From the NCBI GenBank assembly GCA_018242005.1, contig JAFECU010000269.1:1-64000 (forward strand): DNA of 64,000 bases, written 5' to 3'. Positions 1 through 64,000 of the stretch are shown piece after piece. The DNA is from Pseudomonadota bacterium (lineage in GTDB: Bacteria > Pseudomonadota > Gammaproteobacteria > Burkholderiales > Burkholderiaceae_C). Under the pieces are notes generated by a model that worked only from the letters and a program-made list of their open reading frames with translations, made no database searches and was not told where the DNA came from. The position numbers and the translations under genes were made by a program. Numbering within the stretch: the first letter of the stretch is position 1; each line of letters begins with the position of its first letter.

Positions 1-2
1 GT

Positions 3-545
3 TTTTCTCCCTCCCCCGCCGGGGGAGGGCCGGGGTGGGGGCTGGAGCGCCGGCATCTTGCCGCCACCAAGGCACAGGCGTCGCAGGCCCCCACGCCCAC
101 CCTCCCCCAGAGGGGGCGGGGGCAAGAGGCCCAGCGCGGCTTCACGCTGCTTGAGCTGCTGGTGGTGATCACCATCATTGCCCTGGCCACCGCCGGCGTG
201 GGCCTGGCGCTGCGCGACAGCGGCGACACGCTGCTCGAGCGCGAGGGCGAGCGGCTGGCGGTGCTGCTGGAGTCGGCGCGCGCGCAGTCGCGTGCCTCGG
301 GAGCGGCGGTGCGCTGGCGTGCCGACGCCCAGGGCTTTCGCTTCGAGGGGCTGCCCGGGTCCAAACTGCCCGACCATTGGCTGGACGGTGGCACGGCCGT
401 GCGCGGACCGGGCGAGCTGTGGCTGGGGCCCGAACCCCTGATCGGCCCGCAGCAGGTGGTGATCGTGAACCAGGCCCACCCGGGCCGCGCCGTGCGCGTG
501 GCCACCGACGGGTTGCGCCCCTTTGCCGCGCAGGCGCTGCAATGA
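3..545 (+). CDS. gspH: GspH, type II secretion minor pseudopilin (5' end unresolved)
   Basis: Minor pseudopilin of the type II secretion system; with GspI, J and K it forms the tip of the periplasmic pseudopilus. The type IV prepilin signal GFTLLELLVV is encoded at 138-167, with predicted cleavage after the Gly at 138-140, followed by the hydrophobic helix and a short globular domain. The frame stays open to the left edge with no ATG, GTG or TTG before the prepilin motif; the first such codon is a GTG at 162, inside the hydrophobic helix and therefore too late. The real start is outside the window or has been altered by the hairpin repeat at 21-108. The stop overlaps the gspI start (ATGA). 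Confidence 0.85.
   Translation, partial: FSPSPAGGGPGWGLERRHLAATKAQASQAPTPTLPQRGRGQEAQRGFTLLELLVVITIIALATAGVGLALRDSGDTLLEREGERLAVLLESARAQSRASGAAVRWRADAQGFRFEGLPGSKLPDHWLDGGTAVRGPGELWLGPEPLIGPQQVVIVNQAHPGRAVRVATDGLRPFAAQALQ
21..108. repeat. GC-rich inverted repeat in the gspH 5' region
   Basis: G-rich arm 21-41 and C-rich arm 88-108 are nearly complementary, with the core GGGGGAGGG / CCCTCCCCC. They could form a large stem around a 46-base loop. The element lies where the gspH start should be and is read as Pro/Gly-rich codons in the gspH frame. It resembles short intergenic palindromes dispersed in Comamonadaceae genomes; that comparison is from memory. Confidence 0.6.
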
Positions 546-907
546 ACCAGCCGTCCAGCCAGACTGGTTTTACCCTGGTGGAGGTGCTGGTGGCGCTGGC
601 CATCGTGGCCATTGCGCTCATGGCGGGCTTGCAGGCCACCTCGGCCCTGACGCGCAATGCCGCGCGCCAGACCGACGTGGTGCTGGCCCAGATCTGCGCG
701 GAAAACGAACTCGTCAAAATGCGCCTGTCGCACCAGATGCCCGGCATAGGCGAGGCGCGCGTTGCCTGCGAGCAGGCCGGCCACGGCTACGCGGTGGCGG
801 TCACGGTATCGCCTACGCCCAACCCGCAGTTCCGCCGCGTGGACGCGCAGGTGTTCGATGAAGCGCTGCCGGTGCTGCGGCTCTCAACCATCGTGGGGCG
901 GTATTGA
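542..907 (+). CDS. gspI: GspI, type II secretion minor pseudopilin
   Basis: A 121-residue minor pseudopilin. It has an 8-residue polar leader, Gly9, then Phe-Thr-Leu-Val-Glu: the classic GspO/PilD cleavage and N-methylation site with Glu at +5. A hydrophobic helix spans about residues 10-32. GspI nucleates the GspI-J-K tip complex. The ATG overlaps the gspH stop (ATGA), and the TGA overlaps an ATG at 907, so translation is probably coupled. Length is normal for the family. Confidence 0.93.
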   Translation: MNQPSSQTGFTLVEVLVALAIVAIALMAGLQATSALTRNAARQTDVVLAQICAENELVKMRLSHQMPGIGEARVACEQAGHGYAVAVTVSPTPNPQFRRVDAQVFDEALPVLRLSTIVGRY

Positions 908-909
908 TG

Positions 910-1059
910 AGGTACATCCCCCTGAACGGCTGCGCCGTTGCCCACTTCTCTCACGCTTCGCGTGGGACGGGGGACGCCGCCAGCGCGGCGCGGCGGCCCT
1001 TGCGCGGCGGCCCTCGCCCCGGTTGCGCCAGTGCCATGGGCTGCGCCCGGAAAACCGAT
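910..1059. repeat. GC-rich insert between gspI and the gspJ prepilin start
   Basis: About 150 bases between the end of gspI and the first ATG that gives a normal-length GspJ leader. It contains a small hairpin (CACGC-TTC-GCGTG, 953-965) and tandem GGCGGC/GCGCGG tracts. It is open in the gspJ frame but would encode an atypically long leader of about 50 residues. It looks like a short dispersed repeat that entered the overlap between the two genes. Confidence 0.4.
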
Positions 1060-1746
1060 ATGCGCACCAAGGCAAGGGCTTGCGGCTTCACCCTGGTCGA
1101 GCTGCTGGTGGCGATTGCCGTCATGGCGCTGCTGGCCATCGTGAGCTGGCGCGGGCTGGACGGCATGGTGCGCGCCCAGCAGCAGACGCGCGAGCGCGCC
1201 GACGCCGTGCTGGCGCTGCAGACCATCATGGACCAATGGGGTGCCGACCTCGACGCCTTGCAGGCCGTGGAGCGCACCGAACCCATGGCCTGGGACGGCC
1301 AGGTGCTGCGCCTGACACGCCGCAGCATGCGCCAGCCCGACGAGGGCGCCGTCGTCGTCGCCTGGGCACTGCGCAGTGTGGACGGCCAGGCCCAGTGGCT
1401 GCGCTGGCAGTCGGCGCCGGTGCGCACGCGCGGCGAATGGACCGATGCCTGGACGCGCGCCGCCCAATGGGCTCGCACCCCCAGCACCGCCGAGCGCCGG
1501 CAGGAAACGGTGCTCATGCCGCTGGCCGGCTGGCAGCTTTTCTTCTACCGCGGCGGCGCCTGGGCCAATGCGCTGTCCACCAACACCGCGGGCAGCCAGC
1601 CGCAAACGCCCGGGGGCTTGGGCAACGCCGCGGCCAGCATCCCCGACGGCGTGCGCCTGCAGCTGACCTTGCCCGAGGGTGGCGCGCTGTCGGGCGTCAT
1701 CACGCGCGACTGGGTCAGCCCCTTGCTGGGCGGGGGCAAGTCATGA
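1060..1746 (+). CDS. gspJ: GspJ, type II secretion minor pseudopilin
   Basis: A 228-residue minor pseudopilin: leader MRTKARACG, then FTLVELLVAIAVMALLAIV, with cleavage after Gly9 and Glu at +5, followed by a periplasmic domain. I chose the ATG at 1060 because it gives the short basic leader usual in the family. ATGs at 1036 and 907 are in frame and would give longer leaders; 907 overlaps the gspI stop (TGATG) and may be the ancestral coupled start. The stop overlaps gspK (ATGA). Confidence 0.9.
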   Translation: MRTKARACGFTLVELLVAIAVMALLAIVSWRGLDGMVRAQQQTRERADAVLALQTIMDQWGADLDALQAVERTEPMAWDGQVLRLTRRSMRQPDEGAVVVAWALRSVDGQAQWLRWQSAPVRTRGEWTDAWTRAAQWARTPSTAERRQETVLMPLAGWQLFFYRGGAWANALSTNTAGSQPQTPGGLGNAAASIPDGVRLQLTLPEGGALSGVITRDWVSPLLGGGKS

Positions 1747-2723
1747 GGCGCCGCGGGCTCGGGCGCCCACGCCAGACGGGTGCTGCGCTGCTGGCGGCCA
1801 TGCTTACGGTCACGCTGGTCGCCACCTTCGCGGCCACGGCCCTGTGGCAGCAGTGGCGCGCCATCGAGGTCGAAACGGCCGAGCGCGCACGCATACAGTC
1901 GGCCTGGATTCTCGTGGGCGCGCTCGATTGGTCGCGCCTGATCCTGCGAGAAGATTCCCTGGCGCGCGACAGCGACGGCACGGACAACCTCAGCGAGCCC
2001 TGGGCCGTGCCGCTGGAGGAGGCGCGCCTGTCCACCTTCCTGGCCGCGAACAACAACGTGTCCCAGGTGGAGGACGCGAGCACCGACACGGCCAACGCCT
2101 TCCTGTCCGGCCAGATCACCGACCAGCAGGGCCTGCTGAACCTGCGCAACCTGGCGGGCGACAAGCAGGTGGACGCCACGGCGCTGCGCCAGTTCGCGCG
2201 CCTGTTCGACTACCTTGGGCTGCCGCGCGGGCAGCTCGATGCGCTGGCGGGTCAGATGCTGCGGTCGCAGGCCCAGGATGGCGACACCCCGCTGCGGCCG
2301 CAAAGCGCGGCCCAGCTCGGCTGGTGGGGCCTGCCGCAGCCAAGCGTGGCCGCGCTCGCGCCCTATGTCACGCTGTTGCCCGTGCGCACCCCGGTCAACG
2401 TGAACACGGCCAGCGCCGTCGTGCTGTGGGCCAGCGCCGACGGCCTGGACATGGCCGACGCGCAGCGCCTGGTGCAGGTGCGCGCGAGCCGGCATTTCCG
2501 CAGCGAGAGCGATGCCGCCAAGCTGGTGAGCAAGACCGACGCCATCAGCAGCAGCACGCACTCCGTGTCGTCGAGCTACTTCGAGGTGCGCGGCCGGCTG
2601 CGACTGGACCAGACCGTGGTCGAGGAGCGCTCCCTGGTCTTCAAGCAACGCGGCGACGTGCGCACGCTGTGGCGCGAGCGTGGCGCCCTGGCGCGCACCA
2701 TGGGCGCCGGGCCCGGCCGTTGA
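1743..2723 (+). CDS. gspK: GspK, type II secretion minor pseudopilin
   Basis: A 326-residue large minor pseudopilin that caps the pseudopilus. The N-terminus has a basic leader ending QTG (Gly13), then AALLAAMLTVTLVATFAATA. It lacks the usual Glu at +5, which is a known hallmark of GspK. A large helical domain follows. The motif PVNVNTAS near residue 215 matches the conserved helix-hairpin-helix-like part of the family. The ATGA overlap with gspJ supports the start. It is the last of the pseudopilin block; gspL begins 51 bases later. Confidence 0.93.
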   Translation: MRRRGLGRPRQTGAALLAAMLTVTLVATFAATALWQQWRAIEVETAERARIQSAWILVGALDWSRLILREDSLARDSDGTDNLSEPWAVPLEEARLSTFLAANNNVSQVEDASTDTANAFLSGQITDQQGLLNLRNLAGDKQVDATALRQFARLFDYLGLPRGQLDALAGQMLRSQAQDGDTPLRPQSAAQLGWWGLPQPSVAALAPYVTLLPVRTPVNVNTASAVVLWASADGLDMADAQRLVQVRASRHFRSESDAAKLVSKTDAISSSTHSVSSSYFEVRGRLRLDQTVVEERSLVFKQRGDVRTLWRERGALARTMGAGPGR

Positions 2724-2774
2724 GCGGCACGCCCGGTTGACGCCAGCGCCTAAAATGCCGCGCGAGACTCCTTC

Positions 2775-4007
2775 ATGAGCACCCTTGTACTTACCCTGCC
2801 TCCGGGCCCGCCGTCACCCACCGCCGAATACGGCTACACGCTCACGGCCGACGGTCACATCGCCCTCCGCCAGGCCAGCACCAGCGCCGCACTGCTCCCC
2901 GACCCGGGCCGCACCGGCGAGGTCGTGGCCGTGGTGCCGGCGCGCGCCCTGTCCTGGCAGCGCGTGACGCTGCCGCCGGGCGCCCTCGCCCAGGCCGCGC
3001 GGCTGCGCGCCGTCCTTGAAGGCCTGCTGGAGGAGCATCTGCTTGAAGACCCCGCCCAGCTGCACTTTGCGCTGCAGCCCGGCGCACAAGCCGGCAGCCC
3101 GGCCTGGGTGGCCGTGTGCGATCGCGCCTGGCTGCAGGCCGCGCTGCGGGCGTTGGAGGCAGCGGGCCGGCCCGTGGACCGCGTGGTGCCCGAATTTGCC
3201 CCCGGCCCCACGGCCAGCGGCCAGCAGGAATGCGAGGTGCTGGGCGTTCCCGAGGATGCGCAGATCGTCCTCACCGGCCATGGCCCGCAACAGGCCGTGG
3301 CCGTGCTGCCGCTGTCGGCCGCGCCGGCGCTCGCCGCCCTCGCGCCTGCCGGCGACGATGCGCCCGCGGTGCGCGCCGAACCGGCCGTAGCCGCCCTGGC
3401 CGAGCGCCTGCTGGGCCGCCCGGTGCTGCTGCACACGGCCAGCCAGCGCGCCCTGGCCGCCGCGCGCGGCGACTGGGACCTGGCACAGTTCGACCTGGCC
3501 AGCAGCGGCCGCCAGCGCGCCCTGCGCCGGCTCGGTAGCGCAGCCAACGCCTTTGCCCGCGCGCCGCAGTGGCGCGCTGCGCGCTGGGCCTTGGGGCTGG
3601 CCGTGGCAGTCCAGCTCCTGGGCCTGAATCTCTGGGCCTGGCAGGACCAGCGGGCGCTTGCGGCCCAGCAGGCCGGCACGCGCGCCATCCTGACCCAGAC
3701 CTTCCCGAGCGTGCAGGCCGTCGTCGATGCGCCGGTGCAGATGCAGCGCGAGCTGGCCCTGCTGCGCCAGGCGGCCGGAGGCATGGCGCGCGGCGACCTG
3801 GAGCCGCTCATGGCCGCCGCGGGCGCCGCACTGCCTGCATCGCGCGTGCCCGGCCAGATCGAATACGCCAGTGGCGAGCTGCTGCTGCGCGGTGTGGAGC
3901 TGAGCCCCGAGGAGCTCACGGCCATGAACCAGCGTCTGGCCGCCGACGGTTATGCGGCTCGCAGCCAGGAGGGCGCCCTGCTCGTGCGCCCACAGGAGAG
4001 CCCATGA
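2775..4007 (+). CDS. gspL: GspL, inner-membrane assembly platform protein
   Basis: A 410-residue bitopic inner-membrane protein linking the cytoplasmic ATPase GspE to the periplasmic machinery. Residues 1 to about 265 form the actin-like cytoplasmic domain. One transmembrane helix lies at about 271-290 (WALGLAVAVQLLGLNLWAW), followed by a periplasmic ferredoxin-like domain. It overlaps gspM by ATGA, the usual L-M pairing. Divergence is high for this family, so assignment rests on topology, size and position. Confidence 0.9.
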   Translation: MSTLVLTLPPGPPSPTAEYGYTLTADGHIALRQASTSAALLPDPGRTGEVVAVVPARALSWQRVTLPPGALAQAARLRAVLEGLLEEHLLEDPAQLHFALQPGAQAGSPAWVAVCDRAWLQAALRALEAAGRPVDRVVPEFAPGPTASGQQECEVLGVPEDAQIVLTGHGPQQAVAVLPLSAAPALAALAPAGDDAPAVRAEPAVAALAERLLGRPVLLHTASQRALAAARGDWDLAQFDLASSGRQRALRRLGSAANAFARAPQWRAARWALGLAVAVQLLGLNLWAWQDQRALAAQQAGTRAILTQTFPSVQAVVDAPVQMQRELALLRQAAGGMARGDLEPLMAAAGAALPASRVPGQIEYASGELLLRGVELSPEELTAMNQRLAADGYAARSQEGALLVRPQESP

Positions 4008-4516
4008 CCCCCACCCAACCCCGGGCGCTGGCCGCATCGCTGCGCGCGAAATGGGCCGACCTGGCCGCGCTCGAGCAAACCCTGGTGCTGGCCGCCGCCG
4101 CCGTGCTCGGCCTGGCCCTGCTGTGGTGGCTGCTGCTGGCGCCCGCGCTGGCGCAGCTGCGCACCTCGCCGGCGCGCCATGAGGCGCTCAATGCCGAGCT
4201 GCGGCACATGCAGACCCTGCAGGCCGAGGCACTGCGCCTGCGCGACATGCCGCGGGCCCAGGGCGGCGAGGCCCGGCGCGCCTTGCAGGGCGCGCTCGCC
4301 CAGCAGCTGGGCGCTGCCGCACAGATCAACATCGCCGGCGACCGCGCCACGGTCACGCTCAAGGGCGCCGCGCCCGAGGCCCTGGCCCAGTGGCTGGCCC
4401 AGGTGCGCAGCCAGGCCCGCGCCGTACCGGTGGAGGCGCGGCTGGTCAAGAACGGCGCCGACAGTGCCCCTGCGCGCTGGGACGGCACCCTGGTGCTGGC
4501 CCTGCCGCCGGGCTAA
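4004..4516 (+). CDS. gspM: GspM, inner-membrane assembly platform protein
   Basis: A 170-residue protein with a short cytoplasmic N-terminus, one transmembrane helix (about residues 27-50, ending LLWWLLLAPALAQL) and a periplasmic domain beginning with a coiled coil rich in Ala, Leu and Arg. It partners GspL in the inner-membrane platform. The start overlaps the gspL stop. Size and order are typical. Confidence 0.9.
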   Translation: MTPTQPRALAASLRAKWADLAALEQTLVLAAAAVLGLALLWWLLLAPALAQLRTSPARHEALNAELRHMQTLQAEALRLRDMPRAQGGEARRALQGALAQQLGAAAQINIAGDRATVTLKGAAPEALAQWLAQVRSQARAVPVEARLVKNGADSAPARWDGTLVLALPPG

Positions 4517-4569
4517 TTCCCGCCATCGACCGATTCGCCGTGTCCCGCCGCCCGACTTCCCGCTCCCCC

Positions 4570-5355
4570 ATGGCCGCGCCGCGTGCACCCTGGCGCTGGG
4601 CCGTCGCCGGCCTGCTGCTGGGGGCGCTGCCCGCGCTGGCGCTGTGGGCACCCGCGCGCTGGCTGGCCGCGGGCGTGGCGCAGGCCAGCGGCGGACAGGT
4701 GCTGCTGGCGCAGGCCAGCGGCACGGTCTGGACGGGCTCGGCCCGGCTGGTGCTGGCCGGCGGCGCCGGCAGCGACGACCAGGCGGCCCTGCCCGGACGG
4801 CTGGCCTGGCGCCTGCGCCCCGCCTGGGGCGGCCTGCAGGCACATGTCATGGCCGACTGCTGCACCAGCGCGCCGCTGGCGCTGCGCGCGGCCCTGGGCC
4901 TGGGCACGGCCAGGGTGCAGGTGAGCGACGGCCAGAGCCAATGGCCGGCCGCCGTGCTCAGCGGCTTGGGAACGCCCTGGAACACCATTCGGCCGCAGGG
5001 GAAGCTGCAGCTGACCACCACCGGCCTGGCGCTACAGTGGAGCGACGGCCGCATGCGCCTGCAGGGGCAGGTGCAGCTCGATGCGCTGGGCATGTCCACC
5101 CGCCTGTCCACGCTGCGGCCCATGGGCAGCTACCGGCTGCTGCTTCAGGGCGGGCAGCAGGGCGAGGCGCCCGCGCTGCGGCTGTCCACGCTGGACGGCG
5201 CGCTGCTGCTGTCGGGCAGCGGCCAATGGGTGGGGCAGCGCCTGCGCTTTACCGGCGAGGCCAGCGCCGCGCCCGAGCGCGAGGCCGCCCTGGCCAATCT
5301 TCTGAACATCATTGGGCGGCGCAGTGGCGCCCGTTCCATCATCACCCTGGGGTGA
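4570..5355 (+). CDS. gspN: GspN, type II secretion protein N
   Basis: A 261-residue protein with an N-terminal membrane anchor (WAVAGLLLGALPALALWAP, about residues 9-27) and a beta-rich periplasmic domain containing repeated LxGxxxL strands. GspN is an accessory component found in some T2SS clusters; its precise role is not settled. I used the ATG at 4570. An in-frame GTG at 4540 would add ten basic residues, and neither has a clear ribosome-binding site. gspD starts 4 bases after its stop. Confidence 0.85.
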   Translation: MAAPRAPWRWAVAGLLLGALPALALWAPARWLAAGVAQASGGQVLLAQASGTVWTGSARLVLAGGAGSDDQAALPGRLAWRLRPAWGGLQAHVMADCCTSAPLALRAALGLGTARVQVSDGQSQWPAAVLSGLGTPWNTIRPQGKLQLTTTGLALQWSDGRMRLQGQVQLDALGMSTRLSTLRPMGSYRLLLQGGQQGEAPALRLSTLDGALLLSGSGQWVGQRLRFTGEASAAPEREAALANLLNIIGRRSGARSIITLG

Positions 5356-5359
5356 ACCT

Positions 5360-7681
5360 ATGACTACCTTCTCCCGGCGCCCGTTGCGCATCGCTCTAAA
5401 TTCGATAGCTGCAAGCGTTTTACTGGTATGCGTTAACTCACAGATTCATGCACAAGTAGCGCCCAAGACCCATGCCGGCAGCGTGCGCGCGAGTGAGCCT
5501 GTAACGCTGAACTTTGCCAACGCCGACATCGAGGCCGTGGCCCGCACCATGGCCACCATCACCGGCAAGAACGTCGTGGTGGACCCGCGCGTCAAGGGCC
5601 AGCTGAACCTGGTGACCGAGAACGCCGTCACGCCCGCGGCGGCGTTCCAGCAGTTCCTTGCCGCGCTGCGCCTGCAGGGCTTCACGGTGGTCGAGTCCGG
5701 CGGGCTGTACAAGGTGGTGCCCGAGGCCGATGCCAAGCTGCAGACGGGCACGGTGAGCGTGACGCAGGGCGGGCATGGCGGCACACCGGCGGGCGGGCAG
5801 ATCGTCACGCAGATCTTCAAGCTCAACTTCGAGAACGCCAACAACCTGGTCCCGGTGCTGCGCCCCCTGATCAGCCCCAACAACACGATCAACGTGAACC
5901 CCGGCAACAACTCGCTGGTGATCACCGACTATGCCGACAACCTGCAGCGCCTGGCGCGCATCATCGCCGCGATGGACGTGGCCAACGCCACCGACGTGGA
6001 GGTGATACCGCTGCAGCACGCCGTGGCGGCCGAGATCGCGCCGCTGGTCGCGCGCCTGATCGAGGGCGGGGGCGGCACGGGCGCCGCGCCGGCCGCGGCC
6101 CAGGGCCAGTCCGACACCGCATTCAAGACCACGCTGTTGCCTGAGCCGCGCAGCAACGCCCTCATCGTGCGCGCGGCCAACCCGGCGCGGCTGGCCCAGG
6201 TGCGCTCGCTGGTGGCGCGGCTCGATCAGCCCGCGGCGCCCGGCAGCTCGGCGGCCAGCGGCAATATCCACGTGGTGTACCTGAAAAATGCCGATGCGGT
6301 GAAGCTGGCCGTCACGCTGCGCGCCGCGATCACTGCCGGCAATGTGGGCAGCGGCGTTGGCGGCGACATGGGCGGCGGCACGGCGGCGGGCGGCAGCACG
6401 GGGCTCAGCGGCGGCCTGACGCAGACCGGCGCCAGCACCGGCATGTCGCAAAGCGGCCTGGCGCGCAGCAGCACGGGCACGGGCACGGGCGCAGGCCTGG
6501 GCGCGGGCACCGGCGGCAGCCTCAATCGCAGCGGCAACCAGCCATCGACGGGCGGGCTGATTCAGGCCGACCCTACGACCAACTCGCTCATCATCACCGC
6601 GCCGGACCCCCTGTACCGCCAACTGCGCACGGTGATCGACCAGCTCGACGGCCGGCGCGCACAGGTGCTCATCGAGAGCCTGATCGTCGAGGTCAGCGCC
6701 AACAAGGTGGCCGAGTTCGGCATCCAATGGCAGGGCGTGATGGGCAATGTTGGCAGCACGCTGGGCGTGCTGGGCACCAACTCCAGCGTGGCCGGCACCA
6801 ACATCCTGGACCTGGCCCTGGCCGCGGCCAGCGGCAACACGAGTTCCATCGCCACGGCCAAGCCCGCGCCGGGCATGAACCTGGCCATCGCGCCGCGCAT
6901 CAACGGCAAGTACTACCTGGGCGCGCTGGCCAACTTCCTGGAAAACACGGGCGATGCCAATGTGCTGTCCACGCCCAACCTGATGACGCTGGACAACGAG
7001 GAGGCGCAGATCATCATCGGCAACAACGTGCCCTTCGTGACCGGCTCGTACGCCAACACCACGGGCGCCAACACCGTCAATCCGTTCACCACCGTGGAGC
7101 GCAAGGACGTGGGCCTGATGCTGCGCGTGCGCCCCACGATCAACGAGAACGGCACCGTCAAGCTCACGCTGTACCAGGAGGTGTCGAAGATCGACAGCGC
7201 CACGCTCACGAACGCCAACGGCCCTTCGACGAGCAAGCGCTCCATCGAGTCCACGGTTCTCGTGGACGACGGCAACGTCATCGTCATCGGCGGCCTGCTG
7301 GAGGACAGCTATTCGCTGGGCCAGGACAAGGTGCCGCTGATGGGCGACCTGCCGGTGGTGGGCGGGCTGTTTCGCAACGAGAAGCGCCAGCGCCAGAAGA
7401 CCAATCTGATGGTCTTCCTGCGCCCCATGGTGATACGCGACAACGCCACCAGCGACGCGCTGGTGACCGACCGCTACGAGGCCATACGCGCATTGCAGCA
7501 GGCCTCTCAGCCCGCGCCCAGCGCGGTGATGCGTGCCGTCTCCGACGCGCCCGTGCTTGCGCCACTGCAAGGGGGTGCCGCGGCACAGCGCACGCCGCTG
7601 GCGCCACTGACGCTGCCCAATGCGCCCGCGCCGGCCACGCCCGTGGCACCAGCGGACAACAGCCCCACCAACCCCCAGTAA
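5360..7681 (+). CDS. gspD: GspD, outer-membrane secretin
   Basis: A 773-residue secretin forming the outer-membrane channel of the T2SS. A signal peptide covers about residues 1-32 (ending near NSQIHAQ), followed by the N0 domain ([18 protein letters not shown]), N1-N3 ring domains and the C-terminal secretin domain ([24 protein letters not shown]). A Gly/Ser/Thr-rich low-complexity stretch at about 330-395 lies in the N3 domain, where many GspD proteins carry a flexible loop. Codons 13-26, in the signal peptide, coincide with an AT-rich dispersed repeat. gspE follows after 1 base. Confidence 0.96.
5396..5436 (+). repeat. AT-rich ATAGCT-type repeat inside gspD signal peptide
   Basis: A sharply AT-rich stretch (TTCGATAGCTGCAAGCG followed by TTTTACTGG) in otherwise very GC-rich DNA. 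It matches in pattern the copies at 11644 and 33247 and, in inverse orientation, 28352. Here it is translated as part of the hydrophobic signal peptide. Confidence 0.5.
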
Positions 7682-7682
7682 C

Positions 7683-9083
7683 ATGCGCCACCCCCTGCCC
7701 TACGCCTTTGCGCGCAGCAGCCAGCTGCTGCTGGAAGACGACGGCCAGCAGCTCCTGCTGTGGCACGGCCCCGATCCCGACGCCTGCGCGCTGTCCGAGG
7801 TGCTGCGCAAGCATGCGGTGCGGCAGTTCGCGCAGCTCGATGCGTCGCAGCTCGCGCAGCGCATCAGCGCGGCCTACGCGCAAAGCGAATCGAGCGCGGC
7901 CACCGTGGTCAGCGAGGTGGAGGAAGGCGCCGATCTCTCGCGCATGATGCAGGAGCTGCCCGCGGTGGAAGACCTGCTGGAATCGGCGGGCGATGCGCCC
8001 ATCATCCGCATGCTCAATGCCCTGCTCACGCAGGCCGTGCGCGATGGCGCGAGTGACATCCACATCGAGCCCTATGAGCGCCATTCCAGCGTGCGCTTTC
8101 GCGTGGACGGCAGCCTGCGCGAGGTGGTGCAGCCCAACCGCGCGCTGCACGCGGCCTTGATCAGCCGCCTGAAGATCATGGCCGACCTGGACATCTCGGA
8201 GAAACGCCTGCCTCAGGACGGCCGCATCAGCCTGCGCCTGGGGACCAGGGCCATCGACGTGCGCGTCTCCACCCTGCCCAACGCCCATGGCGAGCGCGCC
8301 GTGCTGCGCCTGCTGGACAAGAGCGAGTCCAAGCTGAGCCTGGAGGCCGTGGGCATGCAGGGCGATACGCTGGCGCGCCTGGAGGGCCTGATCGCCCAGC
8401 CGCACGGCATCATCCTCGTGACCGGGCCCACGGGCTCGGGCAAGACCACCACGCTGTATGCCGCTCTGTCGCGCCTGGACGCGGGCCGCAGCAACATCAT
8501 GACGGTGGAAGACCCGATCGAATACGAGTTGCCCGGCGTGGGCCAGACCCAGGTCAACAGCAAGATCGAGCTGACCTTTGCCAAGGCCCTGCGCGCCATC
8601 CTGCGCCAGGACCCGGACGTGATCATGATCGGCGAGATCCGCGACTTCGAGACCGCGCAGATCGCCATCCAGGCCTCGCTCACCGGTCACCTGGTGCTGG
8701 CCACGCTGCACACCAACGACGCGGCCAGCGCCGTCACGCGCCTGACCGACATGGGCGTGGAGCCGTTTCTGCTGTCGTCCTCGCTCTTGGGCGTGCTGGC
8801 CCAGCGCCTGGTGCGCAAGTACTGCGGCCACTGCCACGGCGGGAGCAATGGCGCGGGCTGCGAGCATTGCGGCCACACCGGCTACGCGGGCCGCACCGGC
8901 GTGTTCGAGCTGCTGGTGGTGGACGACGCCATCCGCGCCCAGATCCACAACCAGGCGCCCGAGGCCGAGCTGCGCGCCCAGGCCCTGGCCGGCGGCATGA
9001 CGCTGATGCGCGACGACGGCGAGCGCCTGATCGCCGCCGGCATCACCAGCCGCGAGGAACTGCTGCGCGTGACGCGCGATTGA
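7683..9083 (+). CDS. gspE: GspE, type II secretion ATPase
   Basis: A 466-residue hexameric secretion ATPase that powers pseudopilus assembly. Walker A is GPTGSGKTT, the Asp box is around VEDPIEYE, Walker B lies in [12 protein letters not shown], and the His box is [11 protein letters not shown]. The C-terminal zinc-binding tetracysteine is present, but the loop between the CxxC pairs is only 8 residues (CGHC...CEHC), shorter than the longer loop common in GspE proteins. ATG at 7683 follows the gspD stop by 1 base. It is the last gene of the contiguous gsp block. Confidence 0.96.
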
Positions 9084-9086
9084 AGG

Positions 9087-9593
9087 CTATTGCGCCGGCA
9101 CGGGGCGGCGCATCATCAGCCCGCGCTGCAGCTCCTTGAGCAGCAGCACCACCTGGCGCGATGCGTGCTGGCAGGCCTTGTGGGCCTGCTCGGCCTGCAG
9201 GCCCTCGCCGGCCTCGGCGTGCCGGATCAAGGCGGCTGCCTGCTGGTGAAAGAAACGGTGGCGCCGCAGGAGCATGTCGAACGCCGGCAGATGCCCCAGG
9301 GCCGCCCGGCCGCTGCCATACAGCCACTGGCCCAGTTCGGAGCGCCCATCGTCGGCCACGGCCTCGGGACGCAGGTTCTCGTCGCGCGCGCCCTTGAGCA
9401 CCTCGCCCAGCCAGGGCAGCCAGCGCTGGTGGGTGACGATGGCTGCGTCGATATCGAATTGCGCCAGAAGCTTGCGAGCCTCCTCGTCGAACAACACCAG
9501 CTCGCTGGCATTGCTGTCGGGCAGGCGCGTCCAGTCGGATGGCGCCTGCAGGCCATCGGCACGCGGCTGGAACAAGCGACTGAAGAACCCCAT
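9087..9593 (-). CDS. CZB (chemoreceptor zinc-binding) domain protein
   Basis: A 168-residue soluble protein matching the CZB domain pattern in its middle: THQRWLPWL, LGQWLYGSG, then FDMLLRRHRFFHQQAA. In CZB domains three His and one Cys bind zinc and act as redox or metal sensors, usually fused to chemoreceptors or diguanylate cyclases. Here the domain stands alone, and the Cys expected just before LGxWLYG is absent (RSE). The start at 9593 (MGFFSRLF) follows an AGGTGG-type ribosome-binding site. It is convergent with gspE, 3 bases apart. Confidence 0.65.
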   Translation of the reverse strand: MGFFSRLFQPRADGLQAPSDWTRLPDSNASELVLFDEEARKLLAQFDIDAAIVTHQRWLPWLGEVLKGARDENLRPEAVADDGRSELGQWLYGSGRAALGHLPAFDMLLRRHRFFHQQAAALIRHAEAGEGLQAEQAHKACQHASRQVVLLLKELQRGLMMRRPVPAQ

Positions 9594-9782
9594 ACGACCA
9601 CCACCTAAGCATCCGTGCAACCCAGAGGGCATAGCCTCGCACAAGTTGCATTACGTTACAAACAACAATATATATCGCCAATCAATTATTGATTTATTTT
9701 GGCTACCCAGGGTCAGGAAAAGCGTCAACAATTCATTCCCGCAGTCGGGCGATGTTTGCGCCCTGCCACCACAATCGCCGTC

Positions 9783-10775
<993 letters not shown>

Positions 10776-10797
10776 CAGGTGCACAGCACTTTGACAC

Positions 10798-10866
10798 GTC
10801 ATTCCCGCGAAAGCGGGAATCCACGCGGGCGAGGGGACGCCGGATCGCCGCGTTCGCGGGGATGAC
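10798..10866. repeat. GTCATCCCCGCG-type palindrome, facing pair
   Basis: Two palindromic arms face each other: GTCATTCCCGCG at 10798 and its counterpart ending CGCGGGGATGAC at 10866. It is one of ten copies of this family in the window. It lies between the flavin oxidoreductase and gspF. Confidence 0.75.
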
Positions 10867-10940
10867 GGAGGATTTGCGACGCACCCCCTGCCCTCTGACC
10901 CCCGCTACCATCACGTCCTGAACACCTCCGCCACCGCCCC

Positions 10941-12170
10941 ATGCCCGCCTTTTCCTTCGAAGCCCTGGACAGTCAGGGCCATGTCCGCCGCGGCACGCTC
11001 GATGCCGACAGCGCCAAGGCCGCGCGCAACCTGCTGCGCGCGCAGGCGCTGGTGCCGCTGGAGGTGGAGGCGCTGTCGCCCGAGGCCGCCACGGGCGCCG
11101 CGCCCACGCTGGCGCAACGGCTGTTCACACGGGCGGTGTTCAACGCCACGGGCCTGGCCGTCTGGACGCGCCAGCTCGCCGGCCTGGTGGGCGCGGGCCT
11201 GCCGCTCGAGCGCGCGCTCACGGCTCTGGCCGACGAGGCCGACGACGAGCGCCAGCGCCACCTGGTGGCCGCGCTGCGCGCCGAGGTCAACGCCGGCAGC
11301 ACCTTTGCACGTGCGCTCGCCCAGCACCCGCGGGAGTTTTCCGACATCTATTGCGCCGTGGTCGGCGCGGGCGAATCGAGTGGGGGCCTGGCCCAGGTGC
11401 TCGACAGCCTGGCCGACGACCTGGAGCAGCGCCAGGCCCTGCGCGCCAAGCTCATCGGCGCGGCCCTGTACCCGGCCATCGTCACCCTGGTGGCCATCGT
11501 CATCGTGCTCTTCCTCGTGGGCTATGTGGTGCCGCAGGTGGCCAGCGTGTTCGCGGGCACCAAGCGCGCCCTGCCCTTCCTCACGGTGGCCATGCTGGCG
11601 CTGAGCGACTTTGTGCGCGGCTACGGCTGGGCCATGCTGGGTGCAATTGTTTTGATAGCTGTCAGCGTCCGCGCAGCATTGGCCAGACCCCGATTTCGCG
11701 AGAAGTTTGATGCCGCATGGCTGGGCCTGCCGCTGGTCGGGCGGCTGGCGCGCGGCTACAACGCGGCGCGTTTTGCCGGCACGCTGGCCATGCTGGCCGG
11801 CGCCGGCGTGCCCATTCTGCGCGCCCTGCAGGCCGCGGCCGAGACGCTGAACAACCGCGCGCTGCGTGCCGACGCGCTCGAGGCCCTGGTGCTGGTGCGC
11901 GAGGGCGCGCCGCTGGCGTCGGCCCTGGCGCAGAAGAAGCGCTTTCCCGGCCTGGTGGCCATGTTTGCGCGCCTGGGCGAGCAGACCGGCCAGCTGCCCA
12001 CCATGCTGGCGCGCGCCGCCAACCAGCTGGGCACCGAGGTGCAGCGCCGCGCCATGCAGCTGGCCACGATCCTGGAGCCGCTGCTCATCGTGAGCATGGG
12101 CCTGATCGTGATGCTCATCGTGCTCGCGGTGCTGCAGCCCATCATCGAGCTCAATCAATTCGTGAAATGA
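10941..12170 (+). CDS. gspF: GspF, inner-membrane platform protein
   Basis: A 409-residue polytopic inner-membrane protein of the T2SS. Two tandem T2SSF domains each contain a Gly-Ala-Gly-Glu-type motif (AVVGAGESSGGLAQVL; FARLGEQTGQLPTML). There are three transmembrane helices at about 174-196, 229-246 and 378-403. The gene is detached from gspE by a CZB gene and an LLM oxidoreductase, though it remains co-oriented. The middle helix is partly encoded by an AT-rich dispersed repeat (11644-11684). Confidence 0.94.
   Translation: MPAFSFEALDSQGHVRRGTLDADSAKAARNLLRAQALVPLEVEALSPEAATGAAPTLAQRLFTRAVFNATGLAVWTRQLAGLVGAGLPLERALTALADEADDERQRHLVAALRAEVNAGSTFARALAQHPREFSDIYCAVVGAGESSGGLAQVLDSLADDLEQRQALRAKLIGAALYPAIVTLVAIVIVLFLVGYVVPQVASVFAGTKRALPFLTVAMLALSDFVRGYGWAMLGAIVLIAVSVRAALARPRFREKFDAAWLGLPLVGRLARGYNAARFAGTLAMLAGAGVPILRALQAAAETLNNRALRADALEALVLVREGAPLASALAQKKRFPGLVAMFARLGEQTGQLPTMLARAANQLGTEVQRRAMQLATILEPLLIVSMGLIVMLIVLAVLQPIIELNQFVK
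11644..11684 (+). repeat. AT-rich ATAGCT-type repeat inside gspF
   Basis: CAATTGTTTTGATAGCTG followed by TCAGCG...GCATTGGCC, much richer in AT than the flanking codons. It encodes part of transmembrane helix 2 of GspF (AIVLIAVSVRAALA). It has the same core as the repeats at 5396 and 33247. Confidence 0.55.
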
Positions 12171-12232
12171 AGAGGTGCACACCATGGCTCCCATGGCGCA
12201 GCACGGCCACGGCATGCCCCGTCTGCAACACC

Positions 12233-12317
12233 GTCATCCCCGCGCAGGCGGGGATCCAGAAACCACGGCCATGGTCAATGGGCCACTGCAGTGGATCCCC
12301 GCCTGCGCGGGGATGAC
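12233..12317. repeat. GTCATCCCCGCG-type palindrome, perfect facing pair
   Basis: Two 26-base arms (12233-12258 and 12292-12317) are exact reverse complements, and each arm is itself a near-palindrome built on CCCCGC / GCGGGG. It sits between gspF and the 5'-nucleotidase gene and could fold into a strong hairpin that insulates or terminates transcription. There is no T-run. Confidence 0.85.
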
Positions 12318-12362
12318 GACCGGTTTACCCATGCTCCGCCACAGAAACCGCCGGCACCCACC

Positions 12363-13286
12363 ATGTCCCTGACCCTGAACGACAAGCTCGTCGTCGCCAT
12401 CTCCTCGCGCGCGCTGTTCGACTTCGAGGAGGAGAACCGCGTCTTCGAGCGGGGCGACGACCGCGCCTACGTGGAGCTGCAGCGCGAGCGCCTGGACACA
12501 CCCGCGCCGCCCGGCGTGGCGTTTTCGCTGGTCAGAAAGCTCCTGGCCTTCAACCACGGCGGCCACCAGCGCGTGGAGGTGGTGCTGCTGTCGCGCAACG
12601 ACCCGGTGAGCGGCATGCGCGTGTTCCGCTCCTGCCAGGCCCATGGCCTGCCGAGCGTGCAGCGCGGCGTGTTCACCCAGGGGCGCGAGCCGTTTGGCTA
12701 CCTGCGGCCGCTGGGCGCGCACCTGTTCCTGTCGGCCAACGAGCGTGACGTGCGCTCAGCCCTGCACCTGGGCTACCCCGCGGCGCGCGTGCTCACCGAA
12801 TCCGTGCAGGCGGGCGACGCCCACCCGCAGGAGGTGCGCATTGCGTTTGACGGCGACGCCGTGCTGTTCTCCGACGAGGCCGAGCGCGTCTACCAGTCCG
12901 AGGGCCTGGCCGCCTTCCAGCAGCACGAACTGACCAAGGCCGCCCAGCCCCTGCCCGAAGGCCCGTTCAAGCCCCTGCTGGCCGCCCTGCACCGGCTGCA
13001 GCGGGCGGGCGGCGCCCAGATGCGCATTCGCACGGCCCTGGTCACCGCGCGCAGCGCCCCCGCGCACGAGCGCGCCATACGCACGCTGATGGACTGGAAC
13101 ATCGCCGTGGACGAGGCCATGTTCCTCGGCGGCCTGCCCAAGGGCGAGTTTCTGCGCGAGTTCGAGCCCGATTTCTTCTTCGACGACCAGACCGGCCACG
13201 TCAATTCGGCTGCGCGCCATGTGCCGGCCGGGCATGTGACCAGCGGCATCGCGAACACCCCGGCTGGCGCCGCGCCGGCGCCGTGA
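12363..13286 (+). CDS. 5'-nucleotidase, cN-I type
   Basis: A 307-residue cytoplasmic protein matching the 5'-nucleotidase family (PF06189): the N-terminal KLVVAISSRALFDFEEENRVFE motif, the central LFLSANERDVRSALHLGYPAA, and the C-terminal DDQTGHVNSAARHVPAGHVTSGIANTP. It is predicted to hydrolyse nucleoside 5'-monophosphates. The ATG at 12363 gives the usual N-terminus; the frame extends upstream into the palindrome, which I exclude. It may be co-transcribed with the downstream hsp20-lon pair. Confidence 0.85.
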   Translation: MSLTLNDKLVVAISSRALFDFEEENRVFERGDDRAYVELQRERLDTPAPPGVAFSLVRKLLAFNHGGHQRVEVVLLSRNDPVSGMRVFRSCQAHGLPSVQRGVFTQGREPFGYLRPLGAHLFLSANERDVRSALHLGYPAARVLTESVQAGDAHPQEVRIAFDGDAVLFSDEAERVYQSEGLAAFQQHELTKAAQPLPEGPFKPLLAALHRLQRAGGAQMRIRTALVTARSAPAHERAIRTLMDWNIAVDEAMFLGGLPKGEFLREFEPDFFFDDQTGHVNSAARHVPAGHVTSGIANTPAGAAPAP

Positions 13287-13383
13287 GTTGGCGGTCTGGC
13301 ACCCAGAAGCCAGGTCGCGGGGTTTTGCATTCGAAGGGGCAAGCGAAGCACAATGGGCCCTTGCCTCTCTCGCGCAACGACCC

Positions 13384-13784
13384 ATGAAACGCCATGATGC
13401 CTCTTCCGACTGGATGTGGTCCAACGCACTGGCCGCGCTGGACCATGTGGAGCGCCTGCACCGCCAGCTGTTTCAGCCAGGGCACGCGCACTCGCCCGGC
13501 TGGGAGCCACCGGCCGATGTGCTGGAAACCGATCGCGCGCTGCTGATCTACGTGGCCTTGCCCGGCGTCGATGCCTGCGATGTGCAGGCCATGATCGACC
13601 AGGGTGCCCTGGTGGTGAGCGGCGAGCGCGTCTTGCCCCAACCGCTGCGCAGCGCCGTCATCCACCGCATGGAGTTGCCGCAGGGACGCTTCGAGCGCCG
13701 CATTCCGCTGCCCCCCGGCCGGTATTCGGCCGCCCAGGTGAGCAGTGACCGGGGCTGCCTGGTCATTCGGCTGGAGAAGACACC

Positions 13785-13788
<4 letters not shown>
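13384..13788 (+). CDS. Hsp20/alpha-crystallin family small heat-shock protein
   Basis: A 134-residue protein: a short variable N-terminus, then an alpha-crystallin domain at about residues 40-130 (ADVLETDRALLIYVALPGVD; GALVVSGERVLPQ; RFERRIPLPPGRYSAAQVSS; GCLVIRLEK). It probably holds unfolded proteins as an ATP-independent chaperone. The stop overlaps the lon start (ATGA), so chaperone and protease are translationally coupled. The usual I-x-I/V C-terminal anchor is missing, which fits a small or atypical oligomer. Confidence 0.85.
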
Positions 13789-16262
<2,474 letters not shown>

Positions 16263-16322
16263 GGCAGACACCCGGCCGCCTTGCCCGCCGGGACAACGGG
16301 GCGCTTGCCAGCCGGGGCCCGA

Positions 16323-16889
16323 TCAGCGGTAGTCGGTGCAGAACTTTGGCGCATCCTTGCCGAGCAGGCCGCAGCCGCGCTTGATCTCGTCGGCGATCAA
16401 GGCACAGGCATTGGCCGCATTGCAGGGAGGGTGCGTAGCGGGCGATACCTGCAGGCACTGCGCCACGTATCGTTCGGCCTTGACGGCGCCCGCCTCTTCG
16501 GCGCAACTGCGCTGCGCACTGGCGGGGGCGGGCGATGCGGCGGCACTGACGCTCTTGCGTGCCACGCAGGCGCTGCGCCGCACGTCGCAGTCGAGCTCGC
16601 GTTGCAACTGCTCGGCGCGCAGCGCCGTCAGCTCCTCGATGCAGGAGGCCTGTACGCTGCGAGCCCGGGCCCCATCACGCTGGCCTTGGGCCTTGAATGC
16701 GCACTCCTTGTCGCGAAAGGCAAGCCACGCGCGCTGCGCGTCGCGCAGGCGAGCCTGATTGCCCTCGTCGAGTTGCTCCATGAGCGCGCGGTAATGCTGG
16801 TTGAGCGCCATATCGGCGTCGGACGCGAGTGCGGGTGGCGAGCACCACACCATCGTGCAGGACAGGATTGCGGGCAGCAGGGCTTTCAT
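16323..16889 (-). CDS. Secreted Cys-rich LprI-like (DUF1311-type) protein
   Basis: A 188-residue protein with a signal peptide (MKALLPAILSCTMVWCSPPALA, cleavage about residue 22). It then has the LprI-type helical pattern (ALNQHYRALMEQLDEGNQARLRDAQRAWLAFRDKEC), with paired Cys likely to form disulfides, and a second Cys-rich segment at the C-terminus ending KFCTDYR. Members include lysozyme-inhibitor lipoproteins, but this one has no clear lipobox and its target is unknown. The ATG at 16889 is chosen because it begins the signal peptide. Confidence 0.65.
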   Translation of the reverse strand: MKALLPAILSCTMVWCSPPALASDADMALNQHYRALMEQLDEGNQARLRDAQRAWLAFRDKECAFKAQGQRDGARARSVQASCIEELTALRAEQLQRELDCDVRRSACVARKSVSAAASPAPASAQRSCAEEAGAVKAERYVAQCLQVSPATHPPCNAANACALIADEIKRGCGLLGKDAPKFCTDYR

Positions 16890-17006
16890 GGCCTTATCTC
16901 CACATGCATGGTTCAGGGGCCGGCAGTCGCTGGCGAGCGCGGGGCCGGCGGTCCGCATGACGTCCACAGGGGTGCAGAGGCATGGGTGCAAGGCAGTCTG
17001 ATGGCA

Positions 17007-19058
17007 TCACTCCTCCTCCTTTACCCGGTACTGCCCGGCAAGCTGCTGCTGCAGCTGCGGAGGCACCACCTCGTAGTGCGACAGCGCCAGGGTGTAGCTG
17101 CCCTGGCCCGCGGTGAGGGCGTTCAGGCGGTTCTGGTACTCCATGAGCTCGGCCAGCGGCACCTGGGCGGTGATGGCCACCTGGCCGGGCCGCGGGCTGT
17201 CGGTGCCGCTCACCAGGCCGCGGCGCGACGACAGGTCGCCGGTGATGGCGCCGGTGGCGCTGTCGGGGGCGGAAATGGTCAGGAGCGCGATGGGCTCCAG
17301 CACGGCGGGGGCGGCCTCGCGGATGGCAAGCTGGGCAGCCTTCTTGCCCGCCGTGACGAAGGCCACCTCCTTGCTGTCGACCGCATGGTGCTTGCCGTCG
17401 TGCACGATGACTCGGATGTCCTGTACGGGATAGCCGGCGATGACGCCCTCGGCCAGCGCCTCGCGCACGCCCTTTTCGACCGCGGCCATGAACTGGCCCG
17501 GGATGGCGCCGCCCTTGACCTGGTCCACAAACTCGAAACCCGCGCCGCGCGGCAGGGGTTCGACGCGCAGGTGCACCTCGCCGAACTGGCCGGCGCCGCC
17601 GCTTTGCTTCTTGTGGCGGTATTGCGCGACGGCGACGTGGCCTATGGTTTCGCGGTAGGCGATGCGCGGGGGCTGGGTCTCGACCTCGAACTTGTAGCCC
17701 GTCTGCAGGCGATCGAGCAGCATGCGCAGGTGCAGCTCGCCCAGGCCGTAGACCACGGTTTCATGGGTGCTGGCCGGGCGGTCGATCCTCAGGCACGGAT
17801 CTTCGGCCACGAGCCTGCCCAGGATTTCCCACAGGCGCTGCTCGTCGCCGCGGCGCTTGGGGCGTATGGCGACGCCGTGCACCGGCACCGGCAGGGGCAG
17901 GGGCCGCAGGTGGATATGGTCGTCCTCGGCCGCGTCGTGCAGTACGTCGTCGTACTGCAGCTCGTCGATCTTGCCTATGGTGCAGATGTCACCCGGGCCG
18001 GCGCTGGGCACCTCCACATGTTCCTTGCCCTGCTGCAGGTACAGGTGGCCCACCTTGAAGGGCTTGCGCGCATCGCCTATGAACAGCTGCGAATTGGGCG
18101 TGATGGTGCCCTGATGCACGCGCACGAAGGCCAGCTTGCCCACGTAGGGGTCGATGCTGATCTTGAACACCTGGGCCAGCACATGGGCGGCGGGGTCGGG
18201 CTGGGCATGCATCAGCTGGGCCGTGTCGCCCTCGCCCCTGTAAAAATCGGGTGGATTGCCCTCGGCCGGGTTGGGCAGCAGGCGGGTGATGATGTCCAGC
18301 AGCTCGGCCACGCCGGCGCCGCTGCGCGCCGAGACGAAGCAGACGGGGATCAGGTGGCCCTCGCGCAGCGCCTGCTCCAGCGGGGCGTGCAGTTCGCTCG
18401 CGTCGATGTCGCCGTCGTTCAGGTAGCGCTCGACAAAGTCACCATCGACATCCACCACCTGCTCGACCAGGGCGCGGTGGGCGTCGGCGACCAGGCCAAA
18501 GTCGCTATGGCCCTCACGGTTGAAGAAGCAGTCCACCACCCGGGTGGCGCCGGCGTCGGGCAGGTTGAGCGGCAGGCATTCGGCGCCGAACTGCGCCTGT
18601 ATGTCGGCCAGCAGCGCGGGCAGGTCCACCCCTTCGGCGTCGATCTTGTTGACGATGATGATGCGGTCCTGCCCGCGCTCGGACGCGTAGTCCAACATGC
18701 GACGTGCCATGGGTTCTATGCCGATGGCCGCGTTGATGACGACCGCGCAGGTTTCCACCGCCTCCAGCGCCGGCAGGCTGTGGCCCATGAAGTCGGGAAG
18801 GCCCGGCGCGTCCAGCAGGTGGATGCGGCAGCCGTCATGCGCCATTTGCATGCAGGACGACTGCAGCGAATGCTGGGTCTTGATTTCCTGCGGGTCGTGG
18901 TCGCTGACCGTGCTGCCGCGCTCGACGCTGCCGGCCGCGCCTATGGCGCCGCTGGCCTGCAGCAGGGCCTCGGCCAGCGTGGTCTTGCCGGCGGCGCTGG
19001 CGCCTACCAGGGCCAGGGTGCGGATCTGCTCCACGGGGTTGGGGTTCGCAGTCGTCAT
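17007..19058 (-). CDS. EF-G-like translational GTPase (paralog)
   Basis: A 683-residue protein with EF-G architecture: G domain, domain II, and domains III-V (GQFGEVHLRVEPLPRGAGFEF; SRRGLVSGTD). The P-loop is GASAAGKTT (residues 18-26) and NKID is present. G3 reads DAPGLPDF, so the catalytic His of the canonical DTPGH motif is replaced by Leu87. It is therefore not the housekeeping fusA, which sits in the str operon. Similar EF-G-like proteins are widespread; their role is unclear. The start at 19058 has a GGAGG site upstream. Confidence 0.85.
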   Translation of the reverse strand: MTTANPNPVEQIRTLALVGASAAGKTTLAEALLQASGAIGAAGSVERGSTVSDHDPQEIKTQHSLQSSCMQMAHDGCRIHLLDAPGLPDFMGHSLPALEAVETCAVVINAAIGIEPMARRMLDYASERGQDRIIIVNKIDAEGVDLPALLADIQAQFGAECLPLNLPDAGATRVVDCFFNREGHSDFGLVADAHRALVEQVVDVDGDFVERYLNDGDIDASELHAPLEQALREGHLIPVCFVSARSGAGVAELLDIITRLLPNPAEGNPPDFYRGEGDTAQLMHAQPDPAAHVLAQVFKISIDPYVGKLAFVRVHQGTITPNSQLFIGDARKPFKVGHLYLQQGKEHVEVPSAGPGDICTIGKIDELQYDDVLHDAAEDDHIHLRPLPLPVPVHGVAIRPKRRGDEQRLWEILGRLVAEDPCLRIDRPASTHETVVYGLGELHLRMLLDRLQTGYKFEVETQPPRIAYRETIGHVAVAQYRHKKQSGGAGQFGEVHLRVEPLPRGAGFEFVDQVKGGAIPGQFMAAVEKGVREALAEGVIAGYPVQDIRVIVHDGKHHAVDSKEVAFVTAGKKAAQLAIREAAPAVLEPIALLTISAPDSATGAITGDLSSRRGLVSGTDSPRPGQVAITAQVPLAELMEYQNRLNALTAGQGSYTLALSHYEVVPPQLQQQLAGQYRVKEEE

Positions 19059-19160
19059 GCAGCAGGCCTCCGGTGATGGGCGTTGTCGTGCGCCCATCAT
19101 GCCGCGGGGGCATGCGCTTGAAAAGTGTGTGCGCCGGATGGCGGCGCCGCGGTGCTGGCG

Positions 19161-19186
19161 TGGATCCCGGCGTTCGCGGGGATGAC
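19161..19186 (-). repeat. GTCATCCCCGCG-type palindrome, single arm
   Basis: One arm of the dispersed family (TGGATCCCGGCG...GGGGATGAC) in the gap between the EF-G-like gene and the small hypothetical gene. Confidence 0.65.
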
Positions 19187-19214
19187 AAGACTCTTTCAGG
19201 TGGTCGCTATTGGA

Positions 19215-19661
19215 TTACAAGCCGCCCGTGCGCTTGACCTTGGGTTCGGCATAGGTGGGCGACTGCACGTCACCGCGGGGCTGCTGGGCCAGCCGCTCCT
19301 GCAGTGCGGTCTTGTTGATGTCCTGGGCCAACTCCACTGCGCTGCCGCTGGCGCGCCACATGGACTGTATGAAGTCCAGCATGACCTTGTAGAGCGGCGG
19401 ATCCTTGGGCGGCGCCTCGGCTTCCCTGGGTTTGTCCTTTTTTTCCAGCGGCAGCGTCCAGTCGCGATTTTCTTCGTCAGGCGCGCTGGGCTTGGCGGGT
19501 TCGCGCACATGCGCGCCCTCGCCCAGCCGATCCACAGATTCGACGGCATTGGCCGGGTTCACGGGGCGCACAGGTACGGCGCCCGAGGCACCCGTGGAAT
19601 ACAAGTCGGAGCCCTGGGGACGCCACTGGGAAAGTGAACGGTCTACAGGTGGCAGTTGCAT
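19215..19661 (-). CDS. Hypothetical protein
   Basis: A 148-residue hydrophilic protein with no signal peptide or membrane segment. The N-terminal half is rich in Pro, Gly and Ser and looks disordered; residues about 85-125 form a more conserved-looking helical segment (PPLYKVMLDFIQSMWRASGSAVELAQDIN). Function is not recognised. It has its own start at 19661 and runs in the same direction as the EF-G-like gene. Codon bias and the clean frame argue for a real gene. Confidence 0.6.
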   Translation of the reverse strand: MQLPPVDRSLSQWRPQGSDLYSTGASGAVPVRPVNPANAVESVDRLGEGAHVREPAKPSAPDEENRDWTLPLEKKDKPREAEAPPKDPPLYKVMLDFIQSMWRASGSAVELAQDINKTALQERLAQQPRGDVQSPTYAEPKVKRTGGL

Positions 19662-19801
19662 GGCAAGGGTCCCTCATGAATGGTCAAAGGGCGGCAGGCG
19701 TGGCTACCACCTCGTCGTACATTCATTTCGGCAAACAAAAGAGGAAATTGAGGCCTTTTTTGCCGATTGCCCCGTAACGCCCGCCAGTAAAGCGCAAGGT
19801 G

Positions 19802-20281
19802 CTATAAAAATCGTTCAAGCAATTTGCGCGATGCGCGATCCAGCGCCGTGCTGTCGGGCACGTGGAAGTGCAGGCCGTCGCTGGCGGCAATGAGCAGCTT
19901 GGTGCGCCCGGACAGGCGGCGAATGTCCTCCTCGCCCTTGAGCACCAGCTGCGCGGCGCCGCGGTCGGTGTCCACCTCCCAGGTGCTGGGCGTGGAGAAG
20001 CTCGACACGCTGCGGATGCGCGTGATGGTGGGCACGAACTCGCGCGCGGCCAGTTCCTCCTCGATCAGCGCGCGCTGCTGTGCGGGCAGGTCGGCCAGGC
20101 GCGGCACCCAGGCCAGCTCATGGCCGTCGCTGCCGACGAGGGACAGGCCCTCGAGCGGCGCGGCGATGGGGAAGGCGCGCACGGGCGTGACGGCCTCGTG
20201 CTCGGTGCCGTCCGCCAGGCGCAGCACCAGGCGGCCATGGGGGTTGCGGCGCAGGTCGAAGGTCGATGCGGTGGTGGTCAT
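19802..20281 (-). CDS. DUF1854 protein, cyanophycin-locus associated
   Basis: A 159-residue cytoplasmic protein of the DUF1854 family, matching proteins named cyanophycin metabolism-associated DUF1854. Motifs: FDLRRNPHGRLVLRLADG near the start and ITRIRSVSSFSTPSTWEVDTDRG in the middle, with a predicted beta-rich fold. It starts 13 bases after the ABC transporter stop, so the two form an operon divergent from the cphA genes. The molecular role is unknown; conservation of the pair suggests it works with the transporter. Confidence 0.8.
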   Translation of the reverse strand: MTTTASTFDLRRNPHGRLVLRLADGTEHEAVTPVRAFPIAAPLEGLSLVGSDGHELAWVPRLADLPAQQRALIEEELAAREFVPTITRIRSVSSFSTPSTWEVDTDRGAAQLVLKGEEDIRRLSGRTKLLIAASDGLHFHVPDSTALDRASRKLLERFL

Positions 20282-20294
20282 GGCGGCTTCCTTG

Positions 20295-22601
20295 TCACTT
20301 GCCGGCCGGGTGGGCCGAATGCTGGCGCCCTTCGACGCGCACGCCGGCGGCCTGGGCGTCTTCCTCGGCGCGGCGCGCCTGGGCCTCGTACAGGCGCCAG
20401 TAGGCGCCCTGCTGGGCCATCAGATCGTCGTGCGGGCCCACCTCCACAATCTCGCCGCGGTCCATGACCACCAGGCGGTCGGCCTTGCGCAGCGTGGACA
20501 GGCGGTGGGCGATGGCGATCGTGGTGCGGCCCTGCACCAGGTTATCGAGCGCCTTCTGGATTTCCTTCTCGGTCTCGGTATCGACGGCCGAGGTGGCCTC
20601 GTCCAGGATCAGGATGCGCGGGTCGATCAGCAGCGCGCGCGCGATGCTGATGCGCTGCCTCTCGCCGCCCGACAGGCCCTGGCCGCGCTCGCCCACCAGC
20701 GAGTCGTAGCCGTGCGGCAGGCGCAGGATGAACTCGTGCGCGTGCGCGGCGCGCGCGGCGGCCACGATCTCCTCATGCGTCGCGTCGGGCCTGCCGTAGG
20801 CGATGTTCTCGGCGATGGTGCCAAAGAACAGGAAGGGCTCCTGCAGCACCAGGCCGATGTGGCGGCGGAAGTCGGCGACGGCCATGCGGCGTATGTCCAC
20901 GCCGTCGACCAGGATGGCGCCGTCGCTCACGTCGTAGAAGCGGCTGATCAGGTTCACCAGCGTGCTCTTGCCCGAGCCGCTGTGGCCCACCAGGCCGATC
21001 ATCTCGCCGGGGCGGATGGCGAGCGACAGGTTCTTGATCACGGTGCGGCTGCCGTAGCGAAAGCCCACGCCCTGCATCTCAATGGCACCGGCGACCTTGT
21101 CCACCCTGACCGGGTTCACCGGGTCGGGCACGTTGCTCACATGGTCGAGGATGTCGAAGATGCGCTTGGCGCCGGCCGCGGCCTTTTGCGTGACGCTGAC
21201 GATGCGGCTCATGGAGTCGAGCCGCGTGTAGAAGCGCCCGATGTAGGCGATGAAGGCAGCGAGCACGCCGACGGTGATCTGCTCATGCGCCACGAGCCAG
21301 ATGCCGAAGCCCCAGACGACGAGCAGGCCCACCTCGGTCATCAGCGACACGGTGGGGGCAAACAGGCTCCAGGTCTTGTTGAGCCTGTCGTTGACCTCCA
21401 GATTGTGCTGGTTGGCGGCGCGAAAGCGCTGGGCCTCGCGCCCCTCCTGGGCAAAGGCCTTGACCACGCGGATGCCGGGGATGGTGTCGGCCAGCACGTT
21501 GGTGACCTCGCTCCAGACGCGGTCGATCTTCTCGAAGCCGGTGCGCAGCTTGTCGCGCACGGTGTGGATCAGCCAGGCGATGAAGGGCAGCGGCACGAGC
21601 GTGACCAGGGCCAGCCAGGGGTTGATGGAGAACAGGATCACCGAGGTCATGACGATCATGAGCACGTCGGTGGCGAAGTCGAGCGCGTTGAGCGAGAGGA
21701 AGACGTTGATGCGGTCGGTCTCCGAGCCTATGCGCGCCATCAGGTCGCCCGTGCGCTTGCTGCCGAAGTAGTCCAGCGACAGGCGCAGCAGGTGCTCATA
21801 GGTGCTGGTGCGCAGGTCTGCGCCTATGCGCTCGGACACCAGGGCCAGGATGTAGGTGCGCGCCCAGCCCAGGCCCCAGGCCAGCAGCGCCGCGCCCAGC
21901 AGTCCGCCCAGATACATCAGCACCAGTCCCACGGGAATCTGCTTGCCGCTCTGATAGGGAATGAGGATGTCGTCCATGAGCGGGATCGTCATGTACGGCG
22001 GCACCAGCGAGGCGGCGGTGGAGGCCAGCGTGAGCGCGAATCCCGCCGCCAGCGGCTTTTTGTACGGCCGGGCAAAACGCCACAGGCGCAGCAGCACCCA
22101 GGTCGATGTCTGCGGGGCCTGCTGGCGTGCGCAGGCCGGGCATTCGTCACTGCCCGTGGGCAGCGGCGTGCCGCAGACGGCGCAGCGCGGCACGTCCTCC
22201 TCCTGGAACGTGGGCGCCTGGGGGTTCTCCAGGCGCTCGATCTGTTGCTCCAGGCGCTGCTGCAGGTGCAGGGCCTGCGGGTGGCGCCCCAGCGTGAAGC
22301 GCCACAGGGCCAGGCGCTGACGCGCGTCGTGCAGCTCCAGCTGGCCCACGCCGCCGTGGTCTTGCATGCGCAGTGCCAGGCCCGGCACCAAAGGCCATTC
22401 CTGGGCCGGGGTGTCCGCGGCGCAGGCCAGCAGGCGCCTGTCGGTCAGCACCAGCAGGCCGGGCGCGAACTGCAGCGCGGGCGTCAGGTCAACCTCGAAG
22501 GCGGCCTGTACGTTTTCGTCGGAAGCGAGCATGGCCCGCAGTTCGGCCCCGAAGGGGCCGGGCAAGACACCCGAGGCGTCCACTAAATGGTGATGTTGCA
22601 T
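20295..22601 (-). CDS. ABC exporter with N-terminal zinc ribbon, cyanophycin-locus associated
   Basis: A 768-residue fused ABC transporter. Residues 1 to about 130 form a soluble N-terminal domain. A CxxC...CxxC zinc ribbon (Cys140, 143, 154, 157) precedes a six-helix exporter domain at about 175-480. The ATPase carries Walker [10 protein letters not shown] (539-547), signature LSGGERQR (643-650) and Walker B ILILDEAT (663-670). It heads an operon with DUF1854 and is divergent from the cphA pair. Cyanophycin is a cytoplasmic polymer, so the substrate is not obvious. Start ATG at 22601; upstream in-frame extension is excluded. Confidence 0.88.
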
Positions 22602-22617
22602 TTTGTTCTGTGTATCG

Positions 22618-22637
22618 ATCCCCGCAGGGGCGGGGAT
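22618..22637. repeat. Short ATCCCCGC hairpin in the divergent cphA/ABC region
   Basis: ATCCCCGC-AGGG-GCGGGGAT, a minimal unit of the dispersed GTCATCCCCGCG family, 17 bases before the ABC transporter start in the 241-base divergent region. That region must also hold the promoters for both operons; no convincing -35/-10 pair was identified by eye. Confidence 0.55.
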
Positions 22638-22842
22638 TTCGCGCCTGGGCCCTGGCCCACGGACGGCATTGTGGGCCAGCGCAGCCAGCGCCGGGGCGCG
22701 GCCGCGGTATTTACCCGTAACGCATGGCGGGCGCTGGCGGCTGACACTGGCTGCTGCTGACGCCCAGCGTTCTGAGCGCACAATTCAGAAAAAATTTCAC
22801 CCGCCGACCGGGCGGACATCCGAATTCTCCACGCTGCATTTC

Positions 22843-25011
22843 ATGGCCACCTTCAAAGATATCCAACTGCTGCGCACCACCTACCTGCGCGGCCCCAGTG
22901 TCTGGACCTACCGCCCCATCCTCGAGGTCTGGCTGGACCTGGGCGAGCTGGAGGACTACCCCTCCAACAAGCTGCCCGGCTTCAACGAGCGCCTGACGGC
23001 CTGGCTGCCCGACCTGGTGGAGCACACCTGCGGCGTGGGCGAGCGCGGCGGTTTCATCCAGCGCCTCACGGGCGGCACCTGGATGGGCCATGTGCTCGAG
23101 CATGTCGTCATCGAGCTCTTGAACCTCTCGGGCATGCCGGCCGAGTTCGGCCAGACGCGCGAGATCTCCAGGCGCGGCGTGTACCGCATGGTGTTCCGCT
23201 GCCCCGAGGAGGCCGTGGCGCGCGTGGCCCTGGAACATGGCCACCGCCTGCTGATGGCGGCCATCAACGACCAGCCGTTTGACCTGAAGGCCGCCATCCA
23301 CGCCATCAAGACGGCCATCAACGACCGCTACCTGGGCCCCTCCACCGGCTGCATCGTGGACGCCGCGAGCGAGCGCCGCATCCCCCATATCCGCCTGAAC
23401 GACGGCAACCTGGTGCAGCTGGGCTACGGCGCGGCGCAGCGCCGCATCTGGACGGCCGAGAGCGACCAGACCAGCGCCATCGCCGAGGGCATCGCCCAGG
23501 ACAAGGACTTCACCAAGCGCCTGCTGGCCTCCTGCGGCGTGCCCGTGCCCGAGGGCCAGATCGTCAAGAGCGCCGACGAAGCCTGGGAGGTGGCGCAGGA
23601 GATCGGCTTTCCCGTCACCGTCAAGCCCTCGGACGGCAACCACGCACGCGGCGTGACGCTGGAGCTTTCGAAAGAGGCCGACATCAAGGCTGCGTTTGCG
23701 CTCGCCGAGCCCGAGGGCTCGGATGTCATCGTCGAGAAGTTCATCGACGGCGTGGAGCACCGCCTGCTGGTCGTGGGCGGCAAGGTGGTGGCCGCCACCA
23801 AGGGCGAGACCGTGAGCGTGCACGGCAACGGCCAGGCCACGCTGCGCGAGCTGGTCGCCGTGCTCAACCAGGACCCGCGCCGCGGCCCCGAGCAGGAATA
23901 CCCGCTCGACTGGATCGACGTGGAGAAGGGCGCCGTGCAGCTTGAGCTCAGGCGCCAGGGCATCACGCCCGACAGCGTGATCGCCAAGGGCCAGAGCGTG
24001 CTGCTGCAGAGAAACGGCAACATGGCGATCGACTGCACCGACGACGTGCACCCCGACGTGGCCTACTACGCCCAGCTTGCGGCCAAGATCGTGGGCCTGG
24101 ACATTGCGGGCATGGACATGATCGTGAAGGACGTCTCCCAGCCCCTGCAGGGCCAGGGCGCGATTCTGGAGGTCAACGCCGGCCCGGGCCTCTTGATGCA
24201 CCTCAAGCCCACCAGCGGCGCGCCCCGCCCCGTGGGCATGGCCATTGCCGACCACCTGTTCCCACGCGAGGACGGCCCCGGCGCCGGCCGCATTCCCCTG
24301 GTGGGCATTGTGGGCACACGCCACAACGCCTTCATTGCACGCCTGGTGGGCTGGCTGCTGCAGCTGTCGGGCAAGTTGACCGGCGTGGCCAGCAGCGAGG
24401 GCATGTTCCTGGCCAACCGCCAGACACAGAAGACCAACACCGCCAACTGGGCCGGCGCCCACCGCCTGCTGACCAACCGCCTGGCGCAGGCAGCGGTGAT
24501 CCAGACCACGGCGCGCTCAATCCTCGAGGAAGGCCTGGCCTACGACCGCTGCCTGGTCGGCGTGGTGACCGACATGGACGGCTACGAGAGCCTGGCCGAC
24601 CACGACGTGCTGGAGCAGGCCAAGATGACGCGCGTGCTGCGCACCCAGATCGACGTGGTGCTCGACGACGGCGCGGGCGTGCTCAACGCCGACATCGCCC
24701 AGGTGGCCGAGCTAAGCGCCCTGTGCGACGGCGAGGTGCTGCTGTACTCCACGAACGCCGACAACGCGGCCATCGCCTCCCACCGTACGGAAGCCGAAGG
24801 CCGCGCCGTGTTCGTGCGCAACGACCAGGTGATCCTGGCCACGGGCGCCAGCGAGCGCGCGCTGGGCACGCTGGCCGCCCTGAGCCCGGCCGGCAGCCCG
24901 CAACCCGACACCCCGGCGCTGCTGGCGGCCATTGCCGCGGCCTGGTCCATGAACATCGGGCCGGACCTGATCGTCGCCGGCATCAAGACGTTTGAACCGG
25001 AGCCTCGCTGA
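22843..25011 (+). CDS. Cyanophycin synthetase paralog with degenerate Mur-ligase domain
   Basis: A 722-residue CphA-like protein with an N-terminal domain, an ATP-grasp domain at about 220-470 (AKGQSVLLQRN; ILEVNAGPGLLMHL) and a reduced Mur-ligase-like C-terminus. The ATP-grasp half, which adds Asp, looks intact. In the C-terminal half the P-loop expected as GTNGKTT reads GTRHNAF (about 491-497): the essential Lys is gone, and the C-terminal ligase lobe is about 150 residues shorter than in the neighbour. It corresponds to the second cphA paralog of betaproteobacteria (often called CphA'). Confidence 0.88.
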   Translation: MATFKDIQLLRTTYLRGPSVWTYRPILEVWLDLGELEDYPSNKLPGFNERLTAWLPDLVEHTCGVGERGGFIQRLTGGTWMGHVLEHVVIELLNLSGMPAEFGQTREISRRGVYRMVFRCPEEAVARVALEHGHRLLMAAINDQPFDLKAAIHAIKTAINDRYLGPSTGCIVDAASERRIPHIRLNDGNLVQLGYGAAQRRIWTAESDQTSAIAEGIAQDKDFTKRLLASCGVPVPEGQIVKSADEAWEVAQEIGFPVTVKPSDGNHARGVTLELSKEADIKAAFALAEPEGSDVIVEKFIDGVEHRLLVVGGKVVAATKGETVSVHGNGQATLRELVAVLNQDPRRGPEQEYPLDWIDVEKGAVQLELRRQGITPDSVIAKGQSVLLQRNGNMAIDCTDDVHPDVAYYAQLAAKIVGLDIAGMDMIVKDVSQPLQGQGAILEVNAGPGLLMHLKPTSGAPRPVGMAIADHLFPREDGPGAGRIPLVGIVGTRHNAFIARLVGWLLQLSGKLTGVASSEGMFLANRQTQKTNTANWAGAHRLLTNRLAQAAVIQTTARSILEEGLAYDRCLVGVVTDMDGYESLADHDVLEQAKMTRVLRTQIDVVLDDGAGVLNADIAQVAELSALCDGEVLLYSTNADNAAIASHRTEAEGRAVFVRNDQVILATGASERALGTLAALSPAGSPQPDTPALLAAIAAAWSMNIGPDLIVAGIKTFEPEPR

Positions 25012-25095
25012 TTCGAACAGATTGGGGGTGGGCGTTGAGCGTTTGCCCCCCACCCGCCCCAACGCACAACGCACAACGCTGACCGCCGAACGACC

Positions 25096-27699
25096 ATGAA
25101 AATCACCCGCATCCGCGCCCTGCGCGGCCCCAATCTCTGGACCCGCAGCACGGCCATCGAGGCCATCGTGCATTGCGACAGCAGCGAATGCGACTATCTC
25201 GCCCTGCCGGGCTTCGAGGACCGCCTGCGCGCGCGCTTCCCCGCCATAGGCGCGCTGCAGCCGCATGGTGCCGACCAGCGCCTGTCGCTGGCCCATGTGC
25301 TGGCGCTGGCGGCCCTGTCTCTGCAGGCCCAGGCCGGCTGCCCGGTGACCTTCAACCGCACGCACGCCACCGTGGAGCCGGGCACCTACCAGGCGGTGGT
25401 CGAATACACCGAGGAGGCCGTGGGCCGCCTGGCCATGGAGCAGGCCGGGACGCTGCTGCAATCGGCCCTGGACGACACGCCGTTCGACACCGACAAGCTC
25501 ATCGCCACGCTGCGCGAGCTCGATGAGGATGAGCGCATCGGCCCCTCGACGGGCTCCATCGTGGATGCCGCCGTGGCGCGCGGCATACCGTTTCGGCGCC
25601 TGACCAGCGGCTCGCTCGTGCAACTGGGCTGGGGCAGCCAGGCGCGCCGCATCCAGGCGGCCGAACTCGACGTGACCAGCGCCGTGGCCGAATCCATTGC
25701 CCAGGACAAGGACCTGACCAAGCGCCTGCTGCACGCCGCCGGCGTGCCCGTGCCGCTGGGCCGGCCCGTGGCCGACGTGGAGGACGCCTGGGCCGTGGCC
25801 CAGGAGGTGGGCCTGCAGGAAGGGCTGGCGGTGGTCGTCAAGCCCCAGGACGGCAACCAGGGCAAGGGCGTGACCGTGAACATCACCACGCGCGCGCAGC
25901 TCGAGGCCGCCTACGCCACGGCCGCCGAATACGGCGACGTGATGGTCGAGCGCTTCCTGCCGGGCCACGACTTCCGCCTGCTCGTCGTGGGCCACCAGCT
26001 CGTTGCCGCCGCGCGGCGCGAACCACCCCAGGTGCTGGGCGACGGTTCCCACACCATTCGCGAGCTGGTGCACATCGTCAACCAGGACCCACGCCGCGGC
26101 TCGGGCCACGGCACGGCGCTGACCAAGATTCGCCTGGATGACATTGCCATCGCGCGCATCGCAGCCGAGGGCCTGACACCCGACAGCGTGCCGGCCCAGG
26201 GCCAGCGCGTGGTGCTGCGCAACAACGCCAACCTGTCCACCGGCGGCAGCGCCACCGACGTGACCGACGACGTGCACCCCGAGATCGCCGCGCGCGCCAT
26301 CGAGGCCGCACAGACCATAGGTCTGCATATCTGCGGCGTGGACGTGGTCTGCGAGACCATGCTCAAGCCGCTGGAGGAGCAAAGCGGCGGCATCGTCGAG
26401 GTCAACGCCGCGCCCGGCCTGCGCATGCACCTGGCGCCCTCGTTCGGCAAACCGCGCAACGTCGGCGCGCCCATGGTGGACGCGCTGTTCGCGCCGGGCC
26501 AGGACGGCCGCATCCCGCTCGTGGCCGTCACCGGCACCAACGGCAAGACCACCACCACGCGCCTGGTCGCGCATCTGTTTGCCTCGCATGGCTGGCGCAC
26601 GGCCATGACCAACACCGATGGCGTCTACGTGGGCGGCCGCCAGATCGACAGCGGCGATTGCTCGGGCCCCAGGAGCGCGCGCAACGCCCTGTTCCACCCC
26701 GAGACCGACGCCGCCGTGCTCGAATGCGCACGCGGCGGCATCCTGCGCGAGGGCCTGGGTTTCGACCGCTGCCAGGTGGCCGTGGTCACCAACGTGGGAG
26801 CGGGCGACCACCTGGGGCTGAACTACATCACCACGGTGGAGGATGTGGCGGTTCTGAAGCGCGTCATCGTTCAGAACGTGGCGCAGGACGGGTATGCCGT
26901 TCTCAACGCCGCCGACCCCCATGTGGCGGCCATGGCCGGCGCCTGCACCGGTCATGTGATCTTCTTCGCCGCCGACCGGCACCACCCCGTCATGGCCACA
27001 CACCGCGCCCAAGGCAGCCGCGTGGTCTACGTGGACGAGGGCAGCATCGTCGCCGCCGAGGGCTCATGGCGCGAGAGCATCGCACTGCGCGACATCCCGA
27101 TCACACATGGCGGCAGCATCGGCTTTCAGGTCGAGAACGTCATGGCCGCCGTGGCCGCCGCCTGGGCCGTGGGCCTGCCCTGGCAGACCATCCGCCGCGG
27201 CCTGGCGGGCTTTACCACCGATGGCGAGAACGCCCCGGGGCGCTTCAACATCATGGACTACCGCGGCGCCACGCTGATTGCCGACTACGGCCACAACCCA
27301 GACGCCATGCGCGCCCTGGTGCAGGCCGTGCAGGCCATGCCGGCCCAGCGACGCAGCGTCGTCATCAGCGGCGCGGGCGACCGGCGCGACCAGGACATCA
27401 TCGAGCAGACGCAGATCCTGGGCGCCGCCTTCGACGACGTGGTGCTGTACCAGGACGCCTGCCAGCGCGGCCGCGAGGACGGCGAGGTGCTGGCCCTGCT
27501 GCAGCGCGGCCTAAAGGGCGCGTCGCGCACCCGCTACGTGACCGAGATCCACGGCGAATTCATCGCCATAGACCACGCGCTTGAGCGCCTCTCGCCCGGC
27601 GACCTGTGCCTGGTGCTGGTCGATCAGGTCGAGGAGGCCTTGGAGCATCTGCGGCGCCGCTGCGCCGAGGCTTCGAACACCGCGGCAGGTGCGGTATGA
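25096..27699 (+). CDS. cphA: Cyanophycin synthetase CphA
   Basis: An 867-residue polymerase that builds multi-L-arginyl-poly-L-aspartate. It has an N-terminal domain, an ATP-grasp domain at about 205-460 that adds Asp, and a full Mur-ligase domain from about 470 that adds Arg, with an intact P-loop [10 protein letters not shown] (479-488), [13 protein letters not shown] and YGHNPDAM. Length is typical. It lies 84 bases after the degenerate paralog and probably shares its transcript. The stop overlaps the creA start (ATGA). Confidence 0.95.
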
Positions 27700-28178
27700 A
27701 GGCACTGCGCACCGCCGCCCTGGCTGCTGCAGGCCTGCTCACGGCCGGCCTGTGCCCGGCCCAGTCCGAGAAGATCGGCACCGTGGACACGGCCTTCCAG
27801 TGGATAGGCCGCGACCACGACATCATCGTCGAGGCCTATGACGACCCGCAGGTCAGCGGCATCACCTGCTATGTCTCGCGCGCGCGCAAGGGCGGCATCA
27901 AGGGCACGCTGGGCCTGGCCGAAGACCGCGCCGAGGCCTCCATCGCCTGCCGCCAGGTCGCGCCCATCACCTTCAGCCAGCCGCTCAAGGCCCAGCAGGA
28001 GGTGTTCAGCGAGCGCATGTCCCTCCTGTTCAAGCGCCTGCGCGTGGTGCGCATGGTGGACGCCAAACGCAACACGCTGGTCTACCTGACCTATTCCGAC
28101 AAGCTCATCGATGGCTCGCCGCAGAACAGCGTCACGGCCGTACCCGTGGACCGGGCGACGCCGATTCCGCTCAAGTAA
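27696..28178 (+). CDS. creA: CreA family periplasmic protein
   Basis: A 160-residue protein with a signal peptide ([23 protein letters not shown]) and a CreA domain: [40 protein letters not shown], and [38 protein letters not shown]. CreA is a conserved protein of unknown function. Its ATGA overlap with cphA is unusual and places a periplasmic protein in the cyanophycin operon. Confidence 0.9.
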
Positions 28179-28221
28179 GACGGATCACACCGGCCGTGGT
28201 GCCGGCATCCCGCCCGGAGCC

Positions 28222-28305
28222 GTCATCCCCGCGCAGGCGGGGATCCACGGTCGCGCGGCATGAACGTCGTGGTGGAGCCTGGCTCCCCGCCAGCGCGGGG
28301 ATGAC
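28222..28305. repeat. GTCATCCCCGCG-type palindrome, facing pair
   Basis: Arms 28222-28247 and 28281-28305 are near reverse complements, between convergent creA and the FrnE-like gene. It probably acts as a bidirectional terminator or boundary. Confidence 0.8.
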
Positions 28306-28351
28306 GGAGGTATTGCCGCGGCCATGGTCGCAAAAAAGCCCGCCACACATT

Positions 28352-28391
28352 GACAGACAAGCGCAAAAAGCTATCAAACAAATAGCAACTA
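28352..28391 (-). repeat. AT-rich ATAGCT-type repeat
   Basis: GACAAGCGCAAAAAGCTATC followed by AAACAAATAGC, AT-rich, at the 3' end of the FrnE-like gene. It is the inverse of the pattern seen at 33247-33300. Confidence 0.5.
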
Positions 28392-28401
28392 CATTGCTCC
28401 G

Positions 28402-29064
28402 TTACCGAGCGGCAATCTGCCTGAGCGCCTGCTCGAACACCTCGACCGGCTGGCCGCCCTGGATCAGGTGGCGCTCATTGACGATCACGGCCGGCACCGA
28501 ATGGATGCCCTGCTCCCGGTAGAAGGCCTGGCGTTCGCGCACGGCGTCGGCAAACGCGCCGGCATCGAGTACGGTGCGCGCGCAGTCCTCATCGAGCCGC
28601 AAGTCACGCACCAGGCGCAGCAGCACGTCGCGGTCGGACGGGTTTTCGCCATCGGTGAAATAGCTCTTGAACAGCGCCTGCTGGAACGCGAGCTGCTGGC
28701 CGCGCGCACCCTCCTCCCCGAGCCAGTGCAGCAGGCGGTGCGCGTCAAAGGTGTTGTAGATGCGCGTGCGCCGCGGGCTGAACGAAAAGCCCAGGGCCGC
28801 GCCGCGTGCCGCGATCTGCGCATGCGTCTGCTCCAGCTGCGCGCGGCTGGCCCCGTATTTGGCCGCCAGGTGATCGAACAGATCTTCGCCCCCGGGCCCC
28901 ATGCCGGGGTTGAGCTCGAAGGGCTGGAAATGCCAGTCCAGAGCCACCTCGCCGGCCAGACGCTCGGCCGCCTGCGTGAGTGCCGCGAGGCCTATGGCGC
29001 ACCAGGGGCAGACCACGTCGGAGACGAAGTCGATCTTCAGGGTGGTGGGGCTTGCGGACTGCAT
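28402..29064 (-). CDS. DsbA-family (FrnE-like) oxidoreductase
   Basis: A 220-residue thioredoxin-fold protein with a CPWC active site (Cys19, Cys22 in VVCPWCAIG), the central helical insertion typical of the 2-hydroxychromene-2-carboxylate isomerase/FrnE group (FELNPGMGPGGEDLFDHLAAKYG), and the cis-Pro loop GIHSVPAVIVNERHLIQGGQP. There is no signal peptide, so it is cytoplasmic. The ATG at 29064 is used; one at 29082 is in frame. Confidence 0.88.
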   Translation of the reverse strand: MQSASPTTLKIDFVSDVVCPWCAIGLAALTQAAERLAGEVALDWHFQPFELNPGMGPGGEDLFDHLAAKYGASRAQLEQTHAQIAARGAALGFSFSPRRTRIYNTFDAHRLLHWLGEEGARGQQLAFQQALFKSYFTDGENPSDRDVLLRLVRDLRLDEDCARTVLDAGAFADAVRERQAFYREQGIHSVPAVIVNERHLIQGGQPVEVFEQALRQIAAR

Positions 29065-29124
29065 GCATTCTCCGATGGCCATGGCCGACCATTGTCGCCG
29101 CGGCGCCGCGTAACAAATACATTC

Positions 29125-29153
29125 TTGACATGGCGGCAGTTCGGTACTGTGAT
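29125..29153 (+). promoter_or_regulatory. Candidate sigma-70 promoter for the lipase-like gene
   Basis: TTGACA at 29125-29130, 17 bases, then TGTGAT at 29148-29153, about 33 bases before the lipase-like ATG and followed by a GGAG ribosome-binding site. It was found by eye; the -10 matches four of six positions. Confidence 0.4.
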
Positions 29154-29186
29154 GCCACCTCGCCGCATCCACAGGAGCTGTCCGCC

Positions 29187-30752
29187 ATGGCCAACGCGAA
29201 TGCCCCCCTCTACCCCATCATCTACGTGCGCGGCTACGCCATGACCACGCGCGAGCAGGATGAGACCACCGCCGATCCGTTCTGTGGCTTCAACCTCGGA
29301 TCCACGGTGTACCGCGCCACGCCGGACAAGGACAAGCCGGCCAAGAAATTCGTCTTCGAGTCGCCCGTGCTGCGCCTGATGGCCGACTTCGGCTATGGCG
29401 ATGTCTACAAGAACGGCCTGGACATCATGGACAACGACTGGGAGGGCCGCATCGCCTGCCGCTCCGTCGTCATCTACCGCTACTACGAGCAGGCGTCGGC
29501 GCTGCTGGGCACGGGCCAGACGCCGGACATCTCACATTTCGCCCGCGGCCTGAGCGACCTGATCCTGCGCGTGCGCGATCTGGTCTGCGCCAACGCCGAC
29601 AACCAGATGGCCGTGGATGACTTTCGCTGCCTGCTGGTCGCGCACTCCATGGGTGGCCTGGTCTGCCGCGCCTTCCTGCAGAACCCCGACCTGGGCGACG
29701 AGCAGGCGCGCGCCTGCGTGGACAAGGTCTTCACCTATGCCACGCCGCACAACGGCATCGACGTTGCCGGCATCAACGTGCCGCAGTGGCTGGGCGCCGC
29801 GGACATCAACAACTTCAACCGCGACAACATGGCCAGGTACCTCAAGCTCGATGCCATGTACCAAAAGACCCAGCGCGTGGACTGGCTGCCGGAAGAAGCC
29901 TTTCCGTCCGAGCGCTTCTTCTGCATGATTGGTACCAACCGCGCCGACTACGACGTGGCGCTGGGCCTGTCGCGCACCTTTGCCGGCCATGGCAGCGACG
30001 GTTTGGTGCGCATAGAGAACGCCTCGGTCTGGGGCGTGAATGCCAAGGGCCAGTTCTCCAGCCCCAGCGCCACGGCCTACGCCTACCGCTCGCACTCGGG
30101 CTATTTCGGCATCGTCAACAGCGAGGAGGCCTACCAGAACCTCACGCGCTTCCTGTTCGGCGATGTGCGCGTGGACATCTGGATCGACATCGACTCGGTG
30201 CAGCTGCCGCCCGAGATACAGGGCAAGGCCGTCAACGCGCTCTACCAGTTCGAGCTGCTGGCCTCGCCGCGCGGCAAGCGCTGGTACCTGACGCGCCGCG
30301 TCGCCGAGGAGGACTCGGTCGCCTGCCGCAGCCACCAGGACCTGGTGGACCCGGCGAACAAGGACGCGCGCAGCATCTACCTGTCCACCGTCTTCCTGGC
30401 CAACCGGGCCCGCGTGAACCCGGACCGGCCCTCGCTGGCCTACGGCATGACGCTGGGCGTGCGCGTGCCCGACTACGAGGTGGACCGCAAGTTCTGGCCC
30501 GACGCCCACTACGAGGGCGGCTACCTGTTCCACGACACCGTGGTGGTCGAAATGGTGCCGCCCCAGGTGCCGGGAGACGCCTGGACGGCGAGCTTCGGCT
30601 GGCAGAGCGACAACGTGGGCCGCGCCACCCACTCACTGGCCTACAAGACGCTCAAGACCGGCAAGCAGGTGATGACGGTGGCCTTTGGCAACAACAACGC
30701 GCCGGGCATCATGGGGCAGCTGCGCTTCGTGGTCTCGGCCTGGAACGCGTAG
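29187..30752 (+). CDS. Lipase/esterase-like alpha/beta hydrolase
   Basis: A 521-residue protein. An oxyanion-type strand near the start (PIIYVRGYAMT) and the nucleophile elbow AHSMGGL with Ser154 mark an alpha/beta hydrolase fold of the large lipase/PGAP1-like sort. A likely catalytic His lies in YRSHSGYFGI. Residues after about 310 form a beta-rich C-terminal domain (RVDIWIDIDSVQL; MTLGVRVPDYEV) of unknown role. There is no signal peptide or membrane helix, so cytoplasmic location or an unconventional export route is likely. A strong AGGAG site precedes the ATG. Confidence 0.75.
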   Translation: MANANAPLYPIIYVRGYAMTTREQDETTADPFCGFNLGSTVYRATPDKDKPAKKFVFESPVLRLMADFGYGDVYKNGLDIMDNDWEGRIACRSVVIYRYYEQASALLGTGQTPDISHFARGLSDLILRVRDLVCANADNQMAVDDFRCLLVAHSMGGLVCRAFLQNPDLGDEQARACVDKVFTYATPHNGIDVAGINVPQWLGAADINNFNRDNMARYLKLDAMYQKTQRVDWLPEEAFPSERFFCMIGTNRADYDVALGLSRTFAGHGSDGLVRIENASVWGVNAKGQFSSPSATAYAYRSHSGYFGIVNSEEAYQNLTRFLFGDVRVDIWIDIDSVQLPPEIQGKAVNALYQFELLASPRGKRWYLTRRVAEEDSVACRSHQDLVDPANKDARSIYLSTVFLANRARVNPDRPSLAYGMTLGVRVPDYEVDRKFWPDAHYEGGYLFHDTVVVEMVPPQVPGDAWTASFGWQSDNVGRATHSLAYKTLKTGKQVMTVAFGNNNAPGIMGQLRFVVSAWNA

Positions 30753-30778
30753 GAAGCCACCGTCCTATCGCTGAAGCT

Positions 30779-30871
30779 GTCATTCCCGCGCAGGCGGGAA
30801 TCCACGGCATCGACGAATCAACAACGTGGGTGGCTCGTGGATCCCCTCGTATTCGCTTTCGCGGGGATGAC
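30779..30871. repeat. GTCATCCCCGCG-type palindrome, facing pair with CGAATCAAC core
   Basis: The left arm starts at 30779 (GTCATTCCCGCG) and the right arm ends at 30871 (GCGGGGATGAC). Between them is a spacer containing CGACGAATCAAC, also seen in the copies at 34763 and 51246. It lies between convergent genes. Confidence 0.75.
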
Positions 30872-30897
30872 GGAGGACTTGCCGGGAGGCTTGGGTT

Positions 30898-31614
30898 TCA
30901 ATACCCGAAGAACTCCTCGCTGCGCACGTCGTCCTCGTCCACGCCCGCATCCACCAGCGTGCTGCGCATGGCCTCGACCAGTGTCGGCGGGCCCGCCACA
31001 TAGAAGATGGGCGCGGTCAGTCCCGCGATGGCGCGCTGCACGAAGTCTCTGTCGATATAGCCCGTGGCGCCATCCCAGGCCTGACTGGAATGCGCCATGT
31101 CGGTCATGGTGGCAACCAGCCGTATGTGGGGATTGCGCTGTGCCAGAGCCTGCAGCTCCACGAGGAAGGCCGCATCCTCGGGACGGCGGTTGGAGTACAG
31201 CAACGCCAGGCTCCGGTCGGAGCGCTGCTCCGCCGCGCTGCGCAGCATGCTCATGAAGGGCGTGATGCCTATGCCGCCCGCGATCAACACGCCCGCGCGC
31301 TCGGCCTTCTTGTGCAGGGTGAGCGAGCCGAACGGTCCGTCGATCTGCAGGCTGCTGCCCGGCTCCAGCGCGCCCAGCGCACGCTTGAACTTGCTGTCGC
31401 GCATGCGGGTGGCAAACACCAGCTCGGCCTCGTGCGGCGCGCTGACGATGGAGAAGGCGTGGCTGCCGTCCTCGCCCTCGGCGCCGCCGGGCAGGATGAC
31501 CTCGAAGGCCTGGCCGGCGCGGAACTCGAAGCCCGCGGGCTTTTCCAGGTGGAAGGCCATGGTGCCCTGGGCCACGGGTTGTTTGGCAAGCAGCTTGACG
31601 GTGTAGGTGGCCAT
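30898..31614 (-). CDS. FAD-dependent ferredoxin-reductase-like protein
   Basis: A 238-residue FNR-fold reductase: an FAD-binding barrel (residues 1 to about 95, with SHAFSIVSAP in the flavin-binding position) and an NAD(P)-binding domain (GVLIAGGIGITPFMSML; IFYVAGPPTLVEAM). It lacks an iron-sulfur domain, so it must pass electrons to a separate partner. The C-terminus EEFFGY is typical of the family. An AGAGGA site precedes the ATG at 31614. Confidence 0.88.
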   Translation of the reverse strand: MATYTVKLLAKQPVAQGTMAFHLEKPAGFEFRAGQAFEVILPGGAEGEDGSHAFSIVSAPHEAELVFATRMRDSKFKRALGALEPGSSLQIDGPFGSLTLHKKAERAGVLIAGGIGITPFMSMLRSAAEQRSDRSLALLYSNRRPEDAAFLVELQALAQRNPHIRLVATMTDMAHSSQAWDGATGYIDRDFVQRAIAGLTAPIFYVAGPPTLVEAMRSTLVDAGVDEDDVRSEEFFGY

Positions 31615-31728
31615 GATGCGTCCTCTCGTTGATGCTCATGCCGCATTGGATGCAGCGCGAGGCCGTCATATTCCCGCATTGCGCACGCAAACGCCATCCC
31701 AGCCTCCATGCACCTGACTGCACCGTGG

Positions 31729-33237
31729 TTACAGCCAGCCGCGCAACTCGGTCTTGAGCACCTTGCCATAGGCATTCTTGGGCAGCGCCGGCACCCAGCG
31801 GTAGGCCTTCGGGCGCTTGAAGCGCGCGATGTGGTCGAGGCACAGGGCGTCGAGCTCGGCATCGGCCACCTCGCTGCCCTCGGCCACCAGAAAGGCCACG
31901 ACCACCTCGCCCCAATCGGCATCGCGCTGGCCGACCACGGCCACCTCGCGCACGCGCGGGTGCAGGAGCAGCACCTCTTCAACCTCGCGCGGGTAGATGT
32001 TGGAGCCGCCGGAAATGATCACGTCCTTGCTGCGGTCACGCAGCGTGAGAAAGCCATGCTCGTCCAGGCTGCCCACGTCGCCGGTGTGCAGCCAGCCGCC
32101 GCGCAGCGTCTGGGCCGTGGCCTCGGGGTTGTTCCAGTAGCCAGACATGACGGTGTCGCCGCGCACCAGCACCTCGCCCAGTTCGCCCGTGGGCACGGGC
32201 CGGTCCTGCGCGTCGGCCACGCGCACCTGCACGCAGGCATGGGCCACGCCGACCGAGGCGATGCGCTGCGCCCAGCGCGGGTGAGCGGTGTCCATGAGGT
32301 GCTCGCGCGCCAGCGCCGTGATGGTCATGGGGCATTCGCCCTGGCCGTAGATCTGCACGAACTTCTGGCCCATGGTGGCGATGGCGCGGCGCAGATCGTC
32401 CACGTACATCGGCCCGCCGCCGTAGACGATGGTCTTGAAGCCGCTGCCGTCGCCGCCCGTGGCACGCACGTGCTCGACCAGGCGGTGCACCATCGTCGGC
32501 GCGGCAAACAGCGAGAGGCGCCCCACATCGCGCGCCAGCCGCACCAGCTCGGCCGCATCGAACCCGCCCGACTCGGGCACCACATGGCGCGCACCGCGCA
32601 GCATGTGGGCATAGTTGTACAGGCCCGCGCCGTGTGACATGGGAGCGGCGTAGGCCATGGCGTCGTCGGGGTGCACATCGTCCACGTCGGTGAAGTAGGC
32701 CATGGTCATGGCCAGCAGGTTGCGCTGCGTCTGCATCACGCCCTTGGGCCGGCCCGTGGTGCCCGAGGTGTAGAACAGCGAGACCACATCATCGGGCGTG
32801 CGCTCCTCGATCGCCAGCGGCCGGCCCTGGGCCGCGCTCTGCCAGGCGGCATCGCCCAACACCAGCAAGCGCCCCGCACCGGCGCCCGCGGCCAGGGCGT
32901 CGGTGCGCAGCGCGGCAGACACACAGACCACGCGCGCGCTGCTGTCGGCGAGCACATGGGCGAGCTCGCGCGCATGCAGCTTGTAGTTGACGGGCACGGA
33001 CACGGCGCCGCACCAGTGAATGGCGTGCAGCGCCTCCAGATACTCGGGACAGTTGGCGGAGAAGATGGCCACGCGCTCGCCCGGCCGCACGCCGCACTGC
33101 GCGCGCAAATGCCCGGCCAGCGCCGCCACGCGCGCGGCCAGCGTGCGGTAGTCATGCAGCAGGCGCGCGCCGGTCAGCACGGCCGGGCGGTCGCCAAAGA
33201 CCTGGGCGCTGCGCTGCAGCAGTTGGCTGATGTTCAT
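31729..33237 (-). CDS. AMP-dependent acyl-CoA synthetase
   Basis: A 502-residue adenylate-forming enzyme: P-loop-like motif YTSGTTGRPKGV, the A5 region IYGQGECPMT, hinge motif GWLHTGDVG, and the A10 lysine near LPKNAYGKVLK at the C-terminus. It activates a carboxylic acid to its CoA thioester through an acyl-adenylate; the acid is unknown (fatty or aromatic). ATG at 33237 is chosen from the family N-terminus (MNISQLLQRSAQVFGDRPAV). The upstream gap carries an AT-rich dispersed repeat. Confidence 0.88.
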   Translation of the reverse strand: MNISQLLQRSAQVFGDRPAVLTGARLLHDYRTLAARVAALAGHLRAQCGVRPGERVAIFSANCPEYLEALHAIHWCGAVSVPVNYKLHARELAHVLADSSARVVCVSAALRTDALAAGAGAGRLLVLGDAAWQSAAQGRPLAIEERTPDDVVSLFYTSGTTGRPKGVMQTQRNLLAMTMAYFTDVDDVHPDDAMAYAAPMSHGAGLYNYAHMLRGARHVVPESGGFDAAELVRLARDVGRLSLFAAPTMVHRLVEHVRATGGDGSGFKTIVYGGGPMYVDDLRRAIATMGQKFVQIYGQGECPMTITALAREHLMDTAHPRWAQRIASVGVAHACVQVRVADAQDRPVPTGELGEVLVRGDTVMSGYWNNPEATAQTLRGGWLHTGDVGSLDEHGFLTLRDRSKDVIISGGSNIYPREVEEVLLLHPRVREVAVVGQRDADWGEVVVAFLVAEGSEVADAELDALCLDHIARFKRPKAYRWVPALPKNAYGKVLKTELRGWL

Positions 33238-33246
33238 GGCTGTCTC

Positions 33247-33313
33247 CGTAGCTATTGCTCTAATAAAAATAGCTGTTTGCGCTTGATGGATAAGCGCTGG
33301 CGGCCATTTTGGC
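33247..33313 (+). repeat. AT-rich ATAGCT-type repeat, best copy
   Basis: AAAAATAGCTGTTTGCGCTT followed by GATGGATAAGCGCTGG and GCCATTTTGGC. It contains the inverted repeat GCGCTT...AAGCGC and is the most complete copy in the window. It lies between the divergent acyl-CoA synthetase and alkB, so it may carry or overlap their promoters. Confidence 0.6.
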
Positions 33314-33326
33314 TCAAACTCCGCAC

Positions 33327-33989
33327 ATGACCAAGCAGCCCGTGGACGATTTGTTTGCCGACGACCCCGGCGCGCCGGACGCATTCGCGCTGGGTGCGCA
33401 GGCGCTGCTGCTGCGCGGCCTTGCGCTGGCGCAGGCTCAGGAACTGCTGCGCTGCGTGGCGCGGGTCGTGCATGACGCACCTTGGCGCCACATGGCCACG
33501 CCCGGCGGCCAGTCCATGTCGGTGGCCATGACGGGCTGCGGGCCGCTGTGCTGGGTCAGCGACAGGCAGGGCTACCGCTACGCCGAGCGCGACCCGCTCA
33601 CCGGCCGGCCCTGGCCCGCCATGCCGGAGGTCTTCGCGCGGCTGGCCCGGGACGCGGCGCAGCGGGCCGGGTTTGCCGACTTCACGCCCGACGCCTGCCT
33701 GATCAACCGCTACGCGCCCGGCGCGCGCATGTCACTGCACCAGGACCGCGACGAGCGCGACCTCGCCGCCCCCATCGTCTCGGTCTCGCTGGGCCTGCCG
33801 GCCGTCTTTCTGTGGGGCGGCGCCACGCGCTCCGAGCGCGCGCAGCGCGTGCCGCTCGGGCATGGCGACGTCGTGGTCTGGGGCGGGGTGGACCGGCTGC
33901 GCTACCACGGCGTGCTGCCGGTGGCGCCGGGCCAGCACCCGGCCACGGGCGACTCGCGCATCAACCTGACGCTGCGCCGCGCGCGGTGA
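33327..33989 (+). CDS. alkB: AlkB, DNA oxidative demethylase
   Basis: A 220-residue Fe(II)/2-oxoglutarate dioxygenase that repairs N-methylated bases such as 1-methyladenine. The metal triad is His138 and Asp140 (LHQDRDE) and His194 (RYHGV); 2-oxoglutarate is bound by Arg211 in DSRINLTLR. The substrate-contact motif PDACLINRYAPGARM is present. The ATG at 33327 is chosen over an upstream TTG. Confidence 0.94.
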   Translation: MTKQPVDDLFADDPGAPDAFALGAQALLLRGLALAQAQELLRCVARVVHDAPWRHMATPGGQSMSVAMTGCGPLCWVSDRQGYRYAERDPLTGRPWPAMPEVFARLARDAAQRAGFADFTPDACLINRYAPGARMSLHQDRDERDLAAPIVSVSLGLPAVFLWGGATRSERAQRVPLGHGDVVVWGGVDRLRYHGVLPVAPGQHPATGDSRINLTLRRAR

Positions 33990-34394
33990 TACCGACGCGG
34001 TGCGGCAAGGCATGCCGCACCTCACGGCAGGGCCAATGGCGCAGCGCCCGGCAGACAATCGGGGTTTCCACTAGACTACTCACCCTGTCCCGAGCCAGTG
34101 CCTCGGTGGCACTACCAGGTTCCGGCCGGTTCTACCCACCACTTCACCACCGCAGGGGGCAGCAGCCCCTTTGCAGACCAGGGCGCCTGGCCCGGCTGCA
34201 GCGGCCTTTGCCAGCAGATGCCAGCGTTGCATACCGGCGTCTTCCACGGGCGATAGCTCATCGCCCATCCCGCGCCGGGGTTGCCGGCGCATCCATTGTC
34301 TGTGCATTGCACACAGATCCCGAGCGAGAGCGGTCTGCTGCCGGCCCTTGGCCGCCGCTGCCGCCACTCGCCCTTGACGAATAGAAAGAAATCC
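33990..34394. other. 405-base leader region before infA
   Basis: No convincing gene. It contains a short hairpin AGTGCC-TCGGT-GGCACT (34097-34113) without a T-run, then GC-rich sequence up to the infA start. Frames on both strands are open but lack codon bias or family resemblance. A long structured 5' leader is plausible for an infA copy with its own promoter. Confidence 0.4.
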
Positions 34395-34664
34395 ATGTCC
34401 AACAAGGAAGAACTGATCGAGATGCAAGGCAAGGTCGACGAGGTGCTGCCCGACTCGCGCTTTCGCGTCACCCTCGACAACGGCCACGCACTCATCGCCT
34501 ACTCGGGCGGCAAGATGCGCAAGCACCGCATCCGGGTGCTGGCGGGCGACGCAGTGTCTGTGGAGATGTCGCCCTACGACCTGACCAAGGGTCGCATCAC
34601 CTTCCGCCACCTGCCTCCGCGCGCGGGCGGTGCGCCGCGCGCGCCGGCGCGCCCGCGCCGCTGA
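34395..34664 (+). CDS. infA: Translation initiation factor IF-1 (stand-alone copy)
   Basis: An 89-residue protein with the S1-like OB fold of IF-1: [42 protein letters not shown] and [17 protein letters not shown]. The basic C-terminal tail (RAPARPRR) is longer than in classic 72-residue IF-1. Betaproteobacteria often carry a second infA outside the ribosomal-protein operon; this context (alkB upstream, no ribosomal genes) fits that copy. An AAAGAAA stretch precedes the ATG. Confidence 0.95.
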
Positions 34665-34762
34665 AAAACCTGCAGGCAAGAGTTTTCCCTCGTGCTCCGG
34701 AAGGGGCGTCACAGCACCCCCGATGGGCTCGGGCAGCGAATCCTGTTGAACGGGAAACCGGC

Positions 34763-34807
34763 GTCATCCCCGCGACTGCGGGGATCCAGCGCAGCGACGA
34801 TTCAACG
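34763..34807. repeat. GTCATCCCCGCG-type palindrome, single arm
   Basis: Arm 34763-34788 followed by GCGACGATTCAACG, the conserved spacer seen in the paired copies. It ends directly at the stop of the leftward beta-propeller gene, between convergent genes. Confidence 0.7.
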
Positions 34808-34808
34808 C

Positions 34809-36089
34809 TCAGGCCGCCACGATGGAAGACACGTCCAGCACATACATCTGGCGCTGGTGCTCGTGCACCGAGTCTATGCACACCAGGCGGCCGTCGCGGC
34901 TCCAGCGCGGGTGCAGGTCGCAGCGGTTTTCCTTCGAAAGATCGGGCGTGGCATAGAAGCTGCCGAGGTTGCGGCGCACGCCGGTCTGCATGTCGAACAG
35001 GAACAGGAAGCGCTCATGCGTCCTGTCGTCGGGATAGGTGTCGCTGAGCATCCAGCGCTTGTTGACCGGCGAGAAGGTCATGTGGCCGTTCTCCACCAGC
35101 ACGTCGCGGCCCACGACCTGCACCGCGCCGCCCTCGGCGTCGTGGTAGAGGTGGTAGTGGATTTCGCCCGCATGCGGGCCCCAGACGATGATGTGCGCGT
35201 CGTCCTGCCACAGCGGGTGCGAGATCTGGTACTCGGACTTCTCGTAGTCGAAGGTGCCCACGGCGCTCGGGTCGAAGTCCTCGGCCAGCTGCGGCAGCGG
35301 GTGGTCCGAGCATTCGAGCAGGCGCATCTGCGAGCCATCGGGGTTCATGGTGATCAGGCGGTGCAGGAAGCAGGTCTCGTCCTTCACGCGCTCGGTCCAG
35401 CGGTGCAGGAACAGAATGCGCGATGACGCCGGGTTCACCTCGATATGGCTCACCCAGTGGATGGCCTTGTCCATCGACGGCACATGGTGAAAGGCCTTGA
35501 GCCGGGCGTAGCTGACCAGCAGCTGTGCGGCGCCGCTGGCGATGTCCATGCGCCAGATGCCATCGTCCTCGGGCGCCAGCGCCAGCTCGAATGGCCCGCC
35601 CGGCTCGCTGTAGCCAATGGTCTCGTGCGTGATGTACAGGCGCCGGTAGTTGACCGACAAAGCCCATGCGCTGCTCGGTGCCACCACGTACACCGGCATG
35701 GGCAGCAGCCGGCGCGCGCCGCTGTCCACATCCACGATCACCGCGCCAAAGCCCGGGTAGCGCGCGCTCATGTCGCCCGTGCGGTCGTTGTAGATCAACT
35801 GGCGGCCGGGCGCGCCGTCCAGCCACTGCAGCTGGCTGCCCATCTGCCAGTTCCAGGCACCGGTCTCGCCGACGGCGTGAAAGCGGTCGCCATCCTGCGT
35901 GTCGAAGTAGCCAATCGTGGCCCTGGCCTCGGGGGTCAGGTACTGGTCCATCCAAGGCGTGCGCTGGGCCAGCAGCAGGCGATTGGTCTTGTCCCAGTTG
36001 GACTTGTTGTAGTAACCAAAAAAATGGTGCTGGCTGCCATCGCCCACAAGGCGGCAGGGCACGAACTGGTCAGGGTTTGTCAGCTTCAT
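34809..36089 (-). CDS. Beta-propeller protein, oligogalacturonate-lyase-like
   Basis: A 426-residue protein with repeated WD40/TolB-like blades (for example GIWRMDIASGAAQLLVS; SQMRLLECSDHPLPQ; RHLHPRWSRDGRLVCID-type closing blade). Overall it resembles the oligogalacturonate-lyase/Pel22-like seven-bladed propellers. There is no signal peptide, so it is cytoplasmic. It lies 26 bases downstream of a Bug receptor gene in the same orientation, so the two may share a transcript and serve uptake and breakdown of an acidic sugar. That link is inference. Confidence 0.6.
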   Translation of the reverse strand: MKLTNPDQFVPCRLVGDGSQHHFFGYYNKSNWDKTNRLLLAQRTPWMDQYLTPEARATIGYFDTQDGDRFHAVGETGAWNWQMGSQLQWLDGAPGRQLIYNDRTGDMSARYPGFGAVIVDVDSGARRLLPMPVYVVAPSSAWALSVNYRRLYITHETIGYSEPGGPFELALAPEDDGIWRMDIASGAAQLLVSYARLKAFHHVPSMDKAIHWVSHIEVNPASSRILFLHRWTERVKDETCFLHRLITMNPDGSQMRLLECSDHPLPQLAEDFDPSAVGTFDYEKSEYQISHPLWQDDAHIIVWGPHAGEIHYHLYHDAEGGAVQVVGRDVLVENGHMTFSPVNKRWMLSDTYPDDRTHERFLFLFDMQTGVRRNLGSFYATPDLSKENRCDLHPRWSRDGRLVCIDSVHEHQRQMYVLDVSSIVAA

Positions 36090-36115
36090 GGTTCTGGCGT
36101 GGTGCAGTGGGTCAC

Positions 36116-37123
36116 TCAGTTGGAGCTGGCAGAAATCTTGCCTTCGGCGATCACATGGTCCCAGCGCTTCTTCTCCCGTGCCACGAAGGCGTCGGCCTCG
36201 GGCAGGGTGTTGGCCACGGCGCTCATGCCCTGCTCTTCCAGCCCCTTGCGGAATTCGGGTGTGTTGACGATCTTGCGTATGTCCTCGTTCAGCTTCTTGA
36301 CGATGGCCTCGGGCACCTTGGACGAGACCGCCACCGTGGTCCAGGAAGTCGCCACATAGTCCTTCATACCCGACTCGGCGGCCGTGGGAACGTCGGGCAG
36401 CGCTGCAAGGCGCTCCCTGCCGGTTACCGCCAGCGCCTTGAGCTTGCCACCCTTGATATGGGACAGCACCGTGGGCGGGTTCTCGAACATCAGCTGGATC
36501 TGCCCACCCAGCAGGTCATTGAGCGCCGCCGAGCTGCCGCGATAGGGCACATGGACGATGGGCGCGCCCGACTGCAGCTTGTACATCTCGCCCATCATGT
36601 GCACCGACGAGCCCACGCCGGCGGAGCCGAAGTGCACCGTATTCGGCTGGCTCTTGGCCAGTGCCGTGAGCTCGGACAGGTTCTTGACCGGCAGGGACGG
36701 CGTGGCCACCACCACATGGGGCATTTCGGCCAGCACGGTGACCACGCGCAGATCCTTGCCGGGGTTGTAGGTCAGCTTGCTGTACACGCCATAGGCCGCA
36801 TGCAGGCCGATGGAGCCAATCATCAGCGTGTAGCCGTCGCCAGGCTGGTCCACCACATATTTGCCACCCAGATGACCTCCGGCGCCGGGCTTGTTCTCCA
36901 CCACCACCGGCTGGCCCCACATGCGGCTGAGCCTGTCGGCCAGCATGCGGCCCTGCACGTCGGAACTGCCACCCGCCGTGAACGGCACGATGATGCGCAT
37001 CTGCCGTGACGGGTTGGGAAAACCCTCCTGCGCCATCGCCGTACCGCCCAGCACAGCCGCTGCGGCAGTCACCAATGCCATGCCCGCTCTGCGCTGGCTC
37101 CACGTCTTCCAATGCTTGTCCAT
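36116..37123 (-). CDS. Bug-family tripartite tricarboxylate transporter receptor
   Basis: A 335-residue periplasmic solute-binding protein. Signal peptide residues 1-31 (ending GGTAMA, with a twin-Arg pair QRRAG). Family motifs: RIIVPFTAGGSSDVQGRML, VVVENKPGAGGHLGGKYV, FGSAGVGSSVHMMGEM and HVPYRGSSAALNDLLGGQ. It would deliver a carboxylate to a TctAB permease that is not in the window. It is divergent from a LysR regulator, the usual arrangement. Confidence 0.93.
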   Translation of the reverse strand: MDKHWKTWSQRRAGMALVTAAAAVLGGTAMAQEGFPNPSRQMRIIVPFTAGGSSDVQGRMLADRLSRMWGQPVVVENKPGAGGHLGGKYVVDQPGDGYTLMIGSIGLHAAYGVYSKLTYNPGKDLRVVTVLAEMPHVVVATPSLPVKNLSELTALAKSQPNTVHFGSAGVGSSVHMMGEMYKLQSGAPIVHVPYRGSSAALNDLLGGQIQLMFENPPTVLSHIKGGKLKALAVTGRERLAALPDVPTAAESGMKDYVATSWTTVAVSSKVPEAIVKKLNEDIRKIVNTPEFRKGLEEQGMSAVANTLPEADAFVAREKKRWDHVIAEGKISASSN

Positions 37124-37226
37124 TGCCCAGTCTCCTAGATTTTCTTGACGCCGCGATGTGCGGCCGATTCATGCGATGGGGGCAGTGTAGAAAAGCCATG
37201 TCCTGCAGGAAAATGCTTTTTTTAGG

Positions 37227-37251
37227 GGTATCTATTCAAAACGGATATACC
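37227..37251. promoter_or_regulatory. Candidate LysR operator
   Basis: Imperfect palindrome GGTAT...ATACC with a 15-base AT-rich centre, inside the 161-base divergent region between the Bug receptor and the LysR gene. Size and position fit a T-N11-A type LysR site; read by eye only. Confidence 0.35.
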
Positions 37252-37284
37252 TGCATACAAGCCCCTGCAGTCGCCGATCACCTC

Positions 37285-38178
37285 ATGACCCGTCCCCTGA
37301 ACCCCCGTGAAATCGAGGCCTTTCGTGCCGTCATACAGACCGGAACCACCACGGCCGCCGCACAGCTGCTGCACACGACCCAGCCGTCGGTCAGCCGCCT
37401 GCTGTCGCAGATGCAGACCGCCGCCGGGCTCAAGCTGTTCGACATGCACAAGGGCCGCCTGCGCCCCACGGCGCAGGCCATGGACCTGTACGCCACGGTG
37501 CAACAGCATTTCGTGGGGCGCGAACGCATCGAGCGTGAGCTGGCGGTGCTGCGCCAATCCGGCACGGGCGCCCTGCGCATAGGTTGCACACCGGCGCTGG
37601 GCTTGAGCGTCATCCCGGCGGCGATCCGGCGCTTCGCCCAGAGCCACCCCGGCACTCACGTCAACCTGCAGACCCTGAGCACCACGGCCCTGCGCGAGGG
37701 GCTTTTGCATGGCCAGTTCGACCTGGTGGTCAGCACCATGGCCATCGCCACGCCCGAGCTCGACGCCAGCGTGCTGCACCGCAGCCATGCCGTCTGCGTC
37801 ATGCACCCGCAGCACCCCTTGGCCGAGCGCAGTGCGCTTCACGTGCGCGACCTGCAGGGCCAGCTGCTGCTGACCCTCAATGCCGATGACAACATCTTCC
37901 TGCAGCTGCAGCAGACCATGCGGGCCCACGGCATAGAGGCCGGCTCGACCATGGAAACCACCTACTCAGCCACCATTTGCGCCCTGGCCGCCCAGGGCCT
38001 GGGCCTGGGCGTGGTCAACCCCTATGTGGCAGCGGTGTTTGCACGCGAGCTGCGCATACTGCCCCTGCTGCCGCCCTGCGCCGTGGAGGTGGTGCTGGCC
38101 CTGGCGCCGCAATATGCTCCGTCGCAGCGGGCGGACTGCTTCATAGCATCGCTACGAGCGCAATTCGGCGGGCCTTGA
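37285..38178 (+). CDS. LysR-family transcriptional regulator
   Basis: A 297-residue regulator: an N-terminal winged helix-turn-helix (IEAFRAVIQTGTTTAAAQLL, TTQPSVSRLLSQMQ) and a C-terminal periplasmic-binding-like effector domain (GALRIGCTPALGLSVIPAAIRRF). It probably regulates the divergent Bug receptor and its own gene in response to the transported acid. Confidence 0.93.
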   Translation: MTRPLNPREIEAFRAVIQTGTTTAAAQLLHTTQPSVSRLLSQMQTAAGLKLFDMHKGRLRPTAQAMDLYATVQQHFVGRERIERELAVLRQSGTGALRIGCTPALGLSVIPAAIRRFAQSHPGTHVNLQTLSTTALREGLLHGQFDLVVSTMAIATPELDASVLHRSHAVCVMHPQHPLAERSALHVRDLQGQLLLTLNADDNIFLQLQQTMRAHGIEAGSTMETTYSATICALAAQGLGLGVVNPYVAAVFARELRILPLLPPCAVEVVLALAPQYAPSQRADCFIASLRAQFGGP

Positions 38179-38253
38179 TGCCTCAGCGCAGCGCAGTGGC
38201 TGCGCTTGCACGCATCGGGAACTACATGCCCACGATGGCAGTTCCGGCGGCCA

Positions 38254-39060
38254 TCATGGCGCCGCCGAATGCCGCGCCAGCATCTCCAGCACATAGCGAC
38301 TTGGTATCGCATAGGAAATGCCCGTGGGCTGGGTCAGCGCCGATTCGCGCGTGCTCTTGACCTGCACCATGCTCATGACGCCGAGCACGGCGCCGCTGCG
38401 CTGGTCGAACAAGGGGCCGCCGCTGTTGCCCGGGTAGGCCGAGGCATCGAGCTGCAGCACCTGCACGGGCCCGGCGCGCAGACTGAGGACGGCACGCTCA
38501 CTGAGCTGCTGGCTCGTCGGGCTGGGCAGTGCCATGGTGGTGATCGAGGAGACCCCGGCCCGGTGCGTGACGGAGGAGTAGCCCAGCACCCCGCCAATCG
38601 GGAAGCCCATGAACGCGAGTTCGTCCCCCTCGCGCAGCCGGTCTGACGAGGCGACCTTGAGCGGCGCGACCGGCGGGCCGTCGATCTGCAGCAGCGCCAG
38701 GTCTTGCTCCAGGTTCAACTCCATCACCTTGGCCTTGCGCATGACCCAGGCGACCTCGCCCGAACGCACCTGCACGGCCAGGGCCTGGCCGTCGGGGCTG
38801 ATCATGTTCATGCGGGTGACCACATGCGCGCTGGTCACCACGCGCAGGCCGTCGCCCACCACGAAGCCCGCCCCCACGTATCGAAAACGCGGGTTGTCCG
38901 TGGAGACATAGGTCCCGACCAGCACCACCGACGGTTTGACCCGCTCTATGGTGTCGGGCAGCTGCTGCGCCACCGCGCCAAGCGGCCAAAGCCACTGCAG
39001 CAGCCACATCAGCGCCCATAACGCCAGCCTGCCGGCGCCGCCTGGCATGCGCGCGTTCAT
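38254..39060 (-). CDS. Secreted trypsin-like serine protease
   Basis: A 268-residue periplasmic protease. N-terminal signal peptide residues 1-31 (WALMWLLQWLWPLGAVAQ). S1C/DegP-like fold with catalytic triad His79 (TSAHVV), Asp120 (QDLALL) and Ser213 (PGNSGGPLF). No PDZ domain follows. It lies 31 bases after prsT in the same orientation, at the end of the XrtA-associated operon, so it may act on the envelope or on sorted proteins. It is convergent with the LysR gene. Confidence 0.85.
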   Translation of the reverse strand: MNARMPGGAGRLALWALMWLLQWLWPLGAVAQQLPDTIERVKPSVVLVGTYVSTDNPRFRYVGAGFVVGDGLRVVTSAHVVTRMNMISPDGQALAVQVRSGEVAWVMRKAKVMELNLEQDLALLQIDGPPVAPLKVASSDRLREGDELAFMGFPIGGVLGYSSVTHRAGVSSITTMALPSPTSQQLSERAVLSLRAGPVQVLQLDASAYPGNSGGPLFDQRSGAVLGVMSMVQVKSTRESALTQPTGISYAIPSRYVLEMLARHSAAP

Positions 39061-39091
39061 GCCAAGGCCCTTTGCAATGGGCAATGGCCGG

Positions 39092-41872
39092 TCACAGCGA
39101 CTTCCTCAGCTGCTCGACCTCAGCCTGCGCCGGAAAGCGCGAGCCGGCCGCCGAGAGCTCATCAAGCACGGCCTTGGCGGCATCCTTTTGCCCGGCCTTG
39201 ATATAGATCTTGGCCAGATTCAGCTTGTACGCCAGCTCCTGAGGTTTCAGCTGCACCACCCGTTTTTGCAGTTCCACGGCGCGGTCGTGCTGGTTGGCGG
39301 CGGACAGCAGCATGGCCCAGGTGTCCATGAATGCGGGCTGGTTGGGCGCCAGCGTGTTGGCGCGCTCGGCATCGGCCAGGGCGCCGTCGCGGCCCAGCTG
39401 CCCCTTGATCCAGGCGATGTTGTTCAAGGCAAAGGCATTGTTGGGCTGCAGGTTCAGGGCGCGCTCGTATTGGTGCAGGCTCTCGGTCAGATCCTTCGCG
39501 GCCAGCGCACGGGTGCCCAGATACAGGGGGAAGGAGACGTCCTTGGCATGGTTGCGCTGCCAATCCGCGGCCCAGCGGTCAGCCTCGGCCTTTTTGCCGG
39601 CGGCCAGCAGCGCCTCGTGCAGCCGCAGGGCCAGCTCGGAATTGGCGGGCGCCTGCTTGAGGCCGGCGCGGAAGGCGTCCGCGGCCTTGTCCGGGGCCTT
39701 GAGGGCCATCTCGATCTCGCCTTCCAGCTTGAAGCCCACCGCTTCCTTGGGCCTTTGCTTCTGCACGGTGCGGCTGATGGCCAGGGCGTCGTCACCCTTG
39801 CCCTCGGTCATGGCCAGGCGGATCAGACCCTGCTGGGCCTCCAACGCGGTGGGGTCGATCTCCAGGGCCTTGCGCCAGTGCTGGCCGGCGGCGTTGCGGT
39901 CGCCGGCGATCAGGCTGGCACTGGCCATGCGCAGATAGGGCAGGGGCGACTGCGGCTGCAACGCCGCCATGCGGTTGAAGCTGGCCTGCGCCTGGTTGTG
40001 CTCGCCATTGGCCGATTGGGCACGCCCCAGGGCGTCAAGCAGTGACATGTCGTCGGGCAGCGCAGCCACGGCCTTTTGCGCCACCGACAGCGCCTCCTTG
40101 GGGTCGCCGTTGCGCAGGTAGTGATCGACCAGCAGCTGGCGCGGCACCGGGTTGTTCGGCGCACCATCGACGGCCCTGCGCAAGATGCCGGCCAGCTCGC
40201 TCTTGTCCGCGCCATTGGCCGCGCGAAGCTCCATCAGCACCACATAGGCCTGGACATTGGACGGATCACGCTTGATGGCGGCCTCGATGCGCGCGCGCGC
40301 ATCGTCCGGGCGCTTCTCGGAGGCGTCGAGCACCGCCAGAACGCCGACGGCGGGAAAGTAGTTGGGGTCGATCTGCAGCGCCCGCTCCAATGCCTTGCGC
40401 GCTCCGGCGCTGTCCTTTTTGAGCAGCAGGGCCCGGCCGCGCAGGAAGGCGGGCATGACGTCGGCGGGGCGCTTTTTCTCCAGCTGGTCGATGGCCTTGA
40501 GCGCCTGGTCCACCTTGTTCTCCTGCAGCAGCGCATTGATCAGGGCCATGTCGGCCACCACGCCCTCGTCGGAAGCGGCAATGCTCTGCAGCTCGCTCAG
40601 GGCCACGTCGCCCTTGCCCGCGGCAAGGTGGGTCATGGCCACGGAGGTTCGCAAGGTGGCGTCCTTCGGGACGATGCTGGACGCCTTGGCGAAATAGCGC
40701 TGCGCCTTGGTCACGTCGCCCTGCAGCATATAGGCCTGCCCGGCCAGAGACAGCATGCCTGGATCGCGGTCGTTGGCATCGATGTCGGACGGCAGGGTGG
40801 CAACCGCCTTGTCGAGGCGCCCCAGGCGCATATAGGTGCTCACCAGACCGCGGCGCGCCATGACCAGGCCGGGGCTCAGCTGCAGGGCCTTGGTCAGAGA
40901 GGCTTCGGCCTGGACGTTGGCCCCTAGCTGCAAGTCCGTCATGCCGGCAAGCTCAAGTGCCCGGGGGTTCTCGGGCGTCATGCGCACGAGCTTCTGCACG
41001 CTTTCCTGCGCCGCCTTGAAATCGTTCTTGAAGTAAGCCAGCATTGCCTGCAGGTAGAGGGTCTGCGGCTTGCCGGGCTCGGCCTTGACCAGGGTCTGCA
41101 AGGCCTCACCCGCGGCATCGGTCTTGCCCTGAAGGATCAGCAGCTCGACGATGGCGGCCTGCGCTTCGGCATTGGCAGGGTTGGCGGCAATGGAATCGCG
41201 GTACGCCGCCATGGCTGCGTCGGGGTCGCGCTTGCCATGGAGCAACAGGTCACCGCGCAGCTTGAGGGCCTCCGCTGTCGCCGGCGACTCCTTGGGGATG
41301 GTGGCAAGGCCGGCAAGGGCGCCATCGATGTCGCCCGAGCGGGCGCTGCTCCTGGCCTGCTCGATCACCGCCGGCGGGTAGCCGGCCTGGGCCTTGAGCG
41401 CGTCGGCCAGGCTCTCGCGCGCCTTGCCCTCGTTGCCCTGGCGCTGCCAGGCAATGGCCAGCGTGGTCTTCAGGCTCGCCTGGGCCAGCGGATCGGCAAG
41501 CTGCTGGTTCGCATAGTCGGTGGTGATCTTGTCGTATTGCCGGCTCCTGAGCAGGGCCATGGCCAGCTTGGGCAGCACCTCGACGGGAGGCACACCCAGT
41601 TCCTGCGCCTTTCTGAACTCAGTCTCGGCGCCCTGGGCATCACCCGACTTCTGCAAGGCCTCACCCAGCAGCAGGCGCGCCTTGGCGTTGTCGGGGCGGC
41701 TTTGCAGGGCGTTCTTGAGCTGGATGATGGCCGCCGATGTGTCGTTGCGCTTCAGGTAGTCCTGCGCCGACGCCACCATGGCATCGGGGTTGTCGCGGCC
41801 GCAGGCCGACAGCAGGATTGCCGCCGTCAACGCTGCTGCGGGAACGAGAGTGCGGGGGGTGAAAGCCGTCAT
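39092..41872 (-). CDS. prsT: PrsT, PEP-CTERM system TPR-repeat lipoprotein
   Basis: A 926-residue lipoprotein. Lipobox LLSAC places Cys24 as the lipid-modified residue. The rest is a continuous array of TPR repeats (for example NALQSRPDNAKARLLLGEALQ; ALQIDPNYFPAVGVLAVLD). This matches the PrsT family (TIGR02917), a marker of exosortase-A loci, thought to scaffold envelope or exopolysaccharide machinery. It lies 27 bases after prsR and before the trypsin-like protease. Confidence 0.93.
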   Translation of the reverse strand: MTAFTPRTLVPAAALTAAILLSACGRDNPDAMVASAQDYLKRNDTSAAIIQLKNALQSRPDNAKARLLLGEALQKSGDAQGAETEFRKAQELGVPPVEVLPKLAMALLRSRQYDKITTDYANQQLADPLAQASLKTTLAIAWQRQGNEGKARESLADALKAQAGYPPAVIEQARSSARSGDIDGALAGLATIPKESPATAEALKLRGDLLLHGKRDPDAAMAAYRDSIAANPANAEAQAAIVELLILQGKTDAAGEALQTLVKAEPGKPQTLYLQAMLAYFKNDFKAAQESVQKLVRMTPENPRALELAGMTDLQLGANVQAEASLTKALQLSPGLVMARRGLVSTYMRLGRLDKAVATLPSDIDANDRDPGMLSLAGQAYMLQGDVTKAQRYFAKASSIVPKDATLRTSVAMTHLAAGKGDVALSELQSIAASDEGVVADMALINALLQENKVDQALKAIDQLEKKRPADVMPAFLRGRALLLKKDSAGARKALERALQIDPNYFPAVGVLAVLDASEKRPDDARARIEAAIKRDPSNVQAYVVLMELRAANGADKSELAGILRRAVDGAPNNPVPRQLLVDHYLRNGDPKEALSVAQKAVAALPDDMSLLDALGRAQSANGEHNQAQASFNRMAALQPQSPLPYLRMASASLIAGDRNAAGQHWRKALEIDPTALEAQQGLIRLAMTEGKGDDALAISRTVQKQRPKEAVGFKLEGEIEMALKAPDKAADAFRAGLKQAPANSELALRLHEALLAAGKKAEADRWAADWQRNHAKDVSFPLYLGTRALAAKDLTESLHQYERALNLQPNNAFALNNIAWIKGQLGRDGALADAERANTLAPNQPAFMDTWAMLLSAANQHDRAVELQKRVVQLKPQELAYKLNLAKIYIKAGQKDAAKAVLDELSAAGSRFPAQAEVEQLRKSL

Positions 41873-41899
41873 GGTCGTCCTTTACAAAAATCTCAGGTC

Positions 41900-43261
41900 T
41901 TAGGTCTTGAGACCCAGGCGGTGCATCAAGTCATACAACGTGGGGCGGCTGACGCCGAGCAGGTCGGCGGCCTTGGCAATCGTGCCGTCGGCGCGCGCCA
42001 ACGCGGCAAGCACGGCACGCTGCTCGGCCGCCTCGCGCGTCAGGCGCAGGTCCAGCGAGCGGTCATCCTGTGAGCCGTCGCTCGCGGCCAGGCCGACATC
42101 GTCCGCGGTGATCTGGCTGCCGTCGGCCATGATGGCGGCGCGTTTGATGCGGTTTTCAAGCTCGCGGATATTGCCCGGCCAGGGGTAGGCCTCGATGGCG
42201 CGCAGCGCATCGTCGGCCAGCAGCAGGCTGCGCCCATGTTCGTCGCCGAACCGGCGCACAAACGCATGCGCCAGCAGCGCCGCGTCGCCCACCCGGGACC
42301 GCAGGGGCGGTATCTCGACGACGATCTCGGCGAGCCGGTAATAAAGGTCCTCGCGAAAGCGTCCGTCCTTGATGCATTGCGCCAGGTCCTGGTGCGTGGC
42401 GCACACGACGCGCACATCCACGGGAATGCCCTGGCGCCCGCCCACGCGCTCCACCACGCGCTCCTGCAAAAACCGTAGCAGCTTGGCCTGCAGGGGCATT
42501 GGCATGTCGCCAATTTCGTCCAGCATGAGGGTGCCGCCGTGCGCCGTCTCAATCTTGCCGGGCGTGGTCTTGGCGGCGCCCGTGAACGCCCCCTTCTCGT
42601 AGCCGAACAGTTCGCTCTCCAGCAGGTTCTCCGGGATGGCGGCACAGTTGATGGCCACGAAACCGCCATTCCTGCGATTGGACTGCTGGTGCAGCCCGCG
42701 CGCCAGCACCTCCTTGCCAGTGCCGCTTTCGCCCAGCAGCATGACCGAGGCATTGGTGTTGGCCACCTTTTCTATGGTGCGGCAGATGCGCATCATCTGC
42801 GGGTCGCGCGTGATCAAGCCCGAGAGCGCATCGGGCATCTGCATGGCGCGCAGGCGCCTGTTTTCGGCCTGCAGGTGGTGCAGCCTGAAGGCCCGCTCTA
42901 CGCACAGGGTGAGCACCTCGGGCTCGAAAGGCTTGGCGAGAAAATCATAGGCCCCCATCCCCACGGCCTTGACGGCGTTGGACTGGTCGTTCTGCCCCGT
43001 CAGCACGATGACCTTGGTGTCGGGGTCGGTCGCCAGGATCTGCTCCAGCAACTTGAACCCCTCGGACACCGAGTCCGCATCCGGAGGCAGGCCCAGGTCC
43101 ATGGTCACGACGGCGGGCGAGAAGCGCCGCACCTGAGCCATGGCGCTTTCGCGGTCATCGGCGGTGACGGATTCAAATCGATCGAGCGACCATTTGATCT
43201 GCTTTTGCAGCGCCAGATCATCTTCAACCACCAAGAGGGGCTGCAACTTATCCGTACTCAT
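41900..43261 (-). CDS. prsR: PrsR, sigma-54-dependent response regulator
   Basis: A 453-residue NtrC-type activator. The receiver domain has Asp55 as phosphoacceptor (VVTMDLGLP). The AAA+ domain has Walker A GESGTGKE (177-184) and the sigma-54 contact loop GAFTGA (224-229). A Fis-type helix-turn-helix ends the protein (ADLLGVSRPTLYDLMHRLGL). It pairs with PrsK, encoded 8 bases upstream, and should drive sigma-54 promoters such as the one at 50325. Confidence 0.95.
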   Translation of the reverse strand: MSTDKLQPLLVVEDDLALQKQIKWSLDRFESVTADDRESAMAQVRRFSPAVVTMDLGLPPDADSVSEGFKLLEQILATDPDTKVIVLTGQNDQSNAVKAVGMGAYDFLAKPFEPEVLTLCVERAFRLHHLQAENRRLRAMQMPDALSGLITRDPQMMRICRTIEKVANTNASVMLLGESGTGKEVLARGLHQQSNRRNGGFVAINCAAIPENLLESELFGYEKGAFTGAAKTTPGKIETAHGGTLMLDEIGDMPMPLQAKLLRFLQERVVERVGGRQGIPVDVRVVCATHQDLAQCIKDGRFREDLYYRLAEIVVEIPPLRSRVGDAALLAHAFVRRFGDEHGRSLLLADDALRAIEAYPWPGNIRELENRIKRAAIMADGSQITADDVGLAASDGSQDDRSLDLRLTREAAEQRAVLAALARADGTIAKAADLLGVSRPTLYDLMHRLGLKT

Positions 43262-43269
43262 GCATCGTC

Positions 43270-45354
43270 CTATAGCTGCAAATCGGAATCACGACTGATT
43301 TCAATCAAGGGTAGCAGCAGGCTCACCACCGTGCCGCGGCCCACCTGGCTGTCCACCGACACCTTGCCTCCGAGCTCCTGCACATATTGAAAGCTCTCAT
43401 ACGTGCCAATGCCCATGCCTGCCTCCTTGGTGGTCTGAAACGGTTTGAACAAGCGCGTTTGGACGAATTCCTCGGTCATTCCCTGGCCCTCGTCCCCCAC
43501 TTCGACGCGGGCATGGCTGCCGAGGCGATCGACCTTGATCCAGATCCGGCCGTCCACTTCGGTGGCATCGAAGGCGTTGTGCAACAGATGGCCGATGATG
43601 CGCTCCAGTCGATCGGCCTGTCCACGGGTAAAAACCTGTGACGGCGCGTCCAGTTGCACGGTGCGCCCGCGGCGCAGTGCATTGGCGACCAAGGCCTCGG
43701 CAATCCTGACCAGATCCACCCCCACGGCCGCGGCCCCCGTGGCCGAGCCCTGGCGCAACTGCAGCATGAGCTGGCGCATGCGCTCGAGCGAGTTTTCGAC
43801 GGTCATCAGCATGTCGGCCTGGAACTCAGGGTTGTTCTGCAGCCGCTTGGCATTCTTCACCATGAGCGACAACTGGGCGACGATGTTTTTCAGGTCGTGC
43901 ACCACAAAGGCCGACATGCGGTTGAACGCCTCGAACTTGCGCGACTCCAGCAGCGCCTCGGTGGCCTGCATCTGCGCCAGAATGCTCGCCGCCTGACGGC
44001 CGGCGGTCTTCAGCAGGTCTATCACCTCCCAGTTCACCTCCACGCGCGTGCGTGGGCGGGCCAGCAACACGAAGCCCAGCAGGTCCTGGCCCTGCCACAG
44101 CGGCACCAGCAGCCAGGCCTGCGGGTATTCGGCCAGCCAGTCGGGGGCGCTCAAGTCGTTGTAGCGCGCGGGGAAGGCGCGCAGCTCCTCGAAGTTGATG
44201 ACCCAGCCCGTGGCGCGCATGAAGGCCAGCAGCTGGGCCTGCGGGTCCACCGCCTGAGTGGATTGGGCCAGGTTCCAGCGCGCCACCTGCCGGTACTGCT
44301 GGTCATCGGGACGGCGCAGCCACAGCGCGCCAGCCGGGCTTTCCAGCATGTCGGCCAGGCCACGAATCACGCTGCGGCCGGCCTCCTGAGGCTGGTCCTG
44401 GCTCGACAGCGTGGCCGTGAATTTCAGCCATTCCTCGCGGTAATCGAAGCGATAGCGGAAGAAGTTCTTGCCCAGAAACACCCGCAGCTTGGCGCGCAGC
44501 GAGCCCGACAGCACAAACGCCGCCGCCAGCACCAGGGCCACGAAGAACAGGCCCAGCTGCAGAGCCCCACCCCACTCGCCGCCAAAGTAGCGCACGTAGT
44601 AGCCCACCCCGGCCATGAACAGCAGGTACAAACCCACCAGCACCAGCGTTGCCGAGTGAAACACCACCTTACGCGATACGTTGATCTTGGCAATCCAGTT
44701 GCGATGCCGCGTGGTGGCCAGCAGCAGCAGCGGCACCATCAGCGCATGCACGAAGGGGCGCACGTTCAGGGCATCCGGGTCCAGCCCCTGCAGCAGCACG
44801 CCTTGGGAAAACAGATACAGGTCGAACAGGAAAATACCGGCCAGGCCCAGGCATACGGGCTTGGCGCTCCACAGCGCATCCTCGGGCAGGTTGCGAAACA
44901 ACTGCTCCACCAGCACCAGTCCGGCCACCGCCAGCAGCACCATGACAAACACATATCCGGCGGGCCCCACCATGGCCGCCATGGCCACGACGAGCAGCGG
45001 CGCCGCCGGCACTGCAAGAACGGCAAGCAGTGGCCGCCAGCGCTGCCAGGCACTCGGGGCAGCCCCCGCACGGCGATTGAAAAGCAGATACACGAACACC
45101 AGCCAGCCGAGGTAGCGCAATATGTCGGCCGACTGCGCCCCCAGCCACCAGGCGGGGTTCACCGCCAGAGCCCAATAGCTGAAGCCGCACCAGGCCACGG
45201 AAAGCACGGTCGCGGCCAGCATGTCCATCGCAATGAAGTTGACGGACCGCCTTTGGTACTCCTGCTGCAGCAGGCGCAGCGCCAACAACGCATAGGCGGC
45301 CGCGGCCCAGGCCCATCCCGAGTAGATCGCCGCGCTGGCGCCGCCCTTGCCCAT
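43270..45354 (-). CDS. prsK: PrsK, PEP-CTERM system sensor histidine kinase
   Basis: A 694-residue membrane kinase. About ten N-terminal transmembrane helices (residues 10-285), a GAF-like domain at about 310-455, a dimerisation/phosphoacceptor helix with His486 (FVVHDLKNIVAQLSLM), and a C-terminal HATPase (GMGIGTYESFQYVQELGG). Its ATG overlaps the decarboxylase stop (TGATG). It probably senses an envelope or exopolysaccharide signal and phosphorylates PrsR. Confidence 0.94.
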   Translation of the reverse strand: MGKGGASAAIYSGWAWAAAAYALLALRLLQQEYQRRSVNFIAMDMLAATVLSVAWCGFSYWALAVNPAWWLGAQSADILRYLGWLVFVYLLFNRRAGAAPSAWQRWRPLLAVLAVPAAPLLVVAMAAMVGPAGYVFVMVLLAVAGLVLVEQLFRNLPEDALWSAKPVCLGLAGIFLFDLYLFSQGVLLQGLDPDALNVRPFVHALMVPLLLLATTRHRNWIAKINVSRKVVFHSATLVLVGLYLLFMAGVGYYVRYFGGEWGGALQLGLFFVALVLAAAFVLSGSLRAKLRVFLGKNFFRYRFDYREEWLKFTATLSSQDQPQEAGRSVIRGLADMLESPAGALWLRRPDDQQYRQVARWNLAQSTQAVDPQAQLLAFMRATGWVINFEELRAFPARYNDLSAPDWLAEYPQAWLLVPLWQGQDLLGFVLLARPRTRVEVNWEVIDLLKTAGRQAASILAQMQATEALLESRKFEAFNRMSAFVVHDLKNIVAQLSLMVKNAKRLQNNPEFQADMLMTVENSLERMRQLMLQLRQGSATGAAAVGVDLVRIAEALVANALRRGRTVQLDAPSQVFTRGQADRLERIIGHLLHNAFDATEVDGRIWIKVDRLGSHARVEVGDEGQGMTEEFVQTRLFKPFQTTKEAGMGIGTYESFQYVQELGGKVSVDSQVGRGTVVSLLLPLIEISRDSDLQL

Positions 45355-46559
45355 CAGACCAACACCTCGGCGCAAGGCGGGTGGCCCAGAAATGCCTGCG
45401 GGCTGGCGCTGGCCCCATAGGCGCCGGACTGCAGCACCACCACCAGGTCGCCGGGACGGGCCACGGCCAGGTCCATGCGTTCGGCCAGCACGTCCAGGGG
45501 CGTGCACAGCGGCCCCACCACGGTGACCGACTCGCGTTCAGCCGACTGCAGCCGGTTGCCAATCACCACGGGGTAGTTGCGCCTGATCACCTGGCCAAAA
45601 TTCCCCGAGGCCGCCAGATGCTGGTGCATGCCGCCATCCGTCACCAGAAAGACCTGCCCGCGCGAGACCTTGCGGTCGAGCACGCGGGCCACATAGATGC
45701 CCGCCTCGCCCACCAGGTAGCGCCCCAGCTCCAGCGCCAGCCGCGCCGCGGGCCAGTCCCGTGCGACAGCCGCGTGCGCCCGTGCCAGGGCGTCAGCCAC
45801 GGGCGACAGGTCCAGGCGCTTTTCCCCCACCACATAGGGAATGCCCCAGCCCCCGCCCAGATTCACATAGCGCAGCGGGGCAGGCGCGTCCTGAGCCAGA
45901 CGCAACACCAGGTCCATGGACCGCTGCAGGCTCTCGGCGAGCACCTGGCCGCGCAGGTTCTGCGAGCCCGGATAGACATGAAAGCCCTCGAACGCCAGGC
46001 CTTCGCGGGCCATGGCGCGCAGCATGGCCGGCACCTGCTCGGCATCGATACCGAAGGGCTTGGCGCCGCCGCCCATGTGCATGCCGGCGCCGCGCAGCTC
46101 AAAGTCGGGGTTGATGCGCAGCGCCACGCGCGCCGGCCGCCCCAGCGCCTGGGCGGCCGCCGCCAGCAGCGCGAATTCACGCGCCGATTCGACATGCAGC
46201 AGCACGCCGGCGGCCACGGCCTGGCGCAGCTCGGCGTCGCGCTTGCCCGGGCCGGCAAATCCTATGGACCGGGGGTCCGCACCGGCATCCAGTGCCAGCT
46301 TGAGCTCACCGGCCGAGGCCACGTCCATGCCATCGACCAGCGGACCTATGAAGCCCACCAGCGCCGCCATGGGGTTGGCCTTGACGGCGTAGTGCAGCTG
46401 CACGCCCCGCGGCAACCGCTCACGCACGGCGGCGATGCGCGCGGCGATCAGGGCGCGGTCGTAGGCGTAAAAGGGCGTCTGGCCCACACGCTCGGCCAGC
46501 AGGGACAGCGGCAGGCCGCCCACGTGCAGTTCATCGCGGCCCAGGTCAAACAGATCCAT
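45354..46559 (-). CDS. PLP-dependent decarboxylase, exosortase A system-associated
   Basis: A 401-residue fold-type III decarboxylase like diaminopimelate/ornithine decarboxylases. PLP Lys60 in LHYAVKANP; phosphate-binding glycines in NLGGGWGIPY; a Cys in GPLCTPLDVLAE in the active-site region of this fold. It matches the family named pyridoxal-dependent decarboxylase, exosortase A system-associated. The substrate is unknown. It overlaps the AMP ligase by 14 bases and prsK by 1, so it is tightly coupled. Confidence 0.92.
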   Translation of the reverse strand: MDLFDLGRDELHVGGLPLSLLAERVGQTPFYAYDRALIAARIAAVRERLPRGVQLHYAVKANPMAALVGFIGPLVDGMDVASAGELKLALDAGADPRSIGFAGPGKRDAELRQAVAAGVLLHVESAREFALLAAAAQALGRPARVALRINPDFELRGAGMHMGGGAKPFGIDAEQVPAMLRAMAREGLAFEGFHVYPGSQNLRGQVLAESLQRSMDLVLRLAQDAPAPLRYVNLGGGWGIPYVVGEKRLDLSPVADALARAHAAVARDWPAARLALELGRYLVGEAGIYVARVLDRKVSRGQVFLVTDGGMHQHLAASGNFGQVIRRNYPVVIGNRLQSAERESVTVVGPLCTPLDVLAERMDLAVARPGDLVVVLQSGAYGASASPQAFLGHPPCAEVLV

Positions 46560-48183
46560 GTTCCTGCATCCAGCGTTGACGGTCCAGCTTGCCATTGGGG
46601 CTGCGCGGCAGCGGCTGCGCCACCCATTGCAGCTGCTTCGGCAGCATGTAGGCGGGCAGGTGTTGGCCGCAGAAGGCCAGCAGCGCGGCGCTGTCATCCG
46701 CCGCCTGACCGCTGGCCCGTGGCGACGCCAGCAGGGCCGCGCAAATGGCGCTGCCCAGAGCGTCGTCGGGCCGGGCGTAGACCAGCGCCTCGACCACCAG
46801 GCCGCTGGCGTACAGCACCTCTTCGACCTCGGTCGGACTGACGCGGTAGCCCGAGGTCTTGATCATCTCGTCGCGCCGCCCCACGAAGTACAGAAAGCCC
46901 TCGGCATCGCGACGCACGGTATCACCCGAATACACCGCCATTTCGGGCGCGCCCTGGTGGCCAGTCGTGGCCTGCAGGGCCGCCGGCCAGGGCTTGAAGC
47001 GGCGGGCCGTCTCCTCGGGCCGGCGCCAGTAGCCCAGGGCCACGAGGGCGCCGCGGTGGACCAGCTCGCCGGGCTCGTCAACGGCGCACTCCGTGCCATC
47101 CTCGCGCAGCACGCACACCTGGGCATTGGGTATGGCCCGGCCAATCGAGTCCGGCCGGCGGTCCACCTCCTCGGGCGGCAGGTAGGTGGAGCGAAAGGCC
47201 TCGGTCAGCCCATACATCAGATAGGGCGCGGCGGCAGGCGCCAGGCCGCGCAGCCGCTGCAGCGTGGCCCGGGGCATGCGCCCGCCGGTATTGGCAAAGT
47301 AGCGCAGATGCTGGGTCGCCGCGGTCGGCCAGTCCAGCGCAGCCAGCTGCATATAGAGCGGCGGGACGGCCGTCAGACCCGTGACGCGCTCTCGCGCCAT
47401 GGCCTGCAGCACGTCTCGCGGCAGCAGGTAGTTAAGCAGCACCACGCGCGCACCCACCAGGAAGCCCGTCGTGAGCTGGCTGAACCCGGCGTCGAACGAC
47501 AGCGGCAGCACCGCCAGCAAGGTGTCGCCCGCGTGGTTGTGCAGGTAGCCCGCCACGCTGACTGCGCCACTGACCACGTTGCGGTGCGATAACACCACCC
47601 CCTTGGGCCTGCCCGTGCTGCCGGAGGTGTAGAAAATGACCGCCACATCCATGTCCAGCACCCTGGGCAGGCCGGCCGGCTGGTGGGCCAGCAGCTCACG
47701 CCAGCCATGCAAGGCGGCGCCGCCCGGCGAGGGAGCAGGCAGGCCCTCATCGACCAGCACCACATGACGCAGCCCGGGGCAATCGGCCAGCGCTGGCGCC
47801 AGCACCGCGAGCCGCGCGGCCGACGTCACCAGCACCTGGGCCTCGGCGTCCCTCACGATATGAGCCACCTGAGCGGCCTTGAGCAGCGGGTTCACGGGCA
47901 CCAGCACCGCGCCCGCCGCGGGCGCGGCAAAGCTGGCCACCACGGCCTCCAGACGCTTTTCCAGATACACCGCAACGCGTGCCCCGCGCGCCAGCCCCAG
48001 GCCCAGCAGGCCCGCAGCGCAGCGCTCAATATCGGCCTGCAGCCCGTTGTAGCTGAGGTGCTTGCCATCGATCGTCAACGCCACCTGATCGGGCCAGCAG
48101 GCCGCCGCCCGGGCGGGAAGCTCGTGCAGCAAGACGGGGGGGATTCCCCTTTGGAAGTCCAGTTCTTGGGGCATGCGGCGCAT
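46546..48183 (-). CDS. AMP-forming acyl-CoA/ACP ligase, exosortase A system-associated
   Basis: A 545-residue adenylate-forming ligase. Motifs: YTSGSTGRPKGVVLSHRNV, MYGLTEAFRSTYLPPEEVD, YSGDTVRRDAEGFLYFVGR and a C-terminal Lys in SPNGKLDR. It matches the family of acyl-CoA ligases fixed in exosortase-A loci. The divergent ACP gene 82 bases away suggests loading of an acid onto ACP rather than CoA; this is inference. ATG at 48183 used; an in-frame ATG at 48174 is also possible. Confidence 0.92.
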   Translation of the reverse strand: MRRMPQELDFQRGIPPVLLHELPARAAACWPDQVALTIDGKHLSYNGLQADIERCAAGLLGLGLARGARVAVYLEKRLEAVVASFAAPAAGAVLVPVNPLLKAAQVAHIVRDAEAQVLVTSAARLAVLAPALADCPGLRHVVLVDEGLPAPSPGGAALHGWRELLAHQPAGLPRVLDMDVAVIFYTSGSTGRPKGVVLSHRNVVSGAVSVAGYLHNHAGDTLLAVLPLSFDAGFSQLTTGFLVGARVVLLNYLLPRDVLQAMARERVTGLTAVPPLYMQLAALDWPTAATQHLRYFANTGGRMPRATLQRLRGLAPAAAPYLMYGLTEAFRSTYLPPEEVDRRPDSIGRAIPNAQVCVLREDGTECAVDEPGELVHRGALVALGYWRRPEETARRFKPWPAALQATTGHQGAPEMAVYSGDTVRRDAEGFLYFVGRRDEMIKTSGYRVSPTEVEEVLYASGLVVEALVYARPDDALGSAICAALLASPRASGQAADDSAALLAFCGQHLPAYMLPKQLQWVAQPLPRSPNGKLDRQRWMQEHGSV

Positions 48184-48265
48184 GTTAAGGCATTGCCAGG
48201 CACCAAAAGGCTGCTCATCAAATGTCTAGAATCAAATGTACTTTTGCCGCCCATACCTGCCCGCC

Positions 48266-48526
48266 ATGAACCTGACCGAACAAGTCCTGCAAGTGCTCGA
48301 TCACGCGCTCAGCCTGCAAGGCCGCACCAAGGCCTTCCAGCGCGACACTCCGCTGCTTGGCGCCCTGCCTGAGCTCGACTCCATGGCGGTGCTGGCCGTC
48401 ATCACCGGGCTGGAGAACCAATTCGCCATCACCTTCAGCGACGATGAACTCCACGGCGCGGTGTTCGCCAGCGTCGGCAGCCTCTGCGACCTGGTCGAGC
48501 AGGCCCTGGCCCAGCAAGACTCATGA
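48266..48526 (+). CDS. Acyl carrier protein
   Basis: An 86-residue carrier protein. The phosphopantetheine site is Ser39 in ELDSMAVL. It is acidic and helical, like phosphopantetheine-binding proteins of exosortase-A loci, and distinct from the fatty-acid AcpP (no DSL motif; DSM here). It is the first gene of a three-gene operon with the two hydrolase-fold proteins and is divergent from the AMP ligase. Confidence 0.92.
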   Translation: MNLTEQVLQVLDHALSLQGRTKAFQRDTPLLGALPELDSMAVLAVITGLENQFAITFSDDELHGAVFASVGSLCDLVEQALAQQDS

Positions 48527-48527
48527 C

Positions 48528-49391
48528 ATGAGCGCCGCCGCGCGCCCCAACTGGCCCCAGCTGCCCCAGGCCTTCTTCCTGGAGTCCGAAGGCGGGCAAC
48601 GGTTTTGCCTCTATCACGCCCCGCAGGGTGGCGCACCGCGCGGCCGCGTGCTCTACCTGCACCCCTTTGCCGAAGAGCTCAACAGCACGCGCCGCGTCGT
48701 GGCCCGGCAGGCGCGCGCACTGGCCCGGGCCGGCTTCGGCGTGCTGCAGATCGACCTGGCTGGCTGCGGCGACAGCGCGGGCGAATTTGCCGACGCCACC
48801 TGGGCCGCCTGGCTTCAGGACGCGCTGGCGGCGCGGCACTGGCTTGCCGACCACGCCGGCGGCCCGTTGTGGCTGTGGGGCCTGCGCGCGGGCGCCGTTC
48901 TGGCGGCGCAACTGGCCAGCCTGTTGCAGGCGCAGGGCGAAGAAGCCGCCAACCTGCTGCTGTGGCAGCCCGTGGCCAGCGGCCGGCAGATGCTGCAGCA
49001 GTTTATGCGCCTGCACGCCGCCAGCCAGTGGCTCGGTGGCGGCAAGGACGAGCTGCCGCCCGCCCAGGCACTGGCACAGGGCCGGGCCGTCCACATCGCC
49101 GGCTATTGCCTCAGCCCCGCCCTGGCCCAGGGGCTGGCCGAGGCCCAGCTGCCCGTCCCCACGGCCGTGCTGCCGCCCCTGCCAGCGCCGCGGCTACTGT
49201 GGCTGGAGCTGTCGTCCGCGCCCACCCCCACACTCAGCCCCGCCGCCGACAAGCAGCTAAACGCCTGGCGCACCGCCGGCTGGCGCGTAGAGGCGCAGGC
49301 CGTGGCAGGCCCCGCCTTCTGGCAATCCGTGGGCACCGACGAGGCGCCTGCCCTCATCGAGTCCACCCTGGCGGCGCTTGCCCGGCCATGA
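48528..49391 (+). CDS. Hydrolase 2, exosortase A system-associated
   Basis: A 287-residue alpha/beta-hydrolase-fold protein (LYLHPFAEELNSTRRVVARQ; LQIDLAGCGDSAGEF). The nucleophile elbow reads GLRAG: Arg120 stands where Ser, Cys or Asp would be, so classical hydrolase chemistry is not expected. It matches the family named hydrolase 2, exosortase A system-associated. It starts 1 base after the ACP stop and overlaps hydrolase 1 (ATGA), pointing to a coupled pair. Confidence 0.88.
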   Translation: MSAAARPNWPQLPQAFFLESEGGQRFCLYHAPQGGAPRGRVLYLHPFAEELNSTRRVVARQARALARAGFGVLQIDLAGCGDSAGEFADATWAAWLQDALAARHWLADHAGGPLWLWGLRAGAVLAAQLASLLQAQGEEAANLLLWQPVASGRQMLQQFMRLHAASQWLGGGKDELPPAQALAQGRAVHIAGYCLSPALAQGLAEAQLPVPTAVLPPLPAPRLLWLELSSAPTPTLSPAADKQLNAWRTAGWRVEAQAVAGPAFWQSVGTDEAPALIESTLAALARP

Positions 49392-50230
49392 ACCTCCAGG
49401 AACGACCCATCCACATCGCCGGCGACGGCTTCGACATGCTGGGCATGCTGGCCCTGCCCGCACCGGGTGCGCCCCTGCGGCACACCGGCGTGCTGGTGGT
49501 GGTGGGCGGCGCCCAGTACCGCGTGGGCAGCCACCGGCAGTTCGTGCGGCTGGCGCGCCGCCTGGCTGCCGCCGGCTACCCCGTGCTGCGCTTTGACCTG
49601 CCCGGCATGGGCGACAGCCCCGGCGCACCCGTGCCGTTCGACAGCTGCAGTCCCCATATCGCCGCCGCCCTGGCCGCGCTGCTGCACGCCGCCCCCGTCC
49701 GGCACGCCGTGCTCTGGGGCCTGTGCGACGGCGCCTCGGCCAGCCTGCTCTACCTGCAGGCCACGCAGGACGCGCGCGTGACGGGCCTGGCCCTGCTCAA
49801 CCCCTGGGTACGGTCCGAGGTCGGCCTGGCCCGCGCGCAGGTCAAACACTATTACCGCCAGCGGCTGCTGGAGCCGGCCTTCTGGCGCAAGCTGGCCGCC
49901 GGCGGCGTGGGCTGGACGGCGCTGCGCGGCCTATTGAAGAACCTGCGCGCCATGCGGCAAGCGGCCGCCCCGTCACTCACATTTCAGGAGCTAATGGCAC
50001 AGGGTTGGCATGCGTTTGAAGGCAAAATCTTGCTGATTTTGAGCGAGCGCGACCTGACGGCGCAGGAATTCATGGACCATGCCGCCACGCAGCCCGCCTG
50101 GCGCGACGCGCTTCAGCGCCCCGGTGCGAGCCTGCACCGGCTGGCCGGCGCCGACCACACCTGCTCGCCCCCAGCCAGCCAGGCACAGGTGGAAGATCTG
50201 ACGCTGGCCTGGCTGGCCGCCATGGACTAG
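49388..50230 (+). CDS. Hydrolase 1, exosortase A system-associated
   Basis: A 280-residue alpha/beta-hydrolase-fold protein. The nucleophile elbow is GLCDG, giving Cys113 as the likely nucleophile, with Asp222 (SERDLT) and His257 (GADHTC) completing a triad. A Cys nucleophile favours acyl transfer as well as hydrolysis. It matches the family named hydrolase 1, exosortase A system-associated (GAQYRVGSHRQFVRLARRLA). It overlaps hydrolase 2 by ATGA and is encoded with a dedicated ACP. Confidence 0.9.
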   Translation: MNLQERPIHIAGDGFDMLGMLALPAPGAPLRHTGVLVVVGGAQYRVGSHRQFVRLARRLAAAGYPVLRFDLPGMGDSPGAPVPFDSCSPHIAAALAALLHAAPVRHAVLWGLCDGASASLLYLQATQDARVTGLALLNPWVRSEVGLARAQVKHYYRQRLLEPAFWRKLAAGGVGWTALRGLLKNLRAMRQAAAPSLTFQELMAQGWHAFEGKILLILSERDLTAQEFMDHAATQPAWRDALQRPGASLHRLAGADHTCSPPASQAQVEDLTLAWLAAMD

Positions 50231-50324
50231 GCGCACCCGCGCCGTCGTCGGCTCCAGGGGCGAAAACGTCGATTTTTTTTACATCGCACCCGCCGACTTT
50301 CGCTAAGTCATTGATTTACATAGC

Positions 50325-50340
50325 TGGCACGCAACCTGCT
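50325..50340 (+). promoter_or_regulatory. Sigma-54 promoter upstream of the PEP-CTERM gene
   Basis: TGGCACG-N4-CTGCT: GG at 50326-50327 and GC at 50338-50339 are 12 bases apart, as required for -24/-12 elements, with one mismatch to the TTGCW half. It predicts a start near 50351, 41 bases before the ATG, which has an AGGAG site. It fits control by the neighbouring PrsR. Confidence 0.75.
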
Positions 50341-50391
50341 TACTGACAGTGCGAACTCATCCTATGTAAGCCTTTTCTCCAGGAGCTCAAC

Positions 50392-51156
50392 ATGAAAGCA
50401 CTCAAGACACTGGTGGCCTCGGCGGTTCTTGCCCTGTCTGCCGGCAGCGCGTTCGCTGTCTATGTAAACCCCGTAGGCGGCGACGGCCCCAATTCATCGC
50501 TGCAAGACGTCATCAATGGCCTGTACCATTCGCCTACCTGCCCCACCTGCTCGCCGGTTGGCAATGCGCCCAACGTCACTACCGACCAGGCAGGCGCCGA
50601 GTTGTTCCAGATCGAGGCCTCGGGCGGCTCGATTGCCACCATGATCATCCAGCTCGCCGGATTGGCTAGCTCCACCTCTTTTGGTATTTACGACCCGAAC
50701 AACACGGCAACGAAACTTCAGATTTTTGCCGGCGGTGTCGCACAGGGCGGGCAGGCAACTCTCTCATCGAACGCCAGCAATGTGTTCACGTTGAACTACG
50801 GCAATGCGACGCAGTTCTCGTCTGCCACCTTCGGCTACTACATCGACGTGGCGGGTACCTACTTCTATTCGCAGGCCAGCCTGAATGGCGGCAATCAGCA
50901 ATTGGTGGATTACCGCGGGGACGGAGACACGATCATGTTGCCCGATCACGCAGCTGGCGTCTGGGGGCCGTCGAGCTATATCTTGGCGTGGGAAGACAAG
51001 GCTCTGAACAACGGTTCCGACAAGGACTATCAGGACTTGGTCGTCTACGTCGAGTCCGTGACCAAGGTGCCGGAGCCCGGTTCTCTGGCCCTGCTGGGTC
51101 TGGGTCTGTCCGGTCTGGCCTTCGCCTCGCGCCGCAAGCAAAAGAACACCAAGTAA
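50392..51156 (+). CDS. PEP-CTERM sorted exported protein
   Basis: A 254-residue exported protein. Signal peptide residues 1-22 (ending GSAFA). The mature part is Asn/Ser/Gly-rich and beta-rich, with a YILAWEDKALNNGSDKDYQDLVVYVE segment resembling DUF4114-type domains. The C-terminus is a classic PEP-CTERM signal: VPEPGSLALLGLGLSGLAFA then SRRKQ. Exosortase would cleave it near the Pro-Glu-Pro. It has its own sigma-54 promoter and a strong terminator. Confidence 0.95.
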   Translation: MKALKTLVASAVLALSAGSAFAVYVNPVGGDGPNSSLQDVINGLYHSPTCPTCSPVGNAPNVTTDQAGAELFQIEASGGSIATMIIQLAGLASSTSFGIYDPNNTATKLQIFAGGVAQGGQATLSSNASNVFTLNYGNATQFSSATFGYYIDVAGTYFYSQASLNGGNQQLVDYRGDGDTIMLPDHAAGVWGPSSYILAWEDKALNNGSDKDYQDLVVYVESVTKVPEPGSLALLGLGLSGLAFASRRKQKNTK

Positions 51157-51180
51157 TTCGAACCCCGTGTTCGCACTCAA

Positions 51181-51206
51181 AGGGTGGCCGAGGCCACCCT
51201 TTTTTT
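51181..51206 (+). terminator. Rho-independent terminator after the PEP-CTERM gene
   Basis: AGGGTGGCC, a 2-base loop, GGCCACCCT, then seven T (the last stem T included): a perfect 9-bp stem, 25 bases after the stop codon. Confidence 0.92.
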
Positions 51207-51245
51207 ATGGTTCAAGTCGCGATGTCCGATGATGAACAAACCGCC

Positions 51246-51331
51246 GTCATCCCCGCGAAGGCGGGGATCCACGGCAACAACGAATCAACGGCGTCTGTAG
51301 CGCCTGGAGCCCCGCCTTCGCGGGGATGATG
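51246..51331. repeat. GTCATCCCCGCG-type palindrome, facing pair
   Basis: Left arm 51246-51271 and right arm about 51305-51331, separated by ACGAATCAACGGCGT. It lies between the PEP-CTERM gene and the convergent acyltransferase-like gene. The arms differ at two positions. Confidence 0.8.
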
Positions 51332-51436
51332 ACGGGCTGCGCGCACATAGCGTGCCATGAGAGGACGAATCAATGGATATCGCTACTTGAGCCAATCCAA
51401 TAGACACCACTGCCTGAGCCCTTGTTTGCCTGCGGC

Positions 51437-52426
51437 TCAACGGCGGCGCAGCAGCCTGCCCGCAAAATGCCGCCCTGCGGCCAACAGGCCGGCGGCGCGG
51501 CGGGGGTCAAACGCCACCAAACCCACCCGCTCGCGCCGCAGCGCCATCCAGTCGCGCTTGTAGGCGTCGTCGCCGCTCAGGTAGTCCACCTCCTGCACCC
51601 TGTCCACATCCATGGCGCGCTGCATCAGTGCCGCGGTCAGCACCGAGCCGGCAGAAAACCGTTCCTGCCCCTGCACATAGGCCAGCTTGTAGATATTGGC
51701 CTTGCCATCACACACCAGCCAAACTTGCGCGGCCAGGGCTTGCCCGCCCAGCCACAATACCCCCAGGCGCAGCCAACCCTCGCGCGCCGCCATGCGCACC
51801 AGGGCGGGCATGAAGTCGGGACAAGGCTCGGGCGCCTTCCAGCTGCTGGCGTACACCGCCAGGTAAGCGGCCAAGCCTTCATCCAGCGCGGGCGACACAT
51901 GGTCGATGATGTCGATCCGCCAATCGCCCGCCCGGTCGAGCCGGCGCCGGCCGCGCTCCACGCTGTGGCGCAGCGCCGAGGGGCGTTGCTGCCAATAGGC
52001 GGCAAAACCACCGGCGGGCACCGGTTGGTACCAATTTGCAAAGCAAAAGAATCGGTCGGTCCGGTACCCAGCCGCGCGCAGCCCCTGTTCAAACGAGGCC
52101 AGCCATGCAACATCCGCATCCAGCGGCTGCAGGCGCAATACGCTGCTGCCCGGTAATTGTTGCAATTTCCGCACAGCCGCCGGCCACTGATCGGCTGCAA
52201 TATCCTGGTCGGTTCGCACCGTGCCCGTAGGGCCATATAGGCCGCTGTAATAGTTGCTTAAAGCACACAAAGCACCGCCCGAAGACTCCTGCATCAAATG
52301 CAGCCGCCCAGCCTCGCCCGATTGCGACGGCCACGGCAAAACCCAATGCTTGTGTGGGGGGCAAACAAAGCCATGGGCCAGCAGATTGGCAAACCAGACC
52401 TCCGACTGAAAGACCTCGCCAGGCAC
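51437..52426 (-). CDS. BioF2-like GNAT/FemAB-type acyltransferase
   Basis: A 329-residue protein of the BioF2-like acetyltransferase group (CelD/FemAB-like): FAAYWQQRPSALRHSVERG, YASSWKAPEPCPDF, LRLGVLWLGGQALAAQVWLV and KLAYVQGQERFSAGSVL. Such enzymes acylate sugars or peptides in exopolysaccharide loci. The start is a GTG at 52426 backed by a GGGAGG site (52431-52436); no ATG fits. Confidence 0.8.
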   Translation of the reverse strand: MPGEVFQSEVWFANLLAHGFVCPPHKHWVLPWPSQSGEAGRLHLMQESSGGALCALSNYYSGLYGPTGTVRTDQDIAADQWPAAVRKLQQLPGSSVLRLQPLDADVAWLASFEQGLRAAGYRTDRFFCFANWYQPVPAGGFAAYWQQRPSALRHSVERGRRRLDRAGDWRIDIIDHVSPALDEGLAAYLAVYASSWKAPEPCPDFMPALVRMAAREGWLRLGVLWLGGQALAAQVWLVCDGKANIYKLAYVQGQERFSAGSVLTAALMQRAMDVDRVQEVDYLSGDDAYKRDWMALRRERVGLVAFDPRRAAGLLAAGRHFAGRLLRRR

Positions 52427-53044
52427 ACGACCTCCCTGCGCAGACCGCCCACGAGGGACGGCCTACCAAACTCGCCACCGAGGCGCCGCCGCTGCGCCTG
52501 AGAGCGAAATAATTCTTTATAAATCAACGACCTGCAGAGAATCCAGGGTACACCTTCGCGGAGCCGAGGAGGCCATTGCGGTGGCACCCTGATCGCCCGC
52601 GCAGAGGTCGCAACACCTGCATCGAAGGACCGCTGGCGCAAACCCTTGCTTGCTCCATACGCCGGCCAAATAGCCGCCAGCCGACGCCCTCGCAACAAAT
52701 GCAACGCCGGTCATCTTAAATGTATGTAGACGTTGTAATAGTAAAAATTATGTTCCTGCGTTATTCGATTTCACCGAAGCTACGCCCCGAGTGACACCGG
52801 TAGATCGTTGCTGCGACAACCAGTTACGTCCTGTCGGACACTCGCTTAGACAATGCGGCGCGCCCTAGGGTGTGCTCGAGATCGCTCTTGACCACAAGCC
52901 CCCAGCAATCGCCACCCGGCGGTTCTACCCTAAGCACACCACATCGATACCCATTTCTTAGTACCTGGCATCACCGCTAAAGCGGTTGAACTTCATGCCG
53001 ATAAACACGTAAGTGCATAAACACCGAGTGCAAAAAAGCCACAT
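52427..53044. other. 618-base region without a recognised gene
   Basis: Lower GC than the surroundings in its right half, and poor in long frames. The last part, 52760-53044, precedes the lipoprotein and is likely its promoter region, but no clear -35/-10 or -24/-12 pair was found. No IS end, tRNA or known motif was seen. It may hold remnants of lost genes. Confidence 0.4.
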
Positions 53045-55297
53045 ATGAAAGTTTCGCAGATTCAAAACCAGTTTCTCAAAGACGGCCAATACCGGACATT
53101 GTCAGGCCTGTTGGTTCTAGCAAGCCTGTCGGCTTGCGGAGGCGGCAGCAGCGGCAGCGAACTGGCCGCGGGCGGCATGTCTCCGATCACACCGGCAGCA
53201 TCCACGTCCATTACCTTCAGGCCGGTCACCTCGCCCCCCTCCTCTTCGACGCCGACTCAGCCGCCACTTTCCACGCTACCCACCCAACCCTCGTTGCCCG
53301 CGGCTCCTACGCCGATTCCGCAGTCGCCCTTCAAGTGCGCCGCCGATGCAATCACCTGCGTCGAAGTCGCATCCGGCAGCGCCCAGGCTCAGGCCAGCGT
53401 GCCCGTCACCTTTGGTCAACCGTTCAAGGCCGGCGACTGGAAGTTCAGCACCCAGGGCCTGATCGCCAAGGTGGATGGCGTCAACATTCCACTGCAAACC
53501 GACGAGATCGCCTCCCACCGCGATGGCTCGGCACGCTTTGCCGTGCTCAGCGCCCAGCTGAGCAACCTGCAACCCGGCCAGAGCAAGATCATCAACCTCT
53601 ACGCGGGCAGCAAGTCGGCCAGCACGCCCAGCGTGCCCAGCAATCCCGACTGGAACCTTGAACTCGAAGCCCAGGTGGTTGACGCCAACGGCGCCACGAC
53701 CACGCTGATCGCCCAGCCCCAGGCCGATCTGGTCAAGCAGATCGCCAACAACACGGCACACCGCCTGTCCGGCGCCGTGGCCAACGAGTACACCGTGGCC
53801 GTGCCGTTCAAGAACAAGGCCACCGGTGCCACACATCCGCACCTGACGGCACGCCTGCACACCCGACTGGTGGACGGTGGCCAGCGCATCCGCACCGACG
53901 TGGTAGTGGAAAACACCCGCACCTGGACGGCCAGCCCGGGCAACGTCACCTATTCGCTCGCCGTCAAGCGCAATGGCAGCACTATCTACACTCAGCCCAA
54001 ATTCACGCACTACCACCACGCCCGCTGGCACAAGGTGCTGTGGACCGGAGCGTCGGCCGAGCCGCAGGCACGTGTACGCCACAACATGCCGTACTTCCTG
54101 GCGAGCAAGGCGATCTGGAACTATGACCTGAGCCTGACCATCCCCGAATCTACGCTGGCGAGCTTCTACGGCCAGTACACGCAAAGCAAGGCCTCGCAGT
54201 CCAACCTGGGCCCCATGGCCAACCTGCTGCTGACGCCCGCGTTTGGTACCACCGGTGGCCGCCCCGAGATTGGCCCCGTGCCCCAATGGACGGCGATGTA
54301 CCTCATCTCTCAAGACGAGCGCATGAAAGAGATCATGCTGGCCCATGCCGATGCGGCAGGCTCCGTCCCCGTTCACTATCGCGACGAGGCGTCCAACCAG
54401 CCCCTGGACTTGGACCACTATCCGAATGTGTCAACCTGGCGCGGCACGTCACAGCCGGCACTGCCCACCGTGGTCAATGGCAACACCATCTGGGATCCGG
54501 ACACCTCGCACCAGGCCTCGTTTGCCTACGTGCCTTACATGATCACCGGCGACGCGTTCTACCAGGATGAAATGGCCTACTGGGCCGCCTGGGACCTGAC
54601 AGCCATGAATCCGGCCTACCGTTCCGCCGGCCAAGGTCTGCTGTGGGAGGACCAGGTGCGCGGGCAGGCATGGTCTCTGCGTGCGCTGGGCGAGGTTTCG
54701 CGCATCCTCCCCGACTCGCACGCAATGAAGTCGTACTATCAGGGCCGCCTTTCCAATAGCCTCGAGTGGTTCTATCAGAATTGGGTGGCATCGCCTCTGG
54801 CCGACGTGTCGCCCATGGGATCTCCGGTGAACCCATATTCGCCAAGCTACACTGGCCCCTGGCAAAACGACTTCTGGGCCATCGTCATGGCTCAACATGT
54901 GGAGGCCAGCGAGCCCAGGGCGAAGGAGCTCCTCAACTGGGTCAGCAAGTTGGGAGTAGGACGCTTCCAGAACGAGGCGCAGGGGTTCTGCGTGGCGAAG
55001 GCACCCGGCTACTACCTCCAACTCAAGAATGCCAGCGGCAAGTGGATCACGACCTGGAGCGAATTTGCGCAGGTTAACTTCCCGGGGGTAACTTGCAGCA
55101 GCACCCTGCCGATTGAGCCAGACAGCTATCCTGCTTCGTCTAGTGGAGCGGCAGCGATGGCTCGCGCAATGCTCGCCACAGCAGCAAGCGTCGATGTTCC
55201 GGGTGCGGCCAGTGCCTATACCATGTGGCGAGCAAAGACGCCTCTGATTGACAATGCCGCCCCCAACGATCCCACTTGGGCCATCGTTCCCCGATAG
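53045..55297 (+). CDS. Large lipoprotein of unknown function
   Basis: A 750-residue envelope lipoprotein. Lipobox SLSACGG gives Cys31. A Pro/Ser/Thr-rich flexible linker (about 45-95) precedes a long globular part: a beta-rich region (about 110-340) and an alpha-helical region with WEDQVRGQAWSLRALGEV and PWQNDFWAIVMAQHVEA. This layout loosely recalls RIFT-barrel plus alpha-toroid polysaccharide lyases (YetA/PcRGLX-like), which I offer only as a guess. It sits between the PEP-CTERM gene and the exopolysaccharide genes and ends with a strong terminator. Confidence 0.75.
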   Translation: MKVSQIQNQFLKDGQYRTLSGLLVLASLSACGGGSSGSELAAGGMSPITPAASTSITFRPVTSPPSSSTPTQPPLSTLPTQPSLPAAPTPIPQSPFKCAADAITCVEVASGSAQAQASVPVTFGQPFKAGDWKFSTQGLIAKVDGVNIPLQTDEIASHRDGSARFAVLSAQLSNLQPGQSKIINLYAGSKSASTPSVPSNPDWNLELEAQVVDANGATTTLIAQPQADLVKQIANNTAHRLSGAVANEYTVAVPFKNKATGATHPHLTARLHTRLVDGGQRIRTDVVVENTRTWTASPGNVTYSLAVKRNGSTIYTQPKFTHYHHARWHKVLWTGASAEPQARVRHNMPYFLASKAIWNYDLSLTIPESTLASFYGQYTQSKASQSNLGPMANLLLTPAFGTTGGRPEIGPVPQWTAMYLISQDERMKEIMLAHADAAGSVPVHYRDEASNQPLDLDHYPNVSTWRGTSQPALPTVVNGNTIWDPDTSHQASFAYVPYMITGDAFYQDEMAYWAAWDLTAMNPAYRSAGQGLLWEDQVRGQAWSLRALGEVSRILPDSHAMKSYYQGRLSNSLEWFYQNWVASPLADVSPMGSPVNPYSPSYTGPWQNDFWAIVMAQHVEASEPRAKELLNWVSKLGVGRFQNEAQGFCVAKAPGYYLQLKNASGKWITTWSEFAQVNFPGVTCSSTLPIEPDSYPASSSGAAAMARAMLATAASVDVPGAASAYTMWRAKTPLIDNAAPNDPTWAIVPR

Positions 55298-55378
55298 ACC
55301 TCGCACGACGCAAGTCATCAGGGCGGCACACAACAGCGCCCCGTGAATGCTGCCAGGCCGTGCCTCAGCCGGCACCAG

Positions 55379-55412
55379 GCCCCTGTAAGTCAAGGACTTA
55401 CAGGGGCTTTTT
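55379..55412 (+). terminator. Rho-independent terminator after the lipoprotein gene
   Basis: GCCCCTGTAAGTC, a 3-base loop, GACTTACAGGGGC, then five T: a perfect 13-bp stem, 82 bases after the stop. Confidence 0.92.
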
Positions 55413-55512
55413 CATGGCCGCGAGACAATGGCCGTGTCCGTCTGCTCCAACTACGCCACCGCCCACTGGCGTGAATCCAAACGCGGGCCGGCCCAATGAC
55501 TTGGAGCGCAGG

Positions 55513-55538
55513 TAGATCCTCTCGTTTCAGGGGATGAC
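55513..55538. repeat. Degenerate GTCATCCCCGCG-type arm
   Basis: GATCCTCTCGTTTCAGGGGA followed by TGAC, a decayed single arm before the sulfatase-like gene. Confidence 0.4.
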
Positions 55539-55573
55539 GGGGACTTTGCGAAGACCTATCATGTGACGCATTC

Positions 55574-57478
55574 ATGGAAACGCCACATACACCGCTCCAA
55601 ACGGCAATGCGCACATTGCAGCGCAATTGGATGCTAATTGCAGTCATCTTATTGCTGACGTCTCTTGACATTATCCTGCTGGAGAAAAAATACGCCATCT
55701 TCAGCGGCGGTTTTCTTCAGGCCAATCGGATTTCCGGCCTTGAAGGACGGTCGATATTTATCGCCACCGTGCTGGCCATGGAGACCGCCCTGGCCGGCTG
55801 CATCTGGTACCTTTTCATACTTTTTGGCGCATGGAGAGGCGCCACCCTGCAATCAAGCAAATATCTATTCCTTTTCGTTTATGGCCTGGGAAGCGTGCTT
55901 CTCGACGCCGCAAAGTACAAGGTTCTTTCTTACTTCGGCGACTTCATCAGTCTTGCGGTACTTAGAAATCTAGGCGGAGGCAGTGTCCGCGAGGCGCTGC
56001 TGTATGGATTGGAAGATGGCAAGTTGATTGGTATAGGCTCCCTGGTTGCCATTGCCATCTGCTGGTATGGCTATCGCCGCCTGAGACGGCGCCAGCAGAT
56101 CATCTGGGCGCGCGAATCCACCCCGGTGTCCAAGTGGACCGCGACGGCGGGGATGCTGCTGTGTCTGGCTTGCCTTGTCGGAATATCGCTGGCTGCACGA
56201 TCGGGTGGCAAAATGCGATTCCATCTTTCGAAGATCACGCCATATAGTCTGGCCAACAGCACCATAAACAGCCTCATTGCGCCAGAGCCATCGGCACTGA
56301 ATGTATTGCTGGCAATGACCCAAGGGGTTCCTGATCAGGCCGAACAGTTTTACAAGGTCGGATTCAAAAGCAAAAAGGACAATCTAGTCCTTGTGGTATC
56401 TGAGAGCACGCGCGCAGATGTGCTGAACGCCTCCGTGAATGACAGGCCGGTCACCCCCGTATGGCGATCGGTCGCTGCCGATGGAAGCGCCGGATGGGCC
56501 TATTACAGCCACACTGGCTTTACGACCTCTTCGTTGAAGGCCATTTTTCGTGCATCACTGGGGCCAGGCCTTCCGCTGGGCGGGACCTTATTCGAGATCC
56601 TGAAGGCGCAGGGCTACCAAATAGTGGTTCTGTCCGGGCAGGATGAATCATTTGGAGACATCGAAAAGGATAGCGACGCTGGCAGGACGGCAGACATATT
56701 TTTTGACGCTCGCTCCGCAAAAAATGATCGTGTATTTTCTTCGGCGGCACAGGGTAGCCTGGCATTGTCCAACTCGAGAGTATTACAGCAATTCGACGCA
56801 ATTTCTTCCCGGATAAATTGGCAGCGCCCCGTATTCATGTACATCAACCTTCAGGCCGCCCATTTTCCGTATTACCACCCTAACATGCCTCTGGCGGTGA
56901 CCGCCCATCCGCTTGAGCGAAGCCAGATATCAGAGGATACCCGCGAACAACTGAAGCTCACCTATCTGAATGCCGTTGCCTATTCCGACTGGGCCACGGG
57001 GCAGTTGATCGATAGATTGAAGCGATTTGGCGTGTACGGCCGGACATTGCTCGCCGTATCTGGCGACCATGGAGAATCCCTATTCGACGACGGAATTCTC
57101 GGTCACGGAATATCGATCACCGAGGCCCAGCTCCATACCTTGCTTGTCACCAACCGCCATTTGCCGGCACTCGATGCGCTTCTAGGGCAGACGGATCTTG
57201 CCATGACGTTGCTGCAAGGCATAGGCGCCCAGGTCGAGCCTGTACCTGCCCTGCAAGACAAACCCGTTATCCAGATAATTGGGGACATAAAATCCCCGTC
57301 GTCCCTGGGTTATGTCTATCCCCACGGCGAAAGACTGACCATCAATGTCGACGCCGGGGAGGTGGCCGCGTCGTGGCTGAAATCACCTATCAAGGTATCG
57401 GAGCTGCACGCCAATACCCGGGAGTATCAAGAGGCGACCCGACTGACCATTGAATGGCGGCACGCCGCGGGAATGTGA
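55574..57478 (+). CDS. Sulfatase-fold membrane protein (phosphotransferase-like)
   Basis: A 634-residue protein with about five N-terminal transmembrane helices (residues 20-210) and a periplasmic sulfatase-type domain from about 265. Nucleophile region VVSESTRAD (Ser278/Thr279) and metal-binding SGDHGES are in the positions seen in phosphoethanolamine and phosphoglycerol transferases. It probably decorates the exopolysaccharide or a lipid with a phospho-group. The base composition is lower in GC than the left half of the window. Confidence 0.85.
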   Translation: METPHTPLQTAMRTLQRNWMLIAVILLLTSLDIILLEKKYAIFSGGFLQANRISGLEGRSIFIATVLAMETALAGCIWYLFILFGAWRGATLQSSKYLFLFVYGLGSVLLDAAKYKVLSYFGDFISLAVLRNLGGGSVREALLYGLEDGKLIGIGSLVAIAICWYGYRRLRRRQQIIWARESTPVSKWTATAGMLLCLACLVGISLAARSGGKMRFHLSKITPYSLANSTINSLIAPEPSALNVLLAMTQGVPDQAEQFYKVGFKSKKDNLVLVVSESTRADVLNASVNDRPVTPVWRSVAADGSAGWAYYSHTGFTTSSLKAIFRASLGPGLPLGGTLFEILKAQGYQIVVLSGQDESFGDIEKDSDAGRTADIFFDARSAKNDRVFSSAAQGSLALSNSRVLQQFDAISSRINWQRPVFMYINLQAAHFPYYHPNMPLAVTAHPLERSQISEDTREQLKLTYLNAVAYSDWATGQLIDRLKRFGVYGRTLLAVSGDHGESLFDDGILGHGISITEAQLHTLLVTNRHLPALDALLGQTDLAMTLLQGIGAQVEPVPALQDKPVIQIIGDIKSPSSLGYVYPHGERLTINVDAGEVAASWLKSPIKVSELHANTREYQEATRLTIEWRHAAGM

Positions 57479-57589
57479 TTTTGATTTTTCTTCACCCCCC
57501 CCCCGCGCCAGGGCGGCGAACCTTGCGCCAGACACGGTACCGGAGCGTGAAGGATTTCGCTTCCCCTAGGCGCAGGAATGAAGCCACGT

Positions 57590-58672
57590 TCACCTCATGA
57601 AACGAACATACCAAGGCATCGCCTGGGTGATACCCTCTTTGATCTCGTGGCTCGGCATGTAGCCCAAGAGTCTTTGAGCCTTGCCGATGTCGGCCTGACT
57701 ATGGCGCACGTCGCCGGCGCGAAAATCCCGATGAACGGGGGCCTTGGCATAGGAAACGCCGTTGCCCGCCAGGGCTGACCTCAATTCTTGGAACAAGGTA
57801 TTGAGGGTGGTGCGGCCAGAAACCGCGACGTTATACACTTCGTTGAGCGCGGCAGAATCGGCCGCGGTGGCCGCCAGCAGATTGGCCTGGACGGCATTTG
57901 CGACAAAACAAAAATCGCGGCTGGTCTCCCCGTCGCCGTTGATAAAAACCTCCTGGTCTTGGATCATGGCGGCCGTCCATTTGGGGATCACGGCGGCGTA
58001 GGCACCATTGGGATCCTGGCGCGGGCCAAACACATTGAAGTAGCGTAGTCCAATGGCGTTAAAGCCGTAAACCCGGGCAAAGACTTCGGCATAGAGCTCA
58101 TTGACATACTTGGTGACGGCGTAGGGAGACAGGGGTTTGCCAATCAGCTCTTCGACCTTGGGCAGGCCAGGGTGGTCACCGTAGGTACTGCTGCTGGCGG
58201 CGTAGGTGAAGCTTTGAACCCTGGCGTCACGCGCTGCCACCAGCATGTTCAAAAATCCGGAGATATTGACGCTGTTGGTGGTGACGGGGTCTTCGATACT
58301 ACGCGGCACGCTGCCCAGAGCAGCCTGGTGCAGGACAAAATCGACGGGGATGGCCCCCGGCTGGGTTCCAGCGCGCCCCGCCTCCGACGGTGCAGGACAA
58401 AACGCCATGGCAAGGCGGCAGTCGTCCAGATGACGAATGTCGCCTTCGATGAAATGAAAGTTAGCCCACTGCGCATCAGAAACCGAGGTTTGCACTTCAT
58501 CCAGGTTGCGCTGGTGTCCGGTGGAGAAGTTGTCCAGGCCCACCACGCGTTGGCCCAGATTGAGCAAGGCTTCCAGCAGGTTGCTGCCTATGAAGCCCGC
58601 CACGCCGGTAATGAGCCATGTTCTTGGCGTGGCTTGAAGTTGATCGCGTACAGCTTGATAGCGCGTCGGCAT
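57590..58672 (-). CDS. UDP-GlcNAc 4-epimerase (WbpP/TviC-like)
   Basis: A 360-residue SDR-family sugar epimerase: Rossmann [15 protein letters not shown], catalytic SPYAVTKY (Tyr-x-x-x-Lys), and WbpP-like [14 protein letters not shown] and [22 protein letters not shown]. It interconverts UDP-GlcNAc/GalNAc or their uronic acids. An atypical 19-residue insert (residues 91-109, DNA 58346-58402) precedes DFVLHQAAL and sits between two copies of a 14-base direct repeat. It starts 2 bases after the dehydrogenase stop. Confidence 0.92.
58327..58402. repeat. 14-base direct repeat within the epimerase gene
   Basis: GGTGCAGGACAAAA occurs at 58327-58340 and again at 58389-58402, 62 bases apart, so the two copies are read in different frames. 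They flank the 19-residue insert of the epimerase. Confidence 0.85.
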
Positions 58673-58674
58673 GC

Positions 58675-59952
58675 TTACAACCTCCCGTCCGCAGCACCCA
58701 GAGGCAAGATGCTTTTCACGTCGAACAGCACTGCATTTGCCTGTCCGAGGGCTTTGATCCCCGACGCCCCCAACTCCACAAACTGGCGATGGCCCACAGC
58801 CAGGATGACGGCGGCATATTGCCCAGGTTCAGGCATCGCCGGCAGGCATTTCAAACCGTATTCGTGCAGCGCTTCCGTGGTGTCAATCCAGGGGTCATAG
58901 ACATCCACTTGGGTGTTATAGCCCTGCAAGGTGTGCACCATGTCTACAACCTTCGTATTGCGCAGGTCTGGGCAATTTTCCTTGAAGGTCAGCCCCAGCA
59001 CCAACACCTTGCTACCCAATACCGGAATTCCCTTGCGCAGCATGAGCTTGACGGCGGTGTCGGCAACGTGACGGGCCATGTTGTCGTTGACGCGACGCCC
59101 GGCGAGGATGACATCGGGGTGGTAGCCCACTTCCTGGGCCTTGTGGGTAAGGTAGTAGGGGTCGACGCCGATGCAGTGCCCGCCGACCAGGCCCGGGCGA
59201 AACGGTAGGAAGTTCCACTTGGTACCCGCGGCTTGCAGCACCTCCATGGTGTCTATGCCCAGCCGTGCAAAGATCAGGCTGAGTTCGTTCATTAGCGCAA
59301 TGTTGATGTCACGCTGGGTGTTTTCGATGACCTTGGCAGCTTCCGCAACCCTGATGCTGCTGGCCTTGTGTGTGCCCGCCGTGATGATCTGGGCGTACAA
59401 CGCATCGACGGCGCTGGCGACCTCGGGCGTGCTGCCGCTGGTCACCTTCTTGATGCTGGGCAGGCGGTGATCCTTGTCACCTGGATTGATGCGCTCGGGG
59501 CTGTAGCCGCAAAAGAAGTCCTGATTGAATTTGAGCCCGCTCATATGCTCCAGCTCGGGCACGCAGACCTCCTCGGTCGCCCCGGGAAATACCGTGGATT
59601 CATAAATCACCACGTCACCCGGCTTCAGCGCCGCGCCCACGGTCTGGCTGGCCCTTACGAGGGGCGTCAGGTCCGGCCGATTGGCCCGGTCAACGGGGGT
59701 GGGGACGGTGACGATGAACACCTGGCACGCCTTCAGATCCTCAGGCCGATGGCTGTAGCGCAGGTGACACGCGGCGCGAAGCTGCTCGCCGCTGCATTCC
59801 AAGGTATGGTCGCGCCCCGCCTGCAACTCGGTCACCCGGGCGGGGTTGATGTCGAAACCCAATACCGGGCGATGCTTGCCGAATTCGACAGCGAGCGGCA
59901 GGCCGACGTAGCCCAACCCAACGATGGCAATGGTTGCGTTTGAGAGATTCAT
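58675..59952 (-). CDS. tviB: UDP-GlcNAc 6-dehydrogenase (TviB/WbpO-like)
   Basis: A 425-residue UDP-sugar dehydrogenase. NAD-binding [13 protein letters not shown]; catalytic Cys260 in [13 protein letters not shown]-terminal [15 protein letters not shown]. It oxidises UDP-GlcNAc (or GalNAc) to the uronic acid for an acidic polysaccharide. It is paired with the epimerase downstream, as in Vi antigen and O-antigen loci. ATG at 59952 chosen over 59982. Confidence 0.94.
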
Positions 59953-60003
59953 AGGCAAGAAATTGAAGAAAGACTCTGCCATCGCATCATAGAACCAGTA
60001 GCA

Positions 60004-61554
60004 TTGAATCCCGTGACACCGCTGGTTTCACCCGAGGCGCACCAGCTGGCCATCGCCGATGCCCCCGGCTCGGCAATGCAGATGGAGCCAGAGAAATCCC
60101 CTTTCGTGCTCTCCATTCGCAAAAAAGTCGCACTGCAGTTCATCTTCAGCAATCTGGCCCTGGTTGCCAACTTTGCGCTGTCGATCGTGCTGTCCCGCCT
60201 GCTCACGCCGCAGGAGATCGGCATTTTTTCGATGAGCGCCGTGCTCATCGCCGTGGCGCACGTGTTTCGCGACTTTGGCGTCACGGCCTTCATCAAGCGC
60301 GAGAAAGAACTGACCGTCGACATTCTGCGCAATGCCCTGGGCGTACTGCTGATCAGTTCCTGGAGTGTGGCCGCCGCCATGTTTCTGAGTGCCGGGTACT
60401 GGGCTCATTTTTTCAATGAAGGCCGGGTCGTGCCCGTGGTACAGGTGCTGGCGCTGGGTTTTGTGTTCATCCCTTTCGGAGCCATTCCCACTGCCATCCT
60501 GTCGCGCGAAATGGCCGTGGAGAAGTCCGCCTATGTGACCGCCGTGAGCACCGGCGTGTACTTCATCACTTCAGTCGCTCTGGCGCTCAACGGGTTTGGC
60601 GCCATGACCATGGCATGGGCCAACCTGGTCAACATCATCGTCGCAGGCGCCATGAGCCGGTGGATGGTGAGCCGCCCCCTACCCTGGCTACCGGGGTTTC
60701 GCCAGATTCGCGTCATCGTCCACTTCGGCATGGGCAACCTGTTGACGGCCCTGCTCAAGGCAGCAGACAACGCGCTGCCGGACATCCTGCTGGGGCGTTG
60801 GATGACGGCGGCCGCGGTGGGCCTGTTCAGCCGCGCCAATTCCACCGTGAACATGGTGAGCACGGCCCTATTGCCCACGGTCAACTTCTTTGCGCTGCCG
60901 CATATGGCGAAGGTGCACCACGCCCAAGGAGCGGTGGGTGCGGAATACCTGCGCGCCAGTTCGCTCATCAACGCACTCATGGTGCCTGCGTTTGCCGCCA
61001 TCGCTGTGCTGGCGCATGACGTGGTGAGCCTCCTCTATGGAAAGGCCTGGCTCGAGGCGGTGCCGGCCATTCCCTGGCTGTGCCTGTCTTACGCGATCAG
61101 CAGCCTGTTCACGCTGAGCGCGCCTTCACTGACGGGCGTTGGCAAGCCCTATGCGGCCATAGGGCCCTATGCGCTGCTGGTGGCAGCCAAGATCGCATGT
61201 GCCTTGTGGCTCATGGACGGCACCCTGCACACCTTTGCCCTGGCCATGGCATTGGGGCAATTGTTCAGCGTGCCCTACTACCTATGGATTCACCATCGGT
61301 TTCTGAATCTACGCTGGACAGCCTGGATCAGGAGCACCCTGCCATTGGCCGCACAGGGCTTGCTGGTGGGCGCCGTCTGCCTGGGCGTAAGACAATCGCT
61401 ACCGCAAGCCATCGCCCCCTGGGCAGCCATTTTGGTCACAGGCATTTCCGGGGGGCTGGCCTTCCTGGCAGGCTGCTTCTTGTTGACTTTACCCATGGCT
61501 GACGAGTTGAAGCGGTTGCGGCTCGCTTTCATGCAACGTCGCCAGAGCCGGTGA
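60004..61554 (+). CDS. Wzx-like oligosaccharide flippase
   Basis: A 516-residue polytopic membrane protein of the polysaccharide-transport (MOP) superfamily, with about 12-14 helices (for example FIFSNLALVANFALSIVLSR; GFVFIPFGAIPTAILSREMA). It flips lipid-linked repeat units. The start is uncertain: TTG at 60004, GTG at 60013 and ATG at 60076 are in frame and none has a clear ribosome site. It is divergent from the dehydrogenase, 51 bases away. Confidence 0.88.
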   Translation: MNPVTPLVSPEAHQLAIADAPGSAMQMEPEKSPFVLSIRKKVALQFIFSNLALVANFALSIVLSRLLTPQEIGIFSMSAVLIAVAHVFRDFGVTAFIKREKELTVDILRNALGVLLISSWSVAAAMFLSAGYWAHFFNEGRVVPVVQVLALGFVFIPFGAIPTAILSREMAVEKSAYVTAVSTGVYFITSVALALNGFGAMTMAWANLVNIIVAGAMSRWMVSRPLPWLPGFRQIRVIVHFGMGNLLTALLKAADNALPDILLGRWMTAAAVGLFSRANSTVNMVSTALLPTVNFFALPHMAKVHHAQGAVGAEYLRASSLINALMVPAFAAIAVLAHDVVSLLYGKAWLEAVPAIPWLCLSYAISSLFTLSAPSLTGVGKPYAAIGPYALLVAAKIACALWLMDGTLHTFALAMALGQLFSVPYYLWIHHRFLNLRWTAWIRSTLPLAAQGLLVGAVCLGVRQSLPQAIAPWAAILVTGISGGLAFLAGCFLLTLPMADELKRLRLAFMQRRQSR

Positions 61555-61575
61555 CCATGCTGTAGCAGCGGACTC

Positions 61576-61602
61576 TGGATTCCCGCCTACGCCGGGATGA
61601 TG
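61576..61602. repeat. GTCATCCCCGCG-type palindrome, single arm
   Basis: TGGATTCCCGCC...GCCGGGATGATGG between the flippase and the glycosyltransferase genes. Confidence 0.6.
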
Positions 61603-61651
61603 GACACAAGTGATTTGAACATTGTTGACCCCAAGCCCCCTCGAAGCACCC

Positions 61652-62602
61652 ATGAGCCCACCGCGCGTCTCCGTCATCATTCCCGTTCGCAATGGCAAGG
61701 ACTACCTGCAGGAAGCCCTGGACAGCGTGCTGCAGCAGTCATTTACCGACCTTGAACTGCTGTTGATTGACGACGGCTCGACTGATGACGACTACGATCG
61801 ATACGCCGTGCAGGACACGCGCATTCGCGTGATTCACCTGACCGGCACGGGGGTTTCGCACGCGCGCAACGTTGGCATGGCACAGGCGCTTGGCGAGTTG
61901 CTGGCGTTTCTGGATGCCGATGACGTCTGGTTTCCAGGCAAGTTGCAGGCGCAGGTTACGTATTTTGACGAGCACCCGGAAGTGGGCGTCGTCTTCGGCA
62001 AATTCATTCGGTGGAATGCACAACCGGACGGCCAGTTTCCTCCCGCCATCGCGCTGATGGAGGATGCCGCACAGTTCACCAACGCCGATCCCGAGCGGTC
62101 AGGCTGGCTCTACACCCGCCTGCTCGATGGATTGCTGGTCGGCATGAACACCGCCGTGGTGCGTCGCTCGGTGTATGAAGCCGTCGGCGGCTTCAACGAA
62201 GCCATGCGACAGGGCGAGGACTATGACTTCTGGCTCAAGACCTCCAGGGTGGCGCAAATGCATTCACTCAATGGCCCTGTGGCCCTGTACCGCATCCATA
62301 CAGCCAGTGCCATGTACCGGCTATCCGAAGGCAGCCATTTGGCAAACCTGCTTCACGGCGCCAGCTTGCGGTGGGGCTTGAGCACGCACGGCGGTCAACA
62401 GCTTGCACCCAGGTCGTTCGAAAAGCGCCTCGCGGCCGTGTACTTTGATCACGCCTACGCTCACTATTGGCAAGGCAACCGGACCATCGCCCGCGGCGCG
62501 TTCTGGCAAGCGTTGCGTCGGCGCCATCGCCCCCTTCGATGCCTGGCCTATATCGTGCTGTCCTACCTGCCGGGGCATACACGGCGGTCTACGGCACCAT
62601 AG
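61652..62602 (+). CDS. Family 2 glycosyltransferase
   Basis: A 316-residue GT-A enzyme: SVIIPVRNGKDYLQEALDSV, LLIDDGSTDDD, FLDADDVWFPGK (DxD metal site) and GGFNEAMRQGEDYDFWLK near the acceptor site. It transfers a sugar to the growing repeat unit. ATG at 61652 (MSPPRVSVIIP) is chosen. Its stop abuts the stop of the convergent acyltransferase-like gene. Confidence 0.92.
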   Translation: MSPPRVSVIIPVRNGKDYLQEALDSVLQQSFTDLELLLIDDGSTDDDYDRYAVQDTRIRVIHLTGTGVSHARNVGMAQALGELLAFLDADDVWFPGKLQAQVTYFDEHPEVGVVFGKFIRWNAQPDGQFPPAIALMEDAAQFTNADPERSGWLYTRLLDGLLVGMNTAVVRRSVYEAVGGFNEAMRQGEDYDFWLKTSRVAQMHSLNGPVALYRIHTASAMYRLSEGSHLANLLHGASLRWGLSTHGGQQLAPRSFEKRLAAVYFDHAYAHYWQGNRTIARGAFWQALRRRHRPLRCLAYIVLSYLPGHTRRSTAP

Positions 62603-63637
62603 TCAACGCTTAAACACAACGCGCCATCGCACGCGCACGCGCAGGGCAAGTCCCAACGCCCCGCCCCATGGGCCGGTATGCACCAGGTCTTTGAAGAAAT
62701 GGTGTTCTTCGTTCGCAAAATCCCGTTTGGCCATGCTGTCGCCTTCCCCGCGATCGATGCATGAAATGCCTTCAGGGCCCGCATGCGACAGGATATGCCG
62801 GTACAGAATGCGCCCAGGGGAATAGGCCGAGAACCGGGTGTCATAGACGGGAAACCAGTAGTGCAGCAACGGCCCGCACTGCAGGCCAAAATGGCCGGCC
62901 ACGAACCGCCCACCACAGCGCAGCACACTCAGCCGCGGCAGGCAATCCGGATCACCCGACGCCAGCAACTGCTCAAGCAGCCGTGCGTTCGCGGGGTTCA
63001 GCAATGCGCCACCGTCATGGCCCGTACGCTTGTATTGCGCATTCTTCAAGGCCACCAGCGTTTGCAGATCCTGCGCCGGCGCTACTGACTGCATCTTGAA
63101 ATCCAATGTGCCATGCTCGGAAACCAGCTTGCGCTCGCGGCGCTCGGTGTCGCTGACGAGCTTCTTGTCCTGGGTGCGCAACCAGGCCCAATGGGCATCG
63201 CCGCCATCGGGGTGGATGCGGGTGCGCAGGCCTTTTCTGGGTTCATTCCCCACCAGCCCGTGTGCCGCCTGACTCTCATCCAGATGGGTGAAATACAGGC
63301 ATGGCACGTCCGCCGCCTTCAGCAGCGCCGCCCAGTCCAAGCTGACCCCGGCACGCGCCAGAAGGCCGAAATAGTCACTCATCTCACGCCCCACGGGCTC
63401 ACGCAGCCCGAAGCGCCCCATCCAGCCTGCCGCACGCTGCAGCGGCATGACGGCCGCCAGCGCATCCCCCTCCCAGCACAGCAATACGTCTACCGGGCCG
63501 ATGGTCGCGTTTACGGCGCCGGCGTAGGTTGGCGACAGAAAGGCCCACCGCGATGTGGCGCCGTCATGGAGCAGTTGTGCCCAGGCGCTGCGTTCGGCCG
63601 GGGTCAATCTGTCGAAAGGCTTGCGTTGAATGCGCAC
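62603..63637 (-). CDS. BioF2/FemAB-like acyltransferase
   Basis: A 344-residue protein of the GNAT-fold BioF2/CelD group: LHDGATSRWAFLSPTYAGAV near the start, KKLVSDTERRERKLVSEHG, AQYKRTGHDGGALLNPANAR and a C-terminal SPGRILYRHILSHAGPEGIS. XrtA loci commonly include such FemAB-like proteins. I chose GTG 63637 (RIQRKPFDRLTPAERSAW); the frame is open to 63715. Confidence 0.75.
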   Translation of the reverse strand: MRIQRKPFDRLTPAERSAWAQLLHDGATSRWAFLSPTYAGAVNATIGPVDVLLCWEGDALAAVMPLQRAAGWMGRFGLREPVGREMSDYFGLLARAGVSLDWAALLKAADVPCLYFTHLDESQAAHGLVGNEPRKGLRTRIHPDGGDAHWAWLRTQDKKLVSDTERRERKLVSEHGTLDFKMQSVAPAQDLQTLVALKNAQYKRTGHDGGALLNPANARLLEQLLASGDPDCLPRLSVLRCGGRFVAGHFGLQCGPLLHYWFPVYDTRFSAYSPGRILYRHILSHAGPEGISCIDRGEGDSMAKRDFANEEHHFFKDLVHTGPWGGALGLALRVRVRWRVVFKR

Positions 63638-63744
63638 GAGATCAGTGTTCAAAATCAAAAGCCGGAAGAATAATCTGCGCTGCCACTCTCGCGGTGCGCG
63701 CGAATACGCTGGCAATCAAACAAAGGTGCGGATTCGCCCAATTA

Positions 63745-64000
63745 CTATATTGTTCGACCCGGCGGAGATTCGGCGCCCAAAATTTGCAACGGGCGAAAAA
63801 ACAGAAACATGGCCAGCCGGGCTGGATCAATAGTGCCATTTCTGCATGTCCAGACATTCTCTGGAACGTGAATGCGCCCGAGAGCGGGCAAGGTGGCAGG
63901 CCAGTGGGATATGGCCACAAGCACGGGTTCGCTCGTAAATATCCAATCAAACCCGATCTTGCGTGCCATCTCCTCCAACGCTCTGGACCAGGCTCCGTGC
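63745..64000 (-). CDS. C-terminal fragment, possible polysaccharide deacetylase (cut by window edge)
   Basis: Only about 84 C-terminal residues are visible; the gene continues beyond 64000. The text GFDWIFTSEPVLV, then LGRIHVPENVWTC, resembles the C-terminal end of polysaccharide deacetylases of capsule and exopolysaccharide loci (family NodB). The catalytic residues lie outside the window. Confidence 0.45.
   Translation of the reverse strand, partial: HGAWSRALEEMARKIGFDWIFTSEPVLVAISHWPATLPALGRIHVPENVWTCRNGTIDPARLAMFLFFRPLQILGAESPPGRTI

Follow-up and report, generated by a model that had tools for sequence, protein, structure and literature searches.

A five-gene module was identified at positions 45354-50230 of the window (the whole 64,000-nucleotide stretch of contig JAFECU010000269.1 that was analysed), encoding an AMP-forming ligase, a PLP decarboxylase, a stand-alone carrier protein (ACP) and two proteins of the alpha/beta-hydrolase fold (hydr2 and hydr1). 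It probably loads aspartate on its private carrier, converts it there to beta-alanine and then hands it on, and it adjoins surface-polysaccharide genes. The main reading, in which a thiotemplated beta-alanine module is joined to a locus for exopolysaccharide and XrtA, is given a probability of roughly 0.7. The original prediction of an ACP, an AMP ligase, a PLP decarboxylase and two hydrolase-fold proteins was confirmed by NCBIfam scores and by a match of the ACP to the solved protein 2lki, although only four of the genes lie inside the interval it gave (46546..50230), with which the decarboxylase gene (45354-46559) shares just 14 bases. That the genes form a dedicated pathway for a small molecule, with a carrier of its own, was likewise borne out, and the amino-derived group that had been foreseen can be sharpened: the amino acid is probably aspartate, with activation at the side-chain carboxylate and decarboxylation on the carrier. 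Curated NCBIfam cut-offs were passed by four of the five proteins, as members of the XrtA accessory families TIGR03098, TIGR03099, TIGR03100 and TIGR03101; the exception is the carrier protein, which has no curated family. As had been claimed, the names of these four families rest on association with exosortase A; they state no specific substrate or reaction. Relatives that have been characterised nevertheless allow the chemistry to be deduced, and the first two steps are now assigned to known chemistry.

The ligase gene (46546..48183, minus strand; TIGR03098, 733 bits against a cut-off of 592) is predicted to encode an L-aspartate (beta-carboxyl):ACP ligase. The closest stand-alone solved relative in a PDB sequence comparison was VinN; when residues 175-345 alone were compared with the PDB, the top two matches were VinN (76 bits), followed by 8xjz (68.5 bits for two stretches together, the best being 40.9) and then by matches of 54 bits and less. 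VinN activates the side-chain carboxylate of (methyl)aspartate, and roles are described for D230, which serves the amino group, for S299 and for R331, which serves the carboxylate (PMC7756342 and PMC11253843, in the portions of text available). D231 and R331 of the window ligase align with VinN D230 and R331 and were invariant in 20/20 and 81/81 sequences, while R331 alone is not diagnostic, since the ligases L026-L029 keep it without the Asp. The beta13-beta14 loop has the length of that in VinN and is one residue shorter than in the FadD-like ligase of the window, in a comparison made up of that one FadD-like control and L029, with no alpha-amino-acid domain in the alignment. The pocket of the FadD-like ligase reads GAGPT, and a fatty acyl-CoA ligase reading was rejected because the pocket residues differ from this control. 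Three of six compared pocket positions also differ from VinN: S299 is replaced by Thr, K330 by Phe, and F231, which is reported to be important for binding, by Ala (Ala232) in the group to which the window ligase belongs (86 rows, two of them from the window itself) and by Tyr in another group (20 rows). The ligase is thus predicted from its sequence to be VinN-like, adenylating L-aspartate at the beta-carboxylate, but it is not classed as VinN-type, since the bulky residue at the F231 position is absent, as it is in an afc-type ligase, which also carries Ala.

The decarboxylase gene (45354..46559, minus strand; TIGR03099, 597 bits, cut-off 478) overlaps the ligase gene by 14 bases and encodes a BtrK-like protein of the alanine-racemase fold, predicted to act on beta-aspartyl-ACP. 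Its single-sequence match to BtrK (7ru7, 2j66) scored 266 bits, compared with 161 for diaminopimelate (DAP) decarboxylase, the next family, and the corresponding family-profile matches scored 361 and 238 bits; the DAP decarboxylase reading was rejected on this preference of more than 100 bits. A GPLCTP stretch is common to the window protein and BtrK, the DAP decarboxylase 2p3e having GPICETGD at this place, and C-T-P was found in all 73 rows reaching the motif, although it is not exclusive to BtrK, since LCTP also occurs in 6knh, a protein with the name of a probable DAP decarboxylase. K60, taken as the PLP lysine of this fold, was kept in 76/76 rows. An enzyme of the BtrK/VinO type, for carrier-bound amino acids, is therefore what the sequence predicts.

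The carrier gene (48266..48526, plus strand) encodes a DSM motif at the presumed phosphopantetheine site, Ser39, and D38, S39 and M40 were conserved in 67/67 aligned rows. The match to 2lki had an E value of 1e-11, whereas the window ACP gave no Pfam hit at E 0.001 and passed no curated NCBIfam cut-off; copies from S. meliloti and Aureimonas did give PP-binding Pfam hits. The Asp-Ser site in a carrier-like sequence that is expected of a phosphopantetheine carrier was present.

The two hydrolase-fold genes follow on the plus strand, hydr2 at 48528..49391 (TIGR03101, 283 bits, cut-off 203) and hydr1 at 49388..50230 (TIGR03100, 287 bits, cut-off 168), with a 4-base overlap (ATGA) between them. 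The Ser nucleophile of serine alpha/beta hydrolases is absent from both, and a serine hydrolase reading was rejected; of the 'two hydrolases' originally proposed the fold stands, but not the catalytic residues. At the nucleophile position hydr1 has Cys113, with Asp222 and His257, and its relatives had Cys in 47, Gly in one and a gap in one of 49 rows; Cys was also present in 9/9 further members covering the position. The same position in hydr2 is Arg120, and Arg was found in 49/49 rows; it was likewise found in 6 (window included) of 14 rows collected as distant hydr2, the other eight having matched hydr1 or been partial and left uncounted. Neither protein is thus an ordinary serine hydrolase: hydr1 is predicted to be an aminoacyl transferase or thioesterase, and hydr2 is probably a non-catalytic partner.

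The ligase and ACP genes diverge from an intergenic region of 82 bases (48184..48265), in which no sigma-70-like or sigma-54-like site was found with up to 2 mismatches; nor was a sigma-70-like site found within 45200-51400. A sigma-54-like site with one mismatch lies at 50325-50340, before the gene for a PEP-CTERM protein downstream of hydr1 (50392..51156, plus strand), but such sites were not more frequent in the whole window than expected from shuffles (15 against 19.5). Downstream of the decarboxylase, on the minus strand, are genes for the histidine kinase PrsK (43270..45507 as a listed open reading frame, the true start probably lying further in), the response regulator PrsR (41900..43261; TIGR02915) and the TPR protein PrsT (39092..41872). 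A GNAT-superfamily protein (51437..52426, minus strand; PF13480) is a possible final transferase; a protein cluster with a PF13480 representative occurred in 14 of 80 related loci listed.

Co-occurrence was assessed in 185 genomes of the class, where the decarboxylase (E 1e-100) was found in 19 of the 21 ligase-bearing genomes and all 15 genomes with hydr1 also had the ligase and hydr2. In addition, 80 named loci with the ligase were compared, the best among the matches listed, a set which favours the nearest kin and in which many loci are cut by contig ends. The decarboxylase was present in 75 of these, always on the ligase strand and in 66 cases within 300 bases; the ACP was found in 66 (within 1.5 kb in 53) and not found in 14; hydr1 and hydr2 occurred together in the same 48 loci, all with the ACP, and were not found in 32. 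These co-occurrences, in class genomes and in related loci, argue that the grouping is not due to chance. Polysaccharide genes are also annotated around the module in related loci. The trio of ligase, decarboxylase and carrier was further found in polysaccharide operons of genome G304, S. meliloti pSymB and pAU20a, in which no exosortase was found (G304 as a whole genome, the other two as plasmid records only); this weakens the dependence of the core trio on exosortase. In G304 and S. meliloti pSymB the trio is adjoined by a polysaccharide deacetylase gene and a GNAT-like gene, the latter with no Pfam match and no PDB match when the S. meliloti protein was searched.

In the mechanism that we propose, the ligase would adenylate the beta-carboxylate of L-aspartate and attach the amino acid to the phosphopantetheine arm of the ACP, and the BtrK/VinO-like decarboxylase would then remove the alpha-carboxylate on the carrier. 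The product, beta-alanyl-S-ACP, would stay separate from the pool of free beta-alanine. On the homologies described, these two steps are considered likely. The third is put forward with less confidence: Cys113 of hydr1 may take the aminoacyl group and pass it on, possibly in partnership with hydr2, which lacks the nucleophile, or a GNAT-type protein may transfer it straight from the ACP. The acceptor would be an amino or hydroxyl group of an exopolysaccharide sugar, to which positive charge would be added. That a polysaccharide accepts the group is judged somewhat probable, and it is favoured over PEP-CTERM proteins because the trio lies in polysaccharide operons where no exosortase was found and because, of 34 genomes in which XrtA exceeds its cut-off, 20 lack the ligase. 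As a tentative extension, which we consider possible but would not presume, the system might be widespread in bacteria, carrier-bound beta-alanine or a short oligomer of it (the afc ligase can iterate) being placed on exopolysaccharide amino sugars by a two-protein transferase composed of a hydr1-type enzyme with a Cys nucleophile and a hydr2-type relative without one. Bacteria that form flocs and biofilms would thereby gain a cationic slime, and Burkholderia lipopeptide makers would have taken the module from polysaccharide loci rather than the reverse.

Four other explanations were weighed against the beta-alanine module. The same logic could serve another acid, with the gamma-carboxylate of glutamate activated to give 4-aminobutyryl-ACP, as in butirosin, or 3-methylaspartate giving 3-aminoisobutyryl-ACP, as in vicenistatin; BtrK, the nearest solved relative of the decarboxylase, does use glutamyl-ACP, and the ligase pocket departs from VinN at the three positions described and is smaller at 232. 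We regard this as unlikely, as the same six pocket residues occur in an afc-type ligase from a presumed afc cluster, whose ligase, according to the published text available, uses L-Asp. It is very improbable that an ordinary fatty acyl-CoA ligase, a lysine-pathway decarboxylase and two esterases are grouped by accident: the NCBIfam name 'acyl-CoA ligase' and weaker matches to long-chain-fatty-acid ligases are set against the invariant amino-binding Asp and Arg, missing in the FadD-like control, the BtrK-over-DAP decarboxylase scores and the lack of a Ser nucleophile in both hydrolase-fold proteins.

The remaining two concern the destination of the group. The original prediction allowed either exopolysaccharide or the anchor of PEP-CTERM proteins, of which the former is now favoured and the latter less so. 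An aminoacyl group on PEP-CTERM proteins or on an exosortase lipid/glycan anchor would fit the presence of an exosortase in 17/21 (class sample) and 24/27 (phylum sample) ligase genomes and the PEP-CTERM gene that follows hydr1, but it is improbable given the trios in operons where no exosortase was found and the XrtA genomes without the ligase; such a use is still conceivable for hydr1 and hydr2, since 14 of the 15 hydr1 genomes have an exosortase. A released small molecule, lipopeptide-like or a signal, with hydr1 as thioesterase as in the Burkholderia relatives, is equally doubtful: no KASIII, fatty acyl-AMP ligase (FAAL) or acyl-CoA dehydrogenase was found among the 17 open reading frames scanned at 39-63.7 kb, and polysaccharide genes are among the annotated neighbours in related loci.

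The beta-alanine module would give a long-unexplained gene set a testable chemical job and, if the group sits on polysaccharide, would place positive charge in the matrix around bacteria that form flocs or biofilms. The question is amenable to genetics in a model organism, as S. meliloti pSymB carries a copy. Among the open-access papers listed, none mentions BtrK or VinN alongside exosortase or PEP-CTERM, one Geobacter transcriptome paper contains the terms exosortase, PEP-CTERM and beta-alanine, and no paper on the S. meliloti cluster was found. In the 2006 PEP-CTERM paper the terms ligase, decarboxylase, hydrolase and acyl carrier do not occur.

Among characterised systems, hydr1 resembles Cys-triad acyl-transfer enzymes such as PhaC (PHA synthase) and BAAT, which carry Cys-His-Asp in an alpha/beta-hydrolase fold and act on acyl thioesters; its nearest solved folds among the matches listed are feruloyl esterases, and PhaC and BAAT were absent from those matches, which does not count against the resemblance. 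In butirosin biosynthesis (BtrI/BtrJ/BtrK), from which the decarboxylase's nearest solved relative comes, the substrate on the carrier is glutamate, and BtrJ is an ATP-grasp ligase, not an AMP-forming enzyme of the window's kind. In the vicenistatin (VinN/VinL/VinO) and fluvirucin (FlvN) systems (methyl)aspartate is activated, loaded on a stand-alone carrier and decarboxylated there (PMC11284099, in the text available); the window ligase keeps D230 and R331 of VinN but not F231, S299 and K330, and the vicenistatin product is a polyketide starter unit, given alanyl protection by VinM and transferred by VinK. A ligase, a stand-alone carrier and a PLP decarboxylase are also combined in the Burkholderia systems for AFC-BC11 (AfcQ/AfcK/AfcP) and bolagladin (BolO/BolC/BolN); in the available text of the respective papers, in vitro loading of L-Asp on the carrier and its decarboxylation there to beta-Ala are shown for the former (PMC12186527), and the same conversion is proposed for the latter (PMC7756342). 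Locus L124 of B. arboris, which we take for the afc cluster from its gene content, encodes a decarboxylase, a citrate synthase, an AMP-binding enzyme read as a FAAL and a carrier that has its Ser at position 40; weak hits point to a KASIII-like gene, and there is also an AurF-like gene, a term for which the available text of PMC12186527 had no match. Its afc-type ligase is 50% identical to the window ligase over 518 residues, shares all six pocket residues and has an Arg-Lys spacing of 192, as in AfcQ; in the family tree it and a second Burkholderia natural-product ligase (L121) are nested inside the exosortase-associated family. AfcP is a more distant precedent, since the decarboxylases of L124 and of the window share only 29% identity. 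The afc and bol products enter a lipopeptide through the action of KASIII-like enzymes, dehydrogenases and, in afc, a FAAL, whereas the window's module, with no such genes among the scanned reading frames, sits in polysaccharide/XrtA loci together with hydr1 and hydr2.

The window carries two divergent operons, as seen from the ORF layout and an NCBIfam scan. The ligase (TIGR03098; 46546-48183) and the decarboxylase (TIGR03099; 45354-46559) lie on the minus strand with a 14-base overlap and are followed by PrsK, PrsR and PrsT of the same operon; the plus-strand operon comprises the ACP (48266-48526), two hydrolase-fold proteins, hydr2 (TIGR03101; 48528-49391) and hydr1 (TIGR03100; 49388-50230, with an ATGA overlap to hydr2), and a PEP-CTERM protein (50392-51156). 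Ligase, decarboxylase, hydr1 and hydr2 each scored above the NCBIfam cut-off, and the gene set of the original prediction stands; the interval assigned to it holds real genes but just 14 bases of the decarboxylase. Its interpretation was half right, and now takes a specific form: a module predicted to convert aspartate to beta-alanyl-ACP for an exopolysaccharide locus. The exosortase A (XrtA) gene of the same assembly is on another contig (C201). At 50325-50340 on the plus strand, some 50 bases upstream of the PEP-CTERM gene starting at 50392, there is a sigma-54-like site with a single mismatch, a quality that no other such site in the window reaches; a terminator-like hairpin was noted at 51179-51202.

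The top PDB sequence for ligase residues 175-345 was VinN, the vicenistatin ligase; when the full-length ligase was searched, multi-domain synthetases outscored VinN by summing stretches, VinN remaining the best stand-alone enzyme. In VinN (numbered as the printed chain minus 16, whereupon D230, F231, S299, K330 and R331 all fit), D230 is reported to bind the amino group and S299/R331 the alpha-carboxylate (PMC7756342), and roles are reported for F231, K330/R331 and a short loop (PMC11253843). The window ligase has D231, A232, T299, F330, R331 and K532 in its pocket; loop length is the same as in VinN, whereas F231, S299 and K330 of VinN are replaced. D231 and R331 were invariant in 81 of 81 rows (the named set plus the window) and in the whole 20-sequence class set. 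In a wider set of 112 rows, two of them the window itself, the six-letter pocket code was DATFRK in 86 and DYSFRK in 20, while 6 distant rows differed, 4 of which (L026-L029) had lost the Asp and kept the Arg. The distant ligases at loci L025-L029 (genomes G014, G136, G045 and G077) form a group which retains the VinN-type Arg, with 4 of 5 lacking the amino-binding Asp; G014 carries two such copies on a single contig.

The nearest solved protein to the decarboxylase was BtrK of the butirosin pathway, by a margin of more than 100 bits both with the single sequence and with a 15-sequence family profile. BtrK decarboxylates glutamate carried on BtrI (PMC7857480). A GPLCTP stretch is common to BtrK and the decarboxylase family, its C, T and P being kept in 73 of 73 rows reaching it (the other 3 of 76 are gaps); LCTP also occurs in 6knh, named as a probable DAP decarboxylase, so the motif is not exclusive to BtrK.

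Co-occurrence was assessed in a single evenly drawn sample of 185 genomes from the class, counted at set limits. The ligase was above cut-off in 21 genomes, the decarboxylase was present in 21 at E 1e-100 (19 above cut-off), and both were found in 19. Hydr1 occurred in 15 genomes, all of which also had ligase and hydr2, and hydr2 in 16, including a weak match in G014, which lacks hydr1. XrtA was above cut-off in 34 genomes (55 with any match to the model), and 20 of the 34 lacked the ligase; among the 21 ligase genomes it was above cut-off in 14, weaker in 3 and without a match in 4 (G052, G104, G120 and G146). Fisher p-values for this co-occurrence ignore kinship. The best 80 named loci with the ligase are no census, favouring nearest relatives and often ending at contig ends; in these the decarboxylase was present in 75, always on the ligase strand (66 within 300 bases), and an ACP in 66 (no more than 1.5 kb away in 53). 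The same 48 loci carried both hydr1 and hydr2, and every one of these also had an ACP. Given both the shared occurrence and this linkage, the clustering is not due to chance. Exosortase was present in 21 of 21 genomes hand-picked from these loci. Genes for an NTP_transf_5 protein and for TIGR04352 (HprK-related kinase A) are close to the ligase and decarboxylase of G052 (L110).

In a phylum sample of 398 genomes the ligase (E 1e-170) was found in 27, of which 24 had exosortase compared with 82 of 398 overall, the lists being compared by eye. Exosortase was not found in G304, G345 (74% complete) or G590. G304, scored 100% complete, has an S. meliloti-type operon (L150); in G590 the ligase, decarboxylase and ACP are present, with no polysaccharide genes recognised around them by BLAST. 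The S. meliloti pSymB locus (L120; CP140955.1, 11504-29386) is an unassigned polysaccharide cluster running GNAT-like protein, ligase, decarboxylase, ACP, glycosyltransferase and polysaccharide deacetylase, then further glycosyltransferases, UDP-galactopyranose mutase and O-antigen ligase, with sulfotransferase and pyruvyltransferase genes near; it is attractive for genetics. Aureimonas pAU20a (L122) has similar gene content. No exosortase was detected on the plasmid records of L120 and L122 or on those of L121 and L124 (0 of 4, chromosomes excluded). Neighbours in the best 80 named loci, identified by scanning one representative per cluster, included EpsB_2 (an XrtA-type glycosyltransferase), O-glycosylation ligase, a flippase-like protein, PF13480 proteins and, under cut-off, an asparagine-synthase-like amidotransferase. 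On the minus strand at 57590-59982, the window encodes a UDP-sugar dehydrogenase together with an epimerase resembling TviC, which scored 489 bits against a cut-off of 760; the two make an amino-sugar acid, N-acetylhexosaminuronic acid, a likely constituent of the polysaccharide. Two further plus-strand genes encode a large protein whose N-terminus makes it a probable lipoprotein (53045-55297; PcRGLX-like N-terminal domain, Pfam 24.9 bits; no NCBIfam match), and a sulfatase-fold protein (55574-57478) weakly matching the phosphoethanolamine transferase EptA.

The final transfer is the least secure part of the proposal: hydr1, partnered by hydr2, may pass on the acyl group through a thioester at its Cys. 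In 49 aligned rows the hydr1 nucleophile elbow was Cys in 47 (one Gly, one gap), Asp222 was kept in 47 (two gaps) and His257 in 46 (one Pro, two gaps); the Cys was also present in 9 of 9 further members covering the elbow. The hydr1 model (pLDDT 91.2) has an alpha/beta-hydrolase fold; feruloyl esterases and a lipase were its closest matches, and DcsB and GrgF, which use Cys, came among the next. In hydr2, Arg120 was conserved in 49 of 49 aligned rows, and no His was among the conserved columns near the protein end. This step could equally well be the work of the GNAT-type proteins. Relatives of the GNAT-like protein, so labelled from our reading of its sequence (no Pfam or PDB match), occur close to hydr1 at 5 of the best 80 named loci (L035, L074, L076, L078 and L086).

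Use of this chemistry in exosortase or polysaccharide loci was not found in print among the literature matches listed; the chemistry itself is already known from antibiotics. In the afc cluster (AFC-BC11) of Burkholderia, AfcQ activates L-Asp, not beta-Ala, and loads AfcK, AfcP decarboxylates Asp while on the carrier, and loading is repeatable on the beta-alanyl amine (PMC12186527). The B. arboris locus L124 encodes an AMP-binding enzyme read as a FAAL, a KASIII-like gene (weak matches), a decarboxylase-like gene and citrate synthase; its carrier Ser is residue 40, as given for AfcK, and its ligase has 192 residues from the TEAFR arginine to the A10 lysine, the spacing of AfcQ Arg311-Lys503. 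L124 also has an AurF-like gene, which that paper does not name. From these features we infer that L124 is the afc cluster. A quorum-sensing-linked (LuxR/LuxI) cluster was also noted in Burkholderia cenocepacia (L121; NZ_CP091013.1, about 10.3-22.4 kb), with an ACP, three KASIII-like and two acyl-CoA-dehydrogenase-like genes, and 52% (ligase) and 54% (decarboxylase) identity to the window. The L124 and window ligases share an identical six-letter code and 50% identity over 518 residues, compared with just 29% for the decarboxylases. In a tree of 50 ligases (VinN left out, root for drawing only, several long branches including L124), L124, L121 and the ligases from the polysaccharide operons of S. 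meliloti, Aureimonas and G304 formed a group of 5 (support 98/96; L121-L124 join weak, 89/56), which with one more row (91/76) adjoins the window's group of 16 within a group of 22 (96/95). L124 is thus nested in the ligase family and, if it is afc, places the aspartate precedent inside that family.
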